This document shows positions 1-64,000 of a stretch of DNA of 64,000 bases, piece after piece. The stretch's first letter is position 1; each line of letters begins with the position of its first letter. The notes beneath the pieces are model-generated. The model searched no databases, had not been told where the DNA came from, and saw only the letters and a program-made list of their open reading frames with translations. Origin of the DNA: Zygnema cylindricum (Eukaryota > Streptophyta > Zygnematophyceae > Zygnematales > Zygnemataceae); NCBI GenBank assembly GCA_037447655.1, contig JBBHKE010000622.1, positions 48,288-112,287 of the forward strand, in the 5' to 3' direction. Position numbers and translations under genes: made by a program.

Positions 1-515
1 CGGGTCGGTCATCCGAGCTAACGGGAAGGATTCCCGTAACTACAGACAAAATGGACCGGCCACAGATCAATACACGCAGAGGGGCTTTAGGGAGTCACAG
101 AAACAATAGAGATAGGAATGAGGTAGAGTAGGGAGGGAAATTTATAGCAAATAGACAAAAGTAGACAGAATAGATTCCAAAAAAGTCGTAGATTTGATTA
201 ATGGTCCGTTTAGGACAATTGTTACAAGAGACTTTGTAATAAAGCCAAAATTCTATTCTATTCTTTGTCTCACTATGATGTCTGACTTGCTCTCTAAAAT
301 TGATGGATGAAGGGATGATTTTCTGTCTGATCTGCAGTGCCTTTGTATTCTACCTCATAAGGATCTACACTAAATGCACACCTAAATTGGTCCAATCAGA
401 CCGTATATACACGTTGAGTTTCCACCGGGAATTGCCGCACATTTGTTCATGCAATTCCGTACACAGATCATTAATTAAAACATGTAAACGTTGATTCAAT
501 TCCGTACACTCAGAT
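1..515. other. Intergenic, nothing recognised
   Basis: AT-rich sequence with only short open frames of no recognisable composition. I see no repeat boundary, RNA gene or coding exon here. Confidence 0.4.
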
Positions 516-545
516 CCGTCACGTCACGTCACGTCACGTCACATA
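516..545. repeat. ACGTC pentamer microsatellite
   Basis: About five consecutive CGTCA/ACGTC units. Each junction makes a TGACGT-type (bZIP/CRE-like) hexamer on one strand. No gene is demonstrably next to it, so a regulatory role is only a possibility. Confidence 0.6.
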
Positions 546-735
546 CATGAGAATCGGTACTTTTGTCAGAATCGATGGATCGCTGAAGATCGTCCAAAAC
601 CAACATATTTATCGCAGCAGAGAGTGCACGCAGCGATTGTCACTCACATCAAAATCACGCGACCTGAAGGATCGCACTCGACGCCATTTCCAAAACGACC
701 GCCGCATCTGGTCGGCGGGAATCTCTCCTTGTTCA

Positions 736-834
736 CGATGGCCTTCCGCATCGCCCACAGCGCCGCCGCTGCAGCATCCGCACCGACAGGGGCCGCACGC
801 GAGCCAATCAGAGCGAGGACTCACACGTGTGAAC
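736..834 (+). repeat. 99-bp duplication, left copy, abutting the N gap
   Basis: This 99-bp stretch reads identically to 916-1014 by eye. It ends exactly at the first N. The last bases contain the 12-bp palindrome TCACACGTGTGA, with a CACGTG core. Exact identity ending at a scaffold gap suggests contig ends that were not merged, or a short tandem duplication that broke the assembly. Confidence 0.8.
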
Positions 835-844
835 NNNNNNNNNN
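835..844. other. Assembly gap (10 N)
   Basis: Ten consecutive N. The second gap in this window is also exactly ten N and also sits between duplicated sequences, so the length is probably a scaffolder placeholder rather than a measured distance. Confidence 0.98.
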
Positions 845-915
845 GTCGCCGCCGCGACACCCGCTACGCCTTCCGGTAGCACTTGTTCCTCTCTAAGGGC
901 GGCTGGTCTACGCCT

Positions 916-1014
916 CGATGGCCTTCCGCATCGCCCACAGCGCCGCCGCTGCAGCATCCGCACCGACAGGGGCCGCACGCGAGCCAATCAGAGCGAGGAC
1001 TCACACGTGTGAAC
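916..1014 (+). repeat. 99-bp duplication, right copy
   Basis: Second copy of the 99-bp segment at 736-834. It is separated from the gap by 71 bases of unique sequence (845-915). Confidence 0.8.
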
Positions 1015-1069
1015 GCAGACAGAGAGAACGAGCTGTGCGAAACGGTGAGCGGGGAGGGAGGGAGCTTAC

Positions 1070-1160
1070 CGTCTCCTGCATGAATGGATGCAACCAGGGT
1101 GGGTGCCACGTGGAGGAAGAAAAGCAGTATGATGCTCATCATGGTCACGGCGACGGCCAT
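1070..1160 (-). CDS. Possible first exon of a secreted protein (signal peptide), partial gene
   Basis: On the minus strand an ATG at 1160 opens a frame starting MAVAVTMMSIILLFFLHV and continuing through a small-residue stretch APTLVASIHA. This is the shape of a cleavable signal peptide or signal anchor. After about 30 codons the frame meets a good splice donor (GACG|GTAAGC, exon end 1070, phase 1). The open frame that continues past the donor is low-complexity and runs into the 99-bp duplication, so I prefer an exon of 91 nt followed by an intron. The rest of the gene would lie at lower coordinates, probably outside the window, and I cannot find exon 2. The higher GC of 650-1165 fits a gene start. 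The product is unknown and the call rests only on composition and the donor site. Confidence 0.35.
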
Positions 1161-1595
1161 GGCTGAGCACTCGCCACGTAAGAAGGTTTTCTAAAAAAAA
1201 AGACACGCACACGTGGCAGTTTCTTCTTCTAAAGACGGTTTAAGAAAAAGAAAGAGAAAGGTTTTGACTTTGGTAATCCGTGGCAACGAATCTTCGAATG
1301 CGATAAAAGGAAGGAATGAAGCTATCTGTACTTTGTACGTTTCACTTAAGACGGTCCACTTTTATTTGTCGGTTTCTGCGGTCCTGTTACCGCCCAAATG
1401 TACTTTTAATAATGTCTAAATACATTTGTCGGTTTGAATGACGTGTGTACAACTGGAAGCTACAGTGCTGCACCGCAACAATTGGTAATCTTTCCTTTTG
1501 GGCTTTTGCACTACATTAATGATTAGAGTAATAGAATCTGATTGGTGGAAACAATTGTCTCATAGGCGAAAAGTCTCGCTACAGTACTTTAGTTT
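1161..1595. other. Intergenic, possible promoter side of the signal-peptide exon
   Basis: AT-rich with no recognisable gene or repeat boundary. It lies upstream of the minus-strand exon at 1070-1160, but I see no convincing TATA box at a useful distance. Confidence 0.3.
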
Positions 1596-1603
1596 GTTAA
1601 CTC

Positions 1604-1967
1604 CGTAGTTCAAAAGTAGGTGAAAGTACACCCATACAATATGCCTATTGTACGCAAAATATACAATATTCCATTAAGACCCATATTGTATTGGCCGCAA
1701 AATGAAATAAAATAGTAACAGGGTTGAGTTGCACATGGATCGATAGAGAATTAGACATCATGTGTAAATTTGAAAAAAAAATCAGACAAAAAATTCTTTT
1801 TCTGTGAGTTTTGAGGAGTTTGCAATTTAAACCGTCAGATTCGGACAATCGGACGGTCGCTGATCAAAGTAGCAAACTAAGAAGGTCACATGAAAAGCCC
1901 ATAATACAACTTACGATAAAGGCGCCGACAAAAGGCCTACAATAGAAGCGCCTACTTTTGAACTATG
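1604..1967. mobile_element. hAT-type MITE, copy 1
   Basis: A 364-bp non-coding element with terminal inverted repeats: CGTAGTTCAAAAGTAGG at the left, and the right end reading CATAGTTCAAAAGTAGG in reverse complement. It is flanked by a perfect 8-bp direct repeat GTTAACTC (1596-1603 and 1968-1975). An 8-bp target duplication is the hAT superfamily signature. The interior has a short hairpin (ACAATAT...ATATTGT) and the conserved CGGTCGCTGATCAAAGTAGC segment shared with the copies at 2956 and 3426. Confidence 0.85.
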
Positions 1968-2269
1968 GTTAACTCTATAGGCTAACTAAGACTACTGCAG
2001 TTTCACATGTAGATATTATGAGAAATACGTGAGCTGTACATCGAACATGTTTGGAAATCGATGGATCACAACGGGACATGTGATTTTCTTATCAGGTGTA
2101 GGTGATGCCACGTAATCATCCGAAACGTATTAACACGCGTGACATCTACGTGACAGTGTCGTTCGCACTTTTGAAGTTAACAATGAAGCGTTTTCATTGG
2201 ACGGGCGAAATGTAATGTAAAACGGGAAAATATTAATGGACTTTCCTGAAGGGACCACTTTAAAAAATA

Positions 2270-2900
2270 AAAATATAATGCCTAACGAAATGAAGGGGCA
2301 TTTTACCCGCCAATAACGGCTGTACGGTAGGAACAGTTGTCACGAGTAAAAAGAGTTCGCACGCGTGAAAGTACATTGATGTAGATGACGTCAGGTGGCG
2401 GCGGCCTCGAGGTGGTCGCTGTGCACACGCATGCTCGCAGTCGCCATGTGTGCCGCCGACGCCAAGCGCCAAGCGCGCCGACATCCATTCGCGTGACTCG
2501 TGCGATGCGGATAGTACGGTACGGTTGGTGAAGCGTACGATGATGTTGTCTTGCATATGTAACGGAAATTGATTAGAATAGTTTTGACTTGTACGGTATT
2601 TGTACAATTATATTTCGTATCGCCGTTTCAGTGCATGCTGATTGCGTTGTGTTGAAAGCGATGGACTACAGTCGTGGACGCTCCACGTGGCGGTCATTTC
2701 TCGACATGAGCCTACACGTGCTGACTGTCTTACAGGACTACAGGTCAAAGCGCTTATCTCAAGGGTGCTGATGGCTCCTGTACGGCAAGAAGTACGTTTT
2801 AGCGTGATTCGCTTGACGGCGCAATTAGGGTCAGAATTATGTACGTTCCAACTACACTATACGGAAAGTACAACATATTACAACAGCAATAACAAAATGT
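2270..2900. repeat. Dispersed repeat related to 11,540-11,905
   Basis: The reverse complement of about 2,285-2,620 matches about 11,640-11,905 (for example CCGTACTATCCGCATCGCAC in both). About 2,715-2,800 matches about 11,540-11,600 in direct orientation (CAGGTCAAAGCGCT). The family is therefore rearranged here. No coding capacity is seen and the class is unknown. Confidence 0.6.
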
Positions 2901-2955
2901 GTTGAAACTTTACCGTTTCATTCGAATTTTCATTCGTAGATATCCTTGTTCGAAC

Positions 2956-3261
2956 CATAGTTCAAAATTAGGTGAAAGTAGGCCCATACAATATGCCTAT
3001 TGTATGTAAAATATACAATATGACCTTATGACCCATATTGTATTCAGTCCTATTCGGACCAATTAAAGCATTCGGACCAAAAATTGGACCAATTAAAACA
3101 TTCAGACCAAAAAAAATTGTTTACACCGTCAGATTCGGACGATAGGACGGTCGCTAATCAAAGTAGCGATCTAAGAAGATCACATGAAAAGCCCGTAACA
3201 CAACTTCAGATAAAGCCGCCGACCAAAGGCCTTCCATAAAAACGCCTACTTTTAAACTATG
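2956..3261. mobile_element. hAT-type MITE, copy 2
   Basis: A 306-bp element of the same family as 1604-1967. Termini are CATAGTTCAAAATTAGG and the inverted CATAGTTTAAAAGTAGG. Flanks are GTTCGAAC (2948-2955) and GTTCGACC (3262-3269), an 8-bp target duplication with one mismatch. It belongs to a subfamily containing internal near-repeats of ATTCGGACCAATTAAA, which is also present in the truncated copy at 11,384. Confidence 0.85.
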
Positions 3262-3851
3262 GTTCGACCTTTACATTTAAGTACAGTGTCAAAATAACAA
3301 TCAGTTACCGTACGGATAATGAGTACGGAATCCTAGAGCGGCGATATACCCATACTGTATTTTCGCAATTCTCACGAATGGTCGGCGCCGCTAAATCTGC
3401 GCCTACACCGTGTACCGCTATTAATCATAGTTAAAAAGTAGGTGAAAGTAGGCCCATACAATATGCCTATTGTACGCAAAACATACAATATGACCTTAAG
3501 ACCCATATTGTTTTGGTCACAAAATGAAAACAAATAGTAACAGGGTTGAGTTGCACATTGATCGATAGAGAATAAAACGTCATGTCTAAATTTTGAAAAA
3601 CATTCAGACAAAAAAATATTTTTTTGTGAGTTTTGAGGAATTATTTATTTAAACCGTCAACTTTGGACAATTGGAGAGTCGCTGATCAAAGTAGCAATTT
3701 TAGAAAATAACATGAAAAGCCCATAACACAACTTACAATACGACTATTGTCAGATTCGGACGATTAGACAGTCGCCGATCAAAGTACTGATTTAACAAGA
3801 GCACATGGAAAGCATATAACACAACTTATGATAAAGGCGCCTACAAAAGGC

Positions 3852-4592
3852 TCTTAGGATTATTGGAAAAATTGGCGGTTGAGATGTGGAGAATAGGTCG
3901 TCCGCCAGTTCGTTGATGTTTTGGTTCGCGTGGCGCGGTTCGATTTTGAGAATGGTGTCGCGATTTGGATCAGAGTACCTTTGGTTCGTTCAATGTACAG
4001 CTGTTCAGTACCAGCCGGTACATAGATTATTTATGTATCATGGTTCAGTTGGTTTCGTTTGTTTTTTTTGTGTTGTCTTGAACGGTAACTATGCATTTTA
4101 GTGCGCAGTACGTGTCTAGTCCGTTTTAGGGCGTGTCACTTTATTTCAGCGCTTGAATGCTTTTAAAGCGCACGTCCGCAAGTGGACTTCGGCGCCCTCG
4201 TCTTCTTTCAGTTAGTGGAGTTAGTGGTCGTGAGTTGTCGGTGTGAAGAAGGTATTTTAGTGAGTGTTTTCCATCAGTTTAGTATGTAGTTTGGGAAGAT
4301 GCATCATGCAGTCTGTGTAGAGATGCATTACGTGACGTAAGGAGTGACACTTTTAGTTGTAGAGAGAAAAGATGATTTGAGGGTAGAAAGAAGAGAGGTT
4401 GTTATTAAAAAAGCTTCGGTTTAATATATTGATATTTGGCCGACATGCTTTGTTGTGAGCCGTGAATGTTTTATGTGAAATATGTTTGTTGAAGCTTCCG
4501 CTGTGAGATTTGATTTATGATGTGTGAGCATCTTTGTGAGCACTTTATCGATTCTTAGCATCTCTGTTGGAGCACTTGATCGATTTTTAACA
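3852..4592 (+). repeat. 5' LTR (741 bp)
   Basis: Begins TCTTAGGA, where the partner LTR has the canonical TGTTAGGA, and ends TTTTTAACA. I count by eye roughly 25-30 substitutions and no net length difference from the right LTR, near 4% divergence. Confidence 0.9.
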
Positions 4593-5707
4593 AGTGGTAT
4601 CGGAGCACGTTAGTGCTCCAGTTTTCAGTTTGAGAGTAAGATGCTCCAGTTTGATTGTAAAAGTCAGTCAGGGAGTAGAGGAAATGGGAGGAAGAAAAGG
4701 CACATATTCTTCGAAGAATGAACCGGATGTCGATCCGGATTGAGGTGATTCTGTTTTTTGAAACCGAAGAAGATGATGATAAAGAAGTCGAAGAAGAATA
4801 TGAGGTAGTCGAAGAGGTTGAAGAATAGCGACGAAAAAGGAGAATTGACATGTGCAGATATGATTTATTACTTGAAGTGTAGAGGAGTGTTTTTTTTGTT
4901 TTTTTTAAAGAAGAAATAAAATGTGTTGTTATGAGTTGAGGGGCGAAGAAGATGCTGAAGACTTTTTTGATGGAATTTTATTTCGTACTTTTGTACTTTA
5001 TGTGAATCGAAAAGATCGTTGTGGCTATTATCTGATTATCTAAAATCACCAAAGAGTTTGGAAGAAGCGTCATTCCATTAGTAGTGATGTGAGGTTTTAA
5101 TGCTTTCATGATAAGAAAAAAAATGAATCCTGTTTCAGAGGTTCTGTGCTTGAAAGATCCCTTCTTTCGGATCCCTTGAAGCTCGAGAAGCATCGAAATT
5201 CAGATGGTCGTCTCAGAAGTTCCGTGGATGAATTTATGAATTTTGTGAGGAGTGAAGTGAAGGAAACAGAAGTGAGGAGAAATATTATGTGCAAAATTGT
5301 ACTGTTTACTATATGGAAAGTGAATCTGCGCATAATTAGTGCGGGCGCTTGAAGTGGTGTTTCGTTTTTTTCGTAATGGTACCAAGGGTTTGAAATTTTA
5401 GTTACTTTTGACGCGAAACAAAATTTGATAAGTGGAAGAGGAGATAGTTCGTGTTGGAACGAGACCGGTATTTTGGCGGTTGTTTTGGTCGTTTGCTAAT
5501 GTTAGGCGCCTAACTAGTGTGTGCCCAATTGGCCGCTATGTTTTTTGGTACTTTGTTAGTACCTTTTTTTGGTGGACATTGGAGTGTTACATCTTTTTGT
5601 ACGCATTTATATTCGATGTAGTACTTTTGTACGGTGACATGTTTAAGAGGGGGCACCTAAAATTCGGGGACGTGGCATTCCACCGCTTCTCCCAATAAGA
5701 GGGAGAT
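4593..5707 (+). other. Non-coding interior of the LTR element
   Basis: 1,115 bp between the LTRs. Only short frames, none matching a retrotransposon domain. It ends with the purine tract AATAAGAGGGAGAT (5694-5707), which would prime plus-strand synthesis. Confidence 0.75.
4595..4607 (+). promoter_or_regulatory. Primer-binding site (initiator Met tRNA type)
   Basis: TGGTATCGGAGCA lies two bases inside the left LTR. It matches the usual copia primer site TGGTATCAGAGC with one change. The same variant TGGTATCGGAGC is found on the minus strand next to the copia element at 51,609-51,620. Confidence 0.85.
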
Positions 5708-6448
5708 TGTTAGGAGTATTGGAAGAATCGGCGGTTGAGATGTGGAGAATTGGTCGTCTGCCAGTTCGTTGATGTTTTGGTTTGCGTGGCGCGATTCGAT
5801 TTTGAGAATGGTTTCGCGATTTGCATCAGAGTACCTTTGGTTCGTTCAATGTACGGCTGTTCAGTACCAGGCGGTACATAGATTATTTATGTATCATGGT
5901 TCAGTTGGTTTCGTTTGTTTTGTTTGTGTTGTCTTGAAGGGTAACTATGCTTTTTAGTGCGCAGTACGTGTCTAGTCCGTTTTAGTGCCTGTCACTTTAT
6001 TTCAGCGCTTGAATGCTTTTAAAGCGCACGCCCGCAAGTGGACTTCGGCGCCCTCGTCTTCTTTCAGTTAGTGGAGTTAGTGGTCGTAAGTTGTCGGTGT
6101 TAAGAAGGTATTTTAGTGAGTGTTTTCCATTAGTTTAGTATGTAGTCTGGGAAGATGCATCATGCAGTCTGTGTAGAGATGCATTATGTGACGTAAGGAG
6201 TGACACTTTTAGTTGTAGAGAGAAAAGATGATTTGAGGGTAGAAAGAAGAGAGGTTGTTATTAAGAAAGCTTCGGTTTAATATATTGATATTTGGCCGAC
6301 ATGCTTTGTTGTGAGCCGTGAGTGTTTTATGTGAAATATGTTTGTTGAAGCTTCCGCTATGAGATTTGATTTATGATGTGTGAGCATCTCTGTGAGCACT
6401 TTATCGATTCTTAGCATCTCTATTGGAGCACTTGATCGATTTTTAACA
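5708..6448 (+). repeat. 3' LTR (741 bp)
   Basis: Begins TGTTAGGAGTATTGG and ends TTTTTAACA, so it keeps TG...CA ends. It is the same length as the 5' LTR. Confidence 0.9.
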
Positions 6449-6491
6449 AAGGCCTACAATAGAAAGGCCAACTTTTAACTATGATATTAAT

Positions 6492-7190
6492 GTGGATAAC
6501 ATTTCTTCACAAAATATTTTCTCAGTACACACTAGTTGGTTTTCACATGGAGATTGATAATCAAAAGGTGAGGTCTTTCCTTTCAATCTCAACCGTCACA
6601 TTCATAATCCGACAATAATATACAAATAAAGTTGTTTTAAGTGGCAAAAAAATAACACAAACAAGGATACAAGGTGTACATTAGAAACTGCGTGACGGCA
6701 AGTGACTGTGGGAAGAACTACCTTCCGAGCGGGAAACCGGGAATAGTTGACAACTACATGGTCCGCATTCACATTTTTCACATGTGTGACTATTGTTGTA
6801 CGTTTAAACACAAAGTTTGTGCGGTGTTCGAAATGTACAATCGTGTTTTCAACCTATGTCTGTATCGGTCTTGTCCATTTCTCGATAATAGTATGCGCAC
6901 TATATTTTTTTAAGACTTCAACGCAAATTATTATTTTATTTTATTGATTTTTTGGCGAATTTTGTTAAATTCTGATTAAATGTTTATGTTTCGCTTTAAG
7001 TTACTAATGACTGAAAAAAAAACAAAATTATGGGGAAACTTTGCAAAGTTTTCGATGGGGAAACACTTATTTCTTCAAAGTGTAACAAAGGTTATTTCTC
7101 CTCTACTCATGGAACTAAAATTATCTTCTGAAATGTGGGATTCGAAATAAATATAAGAGTGGATCTTTGCAGCAAAGCTGGCATAAAACA
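6492..7190. other. Intergenic, nothing recognised
   Basis: AT-rich. A short stretch near 6,540-6,600 is loosely reminiscent of the interior of the TA-flanked MITEs at 62-63.5 kb. No coding domain seen. Confidence 0.3.
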
Positions 7191-7199
7191 AAATAACAA

Positions 7200-8968
7200 C
7201 TTATAGTTATAACAGTGGGAGTATAAATGACTATTATTATGATCTTGCAACTCTATTTACTGAATTAGATAGTGCAAGAAATCTAGTAATCACTCTTATG
7301 GTGAAGCTGACTAATAAGTATGAAAACATTATAAATAGGCAGAATCTAGGAGATTACAACTAAAGGATGACAAGAACAGGAGGATGACACACTGGGTATG
7401 ATCCTAGTTAATGAGAGTAACCATTGAGTTGGGGAAAGGAAATTCTCGCTTGTAAGCACTAGCTGCTACGACTGATTGGCGGAAGTATGATAAGCAGAAA
7501 GGGAGAAATCCCTATAAAAAAATTGTGGGAAAAAGACAGGGAGGTGGAAGAACAGATCATCAAGAGCTCCGAGAGGTGGAGTGTGCCATTTCTACAAGAA
7601 ACAAGGCACTACTTGGCTGAGTGTGCCAATTTTGTAGAATTAAGAATCAAGGATGGTCAAGGGACCTTAAACGAGGGAGGAAAGAAGAAAGCATTTCTTA
7701 CACAGGTGCAGAAAGAGGAAGCCAGAGAGAAAGCACAATTTGATGAGGAGTTGGTGGAGCTTCTTATTAATGAAAGCCTTGAAAAGAAAGAGATGAACAA
7801 GGATATCCCATGGAGGCAAAATGTGCATTTGGACGTATGCGGGAAACCCTAGAGGAAAGATAGATCATCGATTTATGAGATCCTAAACATATTTGCAAAG
7901 ATATAAAGTGGTTGATAAAAATGAGGAAGATTCCAACTGTTGAGATAAAATTTGGAGATGGTAGAGTTGTGACCACAAGTCTTGTAGGATCGGTGGATCT
8001 ACTGGTTTTAGTTGAAGTAAAAGCCTCTATTGTAACACTTTTATATGTTTTTTATATACAACTCAGCTTACCAAGAATTCGATTTCTACCGCTGTCCTAG
8101 ATAACAAATATTTTGTTACAAGAACTACGAAAGGAATGTTCACAGCTAGCTTTAATAACGAGGTACACTTTGCATTTGAAAAAGGCGTTGAAGAGGTACA
8201 CTTTGCTATTGAAAAAGGCAATGAAAAGTTTTTCAAAATTGTACTTTGTAATGAAAAGAAGAGTGTTCTTGACTCTTGTGTAAATGATATGATGTTGTGG
8301 CATAAATGGTTGGGACATGTGCATCTAGATAGATTGAGAAAAATGAAAAAAAAGGGATAGTGCATGGGATCAAGTTTGAGGATTTTTATATATTAGTTGA
8401 TTGTAGTGGATGCGCCTGAAGGAAGATCCTTTGTCCGTACCACAGCTTAGAAACAGCCACATCCTCTGAAATAGTCACATTCTCCCTCACTCTCATCCAA
8501 AACTGTGATCTCAAAATGTGGACCTTGATCTTGGCCCCATTGGACTTGAAAACAGCCTTGCCCACCCACTACGTTTAGCCATCGTAAAAAATTAAGTGCT
8601 CGAGGATGTCGTTCACCTTTAAAAACTAATGAGCATGACCAATTTTGTTGGAATCCGCCCCTTTCTAGATTTCAAAAGAATGAGTGAAAAAACTGTGGTG
8701 TGAGAATCGTGCTGCATAACCATTGCATCCAATCCTAATCATCATTTTACAAGTAAGCATATTGACATCAAATTGCATTTTGTCAAAGAAAAAGTTACAA
8801 GGAAGATCCTTAAGTTAAGCTACCATCCTGATGAGAAAATGGTGGCAGACATGATCACCAAACCTCTCCCAACGCCCAAATTATAGTTATGCAGTGAGGC
8901 ATGTGGATTGAGTCGTGTGTAGGGGCATGTGGATTAAATGGTTAGCATATTATTAGGCTTTAGGGGAG
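7200..8968 (+). pseudogene. Decayed Ty1/copia polyprotein (gag, GAG-pre-integrase and RNase H fragments)
   Basis: Several pieces appear in order but in different frames. Near 7,230 a gag-like phrase includes DYYYDLATLFTELD. A long frame at 7,487-7,852 spans the region where a zinc knuckle is expected. At 8,136-8,360 a GAG-pre-integrase motif is readable (MLWHKWLGHVHLDRLRKM). At about 8,745-8,900 the C-terminal RNase H end is readable (KHIDIKLHFVKEKVTRKILK followed by MVADMITKPLP). Integrase and reverse transcriptase between them are missing or replaced by unrelated sequence at about 8,400-8,740. Stops and frameshifts are frequent, so this is non-functional. The identification comes from the order of copia domains. 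Confidence 0.7.
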
Positions 8969-9430
8969 TGTTGTTTTTGAAAGCCTTAGTCCTCTCGTTT
9001 CCTTAGATGTGAGAGGAGAAAAATGTCAAGACCAGGAATAATTTCGGAAGCTCTTGTTCAATATGAACTAGATTTACACTGATTTTGGCATAATATGAAG
9101 TAAACCCACAATATACTCCCTAGATACGCGTCAGTGCACGAGGAGGTTTGTTCTCGGATATGAGTGTTGACTCGCACCAATTCTTTATGGGATTATGTGG
9201 ACACAAAACGTTACATAACCGGTGCCGAATAAGAGTTCTAGACAAAAGACAAAGTCCACTGTTAATCTAAGACCAATGAGATCCCCAGTCACATCAATCA
9301 CAAGATGATTATAAATTGGACGTCCTTAGTGCTTTGAAGTAATTTCGAGAGTCTATATTGCTGACGCAACTTATTAAAAATGTGTCGGTGCGAATATCTG
9401 AAACAACAAAATGTTGTATCTAACAAATTA
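8969..9430 (+). repeat. Probable 3' LTR start of the decayed copia element
   Basis: The RNase H end is followed by a purine tract (TTTAGGGGAG) and then TGTTGTTTTTGAAAGCC, a plausible LTR start. I cannot place the LTR end because the 5' partner is missing. The end given is approximate. Confidence 0.4.
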
Positions 9431-9880
9431 CTTATTTTTAGTGATGATATCAAGATTTTTGGTTGTAAACATTAAAAAAAGTTATATCTTCATTCGTACT
9501 GATATATAGTACACACTGAACCGTTTCGTAATTCTAAGAAGACATCAAATTGGTCGTTATCCTAGTAGGAGCTCTTTGAGTGTATGATAGTAGGACTTAG
9601 TTTATATTAAAGGAACATTTTTGTAAAAAAACTGTTGTTATGCTTTTGGCAATTTTGATTGAGAATTACTCTCAGATTTGTTGTCTTATTTGGCATGGTG
9701 TATCCCTGTGGTATCTTCGACCCTTTGTAGGGTTTGGGATATATTTTTTGTTCGTCTTATATTCCGTGATTGGTTGAATTTGTTTTTTAAATTGGTATCT
9801 TTTGAGAGGATTTTGCTTGTTTATGTCTAAAATGGCTACTGCATCATCATGTTTTACTGCACCAGTTTCCCTATGACAAC
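9431..9880. other. Intergenic, nothing recognised
   Basis: AT-rich sequence with no recognisable coding or repeat structure before the GAGTCCAAACTA array begins. Confidence 0.35.
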
Positions 9881-9884
9881 ACAA

Positions 9885-11380
9885 ACTAGAGTCCAAAGTA
9901 AAATTTAAACTAGACTTCAAACCGTAGTCCAAAGCGGATTCCAAACTAGAGTCGAAGGTAGAGTTGGAATTAGAGTCCAAACTTTAGTAAAGACTAAATT
10001 CCAAACTAGAGTCCAAACTAGAGTTCAAAGTGGTGTCCAAAATAGAGCCTTAACTAGGGTCCAAACTAGAGGTAAAACTAGAGAGTAGATTTGAATAAAA
10101 ACAGAGGTCCACATTGGATCCTGAAAAGTCTTAACTTGAGTGTTAAATAGAGTCTAAACTGGAGTGTTAAATAGAGTCTAAACTGGAGTCCGAACTAGAG
10201 TCCATAATAGATTCCAAACTAGAGTCTAAAGTGGGGCGCCAACTAGATTCCAAGTTGGTGTCTAATTCAAAGTCCAAACGAGATTGTAAGTAAGACTCAA
10301 AACTATGCAAATCGCTATCAACGTTAAGAATTAATTAGAGTAAAAATATAATTATTGTTATTCGTTGTATTTTGTTTTCAAGGCATTTCGCTAAGGAAGA
10401 TAACCTTTAAGTTATGCATTTCTTTAATTTGGGTACATTGTTCCTATGGTGTAGCCGGTATAGCATGTATTCACATAGTTGATGTTTGAACATGCGAGAA
10501 CAAGTTAGCGTGATTTTTCCATGTCTTTAACTATGAGAATCAAATCTGAATGTTATTTCTTGTTTCGACGCACTCACTTTTGGGTGTGGACATTGTCTAA
10601 CACTTTTTTAATTGTATGAAATAAAAAGCAACTTTAGTGCCACCACTATCTAAAAACTGTCGAAATTATTTTTTTTTACGTGAATCTAAAAGCCTATATT
10701 AATGTAAAAAAACTATTAGAAGCCTATATTAATGTAAAAAAACTATTAGAGTTATTTCTTTATTTTAGGGTTGAGGGTCAAAATTTGGGGTAATCGAATT
10801 AGCGTTATTAACGTTGATAATGATTAACGGTGTAGAGTCCAAACCAAAATCGATATTACAGCTCAAACTGGAGCCTAAACTAAAGTCCAAACTAGGTTCG
10901 AAACTAGAGTCCCATCTAGAGTTCAACTGGAATCAAAATTAAAGCCCCGACTAGATTTCGAAAATTGAGTCCACTCTATAGTCTAAAATATTGTAAAATT
11001 AGAGTACAAACAAGAGTTCAAACTAGAGTACAAACTGAAGTCGAAAGTAGAGACCAAACTAGAGCACAACTTATATTCCGTACTACATTTCAAACTAGAG
11101 TCCAAACTGGAGTCGAAGCCCGAGACTAAAAATGGGTCCAAACTAGATTCTAAATTGGACTCCGAAATTCCAAACTAGAGTCAGAAAAAAAAACCAAACT
11201 AGAATCCAAAATAGATTCAAAACTAGAGTTTATAATATATTCCAAACTAGAGTACAAACTAGAGTTCAAACAAAATTCCAAACTGGAGTCCAAACGGTCC
11301 AAGTTAGAGCCAAAATAAAGTCAAAATAAGAGTTCCAAATAGATTCCAAACAAGAGTCCAAACTAGAGTCCAAACCATAG
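9885..11380. repeat. Degenerate GAGTCCAAACTA minisatellite
   Basis: Two blocks (about 9,885-10,300 and 10,835-11,380) of irregular 11-12 bp units around GAGTCCAAACTA. They are split by an AT-rich segment that looks inserted. The same two blocks recur at 16,100-16,400 and 16,935-17,480 in the second copy of the large duplication. Confidence 0.8.
10308..10836. mobile_element. Possible AT-rich inserted element inside the minisatellite
   Basis: It separates the two minisatellite blocks. Its ends are imperfectly inverted: ATCGCTATCAACGTTAA at the left, and a right end reading ATCATTATCAACGTTAATAA in reverse complement. These resemble the ATCGCTATTAGTGT termini of the MITEs at 62-63.5 kb. It contains a direct repeat of AAGCCTATATTAATGT near 10,690-10,735. 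No clean target duplication was found. The same segment is at about 16,403-16,937. Confidence 0.4.
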
Positions 11381-11383
11381 TTA

Positions 11384-11536
11384 AAAAGTAGGTGAAAGTA
11401 GGCCCATGTAATATGCCTATTGTATACAAAAAATACAATATGAACTTAAGACTCATATTGTATTCGGACCTATTCGCACCAATTAAAACATTCGGACCAA
11501 AAATTGGACCAATTAAAACATTTAGACCAAAATAAT
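11384..11536. mobile_element. Truncated hAT-type MITE
   Basis: Starts CCATAGTTAAAAAGTAGG and follows the 2956-3261 subfamily through the repeated ATTCGGACCAATTAAA, then breaks off. The opposite terminus is missing. The equivalent fragment is at about 17,480-17,637. Confidence 0.75.
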
Positions 11537-11538
11537 TC

Positions 11539-13450
11539 ATGCTGACTGTGGGTTACAGGTCAAAGCGCTCATCCAAAGAGTGCCGCTGGCACTACCGTAC
11601 GAGTCAAAACTCGCCACGTGTCACCCGCCACGTTGAGCTTTCATTTTTATCGATACGAAGTAAAGGGTTACAAATACTATACGAGTTCAAACTTTTCAAA
11701 TCCATTTCCGCCACATATGCAAGAAAACTTTCGCACGCTTTACCGACCATACCGTTTCCTACCGTACTATCCGCATCGCACAATTCACGCGAACGGATGT
11801 GGGCGATTAACGTCGTCGGCACATGGCGACTCCACACATCCATTTGAACATATTCTCACACGTGTGTTCACAATGAGCACAACGACAATGGTCGGCTAAA
11901 CCCGCCTTCATTTCCGTTACACTACACCGAGAATCGTTATTAGTGTCAAAATTTTAAAGTGTTGAAGAAAATATACCGTTATTGATGCTAATTAAGAATT
12001 AAAAAAAAAAAAGGTGTATTCTTATTTTGGCATTATGCTAATTTGGGAACAGCAAAAATGGAATATTTGCCGTACGATTATAAACAGTAATATATGAATC
12101 CGTACAAAATATTAGAAATCGTACACCGTCGTGAAATTTCAATATCCGTACATGTCAATACTACACCGTGAATCGTATTAGCGTGTAGAAATTATTAGTG
12201 TATATAATGAATTAGTGTCATTTACGCTAATTTGTGTATCAATACCATTTTCAAAAAAATATGTTTTATTGTAATTTATCCATAACGCTGATTTGGGTAT
12301 ACAAGATCCGTCGTTGTAGCATATACGGTAAAATAGGTAGAAGTACAAAATTTGACAATCCATACGACATGGCGTCCTTCTACTGTAAAAATCCATAATT
12401 CTATTTTGGGTTTGCGAATATACAATCATTACACCGTGTATAATTATACAGTAAAATAGGTACGAGTAAAAACCGTCGAAATATACGGGTATGTGTACTT
12501 TCACTTAAGTTCATTCGTGACTCTAATAAGCGTTTTTTTCGCACGCGGTGAATATGATTACACTAAAATAGGTGCGAGGACAACATAGGATAAAACGTAC
12601 ATTGTCGCGTCATATAGTCGATTCTATGCTTCGGGGCTGTAAAACGCAATTATCTCATAAGGTTATGTAACCGTACAACTATAATACGTTCAATCATTTC
12701 AGTTTGTTATTATGTGTAGAACGCAACTATAGCAACCAACATTCCATGTTTATGTTTCGTTTCACATAACTTACAGTGAACCCAGCGATTGATTTTAATA
12801 TCGTTGTTGTACGCTGTGAGGACGACCGTTATATGACGTTAAATATGGACCCTTAACCTTAATAAGGTGCCTTGAGGCTTGCTTTATTAGAATTAATGCA
12901 TTGTAATATTGGGACATAAGTGTATTAACGATACGTTTACTTAGATCAGACGTCGAACAAGCCTCTTATTAGTATCACTGTTAATTCTAATTGAACGTAA
13001 AACGAAGAAAAACCACTTATTAGGATACATGTTAATTCTAATTGGCGGTAATACTCCGACGAAAGATGATCAGTCTCCGGTGGAAGATTATCATTGGTTG
13101 TTGCCAAAAACACGTGGCTTGTTTACTATCCACGCATTCCTAAAGTTGGTCATTTTTCGTACGTGACGTTAGAACAACCGTTTTTCGGGGTTACGACGGC
13201 GCATTTTTTCCCATCATCTTTTTGCCGTATGCACTATAAGCTGGAGGTCTTTCCATGGCGCTGACAACATTTCATCGACGACGTCAGTTTTGAAATATTT
13301 TGCCAAATCGAAACATTTTTAACGTAATCGCGCTTCTATTCCCGCGATTTTAAATTTTTAAAAATTGAAAGGCATAATAAAGTTCAAAATTTGAATTTTT
13401 AACAAAATTTTTAAAATGGCAAATCCCTCCATTTTTACAGCGAAATTAAC
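11539..13450. other. Repeat-rich non-coding upstream region of the pogo-like element
   Basis: The first 370 bp match the dispersed repeat at 2,270-2,900. The rest is AT-rich with several copies of phrases such as CTACACCGTGAATCGTATTAG that resemble the TIR of the MITEs at the right end of the window. No convincing coding frame. The left end of the pogo-like transposon should lie somewhere in or before this stretch but I could not find its terminal repeat. Confidence 0.4.
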
Positions 13451-13685
13451 TTTCGGTTGCATCTAGTGTATTATATAAATGTATATGTGATGATGAAGAC
13501 GACACTATCACCACTTCTTGCTCATTTGCTTGGGTTACCATTTTCATCCTTGGCAGCAACTCTTATTTCTTATTTTTTAGGTGATATTAAGGTTTTGAAA
13601 TTATGTGGACCCTTAATAGAATTTGGGGTGCCAACCCTGCCTATTATATCAACAATCCACACAACGCTCAATCTGAACAAGATGA

Positions 13686-13974
13686 AGAAATGGAAAGGGT
13701 CGACGAGGAAATCGCATTTCCGACGACAAAGGGAGTGAGGCGGAAGTCGAAACCTCGGTTGACCTGGCGGCCATTGTGGAAGAGTTTTTTCCGTCCTCGC
13801 CCAATTCGAGAGGACGTGTTCCTCACAGGAAAGTTCAACATGTGTCGACTAAGGTAACACGGCTGCGAGTACAAAACTGGATGCTGAGGGATTGCGAAAA
13901 AAATGGGTCGAAAGAACTCATTCCAAGGACGTTGAGGAAGTTTCCCGAGCATTTTACCGGAGTCTACAATACAA
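13686..13974 (+). pseudogene. pogo-like transposase exon 1, copy A (orphaned)
   Basis: Equivalent of the exon at 19,787-20,075 in copy B. The frame includes a DNA-binding-like basic stretch (KVTRLRVQNWMLRDC) and ends at a consensus donor (CAA|GTAAGC). The remaining transposase exons are absent because copy A stops at the N gap, so as assembled this exon has no downstream partner of its own. Confidence 0.5.
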
Positions 13975-14533
13975 GTAAGCCATTTTAAACATACCTCATC
14001 CCATTAATTAAATGGTTTCGTCGCATCCTCCCGGTTTTTTTATTATTTCCATTCACAATGCGTTGTTTTATTTTATTATTGTTGTGCTTCTAAAGTGTTT
14101 GTACATTATTATGTTGGACCGCCGCCTTTCCTTCTCAATTTACATCCTAAGTTGTTATTAACTTGCCATTAGTGCGTGTTTTTTTATGTTGTCGGTTGGT
14201 ATGCATTGTCTTGTTATATTTTGGTATTATTTTCATCGTGTCCTACGATTTCCTTGTGGGGACAACGTATTAGCGACGAAGGGTCTTTGTCGCGGTGTAT
14301 GCGACGACATCGTGTCGTCGCTTCAATGATGGGTTCGACAAATTCATTACTGTATGAGGACGCCTCGTTTGGTCGAAAGTGCGAATGACCGACGACAGTG
14401 GTTCGTCGTTTCAACTAAACCACCGACGACATTAGTTCAGTCAATCCAACGTTGGTATACTCGAATGTAATTCGCGGGCGTCGACGTTGTTTCGTCAGTT
14501 CACTATTGGGAAACGCTAATATATTTGAACGCT

Positions 14534-14552
14534 CGACGACATTGTGTCGTCG
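14534..14552. repeat. TCGTCG hairpin in the pogo-like element
   Basis: CGACGACATTGTGTCGTCG, a perfect 8-bp inverted repeat with a 3-nt loop. In copy B the right arm has lost one match. One of several TCGTCG-core palindromes within the element. Confidence 0.65.
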
Positions 14553-14740
14553 CTTGGATGTCGGTTCTATAAGTTCGCAGGGCCAACGGTTAAATTTTCC
14601 GTCGGTGAATAGTTGTCTACGTTTTTACAGCAGCATGATCTAAGTAAAGGTCTGACCAAAAGTGTGTCTTTTAGGTTGTTTTTTTCTCCCTTAACTGTGT
14701 AATTACTTTGTTTCTCGGGAAGCAATTGTTTTTCTTCTCC

Positions 14741-15975
14741 ATGGAGGCCGGCTGACGACCATTCAAACGACTTCGCTTTGCCATTCAACGACGACATCGT
14801 CCACGACCAAATGAAACAGCGGTAGGGGGTCATATACTTAGAGGGAAGAACTTAGTGAGGGAAAGGGAGGCGCTTATAGAACAATTTAGGGAAGAAAGGG
14901 AGATAGCGGTAGGGGAGGATATTCAAAGAGAACGTGAGGAAAGGGCGGAACTGGTTAGGGAGAAGGAAATAGAGGGGGCGGAAGAATGGCAAGTTTGGAT
15001 GAGGAGGCGGTTGGGCATATGATACCGGGATCGGAGGTGGTAGTTCGAGAGAGGGAGGCAATCGGAGGAGTATTAGGGAATAGGGTTGAACCGGAGGAGG
15101 GTGGTGGGGAAAGTGTTGGAATGGAGTTAGTTTTGACGGAGGGGGAGGAATCGGGTGCTGAAATAGAGGCGATGGAGGAATCGGAGGCGGTGGGGAGGGA
15201 AGGGACAGGGACGGAGAGGGTAGTAAGGAGAAGTGTGCCGGAAGGGGGGGTTCCGGATGAAGGGGTTGGAGCCGAGGACGATGGTGTCCGCGAAGTAGAA
15301 GGGGGTAAGGAAGAAGACCAAGAATACAACCCCTCGGGAACCGCGTCGGACGAGCCTATAGAGGACGGGGAAGAGCCTACGGAAGAGGGGGAAGTGCTGG
15401 AAGAAACTGAATCGTCGGACATTCCGGTGACGAAATAGGAGGACGATCCGACAACCTCGGAGGAGCAATCTTCGGAGAGCTTGGAAAGGCGCATGGAGGA
15501 AAAATATGAAGACGAAGACGAGGTCGTTGCTTTTCCTCCTTCGCCGAACCGCAAAAGAGCTATCGTGGCGGTACAACCACCTCAAAATCCGGCCGACCAT
15601 GATGTTCCCGTTCGAGAGGAAGAACCCGATTGGTTTTTTCCGCCTCCCGTCAGAGATGAGGCCATGGATGGCTTTCGACCATCGGCGGCCCACTACATCC
15701 CGATCGAGGAGTGGCTGGACTATTGGCGTTATGGGGAGGCTCGGCCTCTCGTACGGAATTTGAGCCCCGTCCCGGAAATTCAAGACATCCCTCCGGATGT
15801 CCCCGCCCACCCAACATGGTTGTACATCGCATCGTACAACCATGCTTCAAATTTCCCTTACATAATGCATTTTCAGTCTAATGATGAACGTTTTACATGG
15901 ATTATACTTCAACCGATCGGATTCGAAATCGATGTGCCGGAATTAATGCGGCATTATCACCTTTGGGATCCACGG
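14741..15975 (+). pseudogene. Accessory coiled-coil ORF of the pogo-like element, copy A (broken, cut by gap)
   Basis: Same protein as at 20,842-22,371. Copy A carries a TGA at 14,753 where copy B has an Arg codon. It also has a one-base deletion near 14,990 (GCAAGT against GCAAAGT) and a TAG at 15,436-15,438 shared with copy B. The reading frame is then open to the N gap. The TGA at 21,148 in copy B is absent here. The shared TAG predates the duplication; the other lesions arose afterwards or are allelic. Confidence 0.7.
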
Positions 15976-15985
15976 NNNNNNNNNN
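15976..15985. other. Assembly gap (10 N)
   Basis: Ten N joining the end of copy A to sequence just left of copy B. It interrupts the accessory ORF after the motif YHLWDPR. Confidence 0.98.
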
Positions 15986-18900
15986 ACTATCGCTAAGCGT
16001 ATCAAAACTCAGATTGAATGTTAGAGCAAACCTTAAACTTAATCTGTGGTTGAACCTTAGATCAACTGCGGGGTGAAATCTGAGATCAAACCTTAGATAA
16101 TAAACTAGAGTCCAAACTAGAGTTCAAAGTGGTGTCCAAAATAGAGCCTTAACTAGGGTCCAAACTAGAGGTAAAACTAGAGAGTAGATTTGAATAAAAA
16201 CAGAGGTCCACATTGGATCCTGAAAAGTCCTAACTTGAGTGTTAAATAGAGTCTAAACTGGAGTGTTAAATAGAGTCTAAACTGGAGTCCGAACTAGAGT
16301 CCATAATAGATTCCAAACTAGAGTCTAAAGTGGGGCGTCAACTAGATTCCAAGTTGGTGTCTAATTCAAATTCCAAACGAGATTGTAAGTTAGACTCAAA
16401 ACTATGCGAATCGCTATCAACGTTAAGAATTAATTAGAGTAAAAATATAATTATTGTTATTCGTTGTATTTTGTTTTCAAGGCATTTCGCTAAGGAAGAT
16501 AACCTTTAAGTTATGCATTTATTTAATTTGGGTACATTGTTCCTATGGTGTAGCCGGTATAGCATGTATTCACATAGTTGATGTTTGTACAAACGAGAAC
16601 AAGTTAGCGTGATTTTTCCATGTCTTTAACTATGAGAATCAAATCTGAATGTTATTTCTTGTTTCGGCACACTCACTTTTGGGTGTGGGCGCCTTTGTCT
16701 AACACTTTTTTAATTGTATGAAATAAAAAGCAACTTTAGTGCCACCACTATCTAAAAACTGTCGAAATTATATTTTTTTACGTGAATCTAAAAGCCTATA
16801 TTAATGTAAAAAAACTATTAGAAGCCTATATTAATGTGAAAAAACTATTAGAGTTATTTCTTTATTTTAGGGTTGAGGGTCAAAATTTGGGGTAATCGAA
16901 TTAGCGTTATTAACGTTGATAACGATTAACGGTGTAGAGTCCAAACCAGAATCGATATTACAGCTCAAACTGGAGCCCAAACTAAAGTCCAAACTAGGTT
17001 CGAAACTAGAGTCCCATCTAGAGTTCAACTGGAATCAAAATTAAAGCCCCAACTAGATTCGAAAATCGAGTCCACTCTATAGTCTAAAATATTGTAAAAT
17101 TAGAGTACAAACAAGAGTTCAAACTAGAGTACAAACTGAAGTCGAAAGTAGAGACCAAACTAGAGCACAACTTATATTCCGTTCTACATTTCAAACTAGA
17201 GTCCAAACTGGAGTCGAAGCCCGAGACTAAAAATGGGTCCAAACTAGATTCTAAATTGGACTCCAAAATTCCAAACTAGAGTCAGAAAAAAAAACCAAAC
17301 TAGAATCCAAAATAGATTCAAATCTAGAGTTTATAATATATTCCAAACTAGAGTACAAACTAGAGTTCAAACAAAATTCCAAACTGGAGTCCAAACGGTC
17401 CAAGTTAGAGCCAAAATAGAGTCAAAATAAGAGTTCCAAATAGATTCCAAACAAGAGTCCAAACTAGAGTCCAAACCATAGTTAAAAAGTAGGTGAAAGT
17501 AGGCCCATGTAATATGCCTATTGTATGCAAAAAATACAATATGAACTTAAGACTCATATTGTATTCGGACCTATTCGGACCAATTAAAACATTCGGACCA
17601 AAAATTGGACCAATTAAAACATTTAGACCAAAATAATTCGTGTTGACTGTGGGTTACAGGTCAAAGCGCTCATCCAAAGAGTGCCGATGGCACTGTCGTA
17701 CGAGTCAAAACTTGCCACGTGTCACCCGCCACGTTGAGCTTTCATTTTTATCGATACGAAGTAAAGGGTTACAAATACTATACGAGTTCAAACTTTTCAA
17801 ATCCATTTCCGCCACATATGCAAAAAAACTTTCGCACGCTTTACCGACCATACTGTTTCCTACCGTACTATCCGCATCGCACAATTCACGCGAACGGATG
17901 TGGGCTATTGACGTCGTCGACACATGGCGACTCCACACATCCATTTGAACATATTCTCACAAGTGTGTTCACAATGAGCACAACGACAATGGTCGGCTAC
18001 ACCCGCCTTCATTTCCGTTACACTACACCGCGAATCGTTATTAGTGTCAAAATTTTAAAGTGTTGAAGAAAATATACCGTTATTGATGCTAATTAAGAAT
18101 TAAAAAAAAAAAAAAAGAAGTATTCTAATTTTGGCACTATGCTAATTTGGGAACAGCAAAAATGGAATATTTGCCGTACGATTATAAACAGTAATATATG
18201 AATCCGTACAAAATATTAGAAATCGTACACCGTCGTGAAATTTCAATATCCGTACATGTCAATACTACACCGTGAATCGTATTAGCGTATAGAAATTATT
18301 AGTGTATATAATGAATTAGTGTCATTTACGCTAATTTGTGTATCAATACCATTTTCAAAAAAATGTTTTATTGTAATTTCTCCATAACGCTGATTTGGGT
18401 ATACAGGATCCGTCGTTGTAGCATATACGGTAAAATAGGTAGAAGTACAAAATTTGACAATCCATACGACATGGCGTCTTTCCACTGTAAAAATCCATAA
18501 TTCTATTTTGGTTTGCGAATATACAATCATTACACCGTGTATAATTATACACTAAAATAGGTACGAGTAAAAACCGTCGAAATATACGGGTATGTGTACT
18601 TTCATTTAAGTTCATTCGTGACTCTAATAAGCGTTTGTTTCGCACGCGGTGAATATGATTACAGTAAAATAGGTGCGAGGACAACATAGGATAAAACGTA
18701 CATTGTCGCGTCATATAGTCGATTCTATGCTTCGGGACTGTAAAACACAATTATCTCATAAGGTTATGTAACCGTACAACTATAATACGTTCAATCATTT
18801 CAGTTTGTTATTGTGTGTAGAACGCAACTATAGCAACCAGCATTCCATGTTTATGTTTCGTTTCACATAACTTACAGTGAACCCAACGATTGATTTTAAT

Positions 18901-20112
18901 ATCGTTGTCGTACGCTGTGAGGACGACCGTTGTATGACGTTAAATATGGACCCTTAACCTTAATAAGGTGCCCAGAGGCTTGCTTTATTAGAATTAATGC
19001 ATTGTAATATTGGGACATAAGTGTATTAACGATACGTTTACTTAGATCAGACGTCGAACAAGCCTCTTATTAGTATCACTGTTAATTCTAATTGAACGTA
19101 AAACGAAGAAAAACCACTTATTAGGATACATGTTAATTCTAATTGGCGGTAATACTCCGACGAAAGATGATCAGTCTCCAGTGGAAGATTATCATTGGTT
19201 GTTGCCAAAAACACGTGGCTTGTTTACTATCCACGCATTCCTAAAGTTGGTCAGTTTTCGTACGTGACGTTAGAACAACCGTTTTTCGGGGTTACGACGG
19301 CGCATTTTTTCCCATCATCTTTTTGCCGTACGCACTGTAAGCTGGAGGTCTTTCCATGGCGGTGACAACATTTCATCGACGATGTCAGTTTTGAAATATT
19401 TTGCCAAATCGAAACATTTTTTACGTAATCCCGCTTCTATTCCCGCGTTTTTAAATTTTTAAAAATTGAAAGGCATAATAAAGTTCAAAATTTGAATTTT
19501 TAACAAATTTTTTAAAATGGCAAATCCCTCCATTTTTACAGCGAAATTAACTTTCGGTTGCATCTCGTGTATTATATAAATGTATTTGTGATGATGAAGA
19601 CGACACTATCACCACTTCTTCCTCATTTGCTTGGGTTACCATTTTCATCCTTTGCAGCAACTCTTATTTCTTATTTTTTAGGTGTTATTAAGGTTTTGAA
19701 ATTATGTGGACCCTTAATAGATTTTGGGGTGCCAACCTTACCTATTATATCAACAATCCACACAACGCTCAATCTGAACAAGATGAAGAAATGGAAAGGG
19801 TCGACGAGGAAATCGCATTTCCGACGACAAAGGGAGTGAGGCGGAAGTCGAAACCTCGGTTGACCCGGCGGCCATTGTGGAAGAGTTTTTTCCGTCCTCG
19901 CCCAATTCGAGAGGACGTGTTCCTCACAGGAAAGTTCAACATGTGTTGACTAAGGTAACACGGCTGCGAGTACAAAACTGGATGCTGAGGGATTGCGAAA
20001 AAAACGGGTCCAAAGAACTCATTCCAAGGACGTTGAGGAAGTTTCCCGAGCATTTTACCAGAGTCTACAATACAAGTAAGCCATTTTAAACATACCTCAT
20101 CCCATTTATTAA

Positions 20113-20430
20113 ATGGTTTCATCGCATCCTCCTGGTTTTTTTATTATTTCCATTCACAATGTGTTGTTTTATTTTATTATTGTTGTGCTTCTAAAGTGTT
20201 TGTACATTATTATGTTGGACCGCCGCCTTTCCTTCTCAATTTACATCCTAAGTTGTTATTACCTTGCCATTAGTGCGTGTTTTTTTATGTTGTCCGTTGG
20301 TATGCATTGTCTTGTTATATTTTGGTATTATTTTCATCGTGTCCTACGATTTCCTTGTGGGGACAACGTATTAGCGACGAAGGGTCTTTGTCGCGGTGTA
20401 TGCGACGACATCGTGTCGTCGCTTCAATGA
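20113..20430 (+). CDS. Small hydrophobic ORF in intron 1 of the pogo-like element
   Basis: Begins MVSSHPPGFFIISI, 37 nt after the exon 1 donor, and encodes about 105 residues with several hydrophobic stretches. Copy A has an in-frame TAA in the equivalent frame near 14,159. A diverged third copy on the minus strand (43,344 down to 43,126) keeps the frame open for about 66 codons (MVSSHPFIFAITSIYNVFF...) despite many substitutions. This could be a conserved membrane peptide, or simply AT-rich intron sequence without indels. No known family recognised. Confidence 0.25.
   Translation: MVSSHPPGFFIISIHNVLFYFIIVVLLKCLYIIMLDRRLSFSIYILSCYYLAISACFFMLSVGMHCLVIFWYYFHRVLRFPCGDNVLATKGLCRGVCDDIVSSLQ
20402..20422. 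repeat. TCGTCG hairpin in the pogo-like element
   Basis: GCGACGACA and TGTCGTCGC form 9-bp arms around a 3-nt loop. An identical copy lies in copy A at about 14,301-14,321. Confidence 0.7.
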
Positions 20431-20841
20431 TGGGTTCGACAAATTCATTACTGTATGAGGACGCCTCGTTTGGTCGAAAGTGCGAATGACCGACGACAGT
20501 GGTTCGTCGTTTCAACTAAACCACCGACGACATTAGTTCAGTCGATCCAACGTTGGTATACTCGAATGTAATTCGCGGGCGTCGACGTTGTTTCGTCAGT
20601 TCACTATTGGGAAACGCTAATATATTTGAACGCTCGACGACATTGTGTCGTCCCTTGGATGTCGGTTCTATAAGTTCGCAGGGCCAACGGTTAAATTTTC
20701 CGTCGGTGAATAGTTGTCTACGTTTTTACAGCAGCATGATCTAAGTAAAGGTCTGACCAAAAGTGTGTCTTTTAGGTTGTTTTTTTCTCCCTTAACTGTG
20801 TAATTACTTTGTTTCTCGGGAAGCAATTGTTTTTCTTCTCC

Positions 20842-22371
20842 ATGGAGGTCGGCCGACGACCATTCAAACGACTTCGCTTTGCCATTCAACGACGACATCG
20901 TCCACGACCAAATGAAACAGCGGTAGGGGGTCATATACCTAGAGGGAAGAACTTAGTGAGGGAAAGGGAGGCGGTTATAGAACAATTTAGGGAAGAAAGG
21001 GAGATAGCGGTAGGGGAGGATATTGAAAGAGAACGTGAGGAAGGGGCGGAACTGGTCAGGGAGAAGGAAATAGAGGGGGCGGAAGAAAGGCAAAGTTTGG
21101 ATGAGGAGGCGGTTGGGCATGAGATACCGGGAGCGGAGGTGGTAGTTTGAGAGAGGGAGGCAATCGGAGGAGTATTAGGGAATAGGGTTGAACCGGAGGA
21201 GGGTGGTGGGGAAAGTGTTGGAATGGAGTTAGTTTTGACGGAGGGCGAGGAATCGGGTGCCGAAATAGAGGCGATGGAGGAATCGGAGGCGGTGGGGAGG
21301 GAAGGGACGGGGACGGAGAGGGTAGTAAGGAGAAGTGTGCCGGAAGGGGGGGTTCCGTATGAAGGGGTTGGAGCCGAGGACGATGGTGTCCGCGAAGTAG
21401 AAGGGGGTAAGGAAGAAGACCAAGAATACAACCCCTCGGGAACTGCGTCGGACGAGCCTATAGAGGACGGGGAAGAGCCTACGGAAGAGGGGGAAGTGCT
21501 GGAAGAAACTGAATCGTCGGACATTCCGGTGACGAAATAGGAGGACGATCCGACAACCTCGGACGAGCAATCTTCGGAGAGCTTGGAAAGGCGCATGGAG
21601 GAAGAATATGAAGACGAAGACGAGGTCGTTGCTTTTCCTCCTTCGCCGAACCGCAAAAGAGCTATCGTGGCGGTACAACCACCTCAAAATCCGGCCGACC
21701 ATGATGTTCCCGTTCGAGAGGAAGAACCCGATTGGTTTTTTCCGCCTCCCGTCAGAGATGAGGCCATGGATGGCTTTCGACCATCGGCGGCCCACTACAT
21801 CCCGGTCGAGGAGTGGCCGGACTATTGGCGTTATGGGGAGGCTCGGCCTCTCGTACGGAATTTGAACCCCGTCCCGGAAATTCTAGACATCCCTCCGGAT
21901 GTCCCCGCCCACCCAACATGGTTGTACATCGCATCGTACAACCATGCTTCAAATTTCCCTTACATAATGCATTTTCAGTCTAATGATGAACGTTTTACAT
22001 GGATTATACTTCAACCGATCGGATTCGAAATCGATGTGCCGGAATTAATGCGGCATTATCACCTTTGGGATCCACGGTTATTCACCATTCTACGTCGTGC
22101 AACTCGTACTCCGGGGCTAAACGAATTTTTAGAGGCTCGAAGTGCGGTTTTACATCGCTTCCGAAATGTGCAAGTGAGGCGTACGTACCTTTGGGAAATT
22201 CCGAGGATCCTACATGTCGATGAGCCCCCTCCACCGCCGCAATTGGAGCAATTGAGGAATGAAGTTAAAAATCTCAATCGGCGGGTCGAGGCTCAAGAAT
22301 TAGCGATGAGAGAGGTTCGTCGCTTAATTAATAATCTCACGCGAGAGCTTGCAGGGATTAGGCGTCGCTGA
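20842..22371 (+). pseudogene. Accessory coiled-coil protein of the pogo-like element (two internal stops)
   Basis: One frame of 509 codons broken by TGA at 21,148 and TAG at 21,538. Order of parts: a basic N-terminus (RRPFKRLRFAIQRRHRPRP), a long Glu/Gly/Val-rich acidic region, the phrase QEYNPSG, a second acidic block, a basic patch PNRKRA, then a folded-looking central domain with PDWFFPPPV, EEWPDYW, IPPDVPAHPTW and YHLWDPRLFTILRR. The end is a predicted coiled coil (LEQLRNEVKNLNRRVEAQEL...). The central motifs and the overall order recur in the gypsy ORF at 28,329-29,573, so this is a protein family and not noise. It lies between the first and second transposase exons on the same strand. 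Family and function are unknown to me. Basic ends plus coiled coil suggest a nuclear, oligomerising nucleic-acid binder, which is inference. Confidence 0.7.
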
Positions 22372-22882
22372 TGCGAGATGATGAAGGTCAATTTCATGGC
22401 CTTCATTCGACAGAGAGGTATCCCGATTTCTCCCTCACCCTACATTGCATGTCCCAATGTTTTGTTTGTTTTTTATTTTTTCCATACGTGTATAAATTTA
22501 ATATATCTCTTCCATTTTCTAGCCTTGTGAATGTAAATTAATTTTTAACTCTTACCTTTGGATTTGCTGATGTCGGCATTGTGTTTGATCGTTCTCGTTC
22601 CCGGTTTAACGACGAGACAGGGTTGTCGCTGAACTGTGGAATTTTCATTGGTGGTCGGCAAACGACTACGCATCAACGTCGTTTACGAAAAAAAATGTCA
22701 ATTCGTTGATTTAACGACGACTTTCTGTCGTCCCTAAATCAACGAGAGTAGCACTTCGTCGCGAAATATTCCCGCATCTCTTTCTTGTCACTTTAATTTG
22801 CTATATTGCTTACCATTGTGACTAATGAAGTGACACATATAATGAAAATCATTTAATATTTTACATTGTGTATTGTGTACAG
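22372..22882. other. End of presumed intron 1 of the pogo-like transposase
   Basis: No coding frame. Contains more TCGTCG-type inverted repeats near 22,610-22,760 and ends in a pyrimidine-poor but usable acceptor (TTGTGTACAG). Confidence 0.5.
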
Positions 22883-24772
22883 AGTATCAAAAGGCCAAGC
22901 GATGGTGGATAAAGAGGAGGAATACGCTTGACGGAATACGAGAGACAACTCGGACATTCTCTTGTTCTAGTTTCAGGAGGAGATCGGTGGCGGTTACCAA
23001 TGCTTTGCCGGGACGAGGAAGGAAGGAAGCCGCTTGGGTGACAGTTATACATGAAGAGTTACTTTTCGATTTTGAACGTTTTAAGAAAGCGGGTATGAAG
23101 ATGTCCACCACAATTCTCGGGGACATTGCTAGCGACATTATAAGAGAAAGGAGGAAAGAATACGGACCAGAATGGTTCAACAAAGACGGGTCGGAAATAC
23201 ACCCGGTAATAAATAAAAGGTGGGTGCAAAGGTGTCAAGAGAAGCACAACATCGTTGTGCGGGCACAAAAGGGTAAACTACAATGCTCACCCGAGAAAGA
23301 GGAATACATTGAGCGTACCGTGGCCTTCCACATGGGCGTGCTGAAGCGAGGGTTTGAATCCGGTGAGTCACTATACATTATAAAAATATTATAATGATGG
23401 TTCCTTTTTTTGAAATATGTTTTGTTTTGGTTGTATTCCCTACTTAACAACATATACTAAAAAAGTATGAAATTTGTTTGTTTTGGTTTGCCGTTTCATG
23501 TATACTAGGAATTTTCAACGAAGACCTAGTGGAAAACATGGATGAAACACACATGATCGTCAACACCGACAATGGAAAGACTTTGGGATTTCGAGGCGAT
23601 GATGTGGTGAAATACGCCAACGTCGCGGGAGGAGGTGAATCCATAACTCTCATGGTGCGAATAACTGGTGGGGTGAACGTTCGTATCGAAAACTCGATGA
23701 TAATTTTTGCAAATCGTGCGAGGAGTTACCCGATATACGGTTTACCGGACACCGTCCCGGGTGAGTTTTTTCTCCCAAATAAAATGTTTTCATTTTTATT
23801 TTGATGTATGTTTGTCTTTGATGAAGGTCTCTCTATTTGTCTCTATTTCATTTTTTGTGTCTAATCTTATATGTATATCTCTCTACTTCTCCCTCTCATA
23901 CCTCCTCCCTCTCTCTCCCACTACAAATTTACGTTATTTTCATTCATTAACTCTCTAACTTCTCTTATCTCAAACAATGACTCCTATGACAAGCTACCTA
24001 TGGTACACGTAGATTACTTTCCCCATAAGGCAAATTTACGCAAGCAAAATAAAAGTTAATTTTGTCTTCTTTTTGTTGATTTTTTATCTTTTCAGGCGTT
24101 TGTTACCGGACCGGTTCAAAGGGTTGGAACAACAAAACAATGTTCCCACAGTGGTTCGAAGAGACAAGGTCATATCAAGGGGAATGGGAAGGACGACAAA
24201 AAATCATATTTTTGGATAACTGTGGAGGTCATAATACGTCCGATGAGTTCGAGCGAGTCCTAGAGGCCAAAAACACTATTTTACACTATTTTCCACCTCA
24301 TGCTACGCATCTTGTTCAACAAGCGGACTCTTTTGTCATCTCTAAAATCAAGGACGTGTGGAGCCGTATATGGGACAGCTAGAAGGCGAAAGGAATTGAA
24401 ACCAGGCAATGGGGTAAACCTTCAAGCCGTGGATGGTCAGAAAAATTGGTGGGACCCGGTAAAGCATTTTTTCTAAAATTGGCACGGGATTCTACCCGAG
24501 AGGTTAACGCAATGCGAGACAAAAACAAGATGAGTTATGCGCGAAAAAGAATGATTCAATGTGGTCTGTCTTTACGTGACGGACATAGGGAAGAAGACAT
24601 GCTCACACATCAATTGCAAGACATAATCACCAAGTATCCCAACCATTTCGAATGAGAGGTTGTGGAACCTCATTGCCCAAGGGCAAGAGAATTCCTCCGA
24701 AATATTGAAGATGCCGACAGTCAGCAAGATAGCATTTTCAGCGAGGGAGGGATGAGCGGCAACGAGTTTTAA

Positions 24773-25126
24773 AGATATAATATAACTACGTATTCATTTT
24801 TTTTGTTTTAAATGTCAGTTTGAGAATGGTAGTTTAATTATAGCGGGAGTAGTAGTCATACTCCTGGCAGATTAATGTAGACTGTCCATGAAGTTTAGTA
24901 TTAATTCACTTCTTGGGAAAAAAACAAATTTTATATGTGTGTATGGTTTTATTATGGGATAATACAATTTTGGTATTTCTGAAGTTTACATGTTTGGCTT
25001 AATGTGGAATTGGATGTATTTATAAAAATTATTATGTATTTACCTTGAGATGATGTTAATGTGGTGTTAAATATTTGAGTGTAGCATGGAATTATATATA
25101 TTGCTGCATTGTACAACCTAAACTAA
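24773..25126. other. 3' flank of the pogo-like element
   Basis: AT-rich and non-coding, probably the transposon 3' untranslated end. No terminal inverted repeat could be matched to the 5' side. Confidence 0.4.
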
Positions 25127-25153
25127 TCAGCGACGAGTATACTTCGTCGCTGA
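25127..25153. repeat. Perfect 10-bp hairpin at the pogo/gypsy junction
   Basis: TCAGCGACGA and TCGTCGCTGA flank the loop GTATACT. It carries the same TCGTCG core as the internal hairpins and lies about 40 bases before the first recognisable gypsy codons, so it may mark the transposon end. Confidence 0.7.
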
Positions 25154-25189
25154 TCCATCATCCATCGAGGAAGTTCATAATTTTTACAT

Positions 25190-28020
25190 AGTACCGAGCG
25201 CTTAACAAGTTAACGGTCAAGAATGCGTACCCTTTACCGAGAATAGACGAATTGCTAGACCGACTTTGAGGTGCTAAATATTTCTCAAAGATAGATCTGC
25301 GGAGCGGTTATCACCAGATTAGAATTGCCGAGGAGGATGTGGAAAAGATAGCATTTAGAACTCAGTATGGCCATTTCCAGTTTCGGGTAATGCCGTTCGG
25401 GTTAACCAATGCACCGGCGACTTTTATGCATCTGATGAACTCCATCTTTCGATCATATCTGGGTGCGTTTGTAATCGTCTTTCTAGACGACATCTTGGTG
25501 TATAGCGGAACGCTGGAGGATCACATGAAGCACTTACGAACGGTCCTACAAGTCCTTCGGGAAAATAGGTTGTACGCAAAGAGGAGCAAATGTGACTTAT
25601 TGAAAGAGAAAATTGATTTTTTGGGCCATGTGGTGAGCCGGGACGGAATCGCAGTGGATCCGAACAAAACAAGGGCAGTGAAAGAGTGGCCGCAACCGAT
25701 GAACATTACGGAATTACGGAACTTTCTGGGATTATGCTTCTACTATCGACGTTTTGTTGAAGGTTTCGCCAAAATCGCTACACCACTCACGGAATTACTT
25801 AAGAATGACACGCCCTACGAGTGGAAATCGGCGCAAGGGGCAGCTTTTAACACGCTAAAGGAATGGTTGGTTACCGCCCCTGTGTTAGCTGTTCCCGACC
25901 CGGATTTACCTTGGACGATAATTACAGACGCCAGCGATACAGCTATTTGAGCAATCCTTATGCATGATCAAGGAAAAGGCGTACAACCCATTACCTACGA
26001 CAGTCGAAAACTAAAGGCAGCGGAGCTTAACTGGGCCACCCATGAAAAGGAGACAATTGCAATAATCAATGCGCTAGAGGTTTGGAAATGTTACGTTCAA
26101 GGGAAGCGGATCACATGTATCACGGATCACCACGCCCTGCAGTACCTACAAACACAGCCAAAATTGTCCAAGAAACAAGTGCGCTGGATGACGTTTCTCT
26201 AGACCTTCGGGCCGGAACTTGTCATTGAATATAAGCCGGGCAAGACAACCCAGCAGATGTAATGTCGAGAAGACCCGGAGTCGCTGCTACAGTGGCGGAG
26301 CACCGATCGCAAACATCACAAGAAGTCGATGTTAGCTCTGTGAAAGAGAACACCGCAGCGGCGGCCACAGCGTAAGATTCGAAACTCAGCGCAATCACCA
26401 GTACGGTGCAAGTGGACGAGCAATGGCTAAGTATAATCAAGGCAGCATATGACGAGGACGATACATTAAAAGAACTGATAAAACGGAAGGTATTGGTTCG
26501 GACCGCCAAATGTATGTGGCGATACCGACCAAGTCAAACAACGAGACTTTACGTACCGACAAACCAGGAGCTATGTCGTTCGATACTGAAATTAAGTCAT
26601 GATGAACCACTCTGTGGACGCTTCGACCGCGATTGAACAACCGCACGTGTAGCTGAGGCGTATTATTGGCCAAACATGACTTGCAACATTGCGGAGTATG
26701 TCCAAACGTGTGACTCTTGTAACAGAAACAAAGCGGAATCGGGTCACCAGGGTCTGTTACAACCACTTCCGATACCATCTATTATTTGGGAAGCGATTTC
26801 GATGGACTTCATCGTTGCTCTCCCGTTATCCAGGGAAGGTTATGACTCTATTTTCGTCGTCGTGGATTGCTTGACAATAATGGCTCATTTCTTACCCACG
26901 ACAACCACCGCCACAACGCGAGATGTAGCAGACTTATTCTTTTGGGAGATATTCCGCCATCACGGACTCCCAAAGAGGATCGTCAGCGACCAAGATCGGA
27001 AATTTGTGAGTCACTTTTGGAGAGGTCTGTATGCGCTATGTGGAACGCAGCTGGCGATGTCCACAGCTTACCACCCTCAAACGGATGGTCAAACTGAAAC
27101 GGTGAATTGGACTTTGAAGGAGGCGTTACGGGCTTATGTTTCGGTGCACCAAACGGATTGGGTAAACCATCTAATAGCGATTGAGGTGGCGTACAACAGT
27201 GCGGCGCACTTGTCCACGAATGCTACGCCATTCTCCCTCAACGGACGACAGCCCACTCTTCCCCAAAACTTATTCGTCGTGGACTGCCCTACACCGACAG
27301 CTATGGATTTTGCCACAACGTTGCAAGGGAACCAAGAAAACGCGGCGAAAGGCGCTCCAGCTGGCAAAGGATTGTCAAAAGTCGCAAGCTGACTCTCAGC
27401 GGAAGGAAACCGTTTTTCACGTGGGTGATAGGGTTCGCCTTAATATGGCAAACCTCTCCTTACCGGGCGCCCTCTCTAAGAAATTGGCACCGAAATTCAC
27501 GCGCATATTCACAATTCTGTCACGTGTGGGAGAGGTGGTTTATAAGATGGATATTCCGACGGAGTGGCATATCCACAATGTCTTCCTTGTTTCCCTACTT
27601 AAACCATTCATAGACCCTGATTCGATGTTTCCTAATCGACGGCAAAATACTCCTTTGCCCCCCGTTCACGGTACCTCGGACGAGTATGAGGTGGAGGATA
27701 TCTTTCAGTCACGCCGCTCTCGGAATTCCAACTCCAGACAGTATCTAGTGCGTTGGAAGGGCTACGGCGTTGAGGACGACTCTTGGGTGAACAAGGGGGA
27801 TCTGCATTCTCGTGAGTTGTTGCGTTGGTTTCAGAAGAGTGAGGACACTCAACTTCACCGGAGGGGCAATCGGAGCGGCCGCGGTAAAGGAACGAATCGC
27901 AGTGTCGCAACCTTTGCAATTATATTGGGGACGCCGCGAAGAAACGCAACGACGATGTTACCTCACTTCGGCGATACAGCGGCGCAGTCACCGCAGCGCA
28001 GCATGGATACCGTACCATGA
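25190..28020 (+). pseudogene. gypsy pol: reverse transcriptase, RNase H, integrase, chromodomain (disrupted)
   Basis: Reverse transcriptase reads from YRALNKLTVKNAYPLP, through [15 protein letters not shown], to the catalytic FLDDILVYS. RNase H follows (TDASDTAI, then ITDHHALQYL). Integrase has a damaged HHCC zinc finger (CDSCNRNK present, second His unclear), catalytic MDF and VSDQDRKF, and the Glu in GQTET. After a frameshift near 27,385 the C-terminal part ends in a chromodomain (EYEVEDIFQSR... YLVRWKGYGVEDDSWV), which in chromoviruses targets integration to marked chromatin. In-frame stops occur at about 25,267, 25,948, 26,200 and 26,634. The element is therefore inactive. No gag or protease is present. 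Confidence 0.85.
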
Positions 28021-28328
28021 GAGGAACGCAGCAACACCGCTGCGCTGATAGGAAAGCGCAATGGCGCAATTGTGTTTAACCACATTGGTGACAAGGAACC
28101 CTTGGTTTCGCCACAGCATCGCAGTTTTAAAAATGTTGGAGGCTGCGATACCCTCGCACACTACGACGCGTCACAGAGTCCAAATGTGAAACCCTCAACC
28201 CTCTGTAACAAAGCCGCCAACCGCCTTTGCGCCCTGTTTAGTCTAGGCAGCTTAGAGAGTGCTTCACTCTGCACAGCCAGCTTACCCTTCCTTATGCACT
28301 ACCAGAATTATCCGACGCCACAACATCC

Positions 28329-29573
28329 ATGGCATCGTTGTCTTCTCCACCGCCAAAAAGACGGAGACTGGTACGAGTAGGGCGAGGTGATGTACCCCGC
28401 CCGCATAGATTGTTAGAGGCAGCAGAGGCCATGGTAGAGGTAGGTAGGAGGAGGGAGGAGGTGGTAGTTGTTGAACCAAAGGAGACAGCTAGTAGCGGGG
28501 CAGGGCCAGCGGAGACCAGCAGAAAAAAGGGGTCAGAAAATTCACAAGACCCCGAGTACAACCCACTCCAAGAAGGGGATCAGGAGGATGAGGAAGACCA
28601 TGTGATTTCGGATGCGGAGGAACCGGAACGGGAACCGACACCCCCGCAAATTGAGGAGCGTGCCTCCGACCTGGAGGTGATGAGGGACCCTAATAACGAG
28701 AGCACCGCGGACGAGCAGCCCTTGGAAAGCTCGGAGAAGAAGGCGGAAGCACAATACCCTAGCGGAGACAAGGTATTTCTCCTCGGAAGGGAAAGAGGGG
28801 ACACAAACGGGGAAAGTGAGCGGGAAGAAGAAACCCCCGATTATCTCTTTCCATCTCCTATCGACACTCGGCAACCGGACCCTACTTTCAGCTTCGCCAA
28901 GCGCCTGTACAAGGACCCTTCGGAGTGGCGTGCAACCTGGCGCACAGGAAAACGTGGGGACCCCATCTATATCCCCGCCGTCGTGCCGTCACACCCAGCC
29001 TGGAATTTATTGAGAACGAAAGACCTGGGGAACAACCATAAGGGTTACGTACAACTAAACCCTCATGCCCTGCCATTTGTGGAAGTAGTCGAAGAGCACT
29101 ATCGGTACAGGGTGCATGTTCTCGGGTTACCCCGTCGTTACCACCCGTGGGATATTCGTCTGCATGGCATCATCTCTCGGGTGGAGGTTACACCCGAGGT
29201 ACGGGCACTCAAGATGGCCCGGAAGAACGCTCTGCAGCGGGCCCGAGCCGCTAGGAAACACATCTCCTTCAAATTAAGGAAAGTACCGTAGTGGGAACCG
29301 GCAGAGGGGGTAGCATATAGGGCACAGCAAGCCGAGGAACCTGAAGCTGCCCAAGCCTCGGCACCCGAAGAATCTGCACCGGCAGCCATTCCAGTGCAAC
29401 CTGCGGCAGGAGCAGAGGCACCGGAGGAAGGGGAGGATCGGGTTCGGGAGCAAATCACTCGGAGACGTTTGGCAGCAGCGGATCACTATATTACGCTGCT
29501 GGAGACTCGTTGTGAGCAGCTCCAACACCAACTTGACACCCTACGACAGGAATTCGAGGAGTACTGTGAGTAG
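28329..29573 (+). pseudogene. Accessory coiled-coil protein in post-pol position of the gypsy element (one internal stop)
   Basis: ATG at 28,329 opens a frame interrupted by TAG at 29,289 and continuing to TAG at 29,571, 414 codons in all. Order: basic N-terminus (PPPKRRRLVRVGRG), Glu-rich acidic region with PEYNPLQEGD, central domain with PDYLFPSPI, SEWRATW, IPAVVPSHPAW and YHPWDIRLHGIISR. An Ala/Glu/Pro-rich linker follows, then a C-terminal coiled coil (LETRCEQLQHQLDTLRQEFEE). The motif order matches the pogo-associated ORF at 20,842-22,371. The position, after the chromodomain and before the 3' LTR on the same strand, is where retroelements place env-like or other extra ORFs, but I see no signal peptide or membrane segment. 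The family is unknown to me. Confidence 0.75.
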
Positions 29574-29653
29574 ACATACGGCATGCTCCGGAAATTAAAG
29601 TTTCCCTCAGGAAACAAAGTTCAGCGGGACGATGAATCCTTAGTGGGACGCAC

Positions 29654-30050
29654 TGTAACAGGGTTACAAGGTTGGGAACTTAGTGGCTAGAAACTCGGCT
29701 GCAATAGTTGCGATTGCAGAGCAGTGCAGCTGCGATTCTAGATTAGCGCAACATAGGAGCATAGCAACTTGGTAGAATAACGTAGCGCAGCATTGCAACG
29801 CAGCGTAGCAGTATAGCAACGCCGCAGAATGTAGATTTTACCGTATAGTTCTAGAAAAATATTGTGGATAGATCTCGGTTGACCGCGAAGGTCCACATGT
29901 ACATTTGTACACTATTGGGTTGACTAGCAGTTAGTTAGTTTATATAGTGAGACAGACGTAGTACGAGACTGACTCTTTGAGTAGACCCTCGCAGCGTGTG
30001 TTGAATATTGTAATCCTCTCTTGAGTAATAAAGCGCCATCTTGTCTGTCA
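29654..30050 (+). repeat. Candidate gypsy 3' LTR
   Basis: Starts TGTAACAGGGTTACAAGG after a purine-rich tract. It contains a polyadenylation-type AATAAA at 30,027-30,032 and a TATATAGTG promoter-like motif near 29,942. The end is uncertain; a CA near 30,051 is one option. Confidence 0.5.
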
Positions 30051-30249
30051 CAGCTGTGTGCACCTGTTGTTGCTACGGGAGGATCCTTGGAGCTTTCCGT
30101 TGTGCATTTCTGGTGTATTGTGGTGCCTATAATTCCTGCCTCTTTTACACTTTGCTGAGATCTCGGTTCAAGCTTTGGTCACTAAATGTAGTGACTATGA
30201 ATGCCTTGTGGGATAGGACGTTATATTTCGTGTAGGGGGTGGAGTTGAC

Positions 30250-31620
30250 ATGCACGATCAGACATTTTGTTATAGGCCCACTAACTTCTTGGAACGCAAA
30301 ATCTGCATTCCGCTAATTTCCGTTAGGAAGTCCATGCCTATTATGGCAAATTTGGCCACATCCATGCTTGCATTTTCAGGGAATTTGGTGGGGGCCGAAA
30401 TATTTCATTCATTGCCAGCAGAAGAAATTCTTCCCGATAGTTCTTACTTACCAAAAATTTTCACTAACCCAGGTTTTCTTATAGATACGAGGGAATTTGA
30501 CCGTATCTATATCCAAACCTTGTCAATTCCACTTTCTCCAGCCTCTCTTACAATCCTAGTCCCTATAGACTCTTTTGGGTTTCTTCCCATTAATTGGAAT
30601 CTGGTCTAATTGGAACCTCATCCAAATGGATTGGTGATTTTGGACCTTTTTGCTGGAATAGGCACTTCCCTCTTTGCATGTTTGCGGAATGGATTATTAA
30701 ACTAATTTTATTAGTCGGTTGAGATTGATCCGTTAGCACGGAAAGCAAAATTACATCATTGTAATGTGTTACATTCCCTATACCCGCATTTGTTACCAAA
30801 ATCCGCATACAAGCATATGCATATCGCCCTCCCACAAGACATCCGGATTGTGGGCAACCATCACTTATAGGATATTGGTCCAATAGATCTACTTTTTGGC
30901 GGATGGGGGTGCCAAGGAATGTCTCGGGCGGGGAAAGGTCTCGGATTAGCCGATCCCTACACCAAAATATTTTTTTGAATTGATCCGCATCCTACATTTT
31001 CTACAAACTTTAGATCATCCTATGGGGTATATCTTGGAAAATGTCGCAGCCTATAATGATCCAAGACCTACAGTCTTGGCTGATTATCAACGGATTGAAC
31101 AATTAATTGGTCCGCCTCTTATTATTTACGCGGCTCGCCATGGTTCACTAGCACACCGGGTTCGCTCCAAATGGACGAACCTGATCGATATTGGTAGACT
31201 ACGTGAGGCCAATTTGTTAGTTCGTCCTCCTCTTAGAGACATTCAGGCTGCCATTCTTCCTTTCCATAAGGTGCAGCCTTGCATTCAAAAGTACTGTCCC
31301 CCTAATTTCATTGTCAATTTCCTAGGTCAACCTCTCAAGGTGCTTCCTACCTTAGTTTCTTACCCACATTCACATGCATTCTCTAATGACGGTCCAAGGG
31401 ACTACATTTAAATTTTTACTCTTTTTTTTTTTCCAATTCCACCAGTCTCGGAGATCTTTATCTACGATTTCCTCAATCCTAGCCAAATGTCTTGGTCTAT
31501 TCCCGAATACACGGCTGTCCAGTTTACAAGTCCCATGCATATTCCATCCACTCCTCATTGGAGTGCTGCTTTTCCAACACGCATTTGGAATCATTCGGTT
31601 AATTGCCTTATTTAGACACT
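30250..31620 (+). pseudogene. DNMT3-like cytosine-5 DNA methyltransferase remnant
   Basis: Conserved C5-methyltransferase motifs occur in order. Motif I is VILDLFAGIGTSLFACL (about 30,633). A motif II-like acidic turn is VEIDPLARKA. Motif IV is GGWGCQGMSRAGKG (about 30,898), where the catalytic Cys is kept but the usual preceding Pro is Gly. Motif VI is ILENVAAYN (about 31,031). A motif VIII-like part is ARHGSLAHRVRSKWTNL, then LPTLVSYPHSHAF. Another frame after 31,430 reads like a C-terminal segment (SQMSWSIPEYTAV). Stops at about 30,607, 30,703, 30,712 and 30,868, and frameshifts near 30,976 and 31,400, make it non-functional. The sequence upstream (30,250-30,606) is open but unrecognised. 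The spacing between motifs IV and VI and the AHRxRxxW motif fit the DNMT3/DRM side more than DNMT1. It sits just outside the gypsy LTR; capture of such enzymes by retroelements is known in charophyte algae and dinoflagellates. Confidence 0.75.
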
Positions 31621-31827
31621 AGTAGCTGTTGAGTTAGGTCAAACGCTTATCGCATGTTTTCTTGTTTTCTCATGTTAGTATACAAGAATCTATAGCTTTT
31701 CAAATATTATCCAACTATTTAAGATAAATATTTTTATTGTGTATGTTTCTTAATCCAAGTGTAATTTCAACGCAACACTACGCTTAATCAAAAACAAGTA
31801 CATCGCAAAATACGTTGGTCATCAAGT

Positions 31828-31945
31828 TTGAGAGAGGGAGAGGAAGAGGAAGATGGAGAGGAAGAGGGAGAGGGAGAGGAAGAGGGAGCGGGAGAGGGAG
31901 AGGGAAGAGGGAGGGAGAGAGAGAGAGTGAGAGAGACACACAGAA
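31828..31945 (+). repeat. GA-rich low-complexity tract
   Basis: Almost pure purine on the plus strand (GAGAGG/GAAGAGG units). It is followed after a short unique stretch by a strand switch to a C-rich tract. Confidence 0.8.
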
Positions 31946-31994
31946 AGGAATAATGGATATAGTACGGGGAGGGTCGAGTGTGTGTCCATAACAT

Positions 31995-32099
31995 TGATCT
32001 TCTCTCCCAACCATCACCACCCTACCCCGCCCCCCCACCCCTATTTATCCTTGGGGAATTTAACGCCCCCCATCTCACCCCCCCCTCCCTCCACCCGCC
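31995..32099 (-). repeat. C-rich tract at the left border of the 71-bp array
   Basis: Pyrimidine-rich on the plus strand, with several runs of six or more C. It gives an abrupt purine/pyrimidine strand switch where the G-rich array begins. Confidence 0.75.
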
Positions 32100-35000
32100 T
32101 GATTTGGGGAAGAGGGAGAGGGAAAGTAGGGGGAAAGGGAGGATTTTTGGGAGAGAGGGAGGGAAAGGGCAGATTTGGGGAAAAAGGAGAGGGAAAGGAG
32201 GGGGAAAGGAAGGATTCTTGGGAGAGGGGGATGGAAAGGGCAGATTTGGTGAAGAGGGAGAGGGAAGGTAGGGGGAAAAGGAGGATTTTTGGGAGAGATA
32301 GAGGGAGAGGGCAGATTTGGGGAAGAAGGAGAGGGGTAGTAGGGGGGAAAGGGAGGAATTTTGGGAGAGGGTGAGGGAAAGGGCAGATATGGGGAAGAGG
32401 AAGAGGGAAAGAAGGGGGAAAAGGGAGGATTTTTGGGAGAGGGGGAGGGAAAGGGCAGATTTGGGGAAGAGGGAGGGGGAAAGTGGGGAAAGGGAGGATT
32501 TTTGGGAGAGAGGGAGGGAAAGGGCAGATTTGGGAAGAGGGAGAGTGAAAGAAGGGAAAAGGAAAGATTTTTGGAAGAGAGGAAGGGAAAGAGCAGATTT
32601 GAGGAAGAGGGAGAGGGAAAGTAGGGGCAATGGGAGGATTTTTGGGAGAGAGGGAGGGAGAGGGCAGATTTGGGGAAGAAGGGGAGGGAAAGTAGGGGGA
32701 AAGGGAGGATTTTGGGAGAGGGGGAGGGAAAGAGCAAATTTGGGGAAGAGGGAGAGGGAAAGTAGGGGGAAAGGGAGGATTTTTGGGAGAGAGGGTGGGA
32801 AAGGGCAGATTTGGGGAAGGAGAGGGAAAAGAGGGGGAAAGGGAGGAAGTTTGAGAGAGAGGGAGGAAAGGGGCAGATTTGGGGAAGAAGGAGAGGGAAC
32901 GTAGGGGAAAGGGAGGATTTTTGGGATAGGGTGAGGGAAAGGACAGATATGGGGCAGAGGGATAGGGAAAGAAGGGGAAAAGGGAGGATTTTTGGGAGAG
33001 GTGGAGGGAAAGGGCAGATTTGGGGAAGAGGGAGAGGGAAAGTAGGGGGAAAGGGATGATTTTTGGGAGAGGGGGATGGAAAGGGTAGATTTGGGGAAGA
33101 GGGAGAGGGAAAGTGGGGTGAAAGGGAGGATTTTTGGGAGAGGGGGAGGGAAAGGGCAGATTTGGGGAAGAGGGAGAGGGATTGGAGGGAGAAAGGGAAG
33201 ATTTTTTGGGAAAGAGGGTGGGGAAAGGGCAGATTTGGGAAAGAAAGAGAGGGAAAGTAGGGAGAAGGGAGGATTTTTTGGGAGAGGGAGGGAAAGGGCA
33301 TATTTGGGGAAGAAGGAGAGGGAAAGTAGGGAGAAAGGAAGGATTCTTCGGAGAGGGGGATGAAAAGGGCAGACTTGGGGAAGAGGAGAGGGAAAGTAGG
33401 GGGAAAGGGAGGATATTTGGGAGAGAGGGAGGGATAGGGCAGATTTGGGGAAGATGCAGAGGGAAATGAGGGGAAAGGTAGGATTTTTGGGAGAGAGGGA
33501 GGGTAAGGTCAGATTTGTGGAAGAGGGAGAGGGAAAGTAGGGGGAAAGGGGGATTTTTGGAGAGAGGGAAGGATAGGGCAGATTTGGGGAAGAAGGAGAG
33601 GGAAAGGAGGGGAAAGGGAGGATTTTTGGGAGAGAGGGAGGGAAAGGGCAGATTTAGGGAAGAGGAAGAGGGAAAGTAGGAGGAAAGGGAGGATTTTGGG
33701 TGAAGAGGGAGGAAGAGGGCAGATTTCAGGAAGAGGGCGAGGGAAATGATGGGGAAAGGGAGGATTTTTGGGAGAGGATGAAGGAACGGACAGATATGGG
33801 GAAGAGGGAGAGGGAAAGAAGGGGGAAAGGGAGGATTTTTGGGAGAGAGGGAGGAAAAGGGCAGATTCGAGAAAGAAGGAGAGGGGAAGTACGGGGAAAG
33901 GGAGGATTTTTGGGAGAGGGAAAGGGAAAGTAGGGGGAAAGGGCGGATTTTGGGAGAGAGGGAAGGATAGGGCAGATTTGGGGAAGAAGGAGAGGGAAAG
34001 GAGGGGAAAGGATAGATTTTTGGGAGACAGGAAGGGAGAGGGCAGATTTGGGGAATACGGAGAGGGAAAGTAGGGGGAAAGGGAGGATTTTTGGAAGAGA
34101 GGGTGGGGAAAGGGCCAGATTTGGGGAAGAAGGAGAGGGAAAGGAGGGGGAAAGGGAGGATTTTTGAGTGAGTGGGAGGAAAAGGGCAGATTTGGGAAAG
34201 GAGAGGGAAAGTACGGGGAAAGGTAGGATTTTTGGGAGAGATGGAGGTAGAGGGCAGATTTGGGGGAGAAGGAGATGGAAAGTAGGGGAAAGGGAGGATT
34301 TTTGGGATAGGGTGAGGGAAAGGCAGATATGGGGAATAGGGAGATGGGAAAGAAGGGGAAAAGGGAGGATTTTGGGAGGGGGGGAGGGAAAGGGCAGATT
34401 TGGGGAAGAAGGAGAGGGAAAGTACGGCGAAAGGGAGGAGTTTTGGGAGAGGGGGGATGGAAAGGGCAGATTTGGGGAAGAGTGAGAGGGAAAGTAGGGG
34501 GAAAGGGATGATTTTTGGGAGAGATGGAGGGAGAGGGAAGATTTGGGGAAGAAGGAGAGGGAAAGTTGGGGGGAAAGGAAGGATTTTTGGGAGTGGGGGA
34601 GGGAAAGGGCAGATTTGGGGAAGAGGGAGAGGGATAGGAGGGAGAAAGGAAAGATTTTTTGGAAAGAGGGAGGGAAAGGGCAGATTTGGGGAAGAAGGAG
34701 AGGGAAAGTAAGGAGAAAGGGAGGATTTTTAGGAGAGGGGAATGGAAAGGGCAGATTTGGGGAAGAGGGAGAGGGAAAGTAGGGGGAAAGGGAGGATTTT
34801 TGGAAGAGGGGTAGGGAAAGGGCAGATTTGGGGAAGAGGGAGAGGGATAGGAGGGGGAAATGGAGGATTTTTTGGGAGAGAGGGAGGGAAAGGGCAGATT
34901 TGGGGAAGAAGGAGAGGGAAAGTAAGGAGAAAGGAAGGATTCTTGGAAGAGGGGGATGAAAAGGGCAGACTTGGGGAAGAGGGAGAGGAAACTTAGGGGG

Positions 35001-38000
35001 AAAGGGAGAGTTTTTGGGAGAGATGGAGGGAGAGGGCAGATTTGGGGAAGAAGGAGAGGGAAAGTAAGGGGAAAGGGAGGATTTTTGGGATAGGGTGAGG
35101 GAAAGGACAGATATGGGGAATACGGAGAGGGAAAGAAGGGGAAAAGGGAGGATTTTTGGGAGAGGGGGAGGGAAAGGGCAGATTTGGGGAAGAGGGAGAG
35201 GGAAAGTAGGGGGAAAGGGAAAAAATTTTGGAGAGGAGAGAGGGGAGAGGGCAGATTTGGGGAATAAGGAGAGGGAAAGTAGTGGGAAAGAGAAGATTTT
35301 TGGGAGAGGGGGGGAGGAAAGGGGCAGATTTGGGGAAGAGGGCGAGGGAAAAGAGTGGGAAAGGGAGGATTTTTGGGAGAGGGTGAGGGAAAGGGCAGAT
35401 ATGGGGAAGAAGGAGAGGGAAAGAAGGGGAAAAGGGAGGAATTTTGGGAGGAGGGGGAGGGAAAGGGCAGATTTGGGGAAGAGGGAGAGGGAAAGGAGGG
35501 GGAAAGGGAGGATCTTTGAGAGAGAGGGAATGAAAGGGCAGATTTGGGGAAGAAGGAGAGGGAAAGAAAGGGGAAAGGGAGGATTTTTGGGAGAGAGGGA
35601 GGGAAAGGGCAGATTTGGGGAAGAGAGGGAAAGTAGGGGGAAAAGAAGGATTTTTGGAAGAGGGGGATGGAAAGGGCAGATTCGGGGAAGAGGGAGAGGG
35701 AAAGTAGGGGGGAAAGGGATAATTTTTGGAAGAGGGGGAGGGAAGGGCAGATTTGGGGAAGAGGGAGAGGGATAGGAGGGGGAAAGGGAGGATTTTTTGG
35801 GAGAGAGGGGAGAGAAAGGTCAGATTTGGGAAGAAGGAGAGGGAAATTAGGGAAAAGGAAGGATTCTTGGGAGAGGGGGATGGAAAGGGCAGATTGGGGA
35901 AGAGGGAGAGGGAAAGTAGGGGGAAAGGGAGGATTTTTTGAGAGAGATGGAGGGAGAGGGCATATTTGGGGAAGGAGTTGGAAAGTAGGGGGAAAGAGAG
36001 GATTTTTGGGAGAGAGGGAGGGAAAGGGCAGATTTGGGGAAGAAGGCGAGGGAAAAGAGGTGGAAAGGGAGGATTTTTGGGAGAGGGTGAGGGAAAGGTT
36101 AGATATGGGGAAGAGGGAGAGGGAAAGAAGGGGAAAGGGAGGATTTTTGGGAGAGGGGGAGGGAAAGGGCAGATTTGGGGAAGAGGGAGAGGGAAAGTAG
36201 GGGGAAAGGGAGGATTTTTGGGAGAGAGGGAGGGAAAGGTCAGATTTGGGGAAGAAGGAGAGGGAAAATACGGGGAAAGGTAGGATTTTTGGAGAGATGG
36301 AGGGAGAGGGCAGATTTGGGGAAGAAGGAGAGGGAAAGTACGGGGAAAGGGAGGATTTTTGGGATAGGGTTAGGGAATGGGCAGATTTGGGGAAGAGGGA
36401 GAGTGAAAGTACGGGGAACGGGAGGAGTTTTGGGAGAGGGGGATGGAAAGGGCAGATTTGGAGAAGAGGGAGAGGGAAAGTAGGGGGAAAGGGATGATTT
36501 TAGTGAGAGAGGGAGGGAAGGGCAGATTTGGGGAAGAGGGAGAGGGTAAAGTAGGGGGAAAGGGAAAAAATTTTGGAGAGAGAGAGGGAGAGGGCAGATT
36601 TGGGGAATAAGGAGAGGGATAGTAGTGGGAAAGAGAGATTTTTGGAGAGGGGGAGGGAAAGGGCAGATTTGGGGAAGAGGGCGAGGGAAAAGAGTGGGAA
36701 AGGGAGGATTTTTGGGAGAGGGTGAGGGAAAGGGCAGATATGGGGAAGAAGGAGAGGGAAAGGGAGGGGGAAAGGGAGGATTTTTGGGAGAGAGGGAGGG
36801 AAAGGGCAGATTTGGGGAAGAAGGAGAGGGAAAGTAGGGGGAAAAGAAGATTTTTGGAAGAGGGGGATGGAAAGGGCAGATTTGGGGAAGAGGGAGAGGG
36901 AAAGTAGGAAGAAAGGGATGATTTTTGGAAGAGGGGGAGGTAAAGGGCAGATTTGATGAAGAGGGAGAGGGATAGGAGGGGGAAAGGGAGGATTGTTTGG
37001 GAGATTGGGAGAGAAAGGTCAGATTTGTGGAAGAAGGAGAGGTCAATTAGGGGGAAAGGAAGGATTCTTGGGAGAGGGGGATGGAAAAGGTAGATTTGGG
37101 GAAGAGGGAAAGGGAAAAAAGGGGGAAAGGGAGGATTTTTGGGAGAGATGGAGGGAGAAGGCATATTTGGGGAAGGAAGGAGAGGGAAAGTAGGGGGAAA
37201 GAGAGGATTTATGGGAGAGAGGGAGGGAAAGGGCAGATTTGGGGAAGAGGCGAAGAGAAAAGAGGGGGAAAGGGAGGATTTTTGGGAGAGGGTGAGGGAA
37301 AGGGCAGATATGGGGAAGAGGGAGAGGGAAAGTAGGGGGAAAGGGATGATTTTTGGGAGAGATGGAGGGAGAGGGCAGATTTGGGGAAGAGGGAGAGGGA
37401 AAGTGGGGTGAAAGGGAGGATTTTTAGGAGAGGGGGAGGGAAAGGGCAGATTTGGGGAAGAGGGAGAGGGGTAGGAGAAAGAAAGTGAAGATTTTTTGGG
37501 AAACAGGGAGGGAAAGGGCAAATTTGGGGAAGAAGGAGAGGGAAAGTAGGGGAAAGGGAGGATTTTAGTGAGAGAGGGAGGCAAAGGGCAGATTTGAGGA
37601 AGAGGGAGAGGAAAGTAGCGGGAAAGGGAAATTTTTTTGGAGAGAGAGAAGGAGAGGGCAGATTTGGGAAATAAGGAGAGGGAAAGTAGTGGGGAAGAGA
37701 GATTTTTGGGAGAGGGGGAGGGAAAGGGCAGATTTGGGGAAGTGGGCGAGGGAAAAGAGTGTGAACGGGAGGATTTTTGGGAGAGGGTGAGGGAAAGGGC
37801 AGATATGGGGAAGAAGGAGAGGGAAAGGAAGGGGGAAAGGGTGGATTTTTGGGGAGAGAGGGAGGGAAAGGGCAGATTTGGGGAAGAAGGAGAGGGAAAG
37901 TAGGGGGAAAAGAGGATTTTTGGAAGAGGGGGATGGAAAAGGCAGATTTGGGGAAGAGGGAGAGGGAAAGTAGGAGGAAAGGGAGGATTTTTGGGAGAGA

Positions 38001-41000
38001 TGGAGGGAGAGGGCATATTAGGGGAAGAAGGAGAGGGGAAAGTAGGGGGAAAGAGAGGATTTATGGGAGAAAGGGAAGGAGATGGCAGATTTGGGGAGAG
38101 GGCGAAGAGAAAAGAGGGGGAAAGGGGGGATTTTTGGGAGAGGGTGAGGGAAAGGGCAGATATGGGGAAGAGGGAGAGGGAAAGAAGGATAAAAGGAAGG
38201 ATTTTTGGGGAGAGGGGGAGGGAAAGGGCAGATTTGGGGAAGAGGGAGAGGGAAAGGAGGGGGGAAAGGAAGGATTACGGCGAAAGAGGGATGGCAAGGC
38301 AGATTTGGCGAAAAGGGAGAGAGAAAGTAGGGGGAAATGGAGGATTTTTGGGAGAGAGGGAGGGATAGGGCAGATTAAGGTAATAATGAAAGGGAAAGTA
38401 GGGGAAAAGAGAGGATTTTGGGAGAGGGGGAGGGAAAGGGCAGATTTGGGGAAGAGGGCGAGGGAAAAGAGGGGGAAAGGGAGGATTTTTGGGAGAGGGT
38501 GAGGAAAAGGACACATTTGGGGAAGAGGGAGAGGGAAAAAGGGGGAAAGGGAGATTTTTGGGAGAGAGGGAGGGAAAGGGCAGATTTTGGGAAGAAGGAG
38601 AGGGAAAGTAAGGGGAAAGGGAGGATTTTTGGGAGAGAGGGAGCGGAAAGAGCGGATTTGGGGAAGATGGAGAGGGAAAGTAGGGGGAAATGAAGGATTT
38701 TTGGGAGAGGGGGATGGAATGGGCAGATTTGGGAAAGAGGGAGAGGGAAAGTAGGGGGGAAAGGGAGGATTTTTGGAAGTGGGGGAGGGAAAGGGCAGAT
38801 TTGGGGAAAAGGGTGATGGAAAAGAGGGGGAAAGGGAGGATTTTTGGGAGAGGGGTGAGGGAAAGGGCAGATATTGGAAGAGGGAGAGGGAAAGAAGGGG
38901 AAAAGGGAGGATTTTTTGGGAGAGGGGGAGGGAAAGGAAAGATTTGGGGAAGAGGGAGAGGGAAAGTAGGGGGAAAGGGAGGATTTTTGGGAGAGATGGA
39001 GGGATAGGGCAGATTTGGGGAAGAAGGAGAGGGAAAGGATGGGAAAGGAAGGATTTTTGGGAGAGAGGGAGGGAAAGGGCAGATTTGGGGAAGAGGGAGA
39101 GGGAAAGTAGGGGGAAAGGGAGGATATTTGGGAGAGAAAGAGGGATAGGGCAGATTTGGGAAGAAGGAGAGGAATGGAGGAGAAAGGAGAATTTTTGGGA
39201 GAGAGGGAGGGTAAGGTCAGATTTGGGGATGAGGGAGAGGGAAAGTAGGGGGAAAGGGAGGATTTGTGGGAGAGAGGGAGGGTTAGGGCAAATTTGGGGA
39301 AGATGGAGAGGGAAAGGAGGGGAAAGTAAAGATTTTTGGGAGAGAGGGAGGGAAAGGGCAGTTTTGGGGAAAAGGAAGAGTAAAGGTAGGGGGAAAGGGA
39401 GGATTTTGGAGAAAGGGAGGAAGAGGGCAGATTTGGGAATAAGGAGAGGGGAAAGTAGGGGAAAAGGGAGGATTTTGGGAGAGGGGGGAGGGAAAGGGTA
39501 GATTTGGGGAAATGGGCGAGGGAAATGATGGGGAAAGGGAGGATTTTTAAGAGAGGGTGAGGGAATGGATAGATATGGGGAAGAGGGAGAGGGAAAAAAG
39601 GGGGAAAGGGAGGATTTCTGGGAGAGAGGGAGGAAAAGGGCAGATTTGGGGAAGAAGGAGAGGAAAAGAACAGGTCAAGGGAAGATTTTTGGAGAGAGAG
39701 AGGGATAGGGCAGATTCGGGGAAGAAGGAGAGGGAAAGTAAGGGGAAAGGGAGGATTGTTGGGAGACACGGAGGGAAAGGGCAGAATTGGGGAAGAAGGA
39801 GAGGGAAAGTAGGGGGAAAGGAAGGATCTTTGGGAGAGGGGAATGAAAGGGGCAGATTTGGGGAAGAGGGAGAGGGAAAGTAGGGGGAAAGGGAGGATTT
39901 TTGGAAGTGGGGAGGGAAAGGGCAGATTTGGGGAAGAGGGAGAGGGAAAAGAGGGGGAAAGGGATGATTTTTTTGGGAGAGAGGGAGAGAAAGGGCTGAT
40001 TTGGGGAAGAAGGAGAGAGAAAGGAGGGGGAAAGGAAGGATTCTTAGGAGAGGGGGATGGAAAGGGCAGATTTGGCGAAGAGGGAGAGGTAAAGTAGGGG
40101 GAAAGGGGGAATTTTTTGGAGAGATGGAGGGGAGAGGGCAGATTTGGGGAAGAAGGAGAGGGAAAGTAGGGGGCAAGGGATGAATTTTGGGAGAGGGGTG
40201 AGGGAAAGGGCAAATATGGGGAAGAGGGAGAGGGAAAGAAGGGGGAAAGGTAGGATTTTTGGAAAAGAGCGAGGGAAAGGGCAGATTTGGGGAAGTAGGA
40301 GAGGGAAAGTAGGGGAAAGGAAGGATTTTTTGGGAGAGGGGGAATAAAAGGGCAGATTTGGGGAAGAGGGGGAGGGAAAGTAGGGGGAAAGGGAGGATTT
40401 TTGGAAGTGGGGAGGGAAAGGGCAGATTCGGGGAAGAGGGAGAGGGTTAGGAGGGGGAAAGGGAGGATTTTTTGGGAGAGAGGGAGAGAAAGGGCAGATT
40501 TGGGGAAGAAGGAGAGAGAAAGGAGGGGGAAAGGAAGGATTCTTAGGAGAAGGGGATGGAAAGGGCAGATTTGGGGAAGAGGGAGAGGTAAAGTAGGGGG
40601 AAAGGGAGGATTTTTGGGAGAGATGGAGAGAGAGGGGAGATTTGGGGAAGAAGGAGAGGGAAAGTAGGGGGGCAAGGGAGGATTTTTGTGAGCGGTGGAG
40701 GGAAAGGGCAGATTTGGGGAAGAGGGAGAGGGAAATTAGGGGGGAACGGGGAGGATTTTTGGATGAGAGGGAGGGAAAGGGGCAGATTTAGGGAAAAAGG
40801 AGAGGGAAAGGAGGGGGAAAGGAAGGATTCTTGGGAGAGGGGGATAGAAAGGGCAGATTTGGGGAAGAGGGAGAGGTAAATTAGGGGGGAAAGGGATGAT
40901 TTTTGGGAGAGATGGAGAGAGAGGGCAGATTTGGTGAAGAGGGAGAGGGAAAGTAGGGGGAAAGGGAGGATTTTTGGGAGAGATGGAGGGAGAGGGTAGA

Positions 41001-41612
41001 TTTGGGGAGAAGGAGAGGAAGTAGAGGGAAAGGGAGGATTATTGGGATAGGGTGAGGGAAAGGACAGATATGGGGAAGAGGGAGAGGGAAAGAAGGGGAA
41101 AAGGGAGGATTTTTGGGAGAGGGGGAGGGAAAGGGCAGATTTGGGGAAGAGGGAGAGGGAAAGTAGGGGGAAAGGGAGGATTTTTGGGAGAGAGGGAGGG
41201 AGAGGTCAGTTTTGGGGAAGAGGGAGAGGGAAAAGAGGGGGAAAGGGAGGATTTTTGAGAGGAGAGGGGAGGGAAAGGGCAGATTTGGGGAGGAAGGAGA
41301 GGGAAAGTACAAGGAAAGGGAGGATTTTTGGGAGATAGGGAGGGAAAGGTCAGACTTGGGGAGGAAGGAGAGGGAAAGTACGGGGAAAGGGAGGATTTTT
41401 GGGAGAGAGGGTGGGAAAGGGCAGATTTGGGGAAGAAGAAGAGGGAAAGTAAGGGGAAAGGGAGGATAATTGGGAGAGAGGGAGGGAAAGGGGAGATTTG
41501 GGGAAGAAGGAGATGGAAAGTAGGGCGAAAGGAAAGATATTTGGGAGAGGGGGATGGAAATGGCAGATTTGGGGAAGAGGGAGAGGGAAAGTAGGGGAAA
41601 AGAGGAGGAGGA
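32100..41612 (+). repeat. 71-bp G-rich minisatellite, about 134 units (9.5 kb)
   Basis: A diverged tandem array with period 71 (for example successive GCAGATTT/GTAGATTT phases at 33,014, 33,085 and 33,156). The unit runs GCAGATTTGGGGAAGAGG, AGAGGGAAAGTAGGGGG, AAAGGGAGGATTTTTGGGAG, AGAGGGAGGGAAAG. The plus strand is nearly all purine plus T. GGGG, GGG, GGG, GGGGG and GGG runs with 3-6 nt spacers give an intramolecular G-quadruplex pattern in most units. Marked variants (AGATATGGGG; GGAATAAGGAG) recur at multi-unit spacings, so there is higher-order structure. The very long frames it contains (up to 766 codons on the minus strand) follow from the composition: the minus-strand consensus has no stop in any frame and 71 is not a multiple of three. 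I do not call genes here. Confidence 0.93.
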
Positions 41613-42889
41613 AGGGGAAGGGGAGGTGATCTAAGCAGTGGTGAAGGAAGAGGTGAAAGAGGTGGGCGAGCCGGTAGCAATGCAGGTGGTCCAAAACGTG
41701 GTGAACTTAGTGGAGGTGGTTGATTTTGTACTGGAAAAGAAAACAAATCTTTAATGTTGAGAAAACCATATTTGTCAAAGCCTATATTTGATGGGATGAC
41801 ATTTGCTCTTTCGTTCTAATGAGGTGTTATCATCCATTTAATCGATTTGTCGTACCCATCATTGAAGCAACAACATGATGTTGTCGCCTACATTGCAAGA
41901 AAGCCCTATTGTCGCTCGTATGTTGACCCCATAAGTAAATTGTAATACATGGGGAAAGGAAACAAAACAATACCAACACAATTCATGAAATTCTATCTGG
42001 TCCATTCCCCAAGACAGAATTCACAGATCCAAAGAAGCTTATCTAGATACTGCCAACTCCAAGTTGATATAAACCCAAATGACTGACACCCTGACAATCA
42101 GAACCCCAATACAGCTTCACCCGTTAATAAATAAGACTGCTTCACCCTTTATGAAATAAGACATTCTGTGTGCTTAGTTTTCTCACAGAATGTAAAGTTA
42201 GAATTTAAGTATTTGGACACATTACCCCACTTTGACTTTCCTTTAAAAATGCAGCCACCCTAGCAAGTAAAAACTCTCACATACTACACTTCTGTGTGGC
42301 TTGGAGTCTTCGGAGTCCGCAGCAAAAAGAATTTATGAATTTGCTCCCCTGAGCAGTTAGTTATGGTTGGCCAAAGATGGCTTATAAATACAGTGCACTC
42401 TAGGAGAGAATCGGCTACCTAAATTTTTCCTAAGTCCTAAAACCCTTCTCTAAACCTTTTATTAGTGAGGTTCGCAACAATCACAAGACCGTACTGTACA
42501 TAAAGTACACTTGTCAGAGTACTTTCTGTACAACATTTGTAAGGCATGGCCATTTTTGTGACATTTGTCACATTCGAACTTGTTATCGTGTGGTTCGGAG
42601 ATTCCGTAATCACATAAGAATTTGCCACGTGTCATTTGGAGTGGCGGCGTCCGAAAACTGACAAAACGTTCTTCCCGCGACGTCGACGCTTACTATGGGT
42701 GTCCGATTAGATCGGCTTTTAAAATAAGTATTTGAAATCAAATACGCACTGTTTATTTCTTGCGGTATAATAGTATACATCATGTTCTATGTTCTAGCGT
42801 ACAGTTCGTTAGTTAAATGAAATGTCCTACGTGTAAATGTTTAAATAGCTATCGAACCCTATATCACTTACACTGGTCCTAGACTTATA
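41613..42889. other. Intergenic right of the array
   Basis: The first 140 bases are still GA-rich and read open in one plus frame to a TAA near 41,754 (ending VVDFVLEKKTNL), possibly a scrap of an older ORF. The remainder shows no recognisable gene or repeat boundary. Confidence 0.35.
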
Positions 42890-43010
42890 GGAAAAATCTA
42901 ACTCCTACAGGCAGATAGAGAGACGACGGGTACCGGGATCAAATCGTACGTCCGTCAATCTCCTTTTTGGTAACTCTACCAAAGCTACTCCCCGTCTCTC
43001 TAGAGGGCCT
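42890..43010 (-). mobile_element. tRNA-derived SINE head
   Basis: On the minus strand an A-box-like TAGCTTTGGTAGAG (42,974-42,987) is followed 28 nt later by a B-box-like GATTTGATCCC (42,935-42,945), the spacing of an internal RNA polymerase III promoter. The surrounding sequence cannot be folded by eye into a normal cloverleaf, so a SINE head is more likely than a functional tRNA gene. The element ends are not defined. Confidence 0.55.
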
Positions 43011-43129
43011 AGGTTGTCATGGCTTTAGCTCCCTATCCAACGTTCAGTGACTGCAAAAATTGTGGGGGCTTGGAGAAGGGAGTTAGAGGCACACTGCCTT
43101 TGCTCTTTTTTATCCTAATACTGACCTAT

Positions 43130-43358
43130 AAAAAACTTAAATTACAACAATGCATACCAACCGTCAATATAAAAAAACACGCAATAATGGATAAGAAATG
43201 AGAGGTTACGATGTTGATTGAGAGGTAAAGGCGGTGGTCCAACATAATAAAGTACAAAATGTGTAGAGGCATAATAAAACAAAATTCAAAAAACACATTG
43301 TAAATAGAAGTAATAGCAAAAATGAAAGGATGCGACGAAACCATTTAATAAATGGGAG
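43130..43358 (-). mobile_element. Inverted, diverged fragment of the pogo-like element
   Basis: The reverse complement aligns without obvious indels to about 20,091-20,310 (the start of intron 1): both have CCATTTATTAAATGGTTTC and TTATTATGTTGGACC. It shows that the pogo family has further, older copies and gives an independent sequence for testing conservation of the small hydrophobic ORF. Confidence 0.7.
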
Positions 43359-43387
43359 AAGGTATGACTAAAATAGCTTAATTTTGC

Positions 43388-43985
43388 AGGCGGAGAACCA
43401 GCACTAGAAGTGGAACTAGACATGAAAAACAGCAGAACTATCAAAGTACCTACTCAACAGCCAACTTAGAACTAACACAAAATATGACTCATAAAACCAA
43501 TATGCTTCAAATTCGTAACACTGATACAAAATTCAGTAAACTGACAATTTCCAAAATTGTAGCCCAAATGACTTAGTGAACCATAAGATATGATGTCTAG
43601 AAGTTTCCCGAAAACTGCCCTTAGAAAATCATATTCCCAAAATGGATGCTACAAAATTGGCTAAGTCCTAAGTAATATACTCACAATGTCTATCTAGTGA
43701 TCTACACTAATTTGGGTTACCGTTACTACGGTTATTATCGTGACTAACGACAAAGCATCCTACTTGTACATCACTGTAGCTAAAAACCCTAATTATTATT
43801 TTCTAAAAACCTAATTAATGGAACACTATTTTTTATCACTCTAAACTACAAAGTAATGTTATTAAAATATTTACAAAATTTGAACCATACACAAAACGTT
43901 CTAACCGTACACAAAACGTTCCTAATACTTAATCAGCGCTAGCCGCTAAAGTCCAGCCGAATGTTGTCGTGTAGTACGAAGCACC
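43388..43985 (-). mobile_element. copia leader/LTR fragment, copy 1
   Basis: Closely similar to 46,515-47,125, including the first gag codons (MSSSTSSAGSPPA read on the minus strand from about 43,421). Truncated after about a dozen codons, next to the inverted pogo fragment. Confidence 0.65.
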
Positions 43986-44022
43986 TGAGTGATTCTTCAC
44001 TTGTTCAAACAAAGGCAATATT

Positions 44023-44415
44023 TCAACATGCTACCTCCAGCATATTTATATATTCAAATATTTTTGTAGCACTAATCATCCAATGATACACAGAAGTCTT
44101 TTGATAAGTGCATTCTAAACACTTCCACAATTCTGCCGCACTCTTCACATCAAGGTACATCATTACAAATTCCTTAGTCATAGATAGCTTGATAATCCTC
44201 AAGCACTCCAAGTTTTTCTCCTCCCATTCAGCCGATGTTTCGACACATGTCCCATCCACCACATCCATAAGCTCCCTCAACTTGAAGTAACTCTTCATAA
44301 TACTCCTCCAACAATAATATTCAGTTCCATCAAATATGGGTAAGTACGATTCATCCAATATGGGTAGCCATGGGCGTGGGCCCATAACCTGTTGTCCATA
44401 GCCATTTCTAACCAT
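44023..44415 (-). pseudogene. copia gag fragment (UBN2-like)
   Basis: 130-codon frame with the copia gag pattern: QQVMGPRPWLPILDESYLPI, then YYCWRSIMKSYF, LWKCLECTYQ. The N-terminal phrase QQVMG is shared with the gag at 46,552, so the two are related families. It lacks the C-terminal half, zinc knuckle and pol. Gag forms the virus-like particle in the cytoplasm; this piece cannot. Confidence 0.65.
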
Positions 44416-45531
44416 GGATTCACCCTAGGAAGCACCACAGACTACCCTAAAAACAGCCTACTTTGGATACACACAGAATTCAACAGAATTAACAAAACAA
44501 GCTGAAACTACATTTACAGATATTATCTAGAATAAAAAATGATCTCACAAAGTTTCTGACAAAAATAATAAACAGATTGATCACATCATTTAGTCAAAGT
44601 TACAGAAAAACAATCTGCCAGAACTTTGATCAGACAGACTAACTTCACAATGAAGAAAAACATAGACCAGGATCACAATAGACCTGAAAATTTGTGACAA
44701 TATTAAAAATATAAATAGGAACACACATGAAGAATTTCAGATAATTCCGCTAGGAGATCTGAGAGTAATCCTCAGATAAAATTTCCAAAAATAACCATAA
44801 AACAGTGTTTGGTCCAAAAGGTTCCTATGTCCTAAAATGACGAAGTCCTACAAATATATACAAGAGCTTACTGCTGAATGTACGGAGGCATATCAGCCGT
44901 ACGCTATCTAACAGCTACCTCTATTAATGTCGGTATACCCGAATACTTCAACGTATGTCAAAGTGAGTAAATCTACACTAATAATTAATTCACAAAAAGA
45001 CACATCAATGTTCAACCAAATATTTACATCGACGCTTCCGTAAAATCCGCGTACTGAGTATCAACTTGATTAGTCACTTGAGGACGAAACCACGTCATGA
45101 ACCGACATCACATACGTACGGTCCACTTGATACCACATTATCAAAATACAATCCTTTGGAAATATCGGCGGACGCCGTCCGCCCTCCAAATGTACCACGG
45201 ACCACTTGCCGAAATTAAACCGTACCGAACTTGCGTCCTTTGCAATAAATACGCCTCTTGCAAATAAAGTACACTTGTCCAAATAAGACACTTCGTACCG
45301 GCGGCGTACATATTCAACATTTCGTAAATTTTACATCGGATCGCTTCGCGATTCGCCGTCCATTTGTAAACGTATTCCGAGCCACTCAATTAATCCCTTT
45401 AATTTCAATCGTACAATTACTCCCCCAATCCACAAATCCATTCGAACCTCCATTTGTACCACCACATTATTTTCGGTAATAATCTACCCATGAACCGTCG
45501 TGTGCGCACAAAATGTGGCGTAAGTACGAAA

Positions 45532-46552
45532 CTAACATTTCAAAAACAACAACGCTCTCGTGTCTATGATCCATCCTGCATCCTTTGGACCCTCCATGGC
45601 AGCCGCCATAGCAAATAAATCCCCCTCCTCTTGCTCATTGAAAATAAGAGGCACATCTGTATCAGTTGCAGAAGCTGAAAAAAGAGCATTTCCACGGGAA
45701 GGATTTCCAGAAAAACCTTTGTGATATTGGCTCTTTAGCCAACCTAGCGTGTATAAAACCTGTCTCATTAGCCTTGTTCAATATAGGACAGTACTTGTAT
45801 CCATGACCCTTCTCAGAATAATAGAAACAAGTAGTAGTAGATGGCTTATTCTGCCTCTGATTAAACTGATTCTGATTCTGATTAAACTGATATCTTTTGT
45901 CAAAGTTTGTTGCAAATGCTTCAACCTTTCCTTCTCCCTCAATGAGTTTAGTATTTGTTTCTTCCTCCAATATAAGATTATACGCTAACCGAAATGACCA
46001 GCTAGCTTTATCATGACTCTTTAATTGAACAAACATTCCCTTCATGCTACTAGGGAGACCTCTAATAAGCAAAGCTGCATGTTGAAACACAGGAAATGAC
46101 CCCCCAGCAAAAGAGTGAGCATCAATGAGCGCGCAAAAATTGTCACAATACTCAACCATAGTTCCCTCCGTGTATTTGTATCCCTAAATTTTTCCAGCCA
46201 CCAAGAGCTCCTCCTGAACATTCGCTTTCTCAAAAGCGGATTTGAGGGATGTCCAAATCTCCCTCGCCTTCTTCATTTTCAGTCGAGACATGACCAAATT
46301 TTCTAAAATACAAAGAATTATATTTTTTCTTGCCATTAAATTCTTCTTCGCCCAAGTTGGATCTGTTTCATCAAGGGAGCCATCCAAGATCCCCAATAAG
46401 TTAGCAGTTTCAAACGAAGATTCAACCATCGCCGCCCCGTACGCATACTTTTGGCCATTCAAGATAGGAATTCTTGACGAAAGGCCCATAACCTGTTGTT
46501 CTACAACCACCGTTGCAGGCGGAGAACCGGCAATAGTAGTGGAAGTAGACAT
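45532..46552 (-). pseudogene. copia gag plus start of protease, truncated
   Basis: Starts MSTSTTIAGSPPATVVVEQQ at 46,552. UBN2-type gag follows (AREIWTSLKSAFEKANVQEE), with an in-frame TAG near 46,186, then YTEGTMVEYCDNF. A degraded zinc knuckle follows (CFYYSEKGHGYKYC, second Cys replaced). After a frameshift near 45,720 the protease start reads GWIIDTRA instead of the active-site DTGA. The element stops there; integrase and reverse transcriptase are absent. The leader upstream is 46,553-47,125. Confidence 0.7.
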
Positions 46553-47125
46553 GAATAAAAGCAGAAACTATCAAAGTACCTACTCAACAGCCAACTTAGA
46601 ACTGACACAAAATATGACTCAAAAAGTGAATATGCTTCAAATTTACAGCAGTGATACACAATACAATAAACTGTCAATTCCCAAAATTGCAGCCCAAATG
46701 ATTGAATAAACCATAAGATATGATGTCTCGAAGTCTCCCAAAAACTGCCCTTAGAAAATCATATTCCTAAAACCGGATACTACAAAATTGGCAAGTCCTA
46801 AGTTATATACTCATAGTGTGTAACAACTGATCTACACTAATTCGGGTAACCGTTACAACGGTTATTATCCAGGCTAACGACAAAGCATCCTACTCGTACG
46901 TCACTGTACCTCAAAAACCCTAATTACTATTTTCTAAAAACCTGATTAATGGAACACTATTTTATATCGCACTAAACAACAAACTAATGTTATTCAGATA
47001 TTTACAAAAATTGAACCGTACACAAAACGTTCTAACTGTACACAAAACGTTCCAAATGCTTTGTCAGCGGCAACTGCTAAAGTCCAGCCGAATGTGGTGG
47101 TGTAGTACGAAGCACCTGAGTGCTT
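46515..47125 (-). repeat. copia leader/LTR region, copy 2
   Basis: Duplicates 43,388-43,985 and includes the first codons of the gag at 46,552. LTR borders and primer site could not be resolved. Confidence 0.6.
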
Positions 47126-47130
47126 CGTCA

Positions 47131-47199
47131 CTTGTGGTCCCTCGCGAATCACGCTTGTGGTCCCTTGTGAATAACGCTTGTGGTCCCAGGTGAATCGCG
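47131..47199 (+). repeat. 23-bp tandem repeat, three units
   Basis: Three consecutive units beginning CTTGTGGTCCC and ending in GAATCACG/GAATAACG/GAATCGCG. No gene association seen. Confidence 0.75.
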
Positions 47200-47514
47200 T
47201 CTGTTGGAACAGATTCGATTGACGATGGTACCGTCGAGTTGTACCATATGTTTCCGGAATACTCGGGACAGAACTGTTCGTCCGATCATGTGAATCGCTT
47301 CGTCAACTTTTTGGCACGTATGGCTGAATGTCGTCGCTACTCCAAAAAACGTGCATACGTTCTTTCGCCGACACGTGTCCCTGCAAAAGTACAATACACT
47401 CTACTGTACCTTTTGCTACTGTAACACTAATTAAGGTAAGTATTACAGTAGACTACTAGAAAAATATCCTAAGTTATTTTTACCCCTATTGATTGAAATA
47501 AAGATTTTTAAATT

Positions 47515-50500
47515 ACAAAAGTAACAACGCTAAGGTATATAAGTGAACCAACCGCCTCTTGATATGGTACGACGATAGAATCCTCCTCTTCAAACTTACG
47601 AATTTGTAGGTTTGCATCCAACGGTGTAGAAAGCGGTTTCGCGTCAGACATACCAAATATCTCCAAAATCTCCTTACAATATTGAGCTTGACTCAATTTA
47701 ATGTTCCCCTCCTTGTCACGTATCACTTCAATCCCCAAAATATATCGTACCTCTTGAAGATCTGTTACTTTAAAATGTTAACCAAGATATTGTTTCAACT
47801 CATTAATGCGCTCCATCTTGTCGCATGCCATCAAGAAATCATCCACATAAACGGAAAAGATGATTTGATGAACTCCTTCACCTTTCACGTGAACTCTTGA
47901 ATTGGACGTAGTCCGTACAAATCCAAACTTCAATAGCACTTGATGAAGTCTCAAATACCAAGTGCGTGGTGCTTGTTTCAAAATCATATAATGACTTTCG
48001 CAAACGCCATACATTTCTTTCCTGCAAAGGAGAGACACCTTCCGGTACCGTCATATATACCTCTTCCTCCAACTCACCATTTAAAAACGCGGTTTCAACG
48101 TCCATTTGATGGACGTGCTTCTTCCCTATCGCTGCAATTGCAATAATAATCCGTTGTGAGTCGAACTTCACCACGGGAGCATAAGTCTCCTTAAAATCGA
48201 TTCCCTCACCTTGTTGGAACCCCTTACACACAAGCCTCGCCTTGTACTTAATTATTTCACGCGACGCTCCAGTTTTGGTCTTGAAGACCCACTTGCATCA
48301 ATCGCCTTTTTCCCCTCCGGTAATTTAACTTCCTCAAAAGTTCGATTATCAACCACCGGTTTAAATTCTTTCTCCCACGCCGGTTTCCACTTACTCTCCC
48401 AATCACTAGCCTTGACATAAGATTGAGGGTCGCCGGTCATATTTTCCGTAAGTGATTGCTACAAAAGAAACTCCGTCAACTTGCATCGGAAAGATAATAA
48501 TGCGAGTTTGATGCATTTTCCCCTTTTCGATCATAAGTGAGTTTCTCCAGTTTCTTCCCCTTTGTAATCCGAGAGCTCCTCCTAATAACTTGCTCCTCCT
48601 CCTTTTCCTCTTTCTCTTCCTCGGATTCAATTTCAATTTCCTTCTCACTCGATTTAGAACTCAATTTAGAACTTTGAGATTTCCGAATGTTCGAAAGCAC
48701 TCGGGAATCTAAAGATCCATTACTCTTACTTTCAAATTCAATTTCAACCGATTTCCCCAAATTCTTTTTCTTAGTTTTCTCATTCGGTTCCACATCGGAT
48801 TCCGAATCCCAAATGAACGGAAAACTCTCAATTTCACTCTCCTCATAAAAATCCAAATTTTCTTTAAATTTCCCAACGGAATTCATTGCGGATTTGAGAT
48901 CCTCATGAAAATCCACATTCCGAGATTCCTTCACGGTGTGACGAGCCGGATCATATACTCGGTATAAACTCCCCTTTACACTATATCCAATAAAAATTCC
49001 CGGCCAACTCCTTGGTGCAAATTTCCCCTTCCTCTTAATTGATTCCACATAAACCGCAGCATGACATCCCCAAATTCCCAAATGATGAATCGTGGGCTTT
49101 CTACCACCCTATAACTCCTCCGTTGTTTTACTTCCGGAAACCGAAGTGAGACTTCGGTTACAAATATAATTCGCCGTAAGAATCGCATCTCCCAACAAAA
49201 ACATCTCTCCTCCGTGGCTATGAACCATCGCACGGACCATTTCTTGTAAGGTACGATTCTTCCTCTCGGCCACTCCATTTGAATCCGGAGAATAAGACGC
49301 CGTGAATTGATGCCTTATCCCCCATTCCTTACAATACCCCTCAAAAACAACAAACTCCCCTCCATTATCCGCGCGAATGGATTTAAGCTTCTTATCAATT
49401 TGCCTTTTGGCCATTACATGCCATTCTTTATATTTTTCAATTGTATCCAATTTCTTTTTCAATAAATACACCCATGACTTCCGGGAGAAGTCATCAACAA
49501 TCACCAAAGTATACTTGTTACCTCCAATTGTCTCGGGTTTAATATGTCCACAAAGATCGATGTGAACAACCTCCAAAGGACTTTGAGCTCGATGCTTGAT
49601 GTCTTTATTCGGATGGGATTTCCGAATTTGACGTCCTTTGCTACATCCTCCACATCCATTCACCTTCTCACCGGATGCGAGGTCCAAACCCCTCACCGAA
49701 GAATGACGAATCATCTTCTTCAAACTTACCTCGGATGTGTGACACATTCGATGATGCCATAAGGTAAGATCACCTTTCAACTCCGGAATTCGGTGTGAAA
49801 TTCCCTTGGTGGGAACTTTAGATTTCGGCCTCCTCCATAAGAGCCGACTATGATTCGCATCCGTTACAACTCCTTCTCCAATTACATTCCCCTTCTCATT
49901 CCAAATCTCAATAGATTGATCACCTCTTGCAAGTAAGCTTCCACCACTCTTTTGGATTTGTGGAATGCTTAACAAATTGACCGAACCGTCCGGAAGGTAA
50001 AGAGTATTTTGAAGACCATACTCCGTCGATTTTTCTTTCCAATCATTATCCCATGAAAGAAAATCAAGCCGAACCGTGCCAACTGTTCCAACCGAAATGA
50101 CATGGCCGCTTGCAACCGTAATAAACTTTGGAACCGTAAGTTCTCTCATGGCATCAAACAAGGTAGCATCCGTGCAAACATGGTGAGATGCCCCGGTATC
50201 AATAATCTTCTCCTTCTCTAAATTTCCTTTACTACTCACCGAATCAAGGGTAAGGTTAAGAACCGGAAATACATCACCGGTTTCCTTACCATAGTCAAAG
50301 TAAATTGCATTACCATAACCACGACCACCACCGCGGCCTCTTCCTCGGCCACCACCTCGGGCGCCTCTGTGACCTCCTCTAGCTCCTCTTCCACCTCCGG
50401 AATCTCTACTCTTTGCATAACATTGAGAAATCGTATGCCCCCACTTACCACAAAAATGACATTGCTTTTCCTTATCCGGACAAGAGGATGACAAGTGTCC

Positions 50501-51580
50501 AAGCCGGTTACACCAGTAGCATGTGACATTGGAAAGATCCGAAAGGACCTTCGGTGGACGACCTTGCTCCCTCTATTTTCCTCGGCCGCCACCACCACCT
50601 CTCGGGCCGCCTCCTCTACCACCTCCTCTACCACCGGCAAAGCTAAGATCCGGGGTTTCAGGAGTAGTAGAGTTGAGAACTCCTCCTCCACTTGAAGAAG
50701 CCGATGGAGTTCCCTCCGACATTTTGATAAAATTGACGGTGAATCCGAAAGTATTATCCGCCTTCGCTCGTAAAATAGCTTTAAGATGCGAAAGCTTATC
50801 CGGTAAAGCATTAAGCAACACGCTTAATTTATCCGCATCCAAAATAACTCGACCATTGTGGAGTAATTGCTCGAGTATAATATTGAAGCGCTTCACGGCA
50901 TCATCCGTCACTTCATTTGATTTGATTTTAAAATTCATAAAGTCAGTATAAACATATTGACCCTTGTTCTCAACGCCTTTCTCATATTGCTCCTCAAGTG
51001 CTTGCCAACACTCATGGGCCGTGTCGTGAGCGAGGAAATGATCATGCACGGAAGAAGTGCAATTCTTCATCAAACCGGTCGTTTCCGCGATATCCTTCAA
51101 CCTCCATTGAGCACGTGCCTTACTCTCTGTTGGCATCTTCTCCTCTCCATTGACAATCCTCCAAAGCCTCTTAAGAATAAGTTGATTTGAAATAAATTTC
51201 CTCCAAACCGCATAATTGGTGCCATTAAAGGCCACGGATTTCCCCGACATATTATAATCATCTTCGTTATCCAATGCCTCTTCAAAATCTAAATCTTCCT
51301 CTATCTTTGCTTTACCTTTCCTAATTCTCTCTTTTATCTCACTCTCATTAGCTCCTCCACTAAATGGATCGGCAGACTGAAATGTAGCAAATTCTCTTTT
51401 CCCACTAGATTGAGTTTGAAATCGTGAATCTATATATCTCATTAATGTATCAAACATCTCCTCAAATTTTCTCTCCGTATTCCGAGTCTCCTCAAATTGA
51501 GAACCTGAAAAACTGAACTCTCTTGCTCTCTCTGAAGTCGCTATGGGGGAAGGAGTATTTCTATTCTTCTTCCTCCCCAT
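47515..51580 (-). pseudogene. Ty1/copia gag-pol, several disruptions, 3'-truncated
   Basis: Gag (51,580-50,573) has a UBN2 core (CWQALEEQYEKG) and a Gly/Arg-rich tail. An in-frame TAG at 50,573 precedes two zinc knuckles (CYWCNRLGHLSSSC and CHFCGKWGHTISQC). Protease has DTGAS; GAG-pre-integrase has LWHHRMCHTSEVSLKKMI; integrase has VHIDLCGH, IRADNGGEF and GVAERKNRTL, so the three acidic residues are intact. A TAG at 49,109 interrupts the usual ELW motif. Reverse transcriptase follows in different frames, with frameshifts near 48,460, 48,300 and 48,010: KETYAPVVKFDSQR, DVETAFLNGELEEEVYM and YVDDFLMA. The last readable part is PYQEAVGSLIYL at about 47,530, so RNase H and the 3' LTR are missing. 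Confidence 0.85.
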
Positions 51581-51608
51581 GCGCTCCCTCTCTATCTCCG
51601 AAGCACTA

Positions 51609-51620
51609 GCTCCGATACCA
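51609..51620 (-). promoter_or_regulatory. copia primer-binding site (initiator Met tRNA type)
   Basis: Minus strand TGGTATCGGAGC, 29 nt upstream of the gag start and two bases from the presumed LTR end. It has the same A-to-G variant as the site at 4595-4607. Confidence 0.85.
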
Positions 51621-51622
51621 AT

Positions 51623-52330
51623 CGTAGGATCTTAAGCAAAAGAGTTTCTCTTAAAATAATTCACAAAATCATAAATCATTACACAGCGGAAGCTCATAAA
51701 AGACAAGAGGAATATTCAGCCATAATGATTTATAAGTGTTCTTGGCCGAAGCCTCTTTACATCATCTCTCTTCTCTCTTCTCTCTCTTCTCTATCCTCTT
51801 TAAATAATCTCTTACTCCAATATCAAATCCTCTATGATTCAATCATGTAAGATACAAATGATAGATTACTCTACACATGTACACTGCTGCCTATATATAC
51901 TCGCTACTCTGCACTAAGAGACAACAAGATAAGACAAGCAGAAATTAGTGTAGCGACGAAGTCTGTCCCTAGCTGACTGTGCACTCTTCAATGAAAATTC
52001 CAAGAAGGAAGGCGCACACGCTTCTTCCTTCGGAATAACAAACTCCAAACGTTTGACTAACACGTGTCGCTTCACGAACACACCTGCACGCAAATTGAAA
52101 CACATGCGCACAAAACAAACAAGTGACGCGAAACGAAATCGTATGTTTCGTTAGCGGACAACAAAAGTATTGTCGCGAAACAACATCGTACTTTTTGTAT
52201 GATGACGCGACAATTCGCGTCAAACAAATACGACTTGGTATGACGCTTCACAAAATGTGGCGAAAACGACAATAATCCAACACAAAAGAAGCCAAAAACC
52301 AAAAGAAATCTGGCAGGTTGAGCCATAATG
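51623..52330 (-). repeat. copia 5' LTR (approximate far end)
   Basis: Directly abuts the primer site. It shares blocks with 52,982-54,120, for example ATTACACAGCGGAAGCTCATAAAA in split form and GCCTCTTTACATCATCTCTCTT. It contains several ACGCGAAACRAAATCG-type repeats near its far end. The outer boundary is not certain. Confidence 0.65.
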
Positions 52331-52637
52331 TTTATGCCACAAAGTTATGGAAAGCAAAACCTCTAAGTGTCACAAGTTAAATCCTGGTAGGCTCTTATAC
52401 TTTGACCCATCAAAGACGTGCAAACGGTTTTGTTGATCTCCAAGGGTTTCTGTTTCTTTACTACATACACATTGTTGCGTTGTCACATGAACTACATGCC
52501 ATTGCACAGGCATAGAAAGAACCACATCACTACCACATTCCAAGCCACACTACCCAATTCCAAGCCATGCCGAGCTTTTCAAAGATATCGTCAATACAAA
52601 CCAGGTAGAGTAGAGCCGCTCAAGGAAGTTAGCACAA

Positions 52638-52722
52638 TGTATGTATGTACGTATGTATGTACGTTTGTATGTATGTATGTATGCATGTATGTATGTATGC
52701 ATGTATGTATGTATGTCTGTAT
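52638..52722 (+). repeat. ATGT tetranucleotide microsatellite
   Basis: About 21 imperfect ATGT units with occasional ACGT, ATGC and TTGT variants. Confidence 0.9.
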
Positions 52723-52734
52723 GGCTCAACAAGG

Positions 52735-52812
52735 CCCACATTGGCTCAACAAGGGCGACATTAAACAAAGTCCAGAACTCAACAAGGCCGACATTAAACA
52801 AAGTTTAGAACT
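52735..52812 (+). repeat. Short tandem repeat CTCAACAAGGSCGACATTAAAC
   Basis: Three imperfect units after the microsatellite. No coding meaning evident. Confidence 0.6.
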
Positions 52813-52981
52813 CTAAGTTTTAGTTGCCATGTGTAGCAAACCTAAGTTCTAACTACTATCAAAGACTTAAAAAGAGCTCCAAGGGTACTGAGCACCAAGG
52901 AGTGAGCAGATGTCACAAGCAACATCTTTTTTGTGTCAGCACTAAAGAGAGGAGGTGAGAGGGACGAACCTCAGGCATAAT

Positions 52982-54120
52982 TGTTAGATCTTAAAATAGA
53001 ATTACCACTCAAATAAATCACCAAAAACATAAAACATTACACAGCGGAAGCTCATAAAAGGCAAAAGGATAATCGGCCAAAAGAGTTTATAAGTGTTTTG
53101 GCCCAAGCCTCTTTACATCATCTCTCTTCCCTCCTCTTCTTCTCTCTTCAAAGATAAACTCTACACTCTTAAAATATCACTTAAGAATGATCACACTTCT
53201 TAAAACCTCTATTCTCCAAATGGATCATTAAGGATCCACAACACTATAGAGGGAGAGGCCATCAAAGGCCAAAAAGTAAAGAAAAGATAGAAATGAATAG
53301 ATGAGAAACAAAGGAAGATAGGTAGGAAGTTTGTTGTCAAGATGTCCTTTTCGTGAATTGATAATAATACATGTGAGACAAGAGACTTTTACAGAACAGA
53401 GAAATGAAAAAGTCGGTTCTAGGTAGATCTAAGACAAGACGTAACTAATGTGGGTAGATCTAGCTACGTCAAAAGAATTCAATTGACTGTTTCAATTGAC
53501 TGGTGGTTCCACTGAGAATCATATCTACACTACAAGAGGTATGTACGTTCCACTAAGTGTCGTTCTATACTACCAAAGGTATTGTATATTCCACTATGAG
53601 AGTCATACGTAAATTATAAAGTACACCAAATGACATGTACCTCAATAGTAGTGTTTAGGACTTTAATGATGTGAATTTAGACATAGGCTTTAAGAGAGAA
53701 AATTAACACTTTCAATAAACACCTCTTAATAGACCACAAATGATCTACATCTTTACTCCTCAATTGATCCAAAGTTAAACCAGGGATTAATTTTAGAGCT
53801 GCACTATGCTGCATAAATAGCCTGTCTTACTAGCTTACAAATCAAAGCAAGCAAACTAGCAAGGCGGCAACTCTTCTCTCCTTTCAGGCAGAATAACACG
53901 GAAAGGAAACTTCTAGAGAAGAAGGTGCACACGCCTTCTCCTTCGAAACGTGAAATCCCAAAGGAGAAGTTTCGCACGTGTGATGTGCACGCACGAAACC
54001 AAACACTTGCACACTGAAACAAAAGTGACGCGAGACGAAATCGTACATTTCGTTCGCTGATACATCGAATAATGACGCGAAATGAAGTCGTATGTTTTGG
54101 CGCCAAACATCGATACTCCA
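52982..54120 (-). repeat. Second, diverged copia LTR (possibly solo)
   Basis: Begins TGTTAGATCTTAAAATA on the plus strand, so it ends in CA on the minus strand. It follows the LTR at 51,623 through the ACAGCGGAAGCTCATAAAA and CTCTTTACATCATCTCTCTT blocks and again through an ACACGCCTTCTCCTTCG-type block. It is longer than the first because of extra sequence at about 53,250-53,800. No gag-pol is attached on either side, so it may be a solo LTR of a related family. Confidence 0.5.
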
Positions 54121-54129
54121 AAAATTATA

Positions 54130-54860
54130 AACTCCAAACAACTTCGGGTCGAGTTCATCAGTCGAAAAGTGGGGTAAATTACAGAAATTCGCGACTATCC
54201 GTACCAATTCGTATCGCTTATTTTGTTTTTATACGCGATACAACATTACACAAAATCTTGCCAATACTCTCTAAAGGTTTTGGAGGTAATACTGACCGAC
54301 AGATGTTCATCCGCGAGGCGTTCGCTTCATTTTTCTCTGTAGCCGCTAACGAACCTGAAAGAGTTGGGTTGGCAGATACAGAAAAAAAAATTGTGACACG
54401 CTGGACGAATAAGCTACGTGTCACGATGGAAAACCAACGAAAATTGACGAAATTTGCACATGGTATGTACGTTTCAAAATGCAACTGAAAATTAAAAAAG
54501 TAATCTCGAAACAGCCTTTCGTCGCGCAATTTCTTTCGTCACACTATTTTCGGCAAAATATTTTCGTCATGTTCGAAAACACAAACCCTAAAAACGAGTT
54601 GGCTTAAAAGACAGGCATTTGCATAAAGTACAAAATTTTTGTCGTATTATGACTTGGTACGCAGGTGCATGGTACGCAAATGAAGATTTGAAGTGAAATT
54701 TGTGGGTGTGAAGATTTTAAAAATCTTGTCAAAATCTACGTGGTGCCACTCAATGTATAACACTTGGATTACAAACTCTTCATGATGGAACTTCGACTCA
54801 ATTAACCCGGCCCCTAGAGTTGGCCGTACGATTACAGAAACGACTGATGGAACTTGACTC
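54130..54860. other. Intergenic, nothing recognised
   Basis: AT-rich sequence with short frames only. Confidence 0.35.
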
Positions 54861-54863
54861 TTA

Positions 54864-55191
54864 GTGTTGGGTATCAAACGGCCCCATACCGATATTCGAT
54901 ATGTACTGAATTTTGGGTCCCAATAATCGATATATCGAAGAGATGAATATCGCGATATTTTTGCGATATATCGGCTGATAATTCGATATATTTTCTACCG
55001 CGATATATCGAAGTGGACGCTAGGTCAAAAAAATTTCAAAAGCCCCCACCCACCCTCGCGGCCTCATGAAGCAATACTGAGTGTACCATTTCCATACGAT
55101 TTTCCGTACGATATCGAGGCCTTTGACCGATCGATATTCGATATATCACATATCAAATTATCAAGATATAATTTTACCCGATACCCAACAC
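54864..55191. mobile_element. MITE with GTGTTGGGTATC termini, packed with CGATATATCG palindromes
   Basis: 328 bp with perfect 12-bp inverted termini GTGTTGGGTATC, flanked by TA on both sides (54,862-54,863 and 55,192-55,193). The interior carries at least six ATCGATAT/CGATATATCG-type self-complementary words. TA duplication fits the Tc1/mariner group. No coding capacity. Confidence 0.75.
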
Positions 55192-55559
55192 TACCAAACG
55201 TACCCAAAATGTGTACTCGCGAATCGAAGCCAAACACTTTCATCGCCAATCAGATATTTCAGAGACATTTAAAACAACCCGTCACACATTCAACCCGTGC
55301 GAAGTATTCGGACCAAATATCTCCATATCGATACATAGACGCGAATCGAAGTTGAGCGCTTCGTACGCGAACGCCATATACATTGCGGTTTGCCAAGGCA
55401 ACTTTTCACGCGATTCAACAATGAATCTAACAATAATGATCGACGAGATGTTAAGGTTTGTAGATAGAGTGATGTTATCGACGATCCGGTTAAAGGGAAG
55501 GCCAGGACTTTGTCTAAAATAAGAGAAGAACAAGACAAAAGTAACTGAAGAAAAGAATG

Positions 55560-55850
55560 GATGTGTATCATAAAGGATGATTTTTTATCGTAAGAGATGA
55601 ATCGTGAAAGAAGAAAAAAACCAAGACAACTATACGAAAAAAATAGATGTGTAACGTCAAAGATGTAGTCATGAGTATATAGTAACATGTGTATCGTAGA
55701 GGGGTAGTCACGAGTATATAGTAACAAAGAATGGATGTGTATCCTTGAAAGGAATGATGAGCCAGCCAATATTTGAACGCGGGACCTTTCAGTGTACCTT
55801 TGAATGTGCCAACCACTGTGCCATCAACCTAGATTGAGGTTGGTGAGTCC
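55560..55850 (-). mobile_element. tRNA-derived SINE candidate with internal tandem repeat
   Basis: On the minus strand an A-box-like TGGCACAGTGGTTGGCA (55,807-55,823) is followed 26 nt later by a B-box-like GCGTTCAAATA (55,770-55,780). Downstream on the same strand, two copies of a roughly 40-bp unit (plus-strand GAGTATATAGTAACA at 55,673 and 55,714) form the body. The ends are approximate. Confidence 0.5.
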
Positions 55851-56049
55851 TTTTTCTTTGGGTAATTAGTGTGGATCCCAGTATCAATCCGTACATTTTT
55901 CGTACGTCAACACGTGACATGGCCCATGCCAATGGAGAAGGCAATGATGTAGAACACCTTGCTTCTAAGAGCTAGAGGGCTTGCAATGGCCTTCAAAAGG
56001 CTACTACCATCGTTGAAACTTGAATCCCTTCTTGCCCATCCCACAAAAG

Positions 56050-56450
56050 TCTGGACTCACTCACCTACAACACTCATACATTCGCCAACTCTCCCCTCTC
56101 CACTCTATTTTTCTCTCCTTCTCTAATCCTTACCCCCACCCCTCTCCCACAGTTTTCTTTCACTCTCATTTATTTCCCTCTTAAGAAGATGACCCCCGCT
56201 TTTTCTTTCCCTCCTATTCTTCTACCACCATTTACCTACACTCATTTTCCCCTCCTCCCCTTTTTCACCCCCTCCTCCATTCACTTCCATTCTCCGTTTC
56301 CCCCCTTTTTCCATTTTTATTCCTCTCCCTTTCGAGTTCCTCCTCCACACTCCTCACCCTCATATTTATCCAACAACGATTTTCACCCCACTTCATTCCA
56401 TCCCCACTCTCTTCCTTTTCTCCCTCTCTAACTTTTTCTTCCCTCTCCTT
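56050..56450 (+). repeat. Pyrimidine-rich low-complexity tract
   Basis: C/T-rich on the plus strand (many TCTCCC, CCTCC and TTTTCC runs). The open frames seen on both strands are compositional. Confidence 0.7.
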
Positions 56451-56771
56451 TTCGCCAAATACATATTTTGTAACTGCTTGTGATATCGCATGACATTTTG
56501 TGACACTAAAGACGTACTGCCTTCCAGTCTGTGCCGTTTCATTGTTGAAAAAGATGTGCTTTGCCTTTAAGCCTCTTATGCGGTCGCCGTGAAATGGCAT
56601 CAAAATCTTAAGACCCCTATGACAAAAATCAGTACATGAGGTAAACGGACAAAAAATAATAATTTGTGTACTTTTCCTTGTCGTACTAAACGCAAACGGA
56701 CAAAACATTGCAAATCGTGTACTTTTTGTCATCGCTTGAATTCGTTGGAAATTTTTGGAAAATTTTGACAC

Positions 56772-57020
56772 ATGCGATGTATATGTTTCTATTTGTTTAG
56801 CGTTGGTACTTTAATTGAAATCACATCGACGATGTGTTTTAAAATTAAGGTTGAAGGTGATGGTTCTTTACGTGGTTGTGGGTCGTTGAACACAAGACGA
56901 CAACATGTGGTACATTTTAAGTTTGATGATGACGCAAAATGCACTTCTAATTTTTTAGTTTATATATATGGTTGTAACTTACGCGGTACGGCGCTAAGTT
57001 TTAGAGGAAAACGACAGTAA
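56772..57020 (+). pseudogene. Unrecognised ORF fragment, first of two tandem degenerate copies
   Basis: 82-codon frame with FKFDDDAKCTSNFLVYIYGC and TALSFRGK. It is repeated in degraded form at about 57,480-57,705. The surrounding 500-600 bp also recur (GACATCGTAGACGTACAACC against GACACTAAAGACGTACTGCC). I do not recognise the family. Two copies keeping similar residues suggests it was once coding. Confidence 0.4.
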
Positions 57021-57479
57021 TAAAATTTATTACTTTCGCACATGGAGACATACCCTAACAAAGAAATTTTTATTTAAGTGTGTGACAATTCCCTTCAGAC
57101 TGTCAACTTCTACATTATGTCTTGTCGCACCTTATTTTTCCAAACTCTTTCAAGCGTCCCAAGACACATCGTAGTTTTTGAAACCATTTGTGACATCGTA
57201 GACGTACAACCTTGTAACCATGGTTGTACAACATGCCTTTGTGTTTGCCTCTCCTCTTCAGCCGCCACGAATCAAAATGGAGCCTTCACAGATTGTCACC
57301 TTTGCATATATTTAACCTTTCCGTGAAATGGCACTGAAGCCCCGAGACCCTTGCAAAACAGTACAAAATGCAAGCGGACAAAAACGAGCAACCCTAAACT
57401 TTTTTTCATCGTCAAAAACTTTTAGAAACTTTTCAAACATGAGAATATGTTTTCATATTCGTGAAAGAGGTTTTAATTT

Positions 57480-57705
57480 ATTTTAAACACATTGTCGAGA
57501 ATGTGTTTTAAGTTAAGTTTGAAGATGACGTGAGAGTGGGTCGAAAAAACAGAAGACGACAACTTTTCGTACATCTTAAGTTTGAGGATGACGCAAATTG
57601 TATTATGCAATTTTGCTATTTGTACGGCTACAACTTTAGCACTACGACCCTAAGTTTTAACGGCAGAAAAAAACATGTGTACTTAGCCACATGGGGTGTA
57701 CCCTA
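57480..57705 (+). pseudogene. Unrecognised ORF fragment, second degenerate copy
   Basis: Readable as LKFEDDANCIMQFCYLYGYN and TLSFNGRKKH in one frame, similar to the copy at 56,772-57,020. Stops and no start codon. Function unknown. Confidence 0.35.
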
Positions 57706-58239
57706 ATAGAAATGTGGAAACAAAAGAGTCTAAGGGCAAGAGTTGAGCACTTGAACCGTTCCTGAAATGTGACTCTGACATAGCGGTAAAGGTGCACCTT
57801 GCTCTGACCCGGAATTTCGATGACAGTTTCTATGTGACAGTTACAGTCTCTCGACTGTAGTTACATACTCTCATTATTGTTAGTTATTTACTCTTCATTA
57901 TTGGGTCAAAGCAAGCCACCTGCGCATGATATTTTTGTTTCTATGTCACTGTTCCACTGCTTAACTGACGGTTACACCTGATTGCAAGGAGCCGGCTAGA
58001 CTCGCGGGAAAATGTTAGCCGGCCGCAAGTTAAATTGGATGTTTTCAAGAGTCAAAGGTAGTCAACATGGTTTGCCGTCAACTAGTACCAGGTATGTACG
58101 TATTTCTGTACTTGCTTGTACTTTTTGACGTTACTGTTGCTCATGCGCCAATTGAAATTTCAAATTTGCTTCTTCAAAAAGTGTTTCCCTTGAAATGTGG
58201 TTAAAAGTTTGAAAATAACGGCTCGTTATGTAATGAATT

Positions 58240-58325
58240 GTGCACCACTTCCACCACTGGCGGTACAGTATGTTGTACAATAGTGCATCACTTCCACCAC
58301 TGGCGGCACATTATGTTGTACAATG
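58240..58325 (+). repeat. 43-bp tandem duplication
   Basis: Two units of a 43-bp sequence starting GTGCACCACTTCCACCACTGG and GTGCATCACTTCCACCACTGG. Non-coding, about 600 bp upstream of the VAMP start. Confidence 0.8.
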
Positions 58326-58880
58326 GTGCATCATTCCTGCCATCACTATCATCATCATCCCGATTTTCTTTGTACGCGTTTTCTTGGCAACGACCGGCCG
58401 TGGCGGTTCCTGTCATGACGGTTCCTGAAAATGTACGGCGAGTGTTTTCCAACGGCTCTTCCAACTGTACTGCAACCGGTGCACGTCCGCTGAATGCTGA
58501 ACTGCTGATGGCACATGCCATACCGAACTACTGTACCATGACATACCATGAAAGTACAGTATTTCGCACAGTGAAAACTATAAAATCGACGTATATTACG
58601 TAAATTTCGTAAAAAAGTCCAAATACGTACGATGTGTACAACTACGGTTTTGTAATTTGGACCAAAAAGACAAGAAAAAACCTTTAACACATGGGAACAC
58701 ACCCTGATACTGCTTCCTCGCAGTTCATTTTGGGTTGGAAATTGCTCCCTCCAAGGTTATTCACTCCGTCCGGGTGACAGGAAACCAAAACCTGCATAGC
58801 AAGTAAAATCGGTGTTAGGTCACTTTACAGAAATACACAAGGCATCTTAAGTTAAGACGTTTTCTTCTGTTTTTTGAATT

Positions 58881-58934
58881 ATTTCTGGTGAATGCTATAT
58901 TTCTGGTGAAGGCTATATTTCTGGTGAAGGCCAT
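58881..58934 (+). repeat. 18-bp triplication ending at the VAMP start codon
   Basis: Three tandem units ATTTCTGGTGAAKGCYAT, the last ending one base before the ATG. They would lie in the 5' untranslated leader. An in-frame TGA at 58,875-58,877 lies just upstream, so they could not extend the protein much. Confidence 0.85.
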
Positions 58935-60997
58935 ATGGCTCCTCAGAGTCTGATTTACAGTTTTGTCGCTCGTGGAAAGGCTGTGCTTGCCGAGTATTCC
59001 GCTTATGCAGGAAATTTTAATCAGGTAGCTGTGCAGTGTCTGGATCGGCTGCCTCCTGAAAACAAGAAGGCTTCTTACAGTCGAGATGGTTTTGCGTTTA
59101 ATTTTCAGACAGACAATGGCTTCAGTAAGTTTCATCTCCTCCGCTAGTTTGCTTGTAGCAGTCATTTTTTAACTTCTTATCATGAATCCTCCCTAGGAGT
59201 AGGTGCTTTTCTAAGTTCATTTCTTTCTCGTCTTTGTTTTTGATGTTTGATCCGGATTCTCTTTGTTGTAAATCTGAAGATTGTTGCTCTCTCTGATATG
59301 ATATGGTTGTGTTCTGAAAGCCTTATGTTTATGGTACATCAAGCACAAAGTTCTGCATAATCTACTGTACGGGAGGAGACTGACTTGCCATAAAGTATTT
59401 CCAAAAGGTTTTTTGGTAATTTCATATGCATAGAGATTAAGCAATTAGAATTTCTACTTTCAAAGTTTGACATGTTTGTCCTGAAACAGCTCATGCCGCA
59501 GTCAGTTACATCATGAATGCGGAATTTTTTCGGGCACATGTCTGCAATGAGTGATAGGCACATTTGATCAGGTATTGTCTGATTGTACTATGCCCTGCTG
59601 CGACTGAAGATAATAGCTGCAATTTCTTTTGCTGACAAGGAACTATCTTGTCTCATTTGCAGCATACTGTCTCGTGACCGAGGATGGCTTTTCCCGAGCT
59701 GTTGCTTTTGCTTTCCTTAACAGGATCCGTGAGGATTTCGTTTCCCGTTTTGGTGGTGGGAAGGCTGAATCGGCTTTTGAGCATTCTCTTGATCGCCACT
59801 ATGGGTATGTATATGCTTAGGACCTTTCCAGTATCTGCATTGTTCATGAGTCCGGCTTTTTTTCGCAATTATGTTTGTTTTCCTTGCAATCTGGTAGAAG
59901 TGGAGAGCGCGCTAAGTTGAGAATGTGCAACTGAAAAACAGAAGCTGTTTCAACCCCACTTGTGCTATTTGATACAGGATGTGAGGGTAAAAAGAGATTC
60001 TCGGGTTTGTGATGGCTTTTGTCTTTCTAGTCATGCATTACCTAGTATATTGGCTTCTTACCGTTGTGAATAGACAGTGGTCTGGCAGTTAGGTTTACTG
60101 TTGATTAGAGAGGGAGTTTTGGTAGATTGCTTACATTCTGAAAAGGGTTATAATTTGAGGAAGGTGAGTGCCATTCTCTTGTTATGTTTAATTTTTACCG
60201 CCCATAGTTTGGCTCTTGATGCTAGTCAACCCTGAACAAGGTAGGTCAACAATCATGACATTCTGTCTCTCCATGGTTAACAGGCCTAAGTTGAAGGAAG
60301 AAATGGAATACTGTGAAAAGAATCCGGGTGAAGTGGAGAAGGTATCACGCTTGGGCGAACAGGTGAAGGAGGTGAAGAGTGTGATGCTGAACAACATAGA
60401 CTCGGTAAAAGTCTTCTCCTACACCTTGCTTTGTATTATGTCTCTGGTTGAATTTTGCTTTCATTACCAGCGAATTAGCCATTCTCTTGCCATTTTCTTG
60501 CCATGGGCGCTAAATAACGGTTATGGGGACTCATTTTGAGGTTTAGGTGATGAGTCGCGGGATTCGGTTGGAGACGCTAACTGACAAAACAGATGAGCTT
60601 CGTAATGATGTAAGTGGTGGTGTTTTTTTGCTATAACCATTGCAACTATGGCGAAGTTTATAAGTGTCGTTGATGTGGATCTTTTTGGCTTTTCCTTATC
60701 ATCATATTTGGTACTACTACAGTCCCGTCAGTTAATATGTCTGATATTGAACACTGGATTTTTTTGCAGGCTGAGCATTTCCGTGTGACAGGAAATAGAA
60801 TTAAACGGAAGATGTGGTACGATAATTTGAAGGCAAAGATGCTTGTGATTGCCCTTCTTGTGGTTCTCGCCCTCGTCATTTGGGTCTCTGTGTGTCGAGG
60901 CTTTACCTGTAGCAGTGGCTCCAGCACTCCTGCAACCACGACTGCACTATCTCCTCCTCCTCCTCCTCCTCCTCCTCCTCCTGTTGCTACACCATGA
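58935..60997 (+). CDS. VAMP72: VAMP72-class longin R-SNARE with polyproline lumenal tail
   Basis: Vesicle-associated membrane protein that would pair with Qa, Qb and Qc SNAREs in exocytosis and endomembrane traffic. Five exons: 58,935-59,124; 59,663-59,804; 60,284-60,404; 60,547-60,609; 60,770-60,997. All introns are GT-AG and phases agree, giving 247 residues. Residues 1 to about 110 are the longin domain (SLIYSFVARG; NGF then TYC across the first splice; RFGGGKA). The SNARE motif runs about 125-185 with the zero-layer Arg at 155 (MSRG). A membrane anchor at about 196-214 follows a basic stretch (RIKRKMW). The family normally ends just after the anchor near 220 residues. Here about 33 more residues follow, Ser/Thr-rich and then ten consecutive Pro, which would face the lumen or cell exterior. 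The start is chosen because MAPQSLIYSF aligns with the family N-terminus. It is the only intact gene seen. Confidence 0.93.
60953..60982 (+). repeat. CCT trinucleotide run encoding polyproline
   Basis: Ten consecutive CCT codons inside the last VAMP exon. Such pure-codon runs are prone to length change, so alleles may differ in the number of prolines. Confidence 0.95.
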
Positions 60998-62139
60998 AAA
61001 TAACTTGTGTTTCTTTTTTAGTAAGTATCCCCAAAGTTCTGACTGTGTTTGCGCGCTTACCAAGTTGAGGTTTTTGAGGAACAGTTAGTTATCTTTCGCA
61101 AGACTAAAATTTCAGAATCTGCTGTTTGATATATGGCTCATAATAAGTTGGAGGCGGAAGAGAGTCGTCGCTGAGACGTGCATTATGACAAAAAAGAGAG
61201 ATGGATGTGATGATAGTAACTTAAGAAGCTTTATAAGTTTGGGAAGAAGCAGTTGGTAAGGCAGTCTAGCAGCCTAGGGTGCTTTTGTGTAGCATCTTCA
61301 TTACTCAAAAGTCGATTGATAATAGTGAGAGGGAAAGCATGGTGTTAGAGAGTGAATAGTAGAGTGAAAAATTGGTCATTTCTAGGCTCATGACCCGTTT
61401 CTTTGTTTGCAATAATTTGGTGTTTAAAATAAAGAGGATGTGTTTTGGCGGCTATGTTGTGAAAAGTCGGGGATTCATCAGACTCGAGCTTGGACAAAAC
61501 TGAATCCCAAAACTGATTTTTTTTTTTTTTCGACTGGTTTAGGTCCAACAAAATGTCGACATCTGGCAACTGTACTACTTTGTTTATGACATACTTCATA
61601 CTTTATACTTTATCTGTATGCCTCGGCACTCTACTGTCAATTAACGCTTGTCATAGTACTTCTTGTGTAGCAATATAGGGTGTGTTATATAGCCCGTGAA
61701 GTGAGGCTCTGTCCACTCAGAGACATCTGGCATCCAGTACTGCATTTGTTCTCCCAATCCCAGGGAGTCCCTCAAATAGTGTTGTCTCTATTCCAGGCTT
61801 CATTTTATTGTTGCCATTACTTGTTCGTTTTATCTAAGAGAATAACAACATTTTCTTTAGTACTGTGTCAGATTTGGCTCTGGTCCACAGTAATTTAGTC
61901 AACGAGGTTTCTCTCGTTACTGGTGGCTTTGGCCAACATGTTTTTCGAGACATTCCTTGGTAATCAATTTTTTTTAAGACTAAAAGAAAGCAAGGTGATA
62001 AACCATGTGATTGAGTATGTGGGGGCGAAAAAAAGGTAAAGCAAAAAAACTGGAAGGCGAACAGTTGGTAGGGAAAGGAAATACAGCTCAAAAGAGGAAA
62101 ACTAAAAGACAAGTTAAAAAAGACAACAAAATAGCAAAC
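60998..62139. other. Downstream of VAMP, no gene recognised
   Basis: Presumed 3' untranslated region followed by AT-rich intergenic sequence. No clear canonical polyadenylation signal close to the stop, and no recognisable exon. Confidence 0.4.
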
Positions 62140-62141
62140 TA

Positions 62142-62348
62142 CTGTGATTCGCTGTTAGTGTTAATGTATTTTTTGTCACTTAAAACATCTTTTCTCCATA
62201 CACACATGTCGGATTTTGGATCTAGCGACTGCGATTGAAAGGTAACATCCTCGGGTTTCGATTGGCAGTCTCAAATTGAAAATGGACAAAAGATAAAAGA
62301 TGTTTAAAGTGGTGAAAAAATTTTGAACAGTAATAGTGATACGCGGTC
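62142..62348. mobile_element. TA-flanked MITE, degraded copy
   Basis: 207 bp with imperfect inverted ends (CTGTGATTCGCTGTTAGTGT and the reverse complement of ACAGTAATAGTGATACGCGG). It is flanked by TA at 62,140-62,141 and 62,349-62,350. The interior matches the copy at 63,281 (CACATGTCGGATTTTGGATC against CGCATGTCAGATTGTGGATC). Confidence 0.7.
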
Positions 62349-62350
62349 TA

Positions 62351-63278
62351 ATGCCCGAATCTCAACCTATGAGTGGGCGAAACTTGTCAGTCTTCTGAAT
62401 GTTGAATACTGGGTAATCTCATGCAAGAGAAATAATCAGTGGTTGTTTTGTCCTGGTTGTATCAATGTCTATTTCACTCTCGGTTGACAAATTGAGTTGA
62501 AATTTAAGACGATAGTTCACAAGTCTTGCAGAATTTTCTCAATAATTTTGGGTAAATTGTTCAATTTCAATTTGTGTGATCATGGGGTTGGAGGTGTGTG
62601 ACCCATGTAATAATTAATTGACAACGTGAACATATTCTAATGTTTAATGATATGATATAATCATTATGTTTTATGGTGGCTGATGGTGTCTCGAGTACTG
62701 TGGTCTACCCATCGCTGCCTGCTTAGAACATAAATTGTTAAAAATTTAGCCTCAATGATTAGCATTTTTTAGGGACATTGGTCGAGCCTTTCAAAACCAA
62801 AACTAGATCTGGCAAACTTGACGAAAGGAAGATAATTCTTCAGTTTGCCGGGGTGAACATTATTACATTGCTCATCGTTATTTGTTTTAATAGCATTGAT
62901 TCTAAATTCGCGACTATTTCTGGCCAAATATCACAAAATAGAGTTAACAACATTATTCAAGGATGTGTCACAAAATAGAGAACAACATTATTCAAGGATG
63001 TGGACTACAACCTGTCACGTCTCCTTGCGCTAAATTAGTATAATTCGTTCTAATTTTGCATTAACACTAATAAAACTTTAACGTTAATAACGATGAGCTG
63101 TGTATACGCACTACAAAGGCGGTTACATAGTTAGGTGTGTACGGTTGATTATTAGGCATCTGAATAAAAGTAGCAAATATAATTTTGTGCTTCTTTTCTC
63201 ACATCCGAGGTTGAGGTCACAAAGCGAAAAGATGGACTGTGCCAACAGAGCAAGTCGATTGGACTTGATTGAGTGCAA
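62351..63278. other. Intergenic, nothing recognised
   Basis: AT-rich. A short direct repeat GTGTCACAAAATAGAG/ATTCAAGGATGTG near 62,955-63,001 is the only structure noticed. Confidence 0.35.
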
Positions 63279-63280
63279 TA

Positions 63281-63496
63281 CACCATGAATCGCTATTAGT
63301 GTTACTATTTTTCTCGTCTCTCAAAACATATTTTTTTCCGTACACGCATGTCAGATTGTGGATCTAACGGTTGCGATTGAAAGATAAGATTTTCAGCTTC
63401 CGATTGGTTGCCTCAAATTGAGAATTGGATACATGTATACAAAGAAGATGTTTTAGCCGGTGAAAAAATTATTCACACTAATAGCGATTCACGGTG
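63281..63496. mobile_element. TA-flanked MITE, well-preserved copy
   Basis: 216 bp with inverted termini CACCATGAATCGCTATTAGTGT and CACCGTGAATCGCTATTAGTGT (one mismatch, 20 shown identical otherwise). It is flanked by TA at 63,279-63,280 and 63,497-63,498. TA target and long simple TIR point to a Tc1/mariner (Stowaway-like) MITE. Related TIR phrases are scattered at 11.9-12.6 kb and 18.0-18.7 kb. Confidence 0.82.
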
Positions 63497-63498
63497 TA

Positions 63499-64000
63499 GT
63501 ACCTGCACATTTACCAATTTCAAGTAATCTTTTACTACCGTACAACATTGGTCAAGCATAATCCATACCGCTCTTATCGCACTCTTGTATTAGAGGAAAG
63601 CGCTAGTGAGAAAAGCCTTGTAATTTATAATGGAAGTGCATCCAAACTTACAAGCTGAGATTTTCTGTAAGAAGCCAAGGTGTATATGGAACTTTGCCTA
63701 TTGGATAAGCATTCACCCAAATATTAGGTCAATCTAGAAGAAGGAGAATCCGAGCGTCGTAGGACCCTCACTATATTGAAAAGTAAGCTTAAGTAAGTCT
63801 TAGAAATTTGAGTCTAGGACTTAGAATATTTTTAGAATACCAACTGTTCAATATTTACCAAATTTAGTGTAGATTTTTTGTAGTATCTACACGAATTGAT
63901 ATCTTTAAGTTAATTAGTGTGTAGGGCCGCCAATGAATGTAGACGTGATAAGAATCATCCGGATTTTTAGGATATAGATATTGTTAGTGGACAATTCTGG
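63499..64000. other. Intergenic, nothing recognised
   Basis: AT-rich sequence with no coding, RNA or repeat signature that I can support. Confidence 0.35.

Follow-up and report, generated by a model that had tools for sequence, protein, structure and literature searches.

Non-enzymatic genes that are common to transposon classes hint at shared jobs, such as coping with silencing or reaching chromatin. The plant mobile domain (PMD) provides a precedent: according to the available portion of PMC5418596, this non-enzymatic domain occurs in both Ty3/gypsy and MULE elements, and the class II elements that carry it are MULEs in which PMD is fused to transposase, fusions that the paper derives from host genes. 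The VANC proteins of Arabidopsis VANDAL elements are anti-silencing proteins, and VANDAL motifs are 8-9 bases long, lie in one orientation and differ between families (PMC5735166, PMC10398659, in the text available). In plant LTR retrotransposons, extra ORFs occur between pol and the 3′ LTR, as in Grande and Retand, with Transposase_28 (available text of PMC7264820 and PMC11963269); Retand is a non-chromovirus element whose Transposase_28 ORF runs antisense (PMC11963269, same portion). For pogo-like Tc1/mariner elements, the available part of PMC7325037 contains "second ORF" a single time, with reference to ciliate Tec elements, and neither "intron" nor "accessory".

Here we analysed a window of DNA, the whole stretch of 64,000 nt to which all positions refer, in which two related reading frames lie in unrelated elements, ORF-A in a pogo-like transposon and ORF-B in a chromovirus (Table 1). 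We are nearly certain that, within one genome, two unrelated mobile elements both carry the A/B family as a component under selection. Like PMD, this family is a non-enzymatic domain present in a retrotransposon of the gypsy group as well as in a class II element; the original prediction had stated that the classes rarely share non-enzymatic genes, a statement to which PMD has to be added as a published exception (PMC5418596, as far as its available text goes). In contrast to the PMD elements described there, A belongs to a pogo-like carrier as a stand-alone ORF inside an intron, and B to a gypsy element of the chromovirus type. The family also differs from PMD in giving no match to PF10536, whether searched with A and B (E up to 0.1), with A, its second window copy A′ and B (E up to 5) or with 15 core members (E up to 1).

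Table 1. Positions of the pogo-like transposon, the chromovirus and the associated palindromes in the window.
Feature	Position	Strand	Details
Unit 1 equivalent of the 5′ terminal inverted repeat	11921-11943		2 mismatches
A′, second ORF-A copy	14741..15975	+	own frameshift and stop; cut by 10-N gap
5′ terminal inverted repeat, pogo-like element (unit 2)	18021..18044	+	TA-adjacent; 1 mismatch; terminus from comparing 10 copies
Transposase exon 1, as read here	19787..20075	+	in-frame splice to exon 2; N-terminal part looks damaged in window copy
Transposase intron 1, holding ORF-A	20076..22882	+	GT-AG
Cluster of 5 palindromes, upstream of ORF-A	20375..20653	+	
ORF-A, accessory protein, decayed copy	20842..22371	+	stops 21148, 21538; open copies at other loci
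ORF-A conserved core (EPDW ... YHPWD)	21718..22180	+	
ORF-A C-terminal coiled coil, predicted	22240..22368	+	helix in AlphaFold2 model of open piece (residues 233-275; pLDDT 73-85 in this block)
Cluster of 3 palindromes, downstream of ORF-A	22610..22733	+	
Transposase exons 2-4, DDE_1	22883-23362, 23509-23760, 24096-24775	+	PF03184 E 2e-11; stops 24380, 24655
Exact palindrome, downstream of transposase gene	25131..25149	+	
Chromovirus reverse transcriptase, 5′-truncated at junction with pogo copy	25192..25947	+	PF00078 E 1.5e-30 for 25270-25947
Chromovirus integrase	26637..27389	+	PF17921 E 3e-9; PF00665 E 3e-7, slightly under its cut-off
Chromodomain	27685..27837	+	PF00385 E 3e-9
ORF-B, ORF-A relative, 3′ of chromodomain	28329..29573	+	stop 29289
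3′ non-coding part and putative 3′ LTR, element end	29574..30157	+	homology limit of other copies

Judged by sequence, the ORF-A carrier has a pogo/Tc1-mariner DDE_1 domain: the transposase matches PF03184 and has a DDxD triad, D(ENMDETH), D(FLDNCGGH) and D(QQAD), with 36 residues between the last two (assigned by eye in the spliced frame). The four exons join in frame through GT-AG introns, and ORF-A lies within the first of these, as predicted. The CAG-type 5′ terminus, which we take to be pogo-like, is common to 10 copies and directly follows TA in three of them and in the window copy (by eye). The DDE_1 transposase and this terminus, TA-adjacent in some copies, resemble those of pogo-like Tc1/mariner elements as described in the available part of PMC7325037; the present element stands apart from them through its long gene, which has three introns, the first of them holding an accessory ORF. 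We also found a MITE-like sequence of 224 bp that contains both of the inverted termini. The two window A copies lie in 97.9%-identical units that meet at a 10-N gap, and so are not independent evidence. At its 3′ end, the window copy looks truncated at the junction near 25190, since no terminal inverted repeat was found there and other copies run further; insertion of the pogo element into the chromovirus at 25190 is not supported on these grounds and because no chromovirus 5′ half was found.

The ORF-B carrier is a chromovirus (Ty3/gypsy), with reverse transcriptase, integrase and, after the integrase, a chromodomain. Its homology with all 12 other copies stops at 30108-30157, consistent with an element end there, where we have placed it. 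ORF-B had been predicted to lie between the chromodomain and the 3′ LTR; it does follow the chromodomain, inside this element end, but the putative LTR has no pair within the window. There was no support for a DNMT as a component of the chromovirus: none of the 12 loci gave a match, and the element ends near 30157. Extra coding sequence that follows integrase and precedes the 3′ LTR, sometimes with a transposase-named domain, is likewise present in Grande and Retand (PMC7264820, PMC11963269, portions available); unlike in Retand, B has the sense orientation, and some copies continue the Pol frame beyond the chromodomain. Neither window copy is the single open frame it had been taken for: ORF-A has two in-frame stops (20.7 expected) and ORF-B one (15.1 expected), both numbers far below expectation.

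ORF-A and ORF-B are 27% identical across 205 columns by BLASTP. Their Smith-Waterman score is 175, where shuffled sequences average 42 (p about 2e-12); the similarity persists under block shuffling that preserves local composition (p about 3e-9). Profile-profile comparison confirmed the proposed homology: hhalign aligned ORF-B with two A copies at E 9e-12 and with a 15-member A core profile at E 1.7e-17 (probability 98.9). Significant similarity is restricted to a common core of ~150 aa and the acidic stretch immediately N-terminal of it. The two ORFs had been suggested to have the same order of parts; outside these two regions the resemblance is one of type, with no clear sequence match between the N-terminal halves (p 0.02) or between the C-terminal tails (p 0.35). 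The net charge over the first 30 residues is +7 in A and +6 in B, and both proteins are strongly acidic afterwards.

In the host genome (353 Mb), where 140 of 1370 candidates were scored for A and 125 of 2034 for B, there are at least 141 A matches and at least 125 B matches, and many copies of both are open. Of the 266 matches listed, we read 32 with wide flanks, and open copies were favoured in this choice: the match was free of stops at 18 of the 20 A loci and at 11 of the 12 B loci. Transposase exons on the same strand flank A at 18 of the 20 loci, with exon 1 upstream and exon 2 downstream at 13; at L018 and L021 no transposase exon was seen. Integrase and chromodomain lie upstream of B at all 12 loci, and reverse transcriptase at 11. 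Among the loci read, each ORF goes consistently with its own element. This linkage and the homology bear out the claim that one protein family occurs in elements of class II and class I alike: neither of the two outcomes named beforehand as refuting it, a profile comparison without significant match and a consistent linkage for one ORF only, came about.

In long open frames the A protein measures 446-668 aa from the first Met, and it is almost certainly a stand-alone protein encoded inside transposase intron 1. B, in part of the copies, is the C-terminal part of the Pol frame instead of a separate ORF. It lies in the Pol reading frame, C-terminal to the integrase-chromodomain, at 10 of the 12 loci read; at the remaining two, L031 and L036, the frame changes within the chromodomain. 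The frame is open from the chromodomain to the B core at five loci (L029, L033, L034, L035 and L037), and in L033 and L034 a single open frame of at least 1424 aa runs from reverse transcriptase through integrase and chromodomain to B. The linker between chromodomain and B has two stops common to L032, L039 and L040, and one stop in L030. These stops, the frame changes in the chromodomain and weak constraint on the linker (dN/dS 0.6) mean that some lineages may translate B as a separate protein.

The cores of genomic A and B copies mostly have dN/dS of 0.1-0.3, low values that our preference for open copies favours. For A, 9 of 12 evaluated pairs, window copies not included, fall between 0.09 and 0.26, and the other three are less constrained (0.34, 0.40 and 0.69); for B, the median is 0.17 and the range 0.06-1.2 (23 pairs from 8 of the 12 loci). 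In the window lineage the A core has a dN/dS of 0.74, and A and A′ evolve neutrally relative to each other (pN/pS 1.04). Given that the same protein is preserved by selection in both elements, it probably serves a nuclear need common to them.

The palindrome CGACGA-N7-TCGTCG occurs 18 times in the window with up to two mismatches, against 0.91 expected, and in exact form at 28 of 28 A loci (counting the window copy, L001). It forms tandem arrays whose period varies among A lineages, from 117 bp (L004) and 107 bp (L012) to 56 bp (L015) and 29 bp (L022). We infer that the A protein binds these palindromes; the binder could instead be the transposase, as 15 of the 20 long A loci have exact sites 3′ of its gene. 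VANDALs are MULE-type elements. The resemblance to VANC, on the available text of PMC5735166 and PMC10398659, lies in a transposon accessory protein with conserved and variable regions, the variable ones with repeated peptide modules, and in short-motif arrays that occupy non-coding parts, introns included, and evolve through tandem repetition. Unlike VANDALs, however, A elements keep a 19-bp palindrome in lineages that share about 50% protein identity. None of the 12 chromovirus loci with B has an exact palindrome, and around ORF-B the only motif cluster is CGCAGC, found seven times and at the limit of shuffles, with none comparable standing out; an identical DNA target for A and B is therefore unlikely.

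On balance, we lean towards an explanation in which this shared, selected family is a nuclear adaptor acting on the element's own DNA or chromatin, perhaps in anti-silencing. With its basic N-terminus, acidic region, core and coiled coil, the protein would be nuclear and self-associating. We propose, tentatively, that the palindrome arrays flanking its own gene would attract A, which would keep the promoter and transposase gene open or counter silencing as VANC does, and that B would travel with the integrase-chromodomain and have its effect at the integration complex or the new insertion. Passage of the gene between the classes, or its capture by both, would predate the divergence of the present A lineages, as suggested by B being about equally far from all of them (core identity 27-35% at 20 of 20 A loci). 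It is a more doubtful proposition that an undescribed chromatin- or DNA-targeting module moved between classes and was remodelled, reading palindromes and defeating silencing as a free protein from an intron of the pogo-like element, and directing or protecting the new insertion when fused behind the integrase-chromodomain of the chromovirus; if true, two unrelated parasites of one genome would wield one tool against one host defence. The family is abundant, selected in both carriers and paired with candidate cis sites in the transposon, and is thus directly testable.

Other readings account for parts of these data. Subterminal-repeat binders help end pairing in other DNA transposons, and the protein might similarly be a transposition co-factor that binds the palindromes as architectural sites, helps the transposase pair ends and, in the chromovirus, helps integrase multimerise. 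The predicted coiled coil, palindromic sites suited to a dimer, the exact sites beyond the transposase gene and the attachment of B behind integrase-chromodomain in Pol all agree with this. We nevertheless consider it unlikely, as no exact palindrome lies between the 5′ terminus and exon 1 in the 10 copies with a located terminus, and an array period that shifts between lineages better suits a regulatory target than an end structure. A nuclear import or assembly factor of both elements, with an NLS in the basic N-terminus and a core that binds a host carrier or the element's enzyme, would fit the charge distribution, and Grande GENE23 is a nuclear accessory protein of a plant LTR element (PMC7264820, in its available part); it would leave the palindrome arrays unexplained, and we regard it as quite improbable.

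The family's origin could also lie in two captures of one host gene family instead of transfer between elements, which we judge somewhat unlikely. The near-equal distance of B from the A lineages accords with it, though such a distance gives no direction; against it, nearly all long A loci and every B locus lie in elements, and no clear host copy was seen among the 32 matches read with wide flanks, although L018 and L021 show no transposase exon. Finally, 6 kb separates the two ORFs, and the region consists of nested repeats and has N gaps; nesting might produce a false association there, or low-complexity ORFs a chance similarity. Chance is ruled out by the shuffles, block shuffling included, and the profile comparison; nesting was rejected on the linkage kept at loci elsewhere, and the window has neither gypsy sequence around ORF-A nor pogo sequence around ORF-B. 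We give this reading practically no weight.

Rfam and tRNA searches gave no match, viral contigs held no relatives of A, B, the profile or transposase exons 4 and 2, and prokaryotic genome contigs held none of the profile. In the PDB, small profiles found nothing, and the 15-member profile matched the thyroid receptor and similar entries at E 0.25 or worse, which we took as noise. Structure models of A and B were of low confidence (mean pLDDT 44 and 40). Pfam gave nothing at cut-off for A, B or core members, with weak coiled-coil matches in A to MetOD2 (E 0.008) and TSKS (E 0.012), and the core could define a new domain.

One protein family, kept under selection, is shared by two carriers, a pogo-like transposon with a DDE_1 transposase and a Ty3/gypsy chromovirus; it is sometimes in one frame with the chromovirus Pol, and the transposon bears palindrome arrays. 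The transposon's accessory frame (ORF-A) and its chromovirus relative (ORF-B) are 27% identical over 205 columns by BLASTP, and Smith-Waterman comparison against shuffled sequences gave p about 2e-12, or about 3e-9 when the composition of 20-residue blocks was kept. A core of ~150 residues alone gave p 3e-12; compared by themselves, the N-terminal halves reached p 0.02 and the C-terminal tails p 0.35, neither of them clearly significant. The original prediction of a common family was borne out at the profile level, where a 15-member A-core profile matched ORF-B with probability 98.9 (E 1.7e-17, 140 columns), and B was 27–35% identical to A in all 20 A loci fetched. Nearly no similarity was found at the DNA level (top local nucleotide score 20), indicating that the protein has been kept while synonymous sites were lost. 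A Pfam search of ORF-A, its second window copy A′, ORF-B and the 15 core members returned nothing at or above the cut-off, and the best PDB match to the core profile had an E of 0.25.

ORF-A was expected to lie in the first intron of a DDE transposase gene, and the exons do splice in frame around it at GT-AG boundaries; exon 4 matches DDE_1 (E 2e-11). The two intervals put forward as ORFs hold far fewer stops than expected (2 versus 20.7 in ORF-A, 1 versus 15.1 in ORF-B), but each is interrupted, ORF-A at 21148 and 21538 and ORF-B at 29289, and the window copies are relics. Between A′ and ORF-A, pN/pS is 1.04 (5 synonymous, 18 non-synonymous), so that both are decaying neutrally. The duplication of their unit may be an assembly effect. 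Another 10-N gap, at 835–844, is flanked on both sides by a perfect 99-bp repeat; this repeat and the tandem units are possibly haplotypes placed end to end.

Window coordinates of the accessory frames and of the units that hold them
Feature	Position	Strand	Remarks
Tandem 6-kb units, 97.9% identical	10003-15975 and 16102-22077		10-N gap 15976-15985 between
A′, second A copy	14741-15975		in 6-kb unit 97.9% identical to the ORF-A unit, joined at 10-N gap
Intron 1 of pogo-like transposase gene, host of ORF-A	20076-22882	+	four exons joined in frame, GT-AG introns
ORF-A	20842-22371	+	
ORF-B	28329-29573	+	

The 352.8-Mb assembly (2689 contigs, window included) contains at least 141 matches to A (47–100% identity) and at least 125 to B (68–100%), both lower bounds, with 140 of 1370 and 125 of 2034 candidates scored. 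From these we sampled 20 A loci of 9.9 kb each, spanning several identity tiers with open copies preferred (match without stops in 18), and 12 B loci of about 5.5 kb (11 without stops). Each frame proved steadily linked to its own element, as had been proposed: transposase exons stand beside A on the same strand in 18 of 20 loci, of which 13 have exon 1 upstream of A as well as exon 2 downstream and 5 have downstream exons alone, and integrase and chromodomain lie immediately upstream of B on the same strand in 12 of 12, with RT also present in 11. Among eight shorter A loci (L001–L008), exon 2 follows A in seven, judged by interval ends, and L002 has none within its short stretch. Core and exon 2 fall in matching identity tiers (for example 88/91% in L009, 63/57% in L015, 54/62% in L023), and thus apparently diverged together. 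No transposase exon was found within the fetched 9.9 kb of L018 and L021. L018 holds two A-family copies on the same strand (4706–5164 and 9320–9778), 4.6 kb apart, possibly a tandem, non-autonomous or host-resident arrangement. At L028 (4402–5238), one of the 13 loci with both exons, a transposase exon-1 match passes straight into an A-family frame, through either a deletion or a natural joining of exon 1 to the accessory protein by fusion or splicing.

Counted from the first methionine, A frames span 446 aa (L009–L012, L014), 509 aa (L004), 602 aa (L002) and 668 aa (L023, where a later methionine may be the real start); a 605-aa frame in L016 has a stop inside the core. By eye, the open A proteins have a basic start like ME..RPFKR.R and an acidic N-half that varies in length and bears repeats of peptide modules, followed by core, proline-rich linker and C-terminal coiled coil. 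The coiled coil (residues 233–275) was the sole part modelled confidently by AlphaFold2, which gave no usable model of the core (mean pLDDT 44 and 40). The acidic halves of L016, L023 and L027 contain, by eye, peptide modules in variable repeat number. For the A core, dN/dS was evaluable in 13 of 21 pairs (five differed in length, three were identical or saturated at synonymous sites); nine of the 12 pairs without the window copy gave 0.09–0.26 and three were higher (0.34, 0.40, 0.69), the pair including it gave 0.74, the B core had a median of 0.17 (range 0.06–1.2; 23 of 28 pairs, 8 of 12 loci), and the preference for open loci biases A and B values alike downwards.

In two chromovirus copies (L033, L034), RT, integrase, chromodomain and B share a single uninterrupted frame, at least 1424 aa long, and L035 has a frame of 971 aa that extends from integrase to B. 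Chromodomain and B are in frame in 10 of 12 loci, nine by motif, with no gap in the alignment, and L033 by its open frame; the motif test failed in L031, L033 and L036, and match coordinates place a frame change within the chromodomain of L031 and L036. Between chromodomain and B core, five loci (L029, L033, L034, L035, L037) read through without a stop. The linker has one stop in L030 and two, held in common, in L032, L039 and L040; the one stop of L038 lies beyond it, inside B. Constraint is weaker in the linker (median dN/dS 0.6) than in the B N-terminus (0.19) or the remainder of B (0.13). On these frames, the simplest reading is that B would be a fused C-terminal domain of Pol. In some lineages, B may be translated separately from the ATG at 28329; the window ORF-B lies ~310 nt 3′ of the stop of a pol frame with Pfam matches to RT, integrase, SH3 and chromodomain. 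Similarity 3′ of B stops at window positions 30108–30157 in all 12 loci, consistent with the chromovirus end. Immediately beyond is a decayed C-5 cytosine DNA methyltransferase (30610–31408, plus strand), with a 35-aa piece matching PF00145 slightly short of the cut-off (E 1.5e-4) and a following piece weakly similar to DNMT3A (E 0.08). It is absent from about 1.2 kb of 3′ flank in the 12 other chromovirus copies; DNMTs have been described in a charophyte gypsy element (PMC5890265).

The 19-bp palindrome CGACGA-N7-TCGTCG, a pattern picked after repeats were seen while reading intron 1, has 18 matches in the window at up to two mismatches, versus 0.91 expected. Without the duplicated unit there are 12: eight in intron 1 outside ORF-A, one at 25131, two within ORF-A and one in the chromovirus. 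All 28 loci (the window copy being L001) have exact copies in the A interval, whose limits were taken at fixed distances from the core where no exon was found; 15 of the 20 long loci also have them 3′ of the transposase gene. Tandem arrays have periods of ~117 bp (L004), 107 bp (L012), 56 bp (L015) and 29 bp (L022), pointing to separate multiplication of the motif in different lineages; a distant pogo copy on the minus strand (41986–41800) retains it in altered form. The exact palindrome is missing from all 12 B loci, and a search around ORF-B found no clear motif cluster; A and B, if DNA-binding, would thus differ in target or use the chromodomain for address. Across ten copies compared, the 5′ terminus of the pogo-like element reads CAGTACACCG or CACTACACCG, then GAATCGTTATTAG-like sequence; it falls at 18021 in the window copy, and by eye TA directly precedes it in that copy, L010, L023 and L024 and in none of the others. 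The window copy stops abruptly at about 25190, and the 3′ terminus was not seen because copies still aligned past the ends of the fetched stretches. A 224-bp MITE-like stretch (63277–63500) has both inverted termini of the family.

We propose that the A/B protein would be a nuclear adaptor that self-associates; the site behind the chromodomain suggests that chromovirus B may act together with integrase on chromatin. The anti-silencing VANC proteins of Arabidopsis VANDAL elements are described as binding motif arrays and stripping silencing marks (PMC5735166, PMC10398659). Similarly, non-coding stretches of the pogo-like transposon, introns included, bear arrays of a short motif, and its accessory protein has conserved and variable parts, with peptide modules (L016, L023, L027) resembling the repeats reported for VANC variable regions. 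Cross-class sharing is already known in kind, since the plant mobile domain occurs in gypsy elements and MULEs (PMC5418596). Published work likewise places this domain and Transposase_28 among the extra-ORF domains of Ogre and Retand (Neumann et al., PMC6317226) and Transposase_28 in Retand antisense ORFs (PMC11963269). Searches of open-licence papers for a shared accessory gene or a second pogo ORF returned no title or abstract opening matching this case, which does not prove absence.

The window holds further repeats. A 9.5-kb G-rich minisatellite at 32097–41610 (unit about 71 bp) has very strong strand skew, with GC skew up to 0.92. On the minus strand, an element at 43384–47135, Copia-like by eye from its gag-like frames and with an LTR pair 87.9% alike, adjoins sequence resembling intron 1 from a diverged pogo copy, and a second copia-like element lies on the same strand at about 47778–51631.
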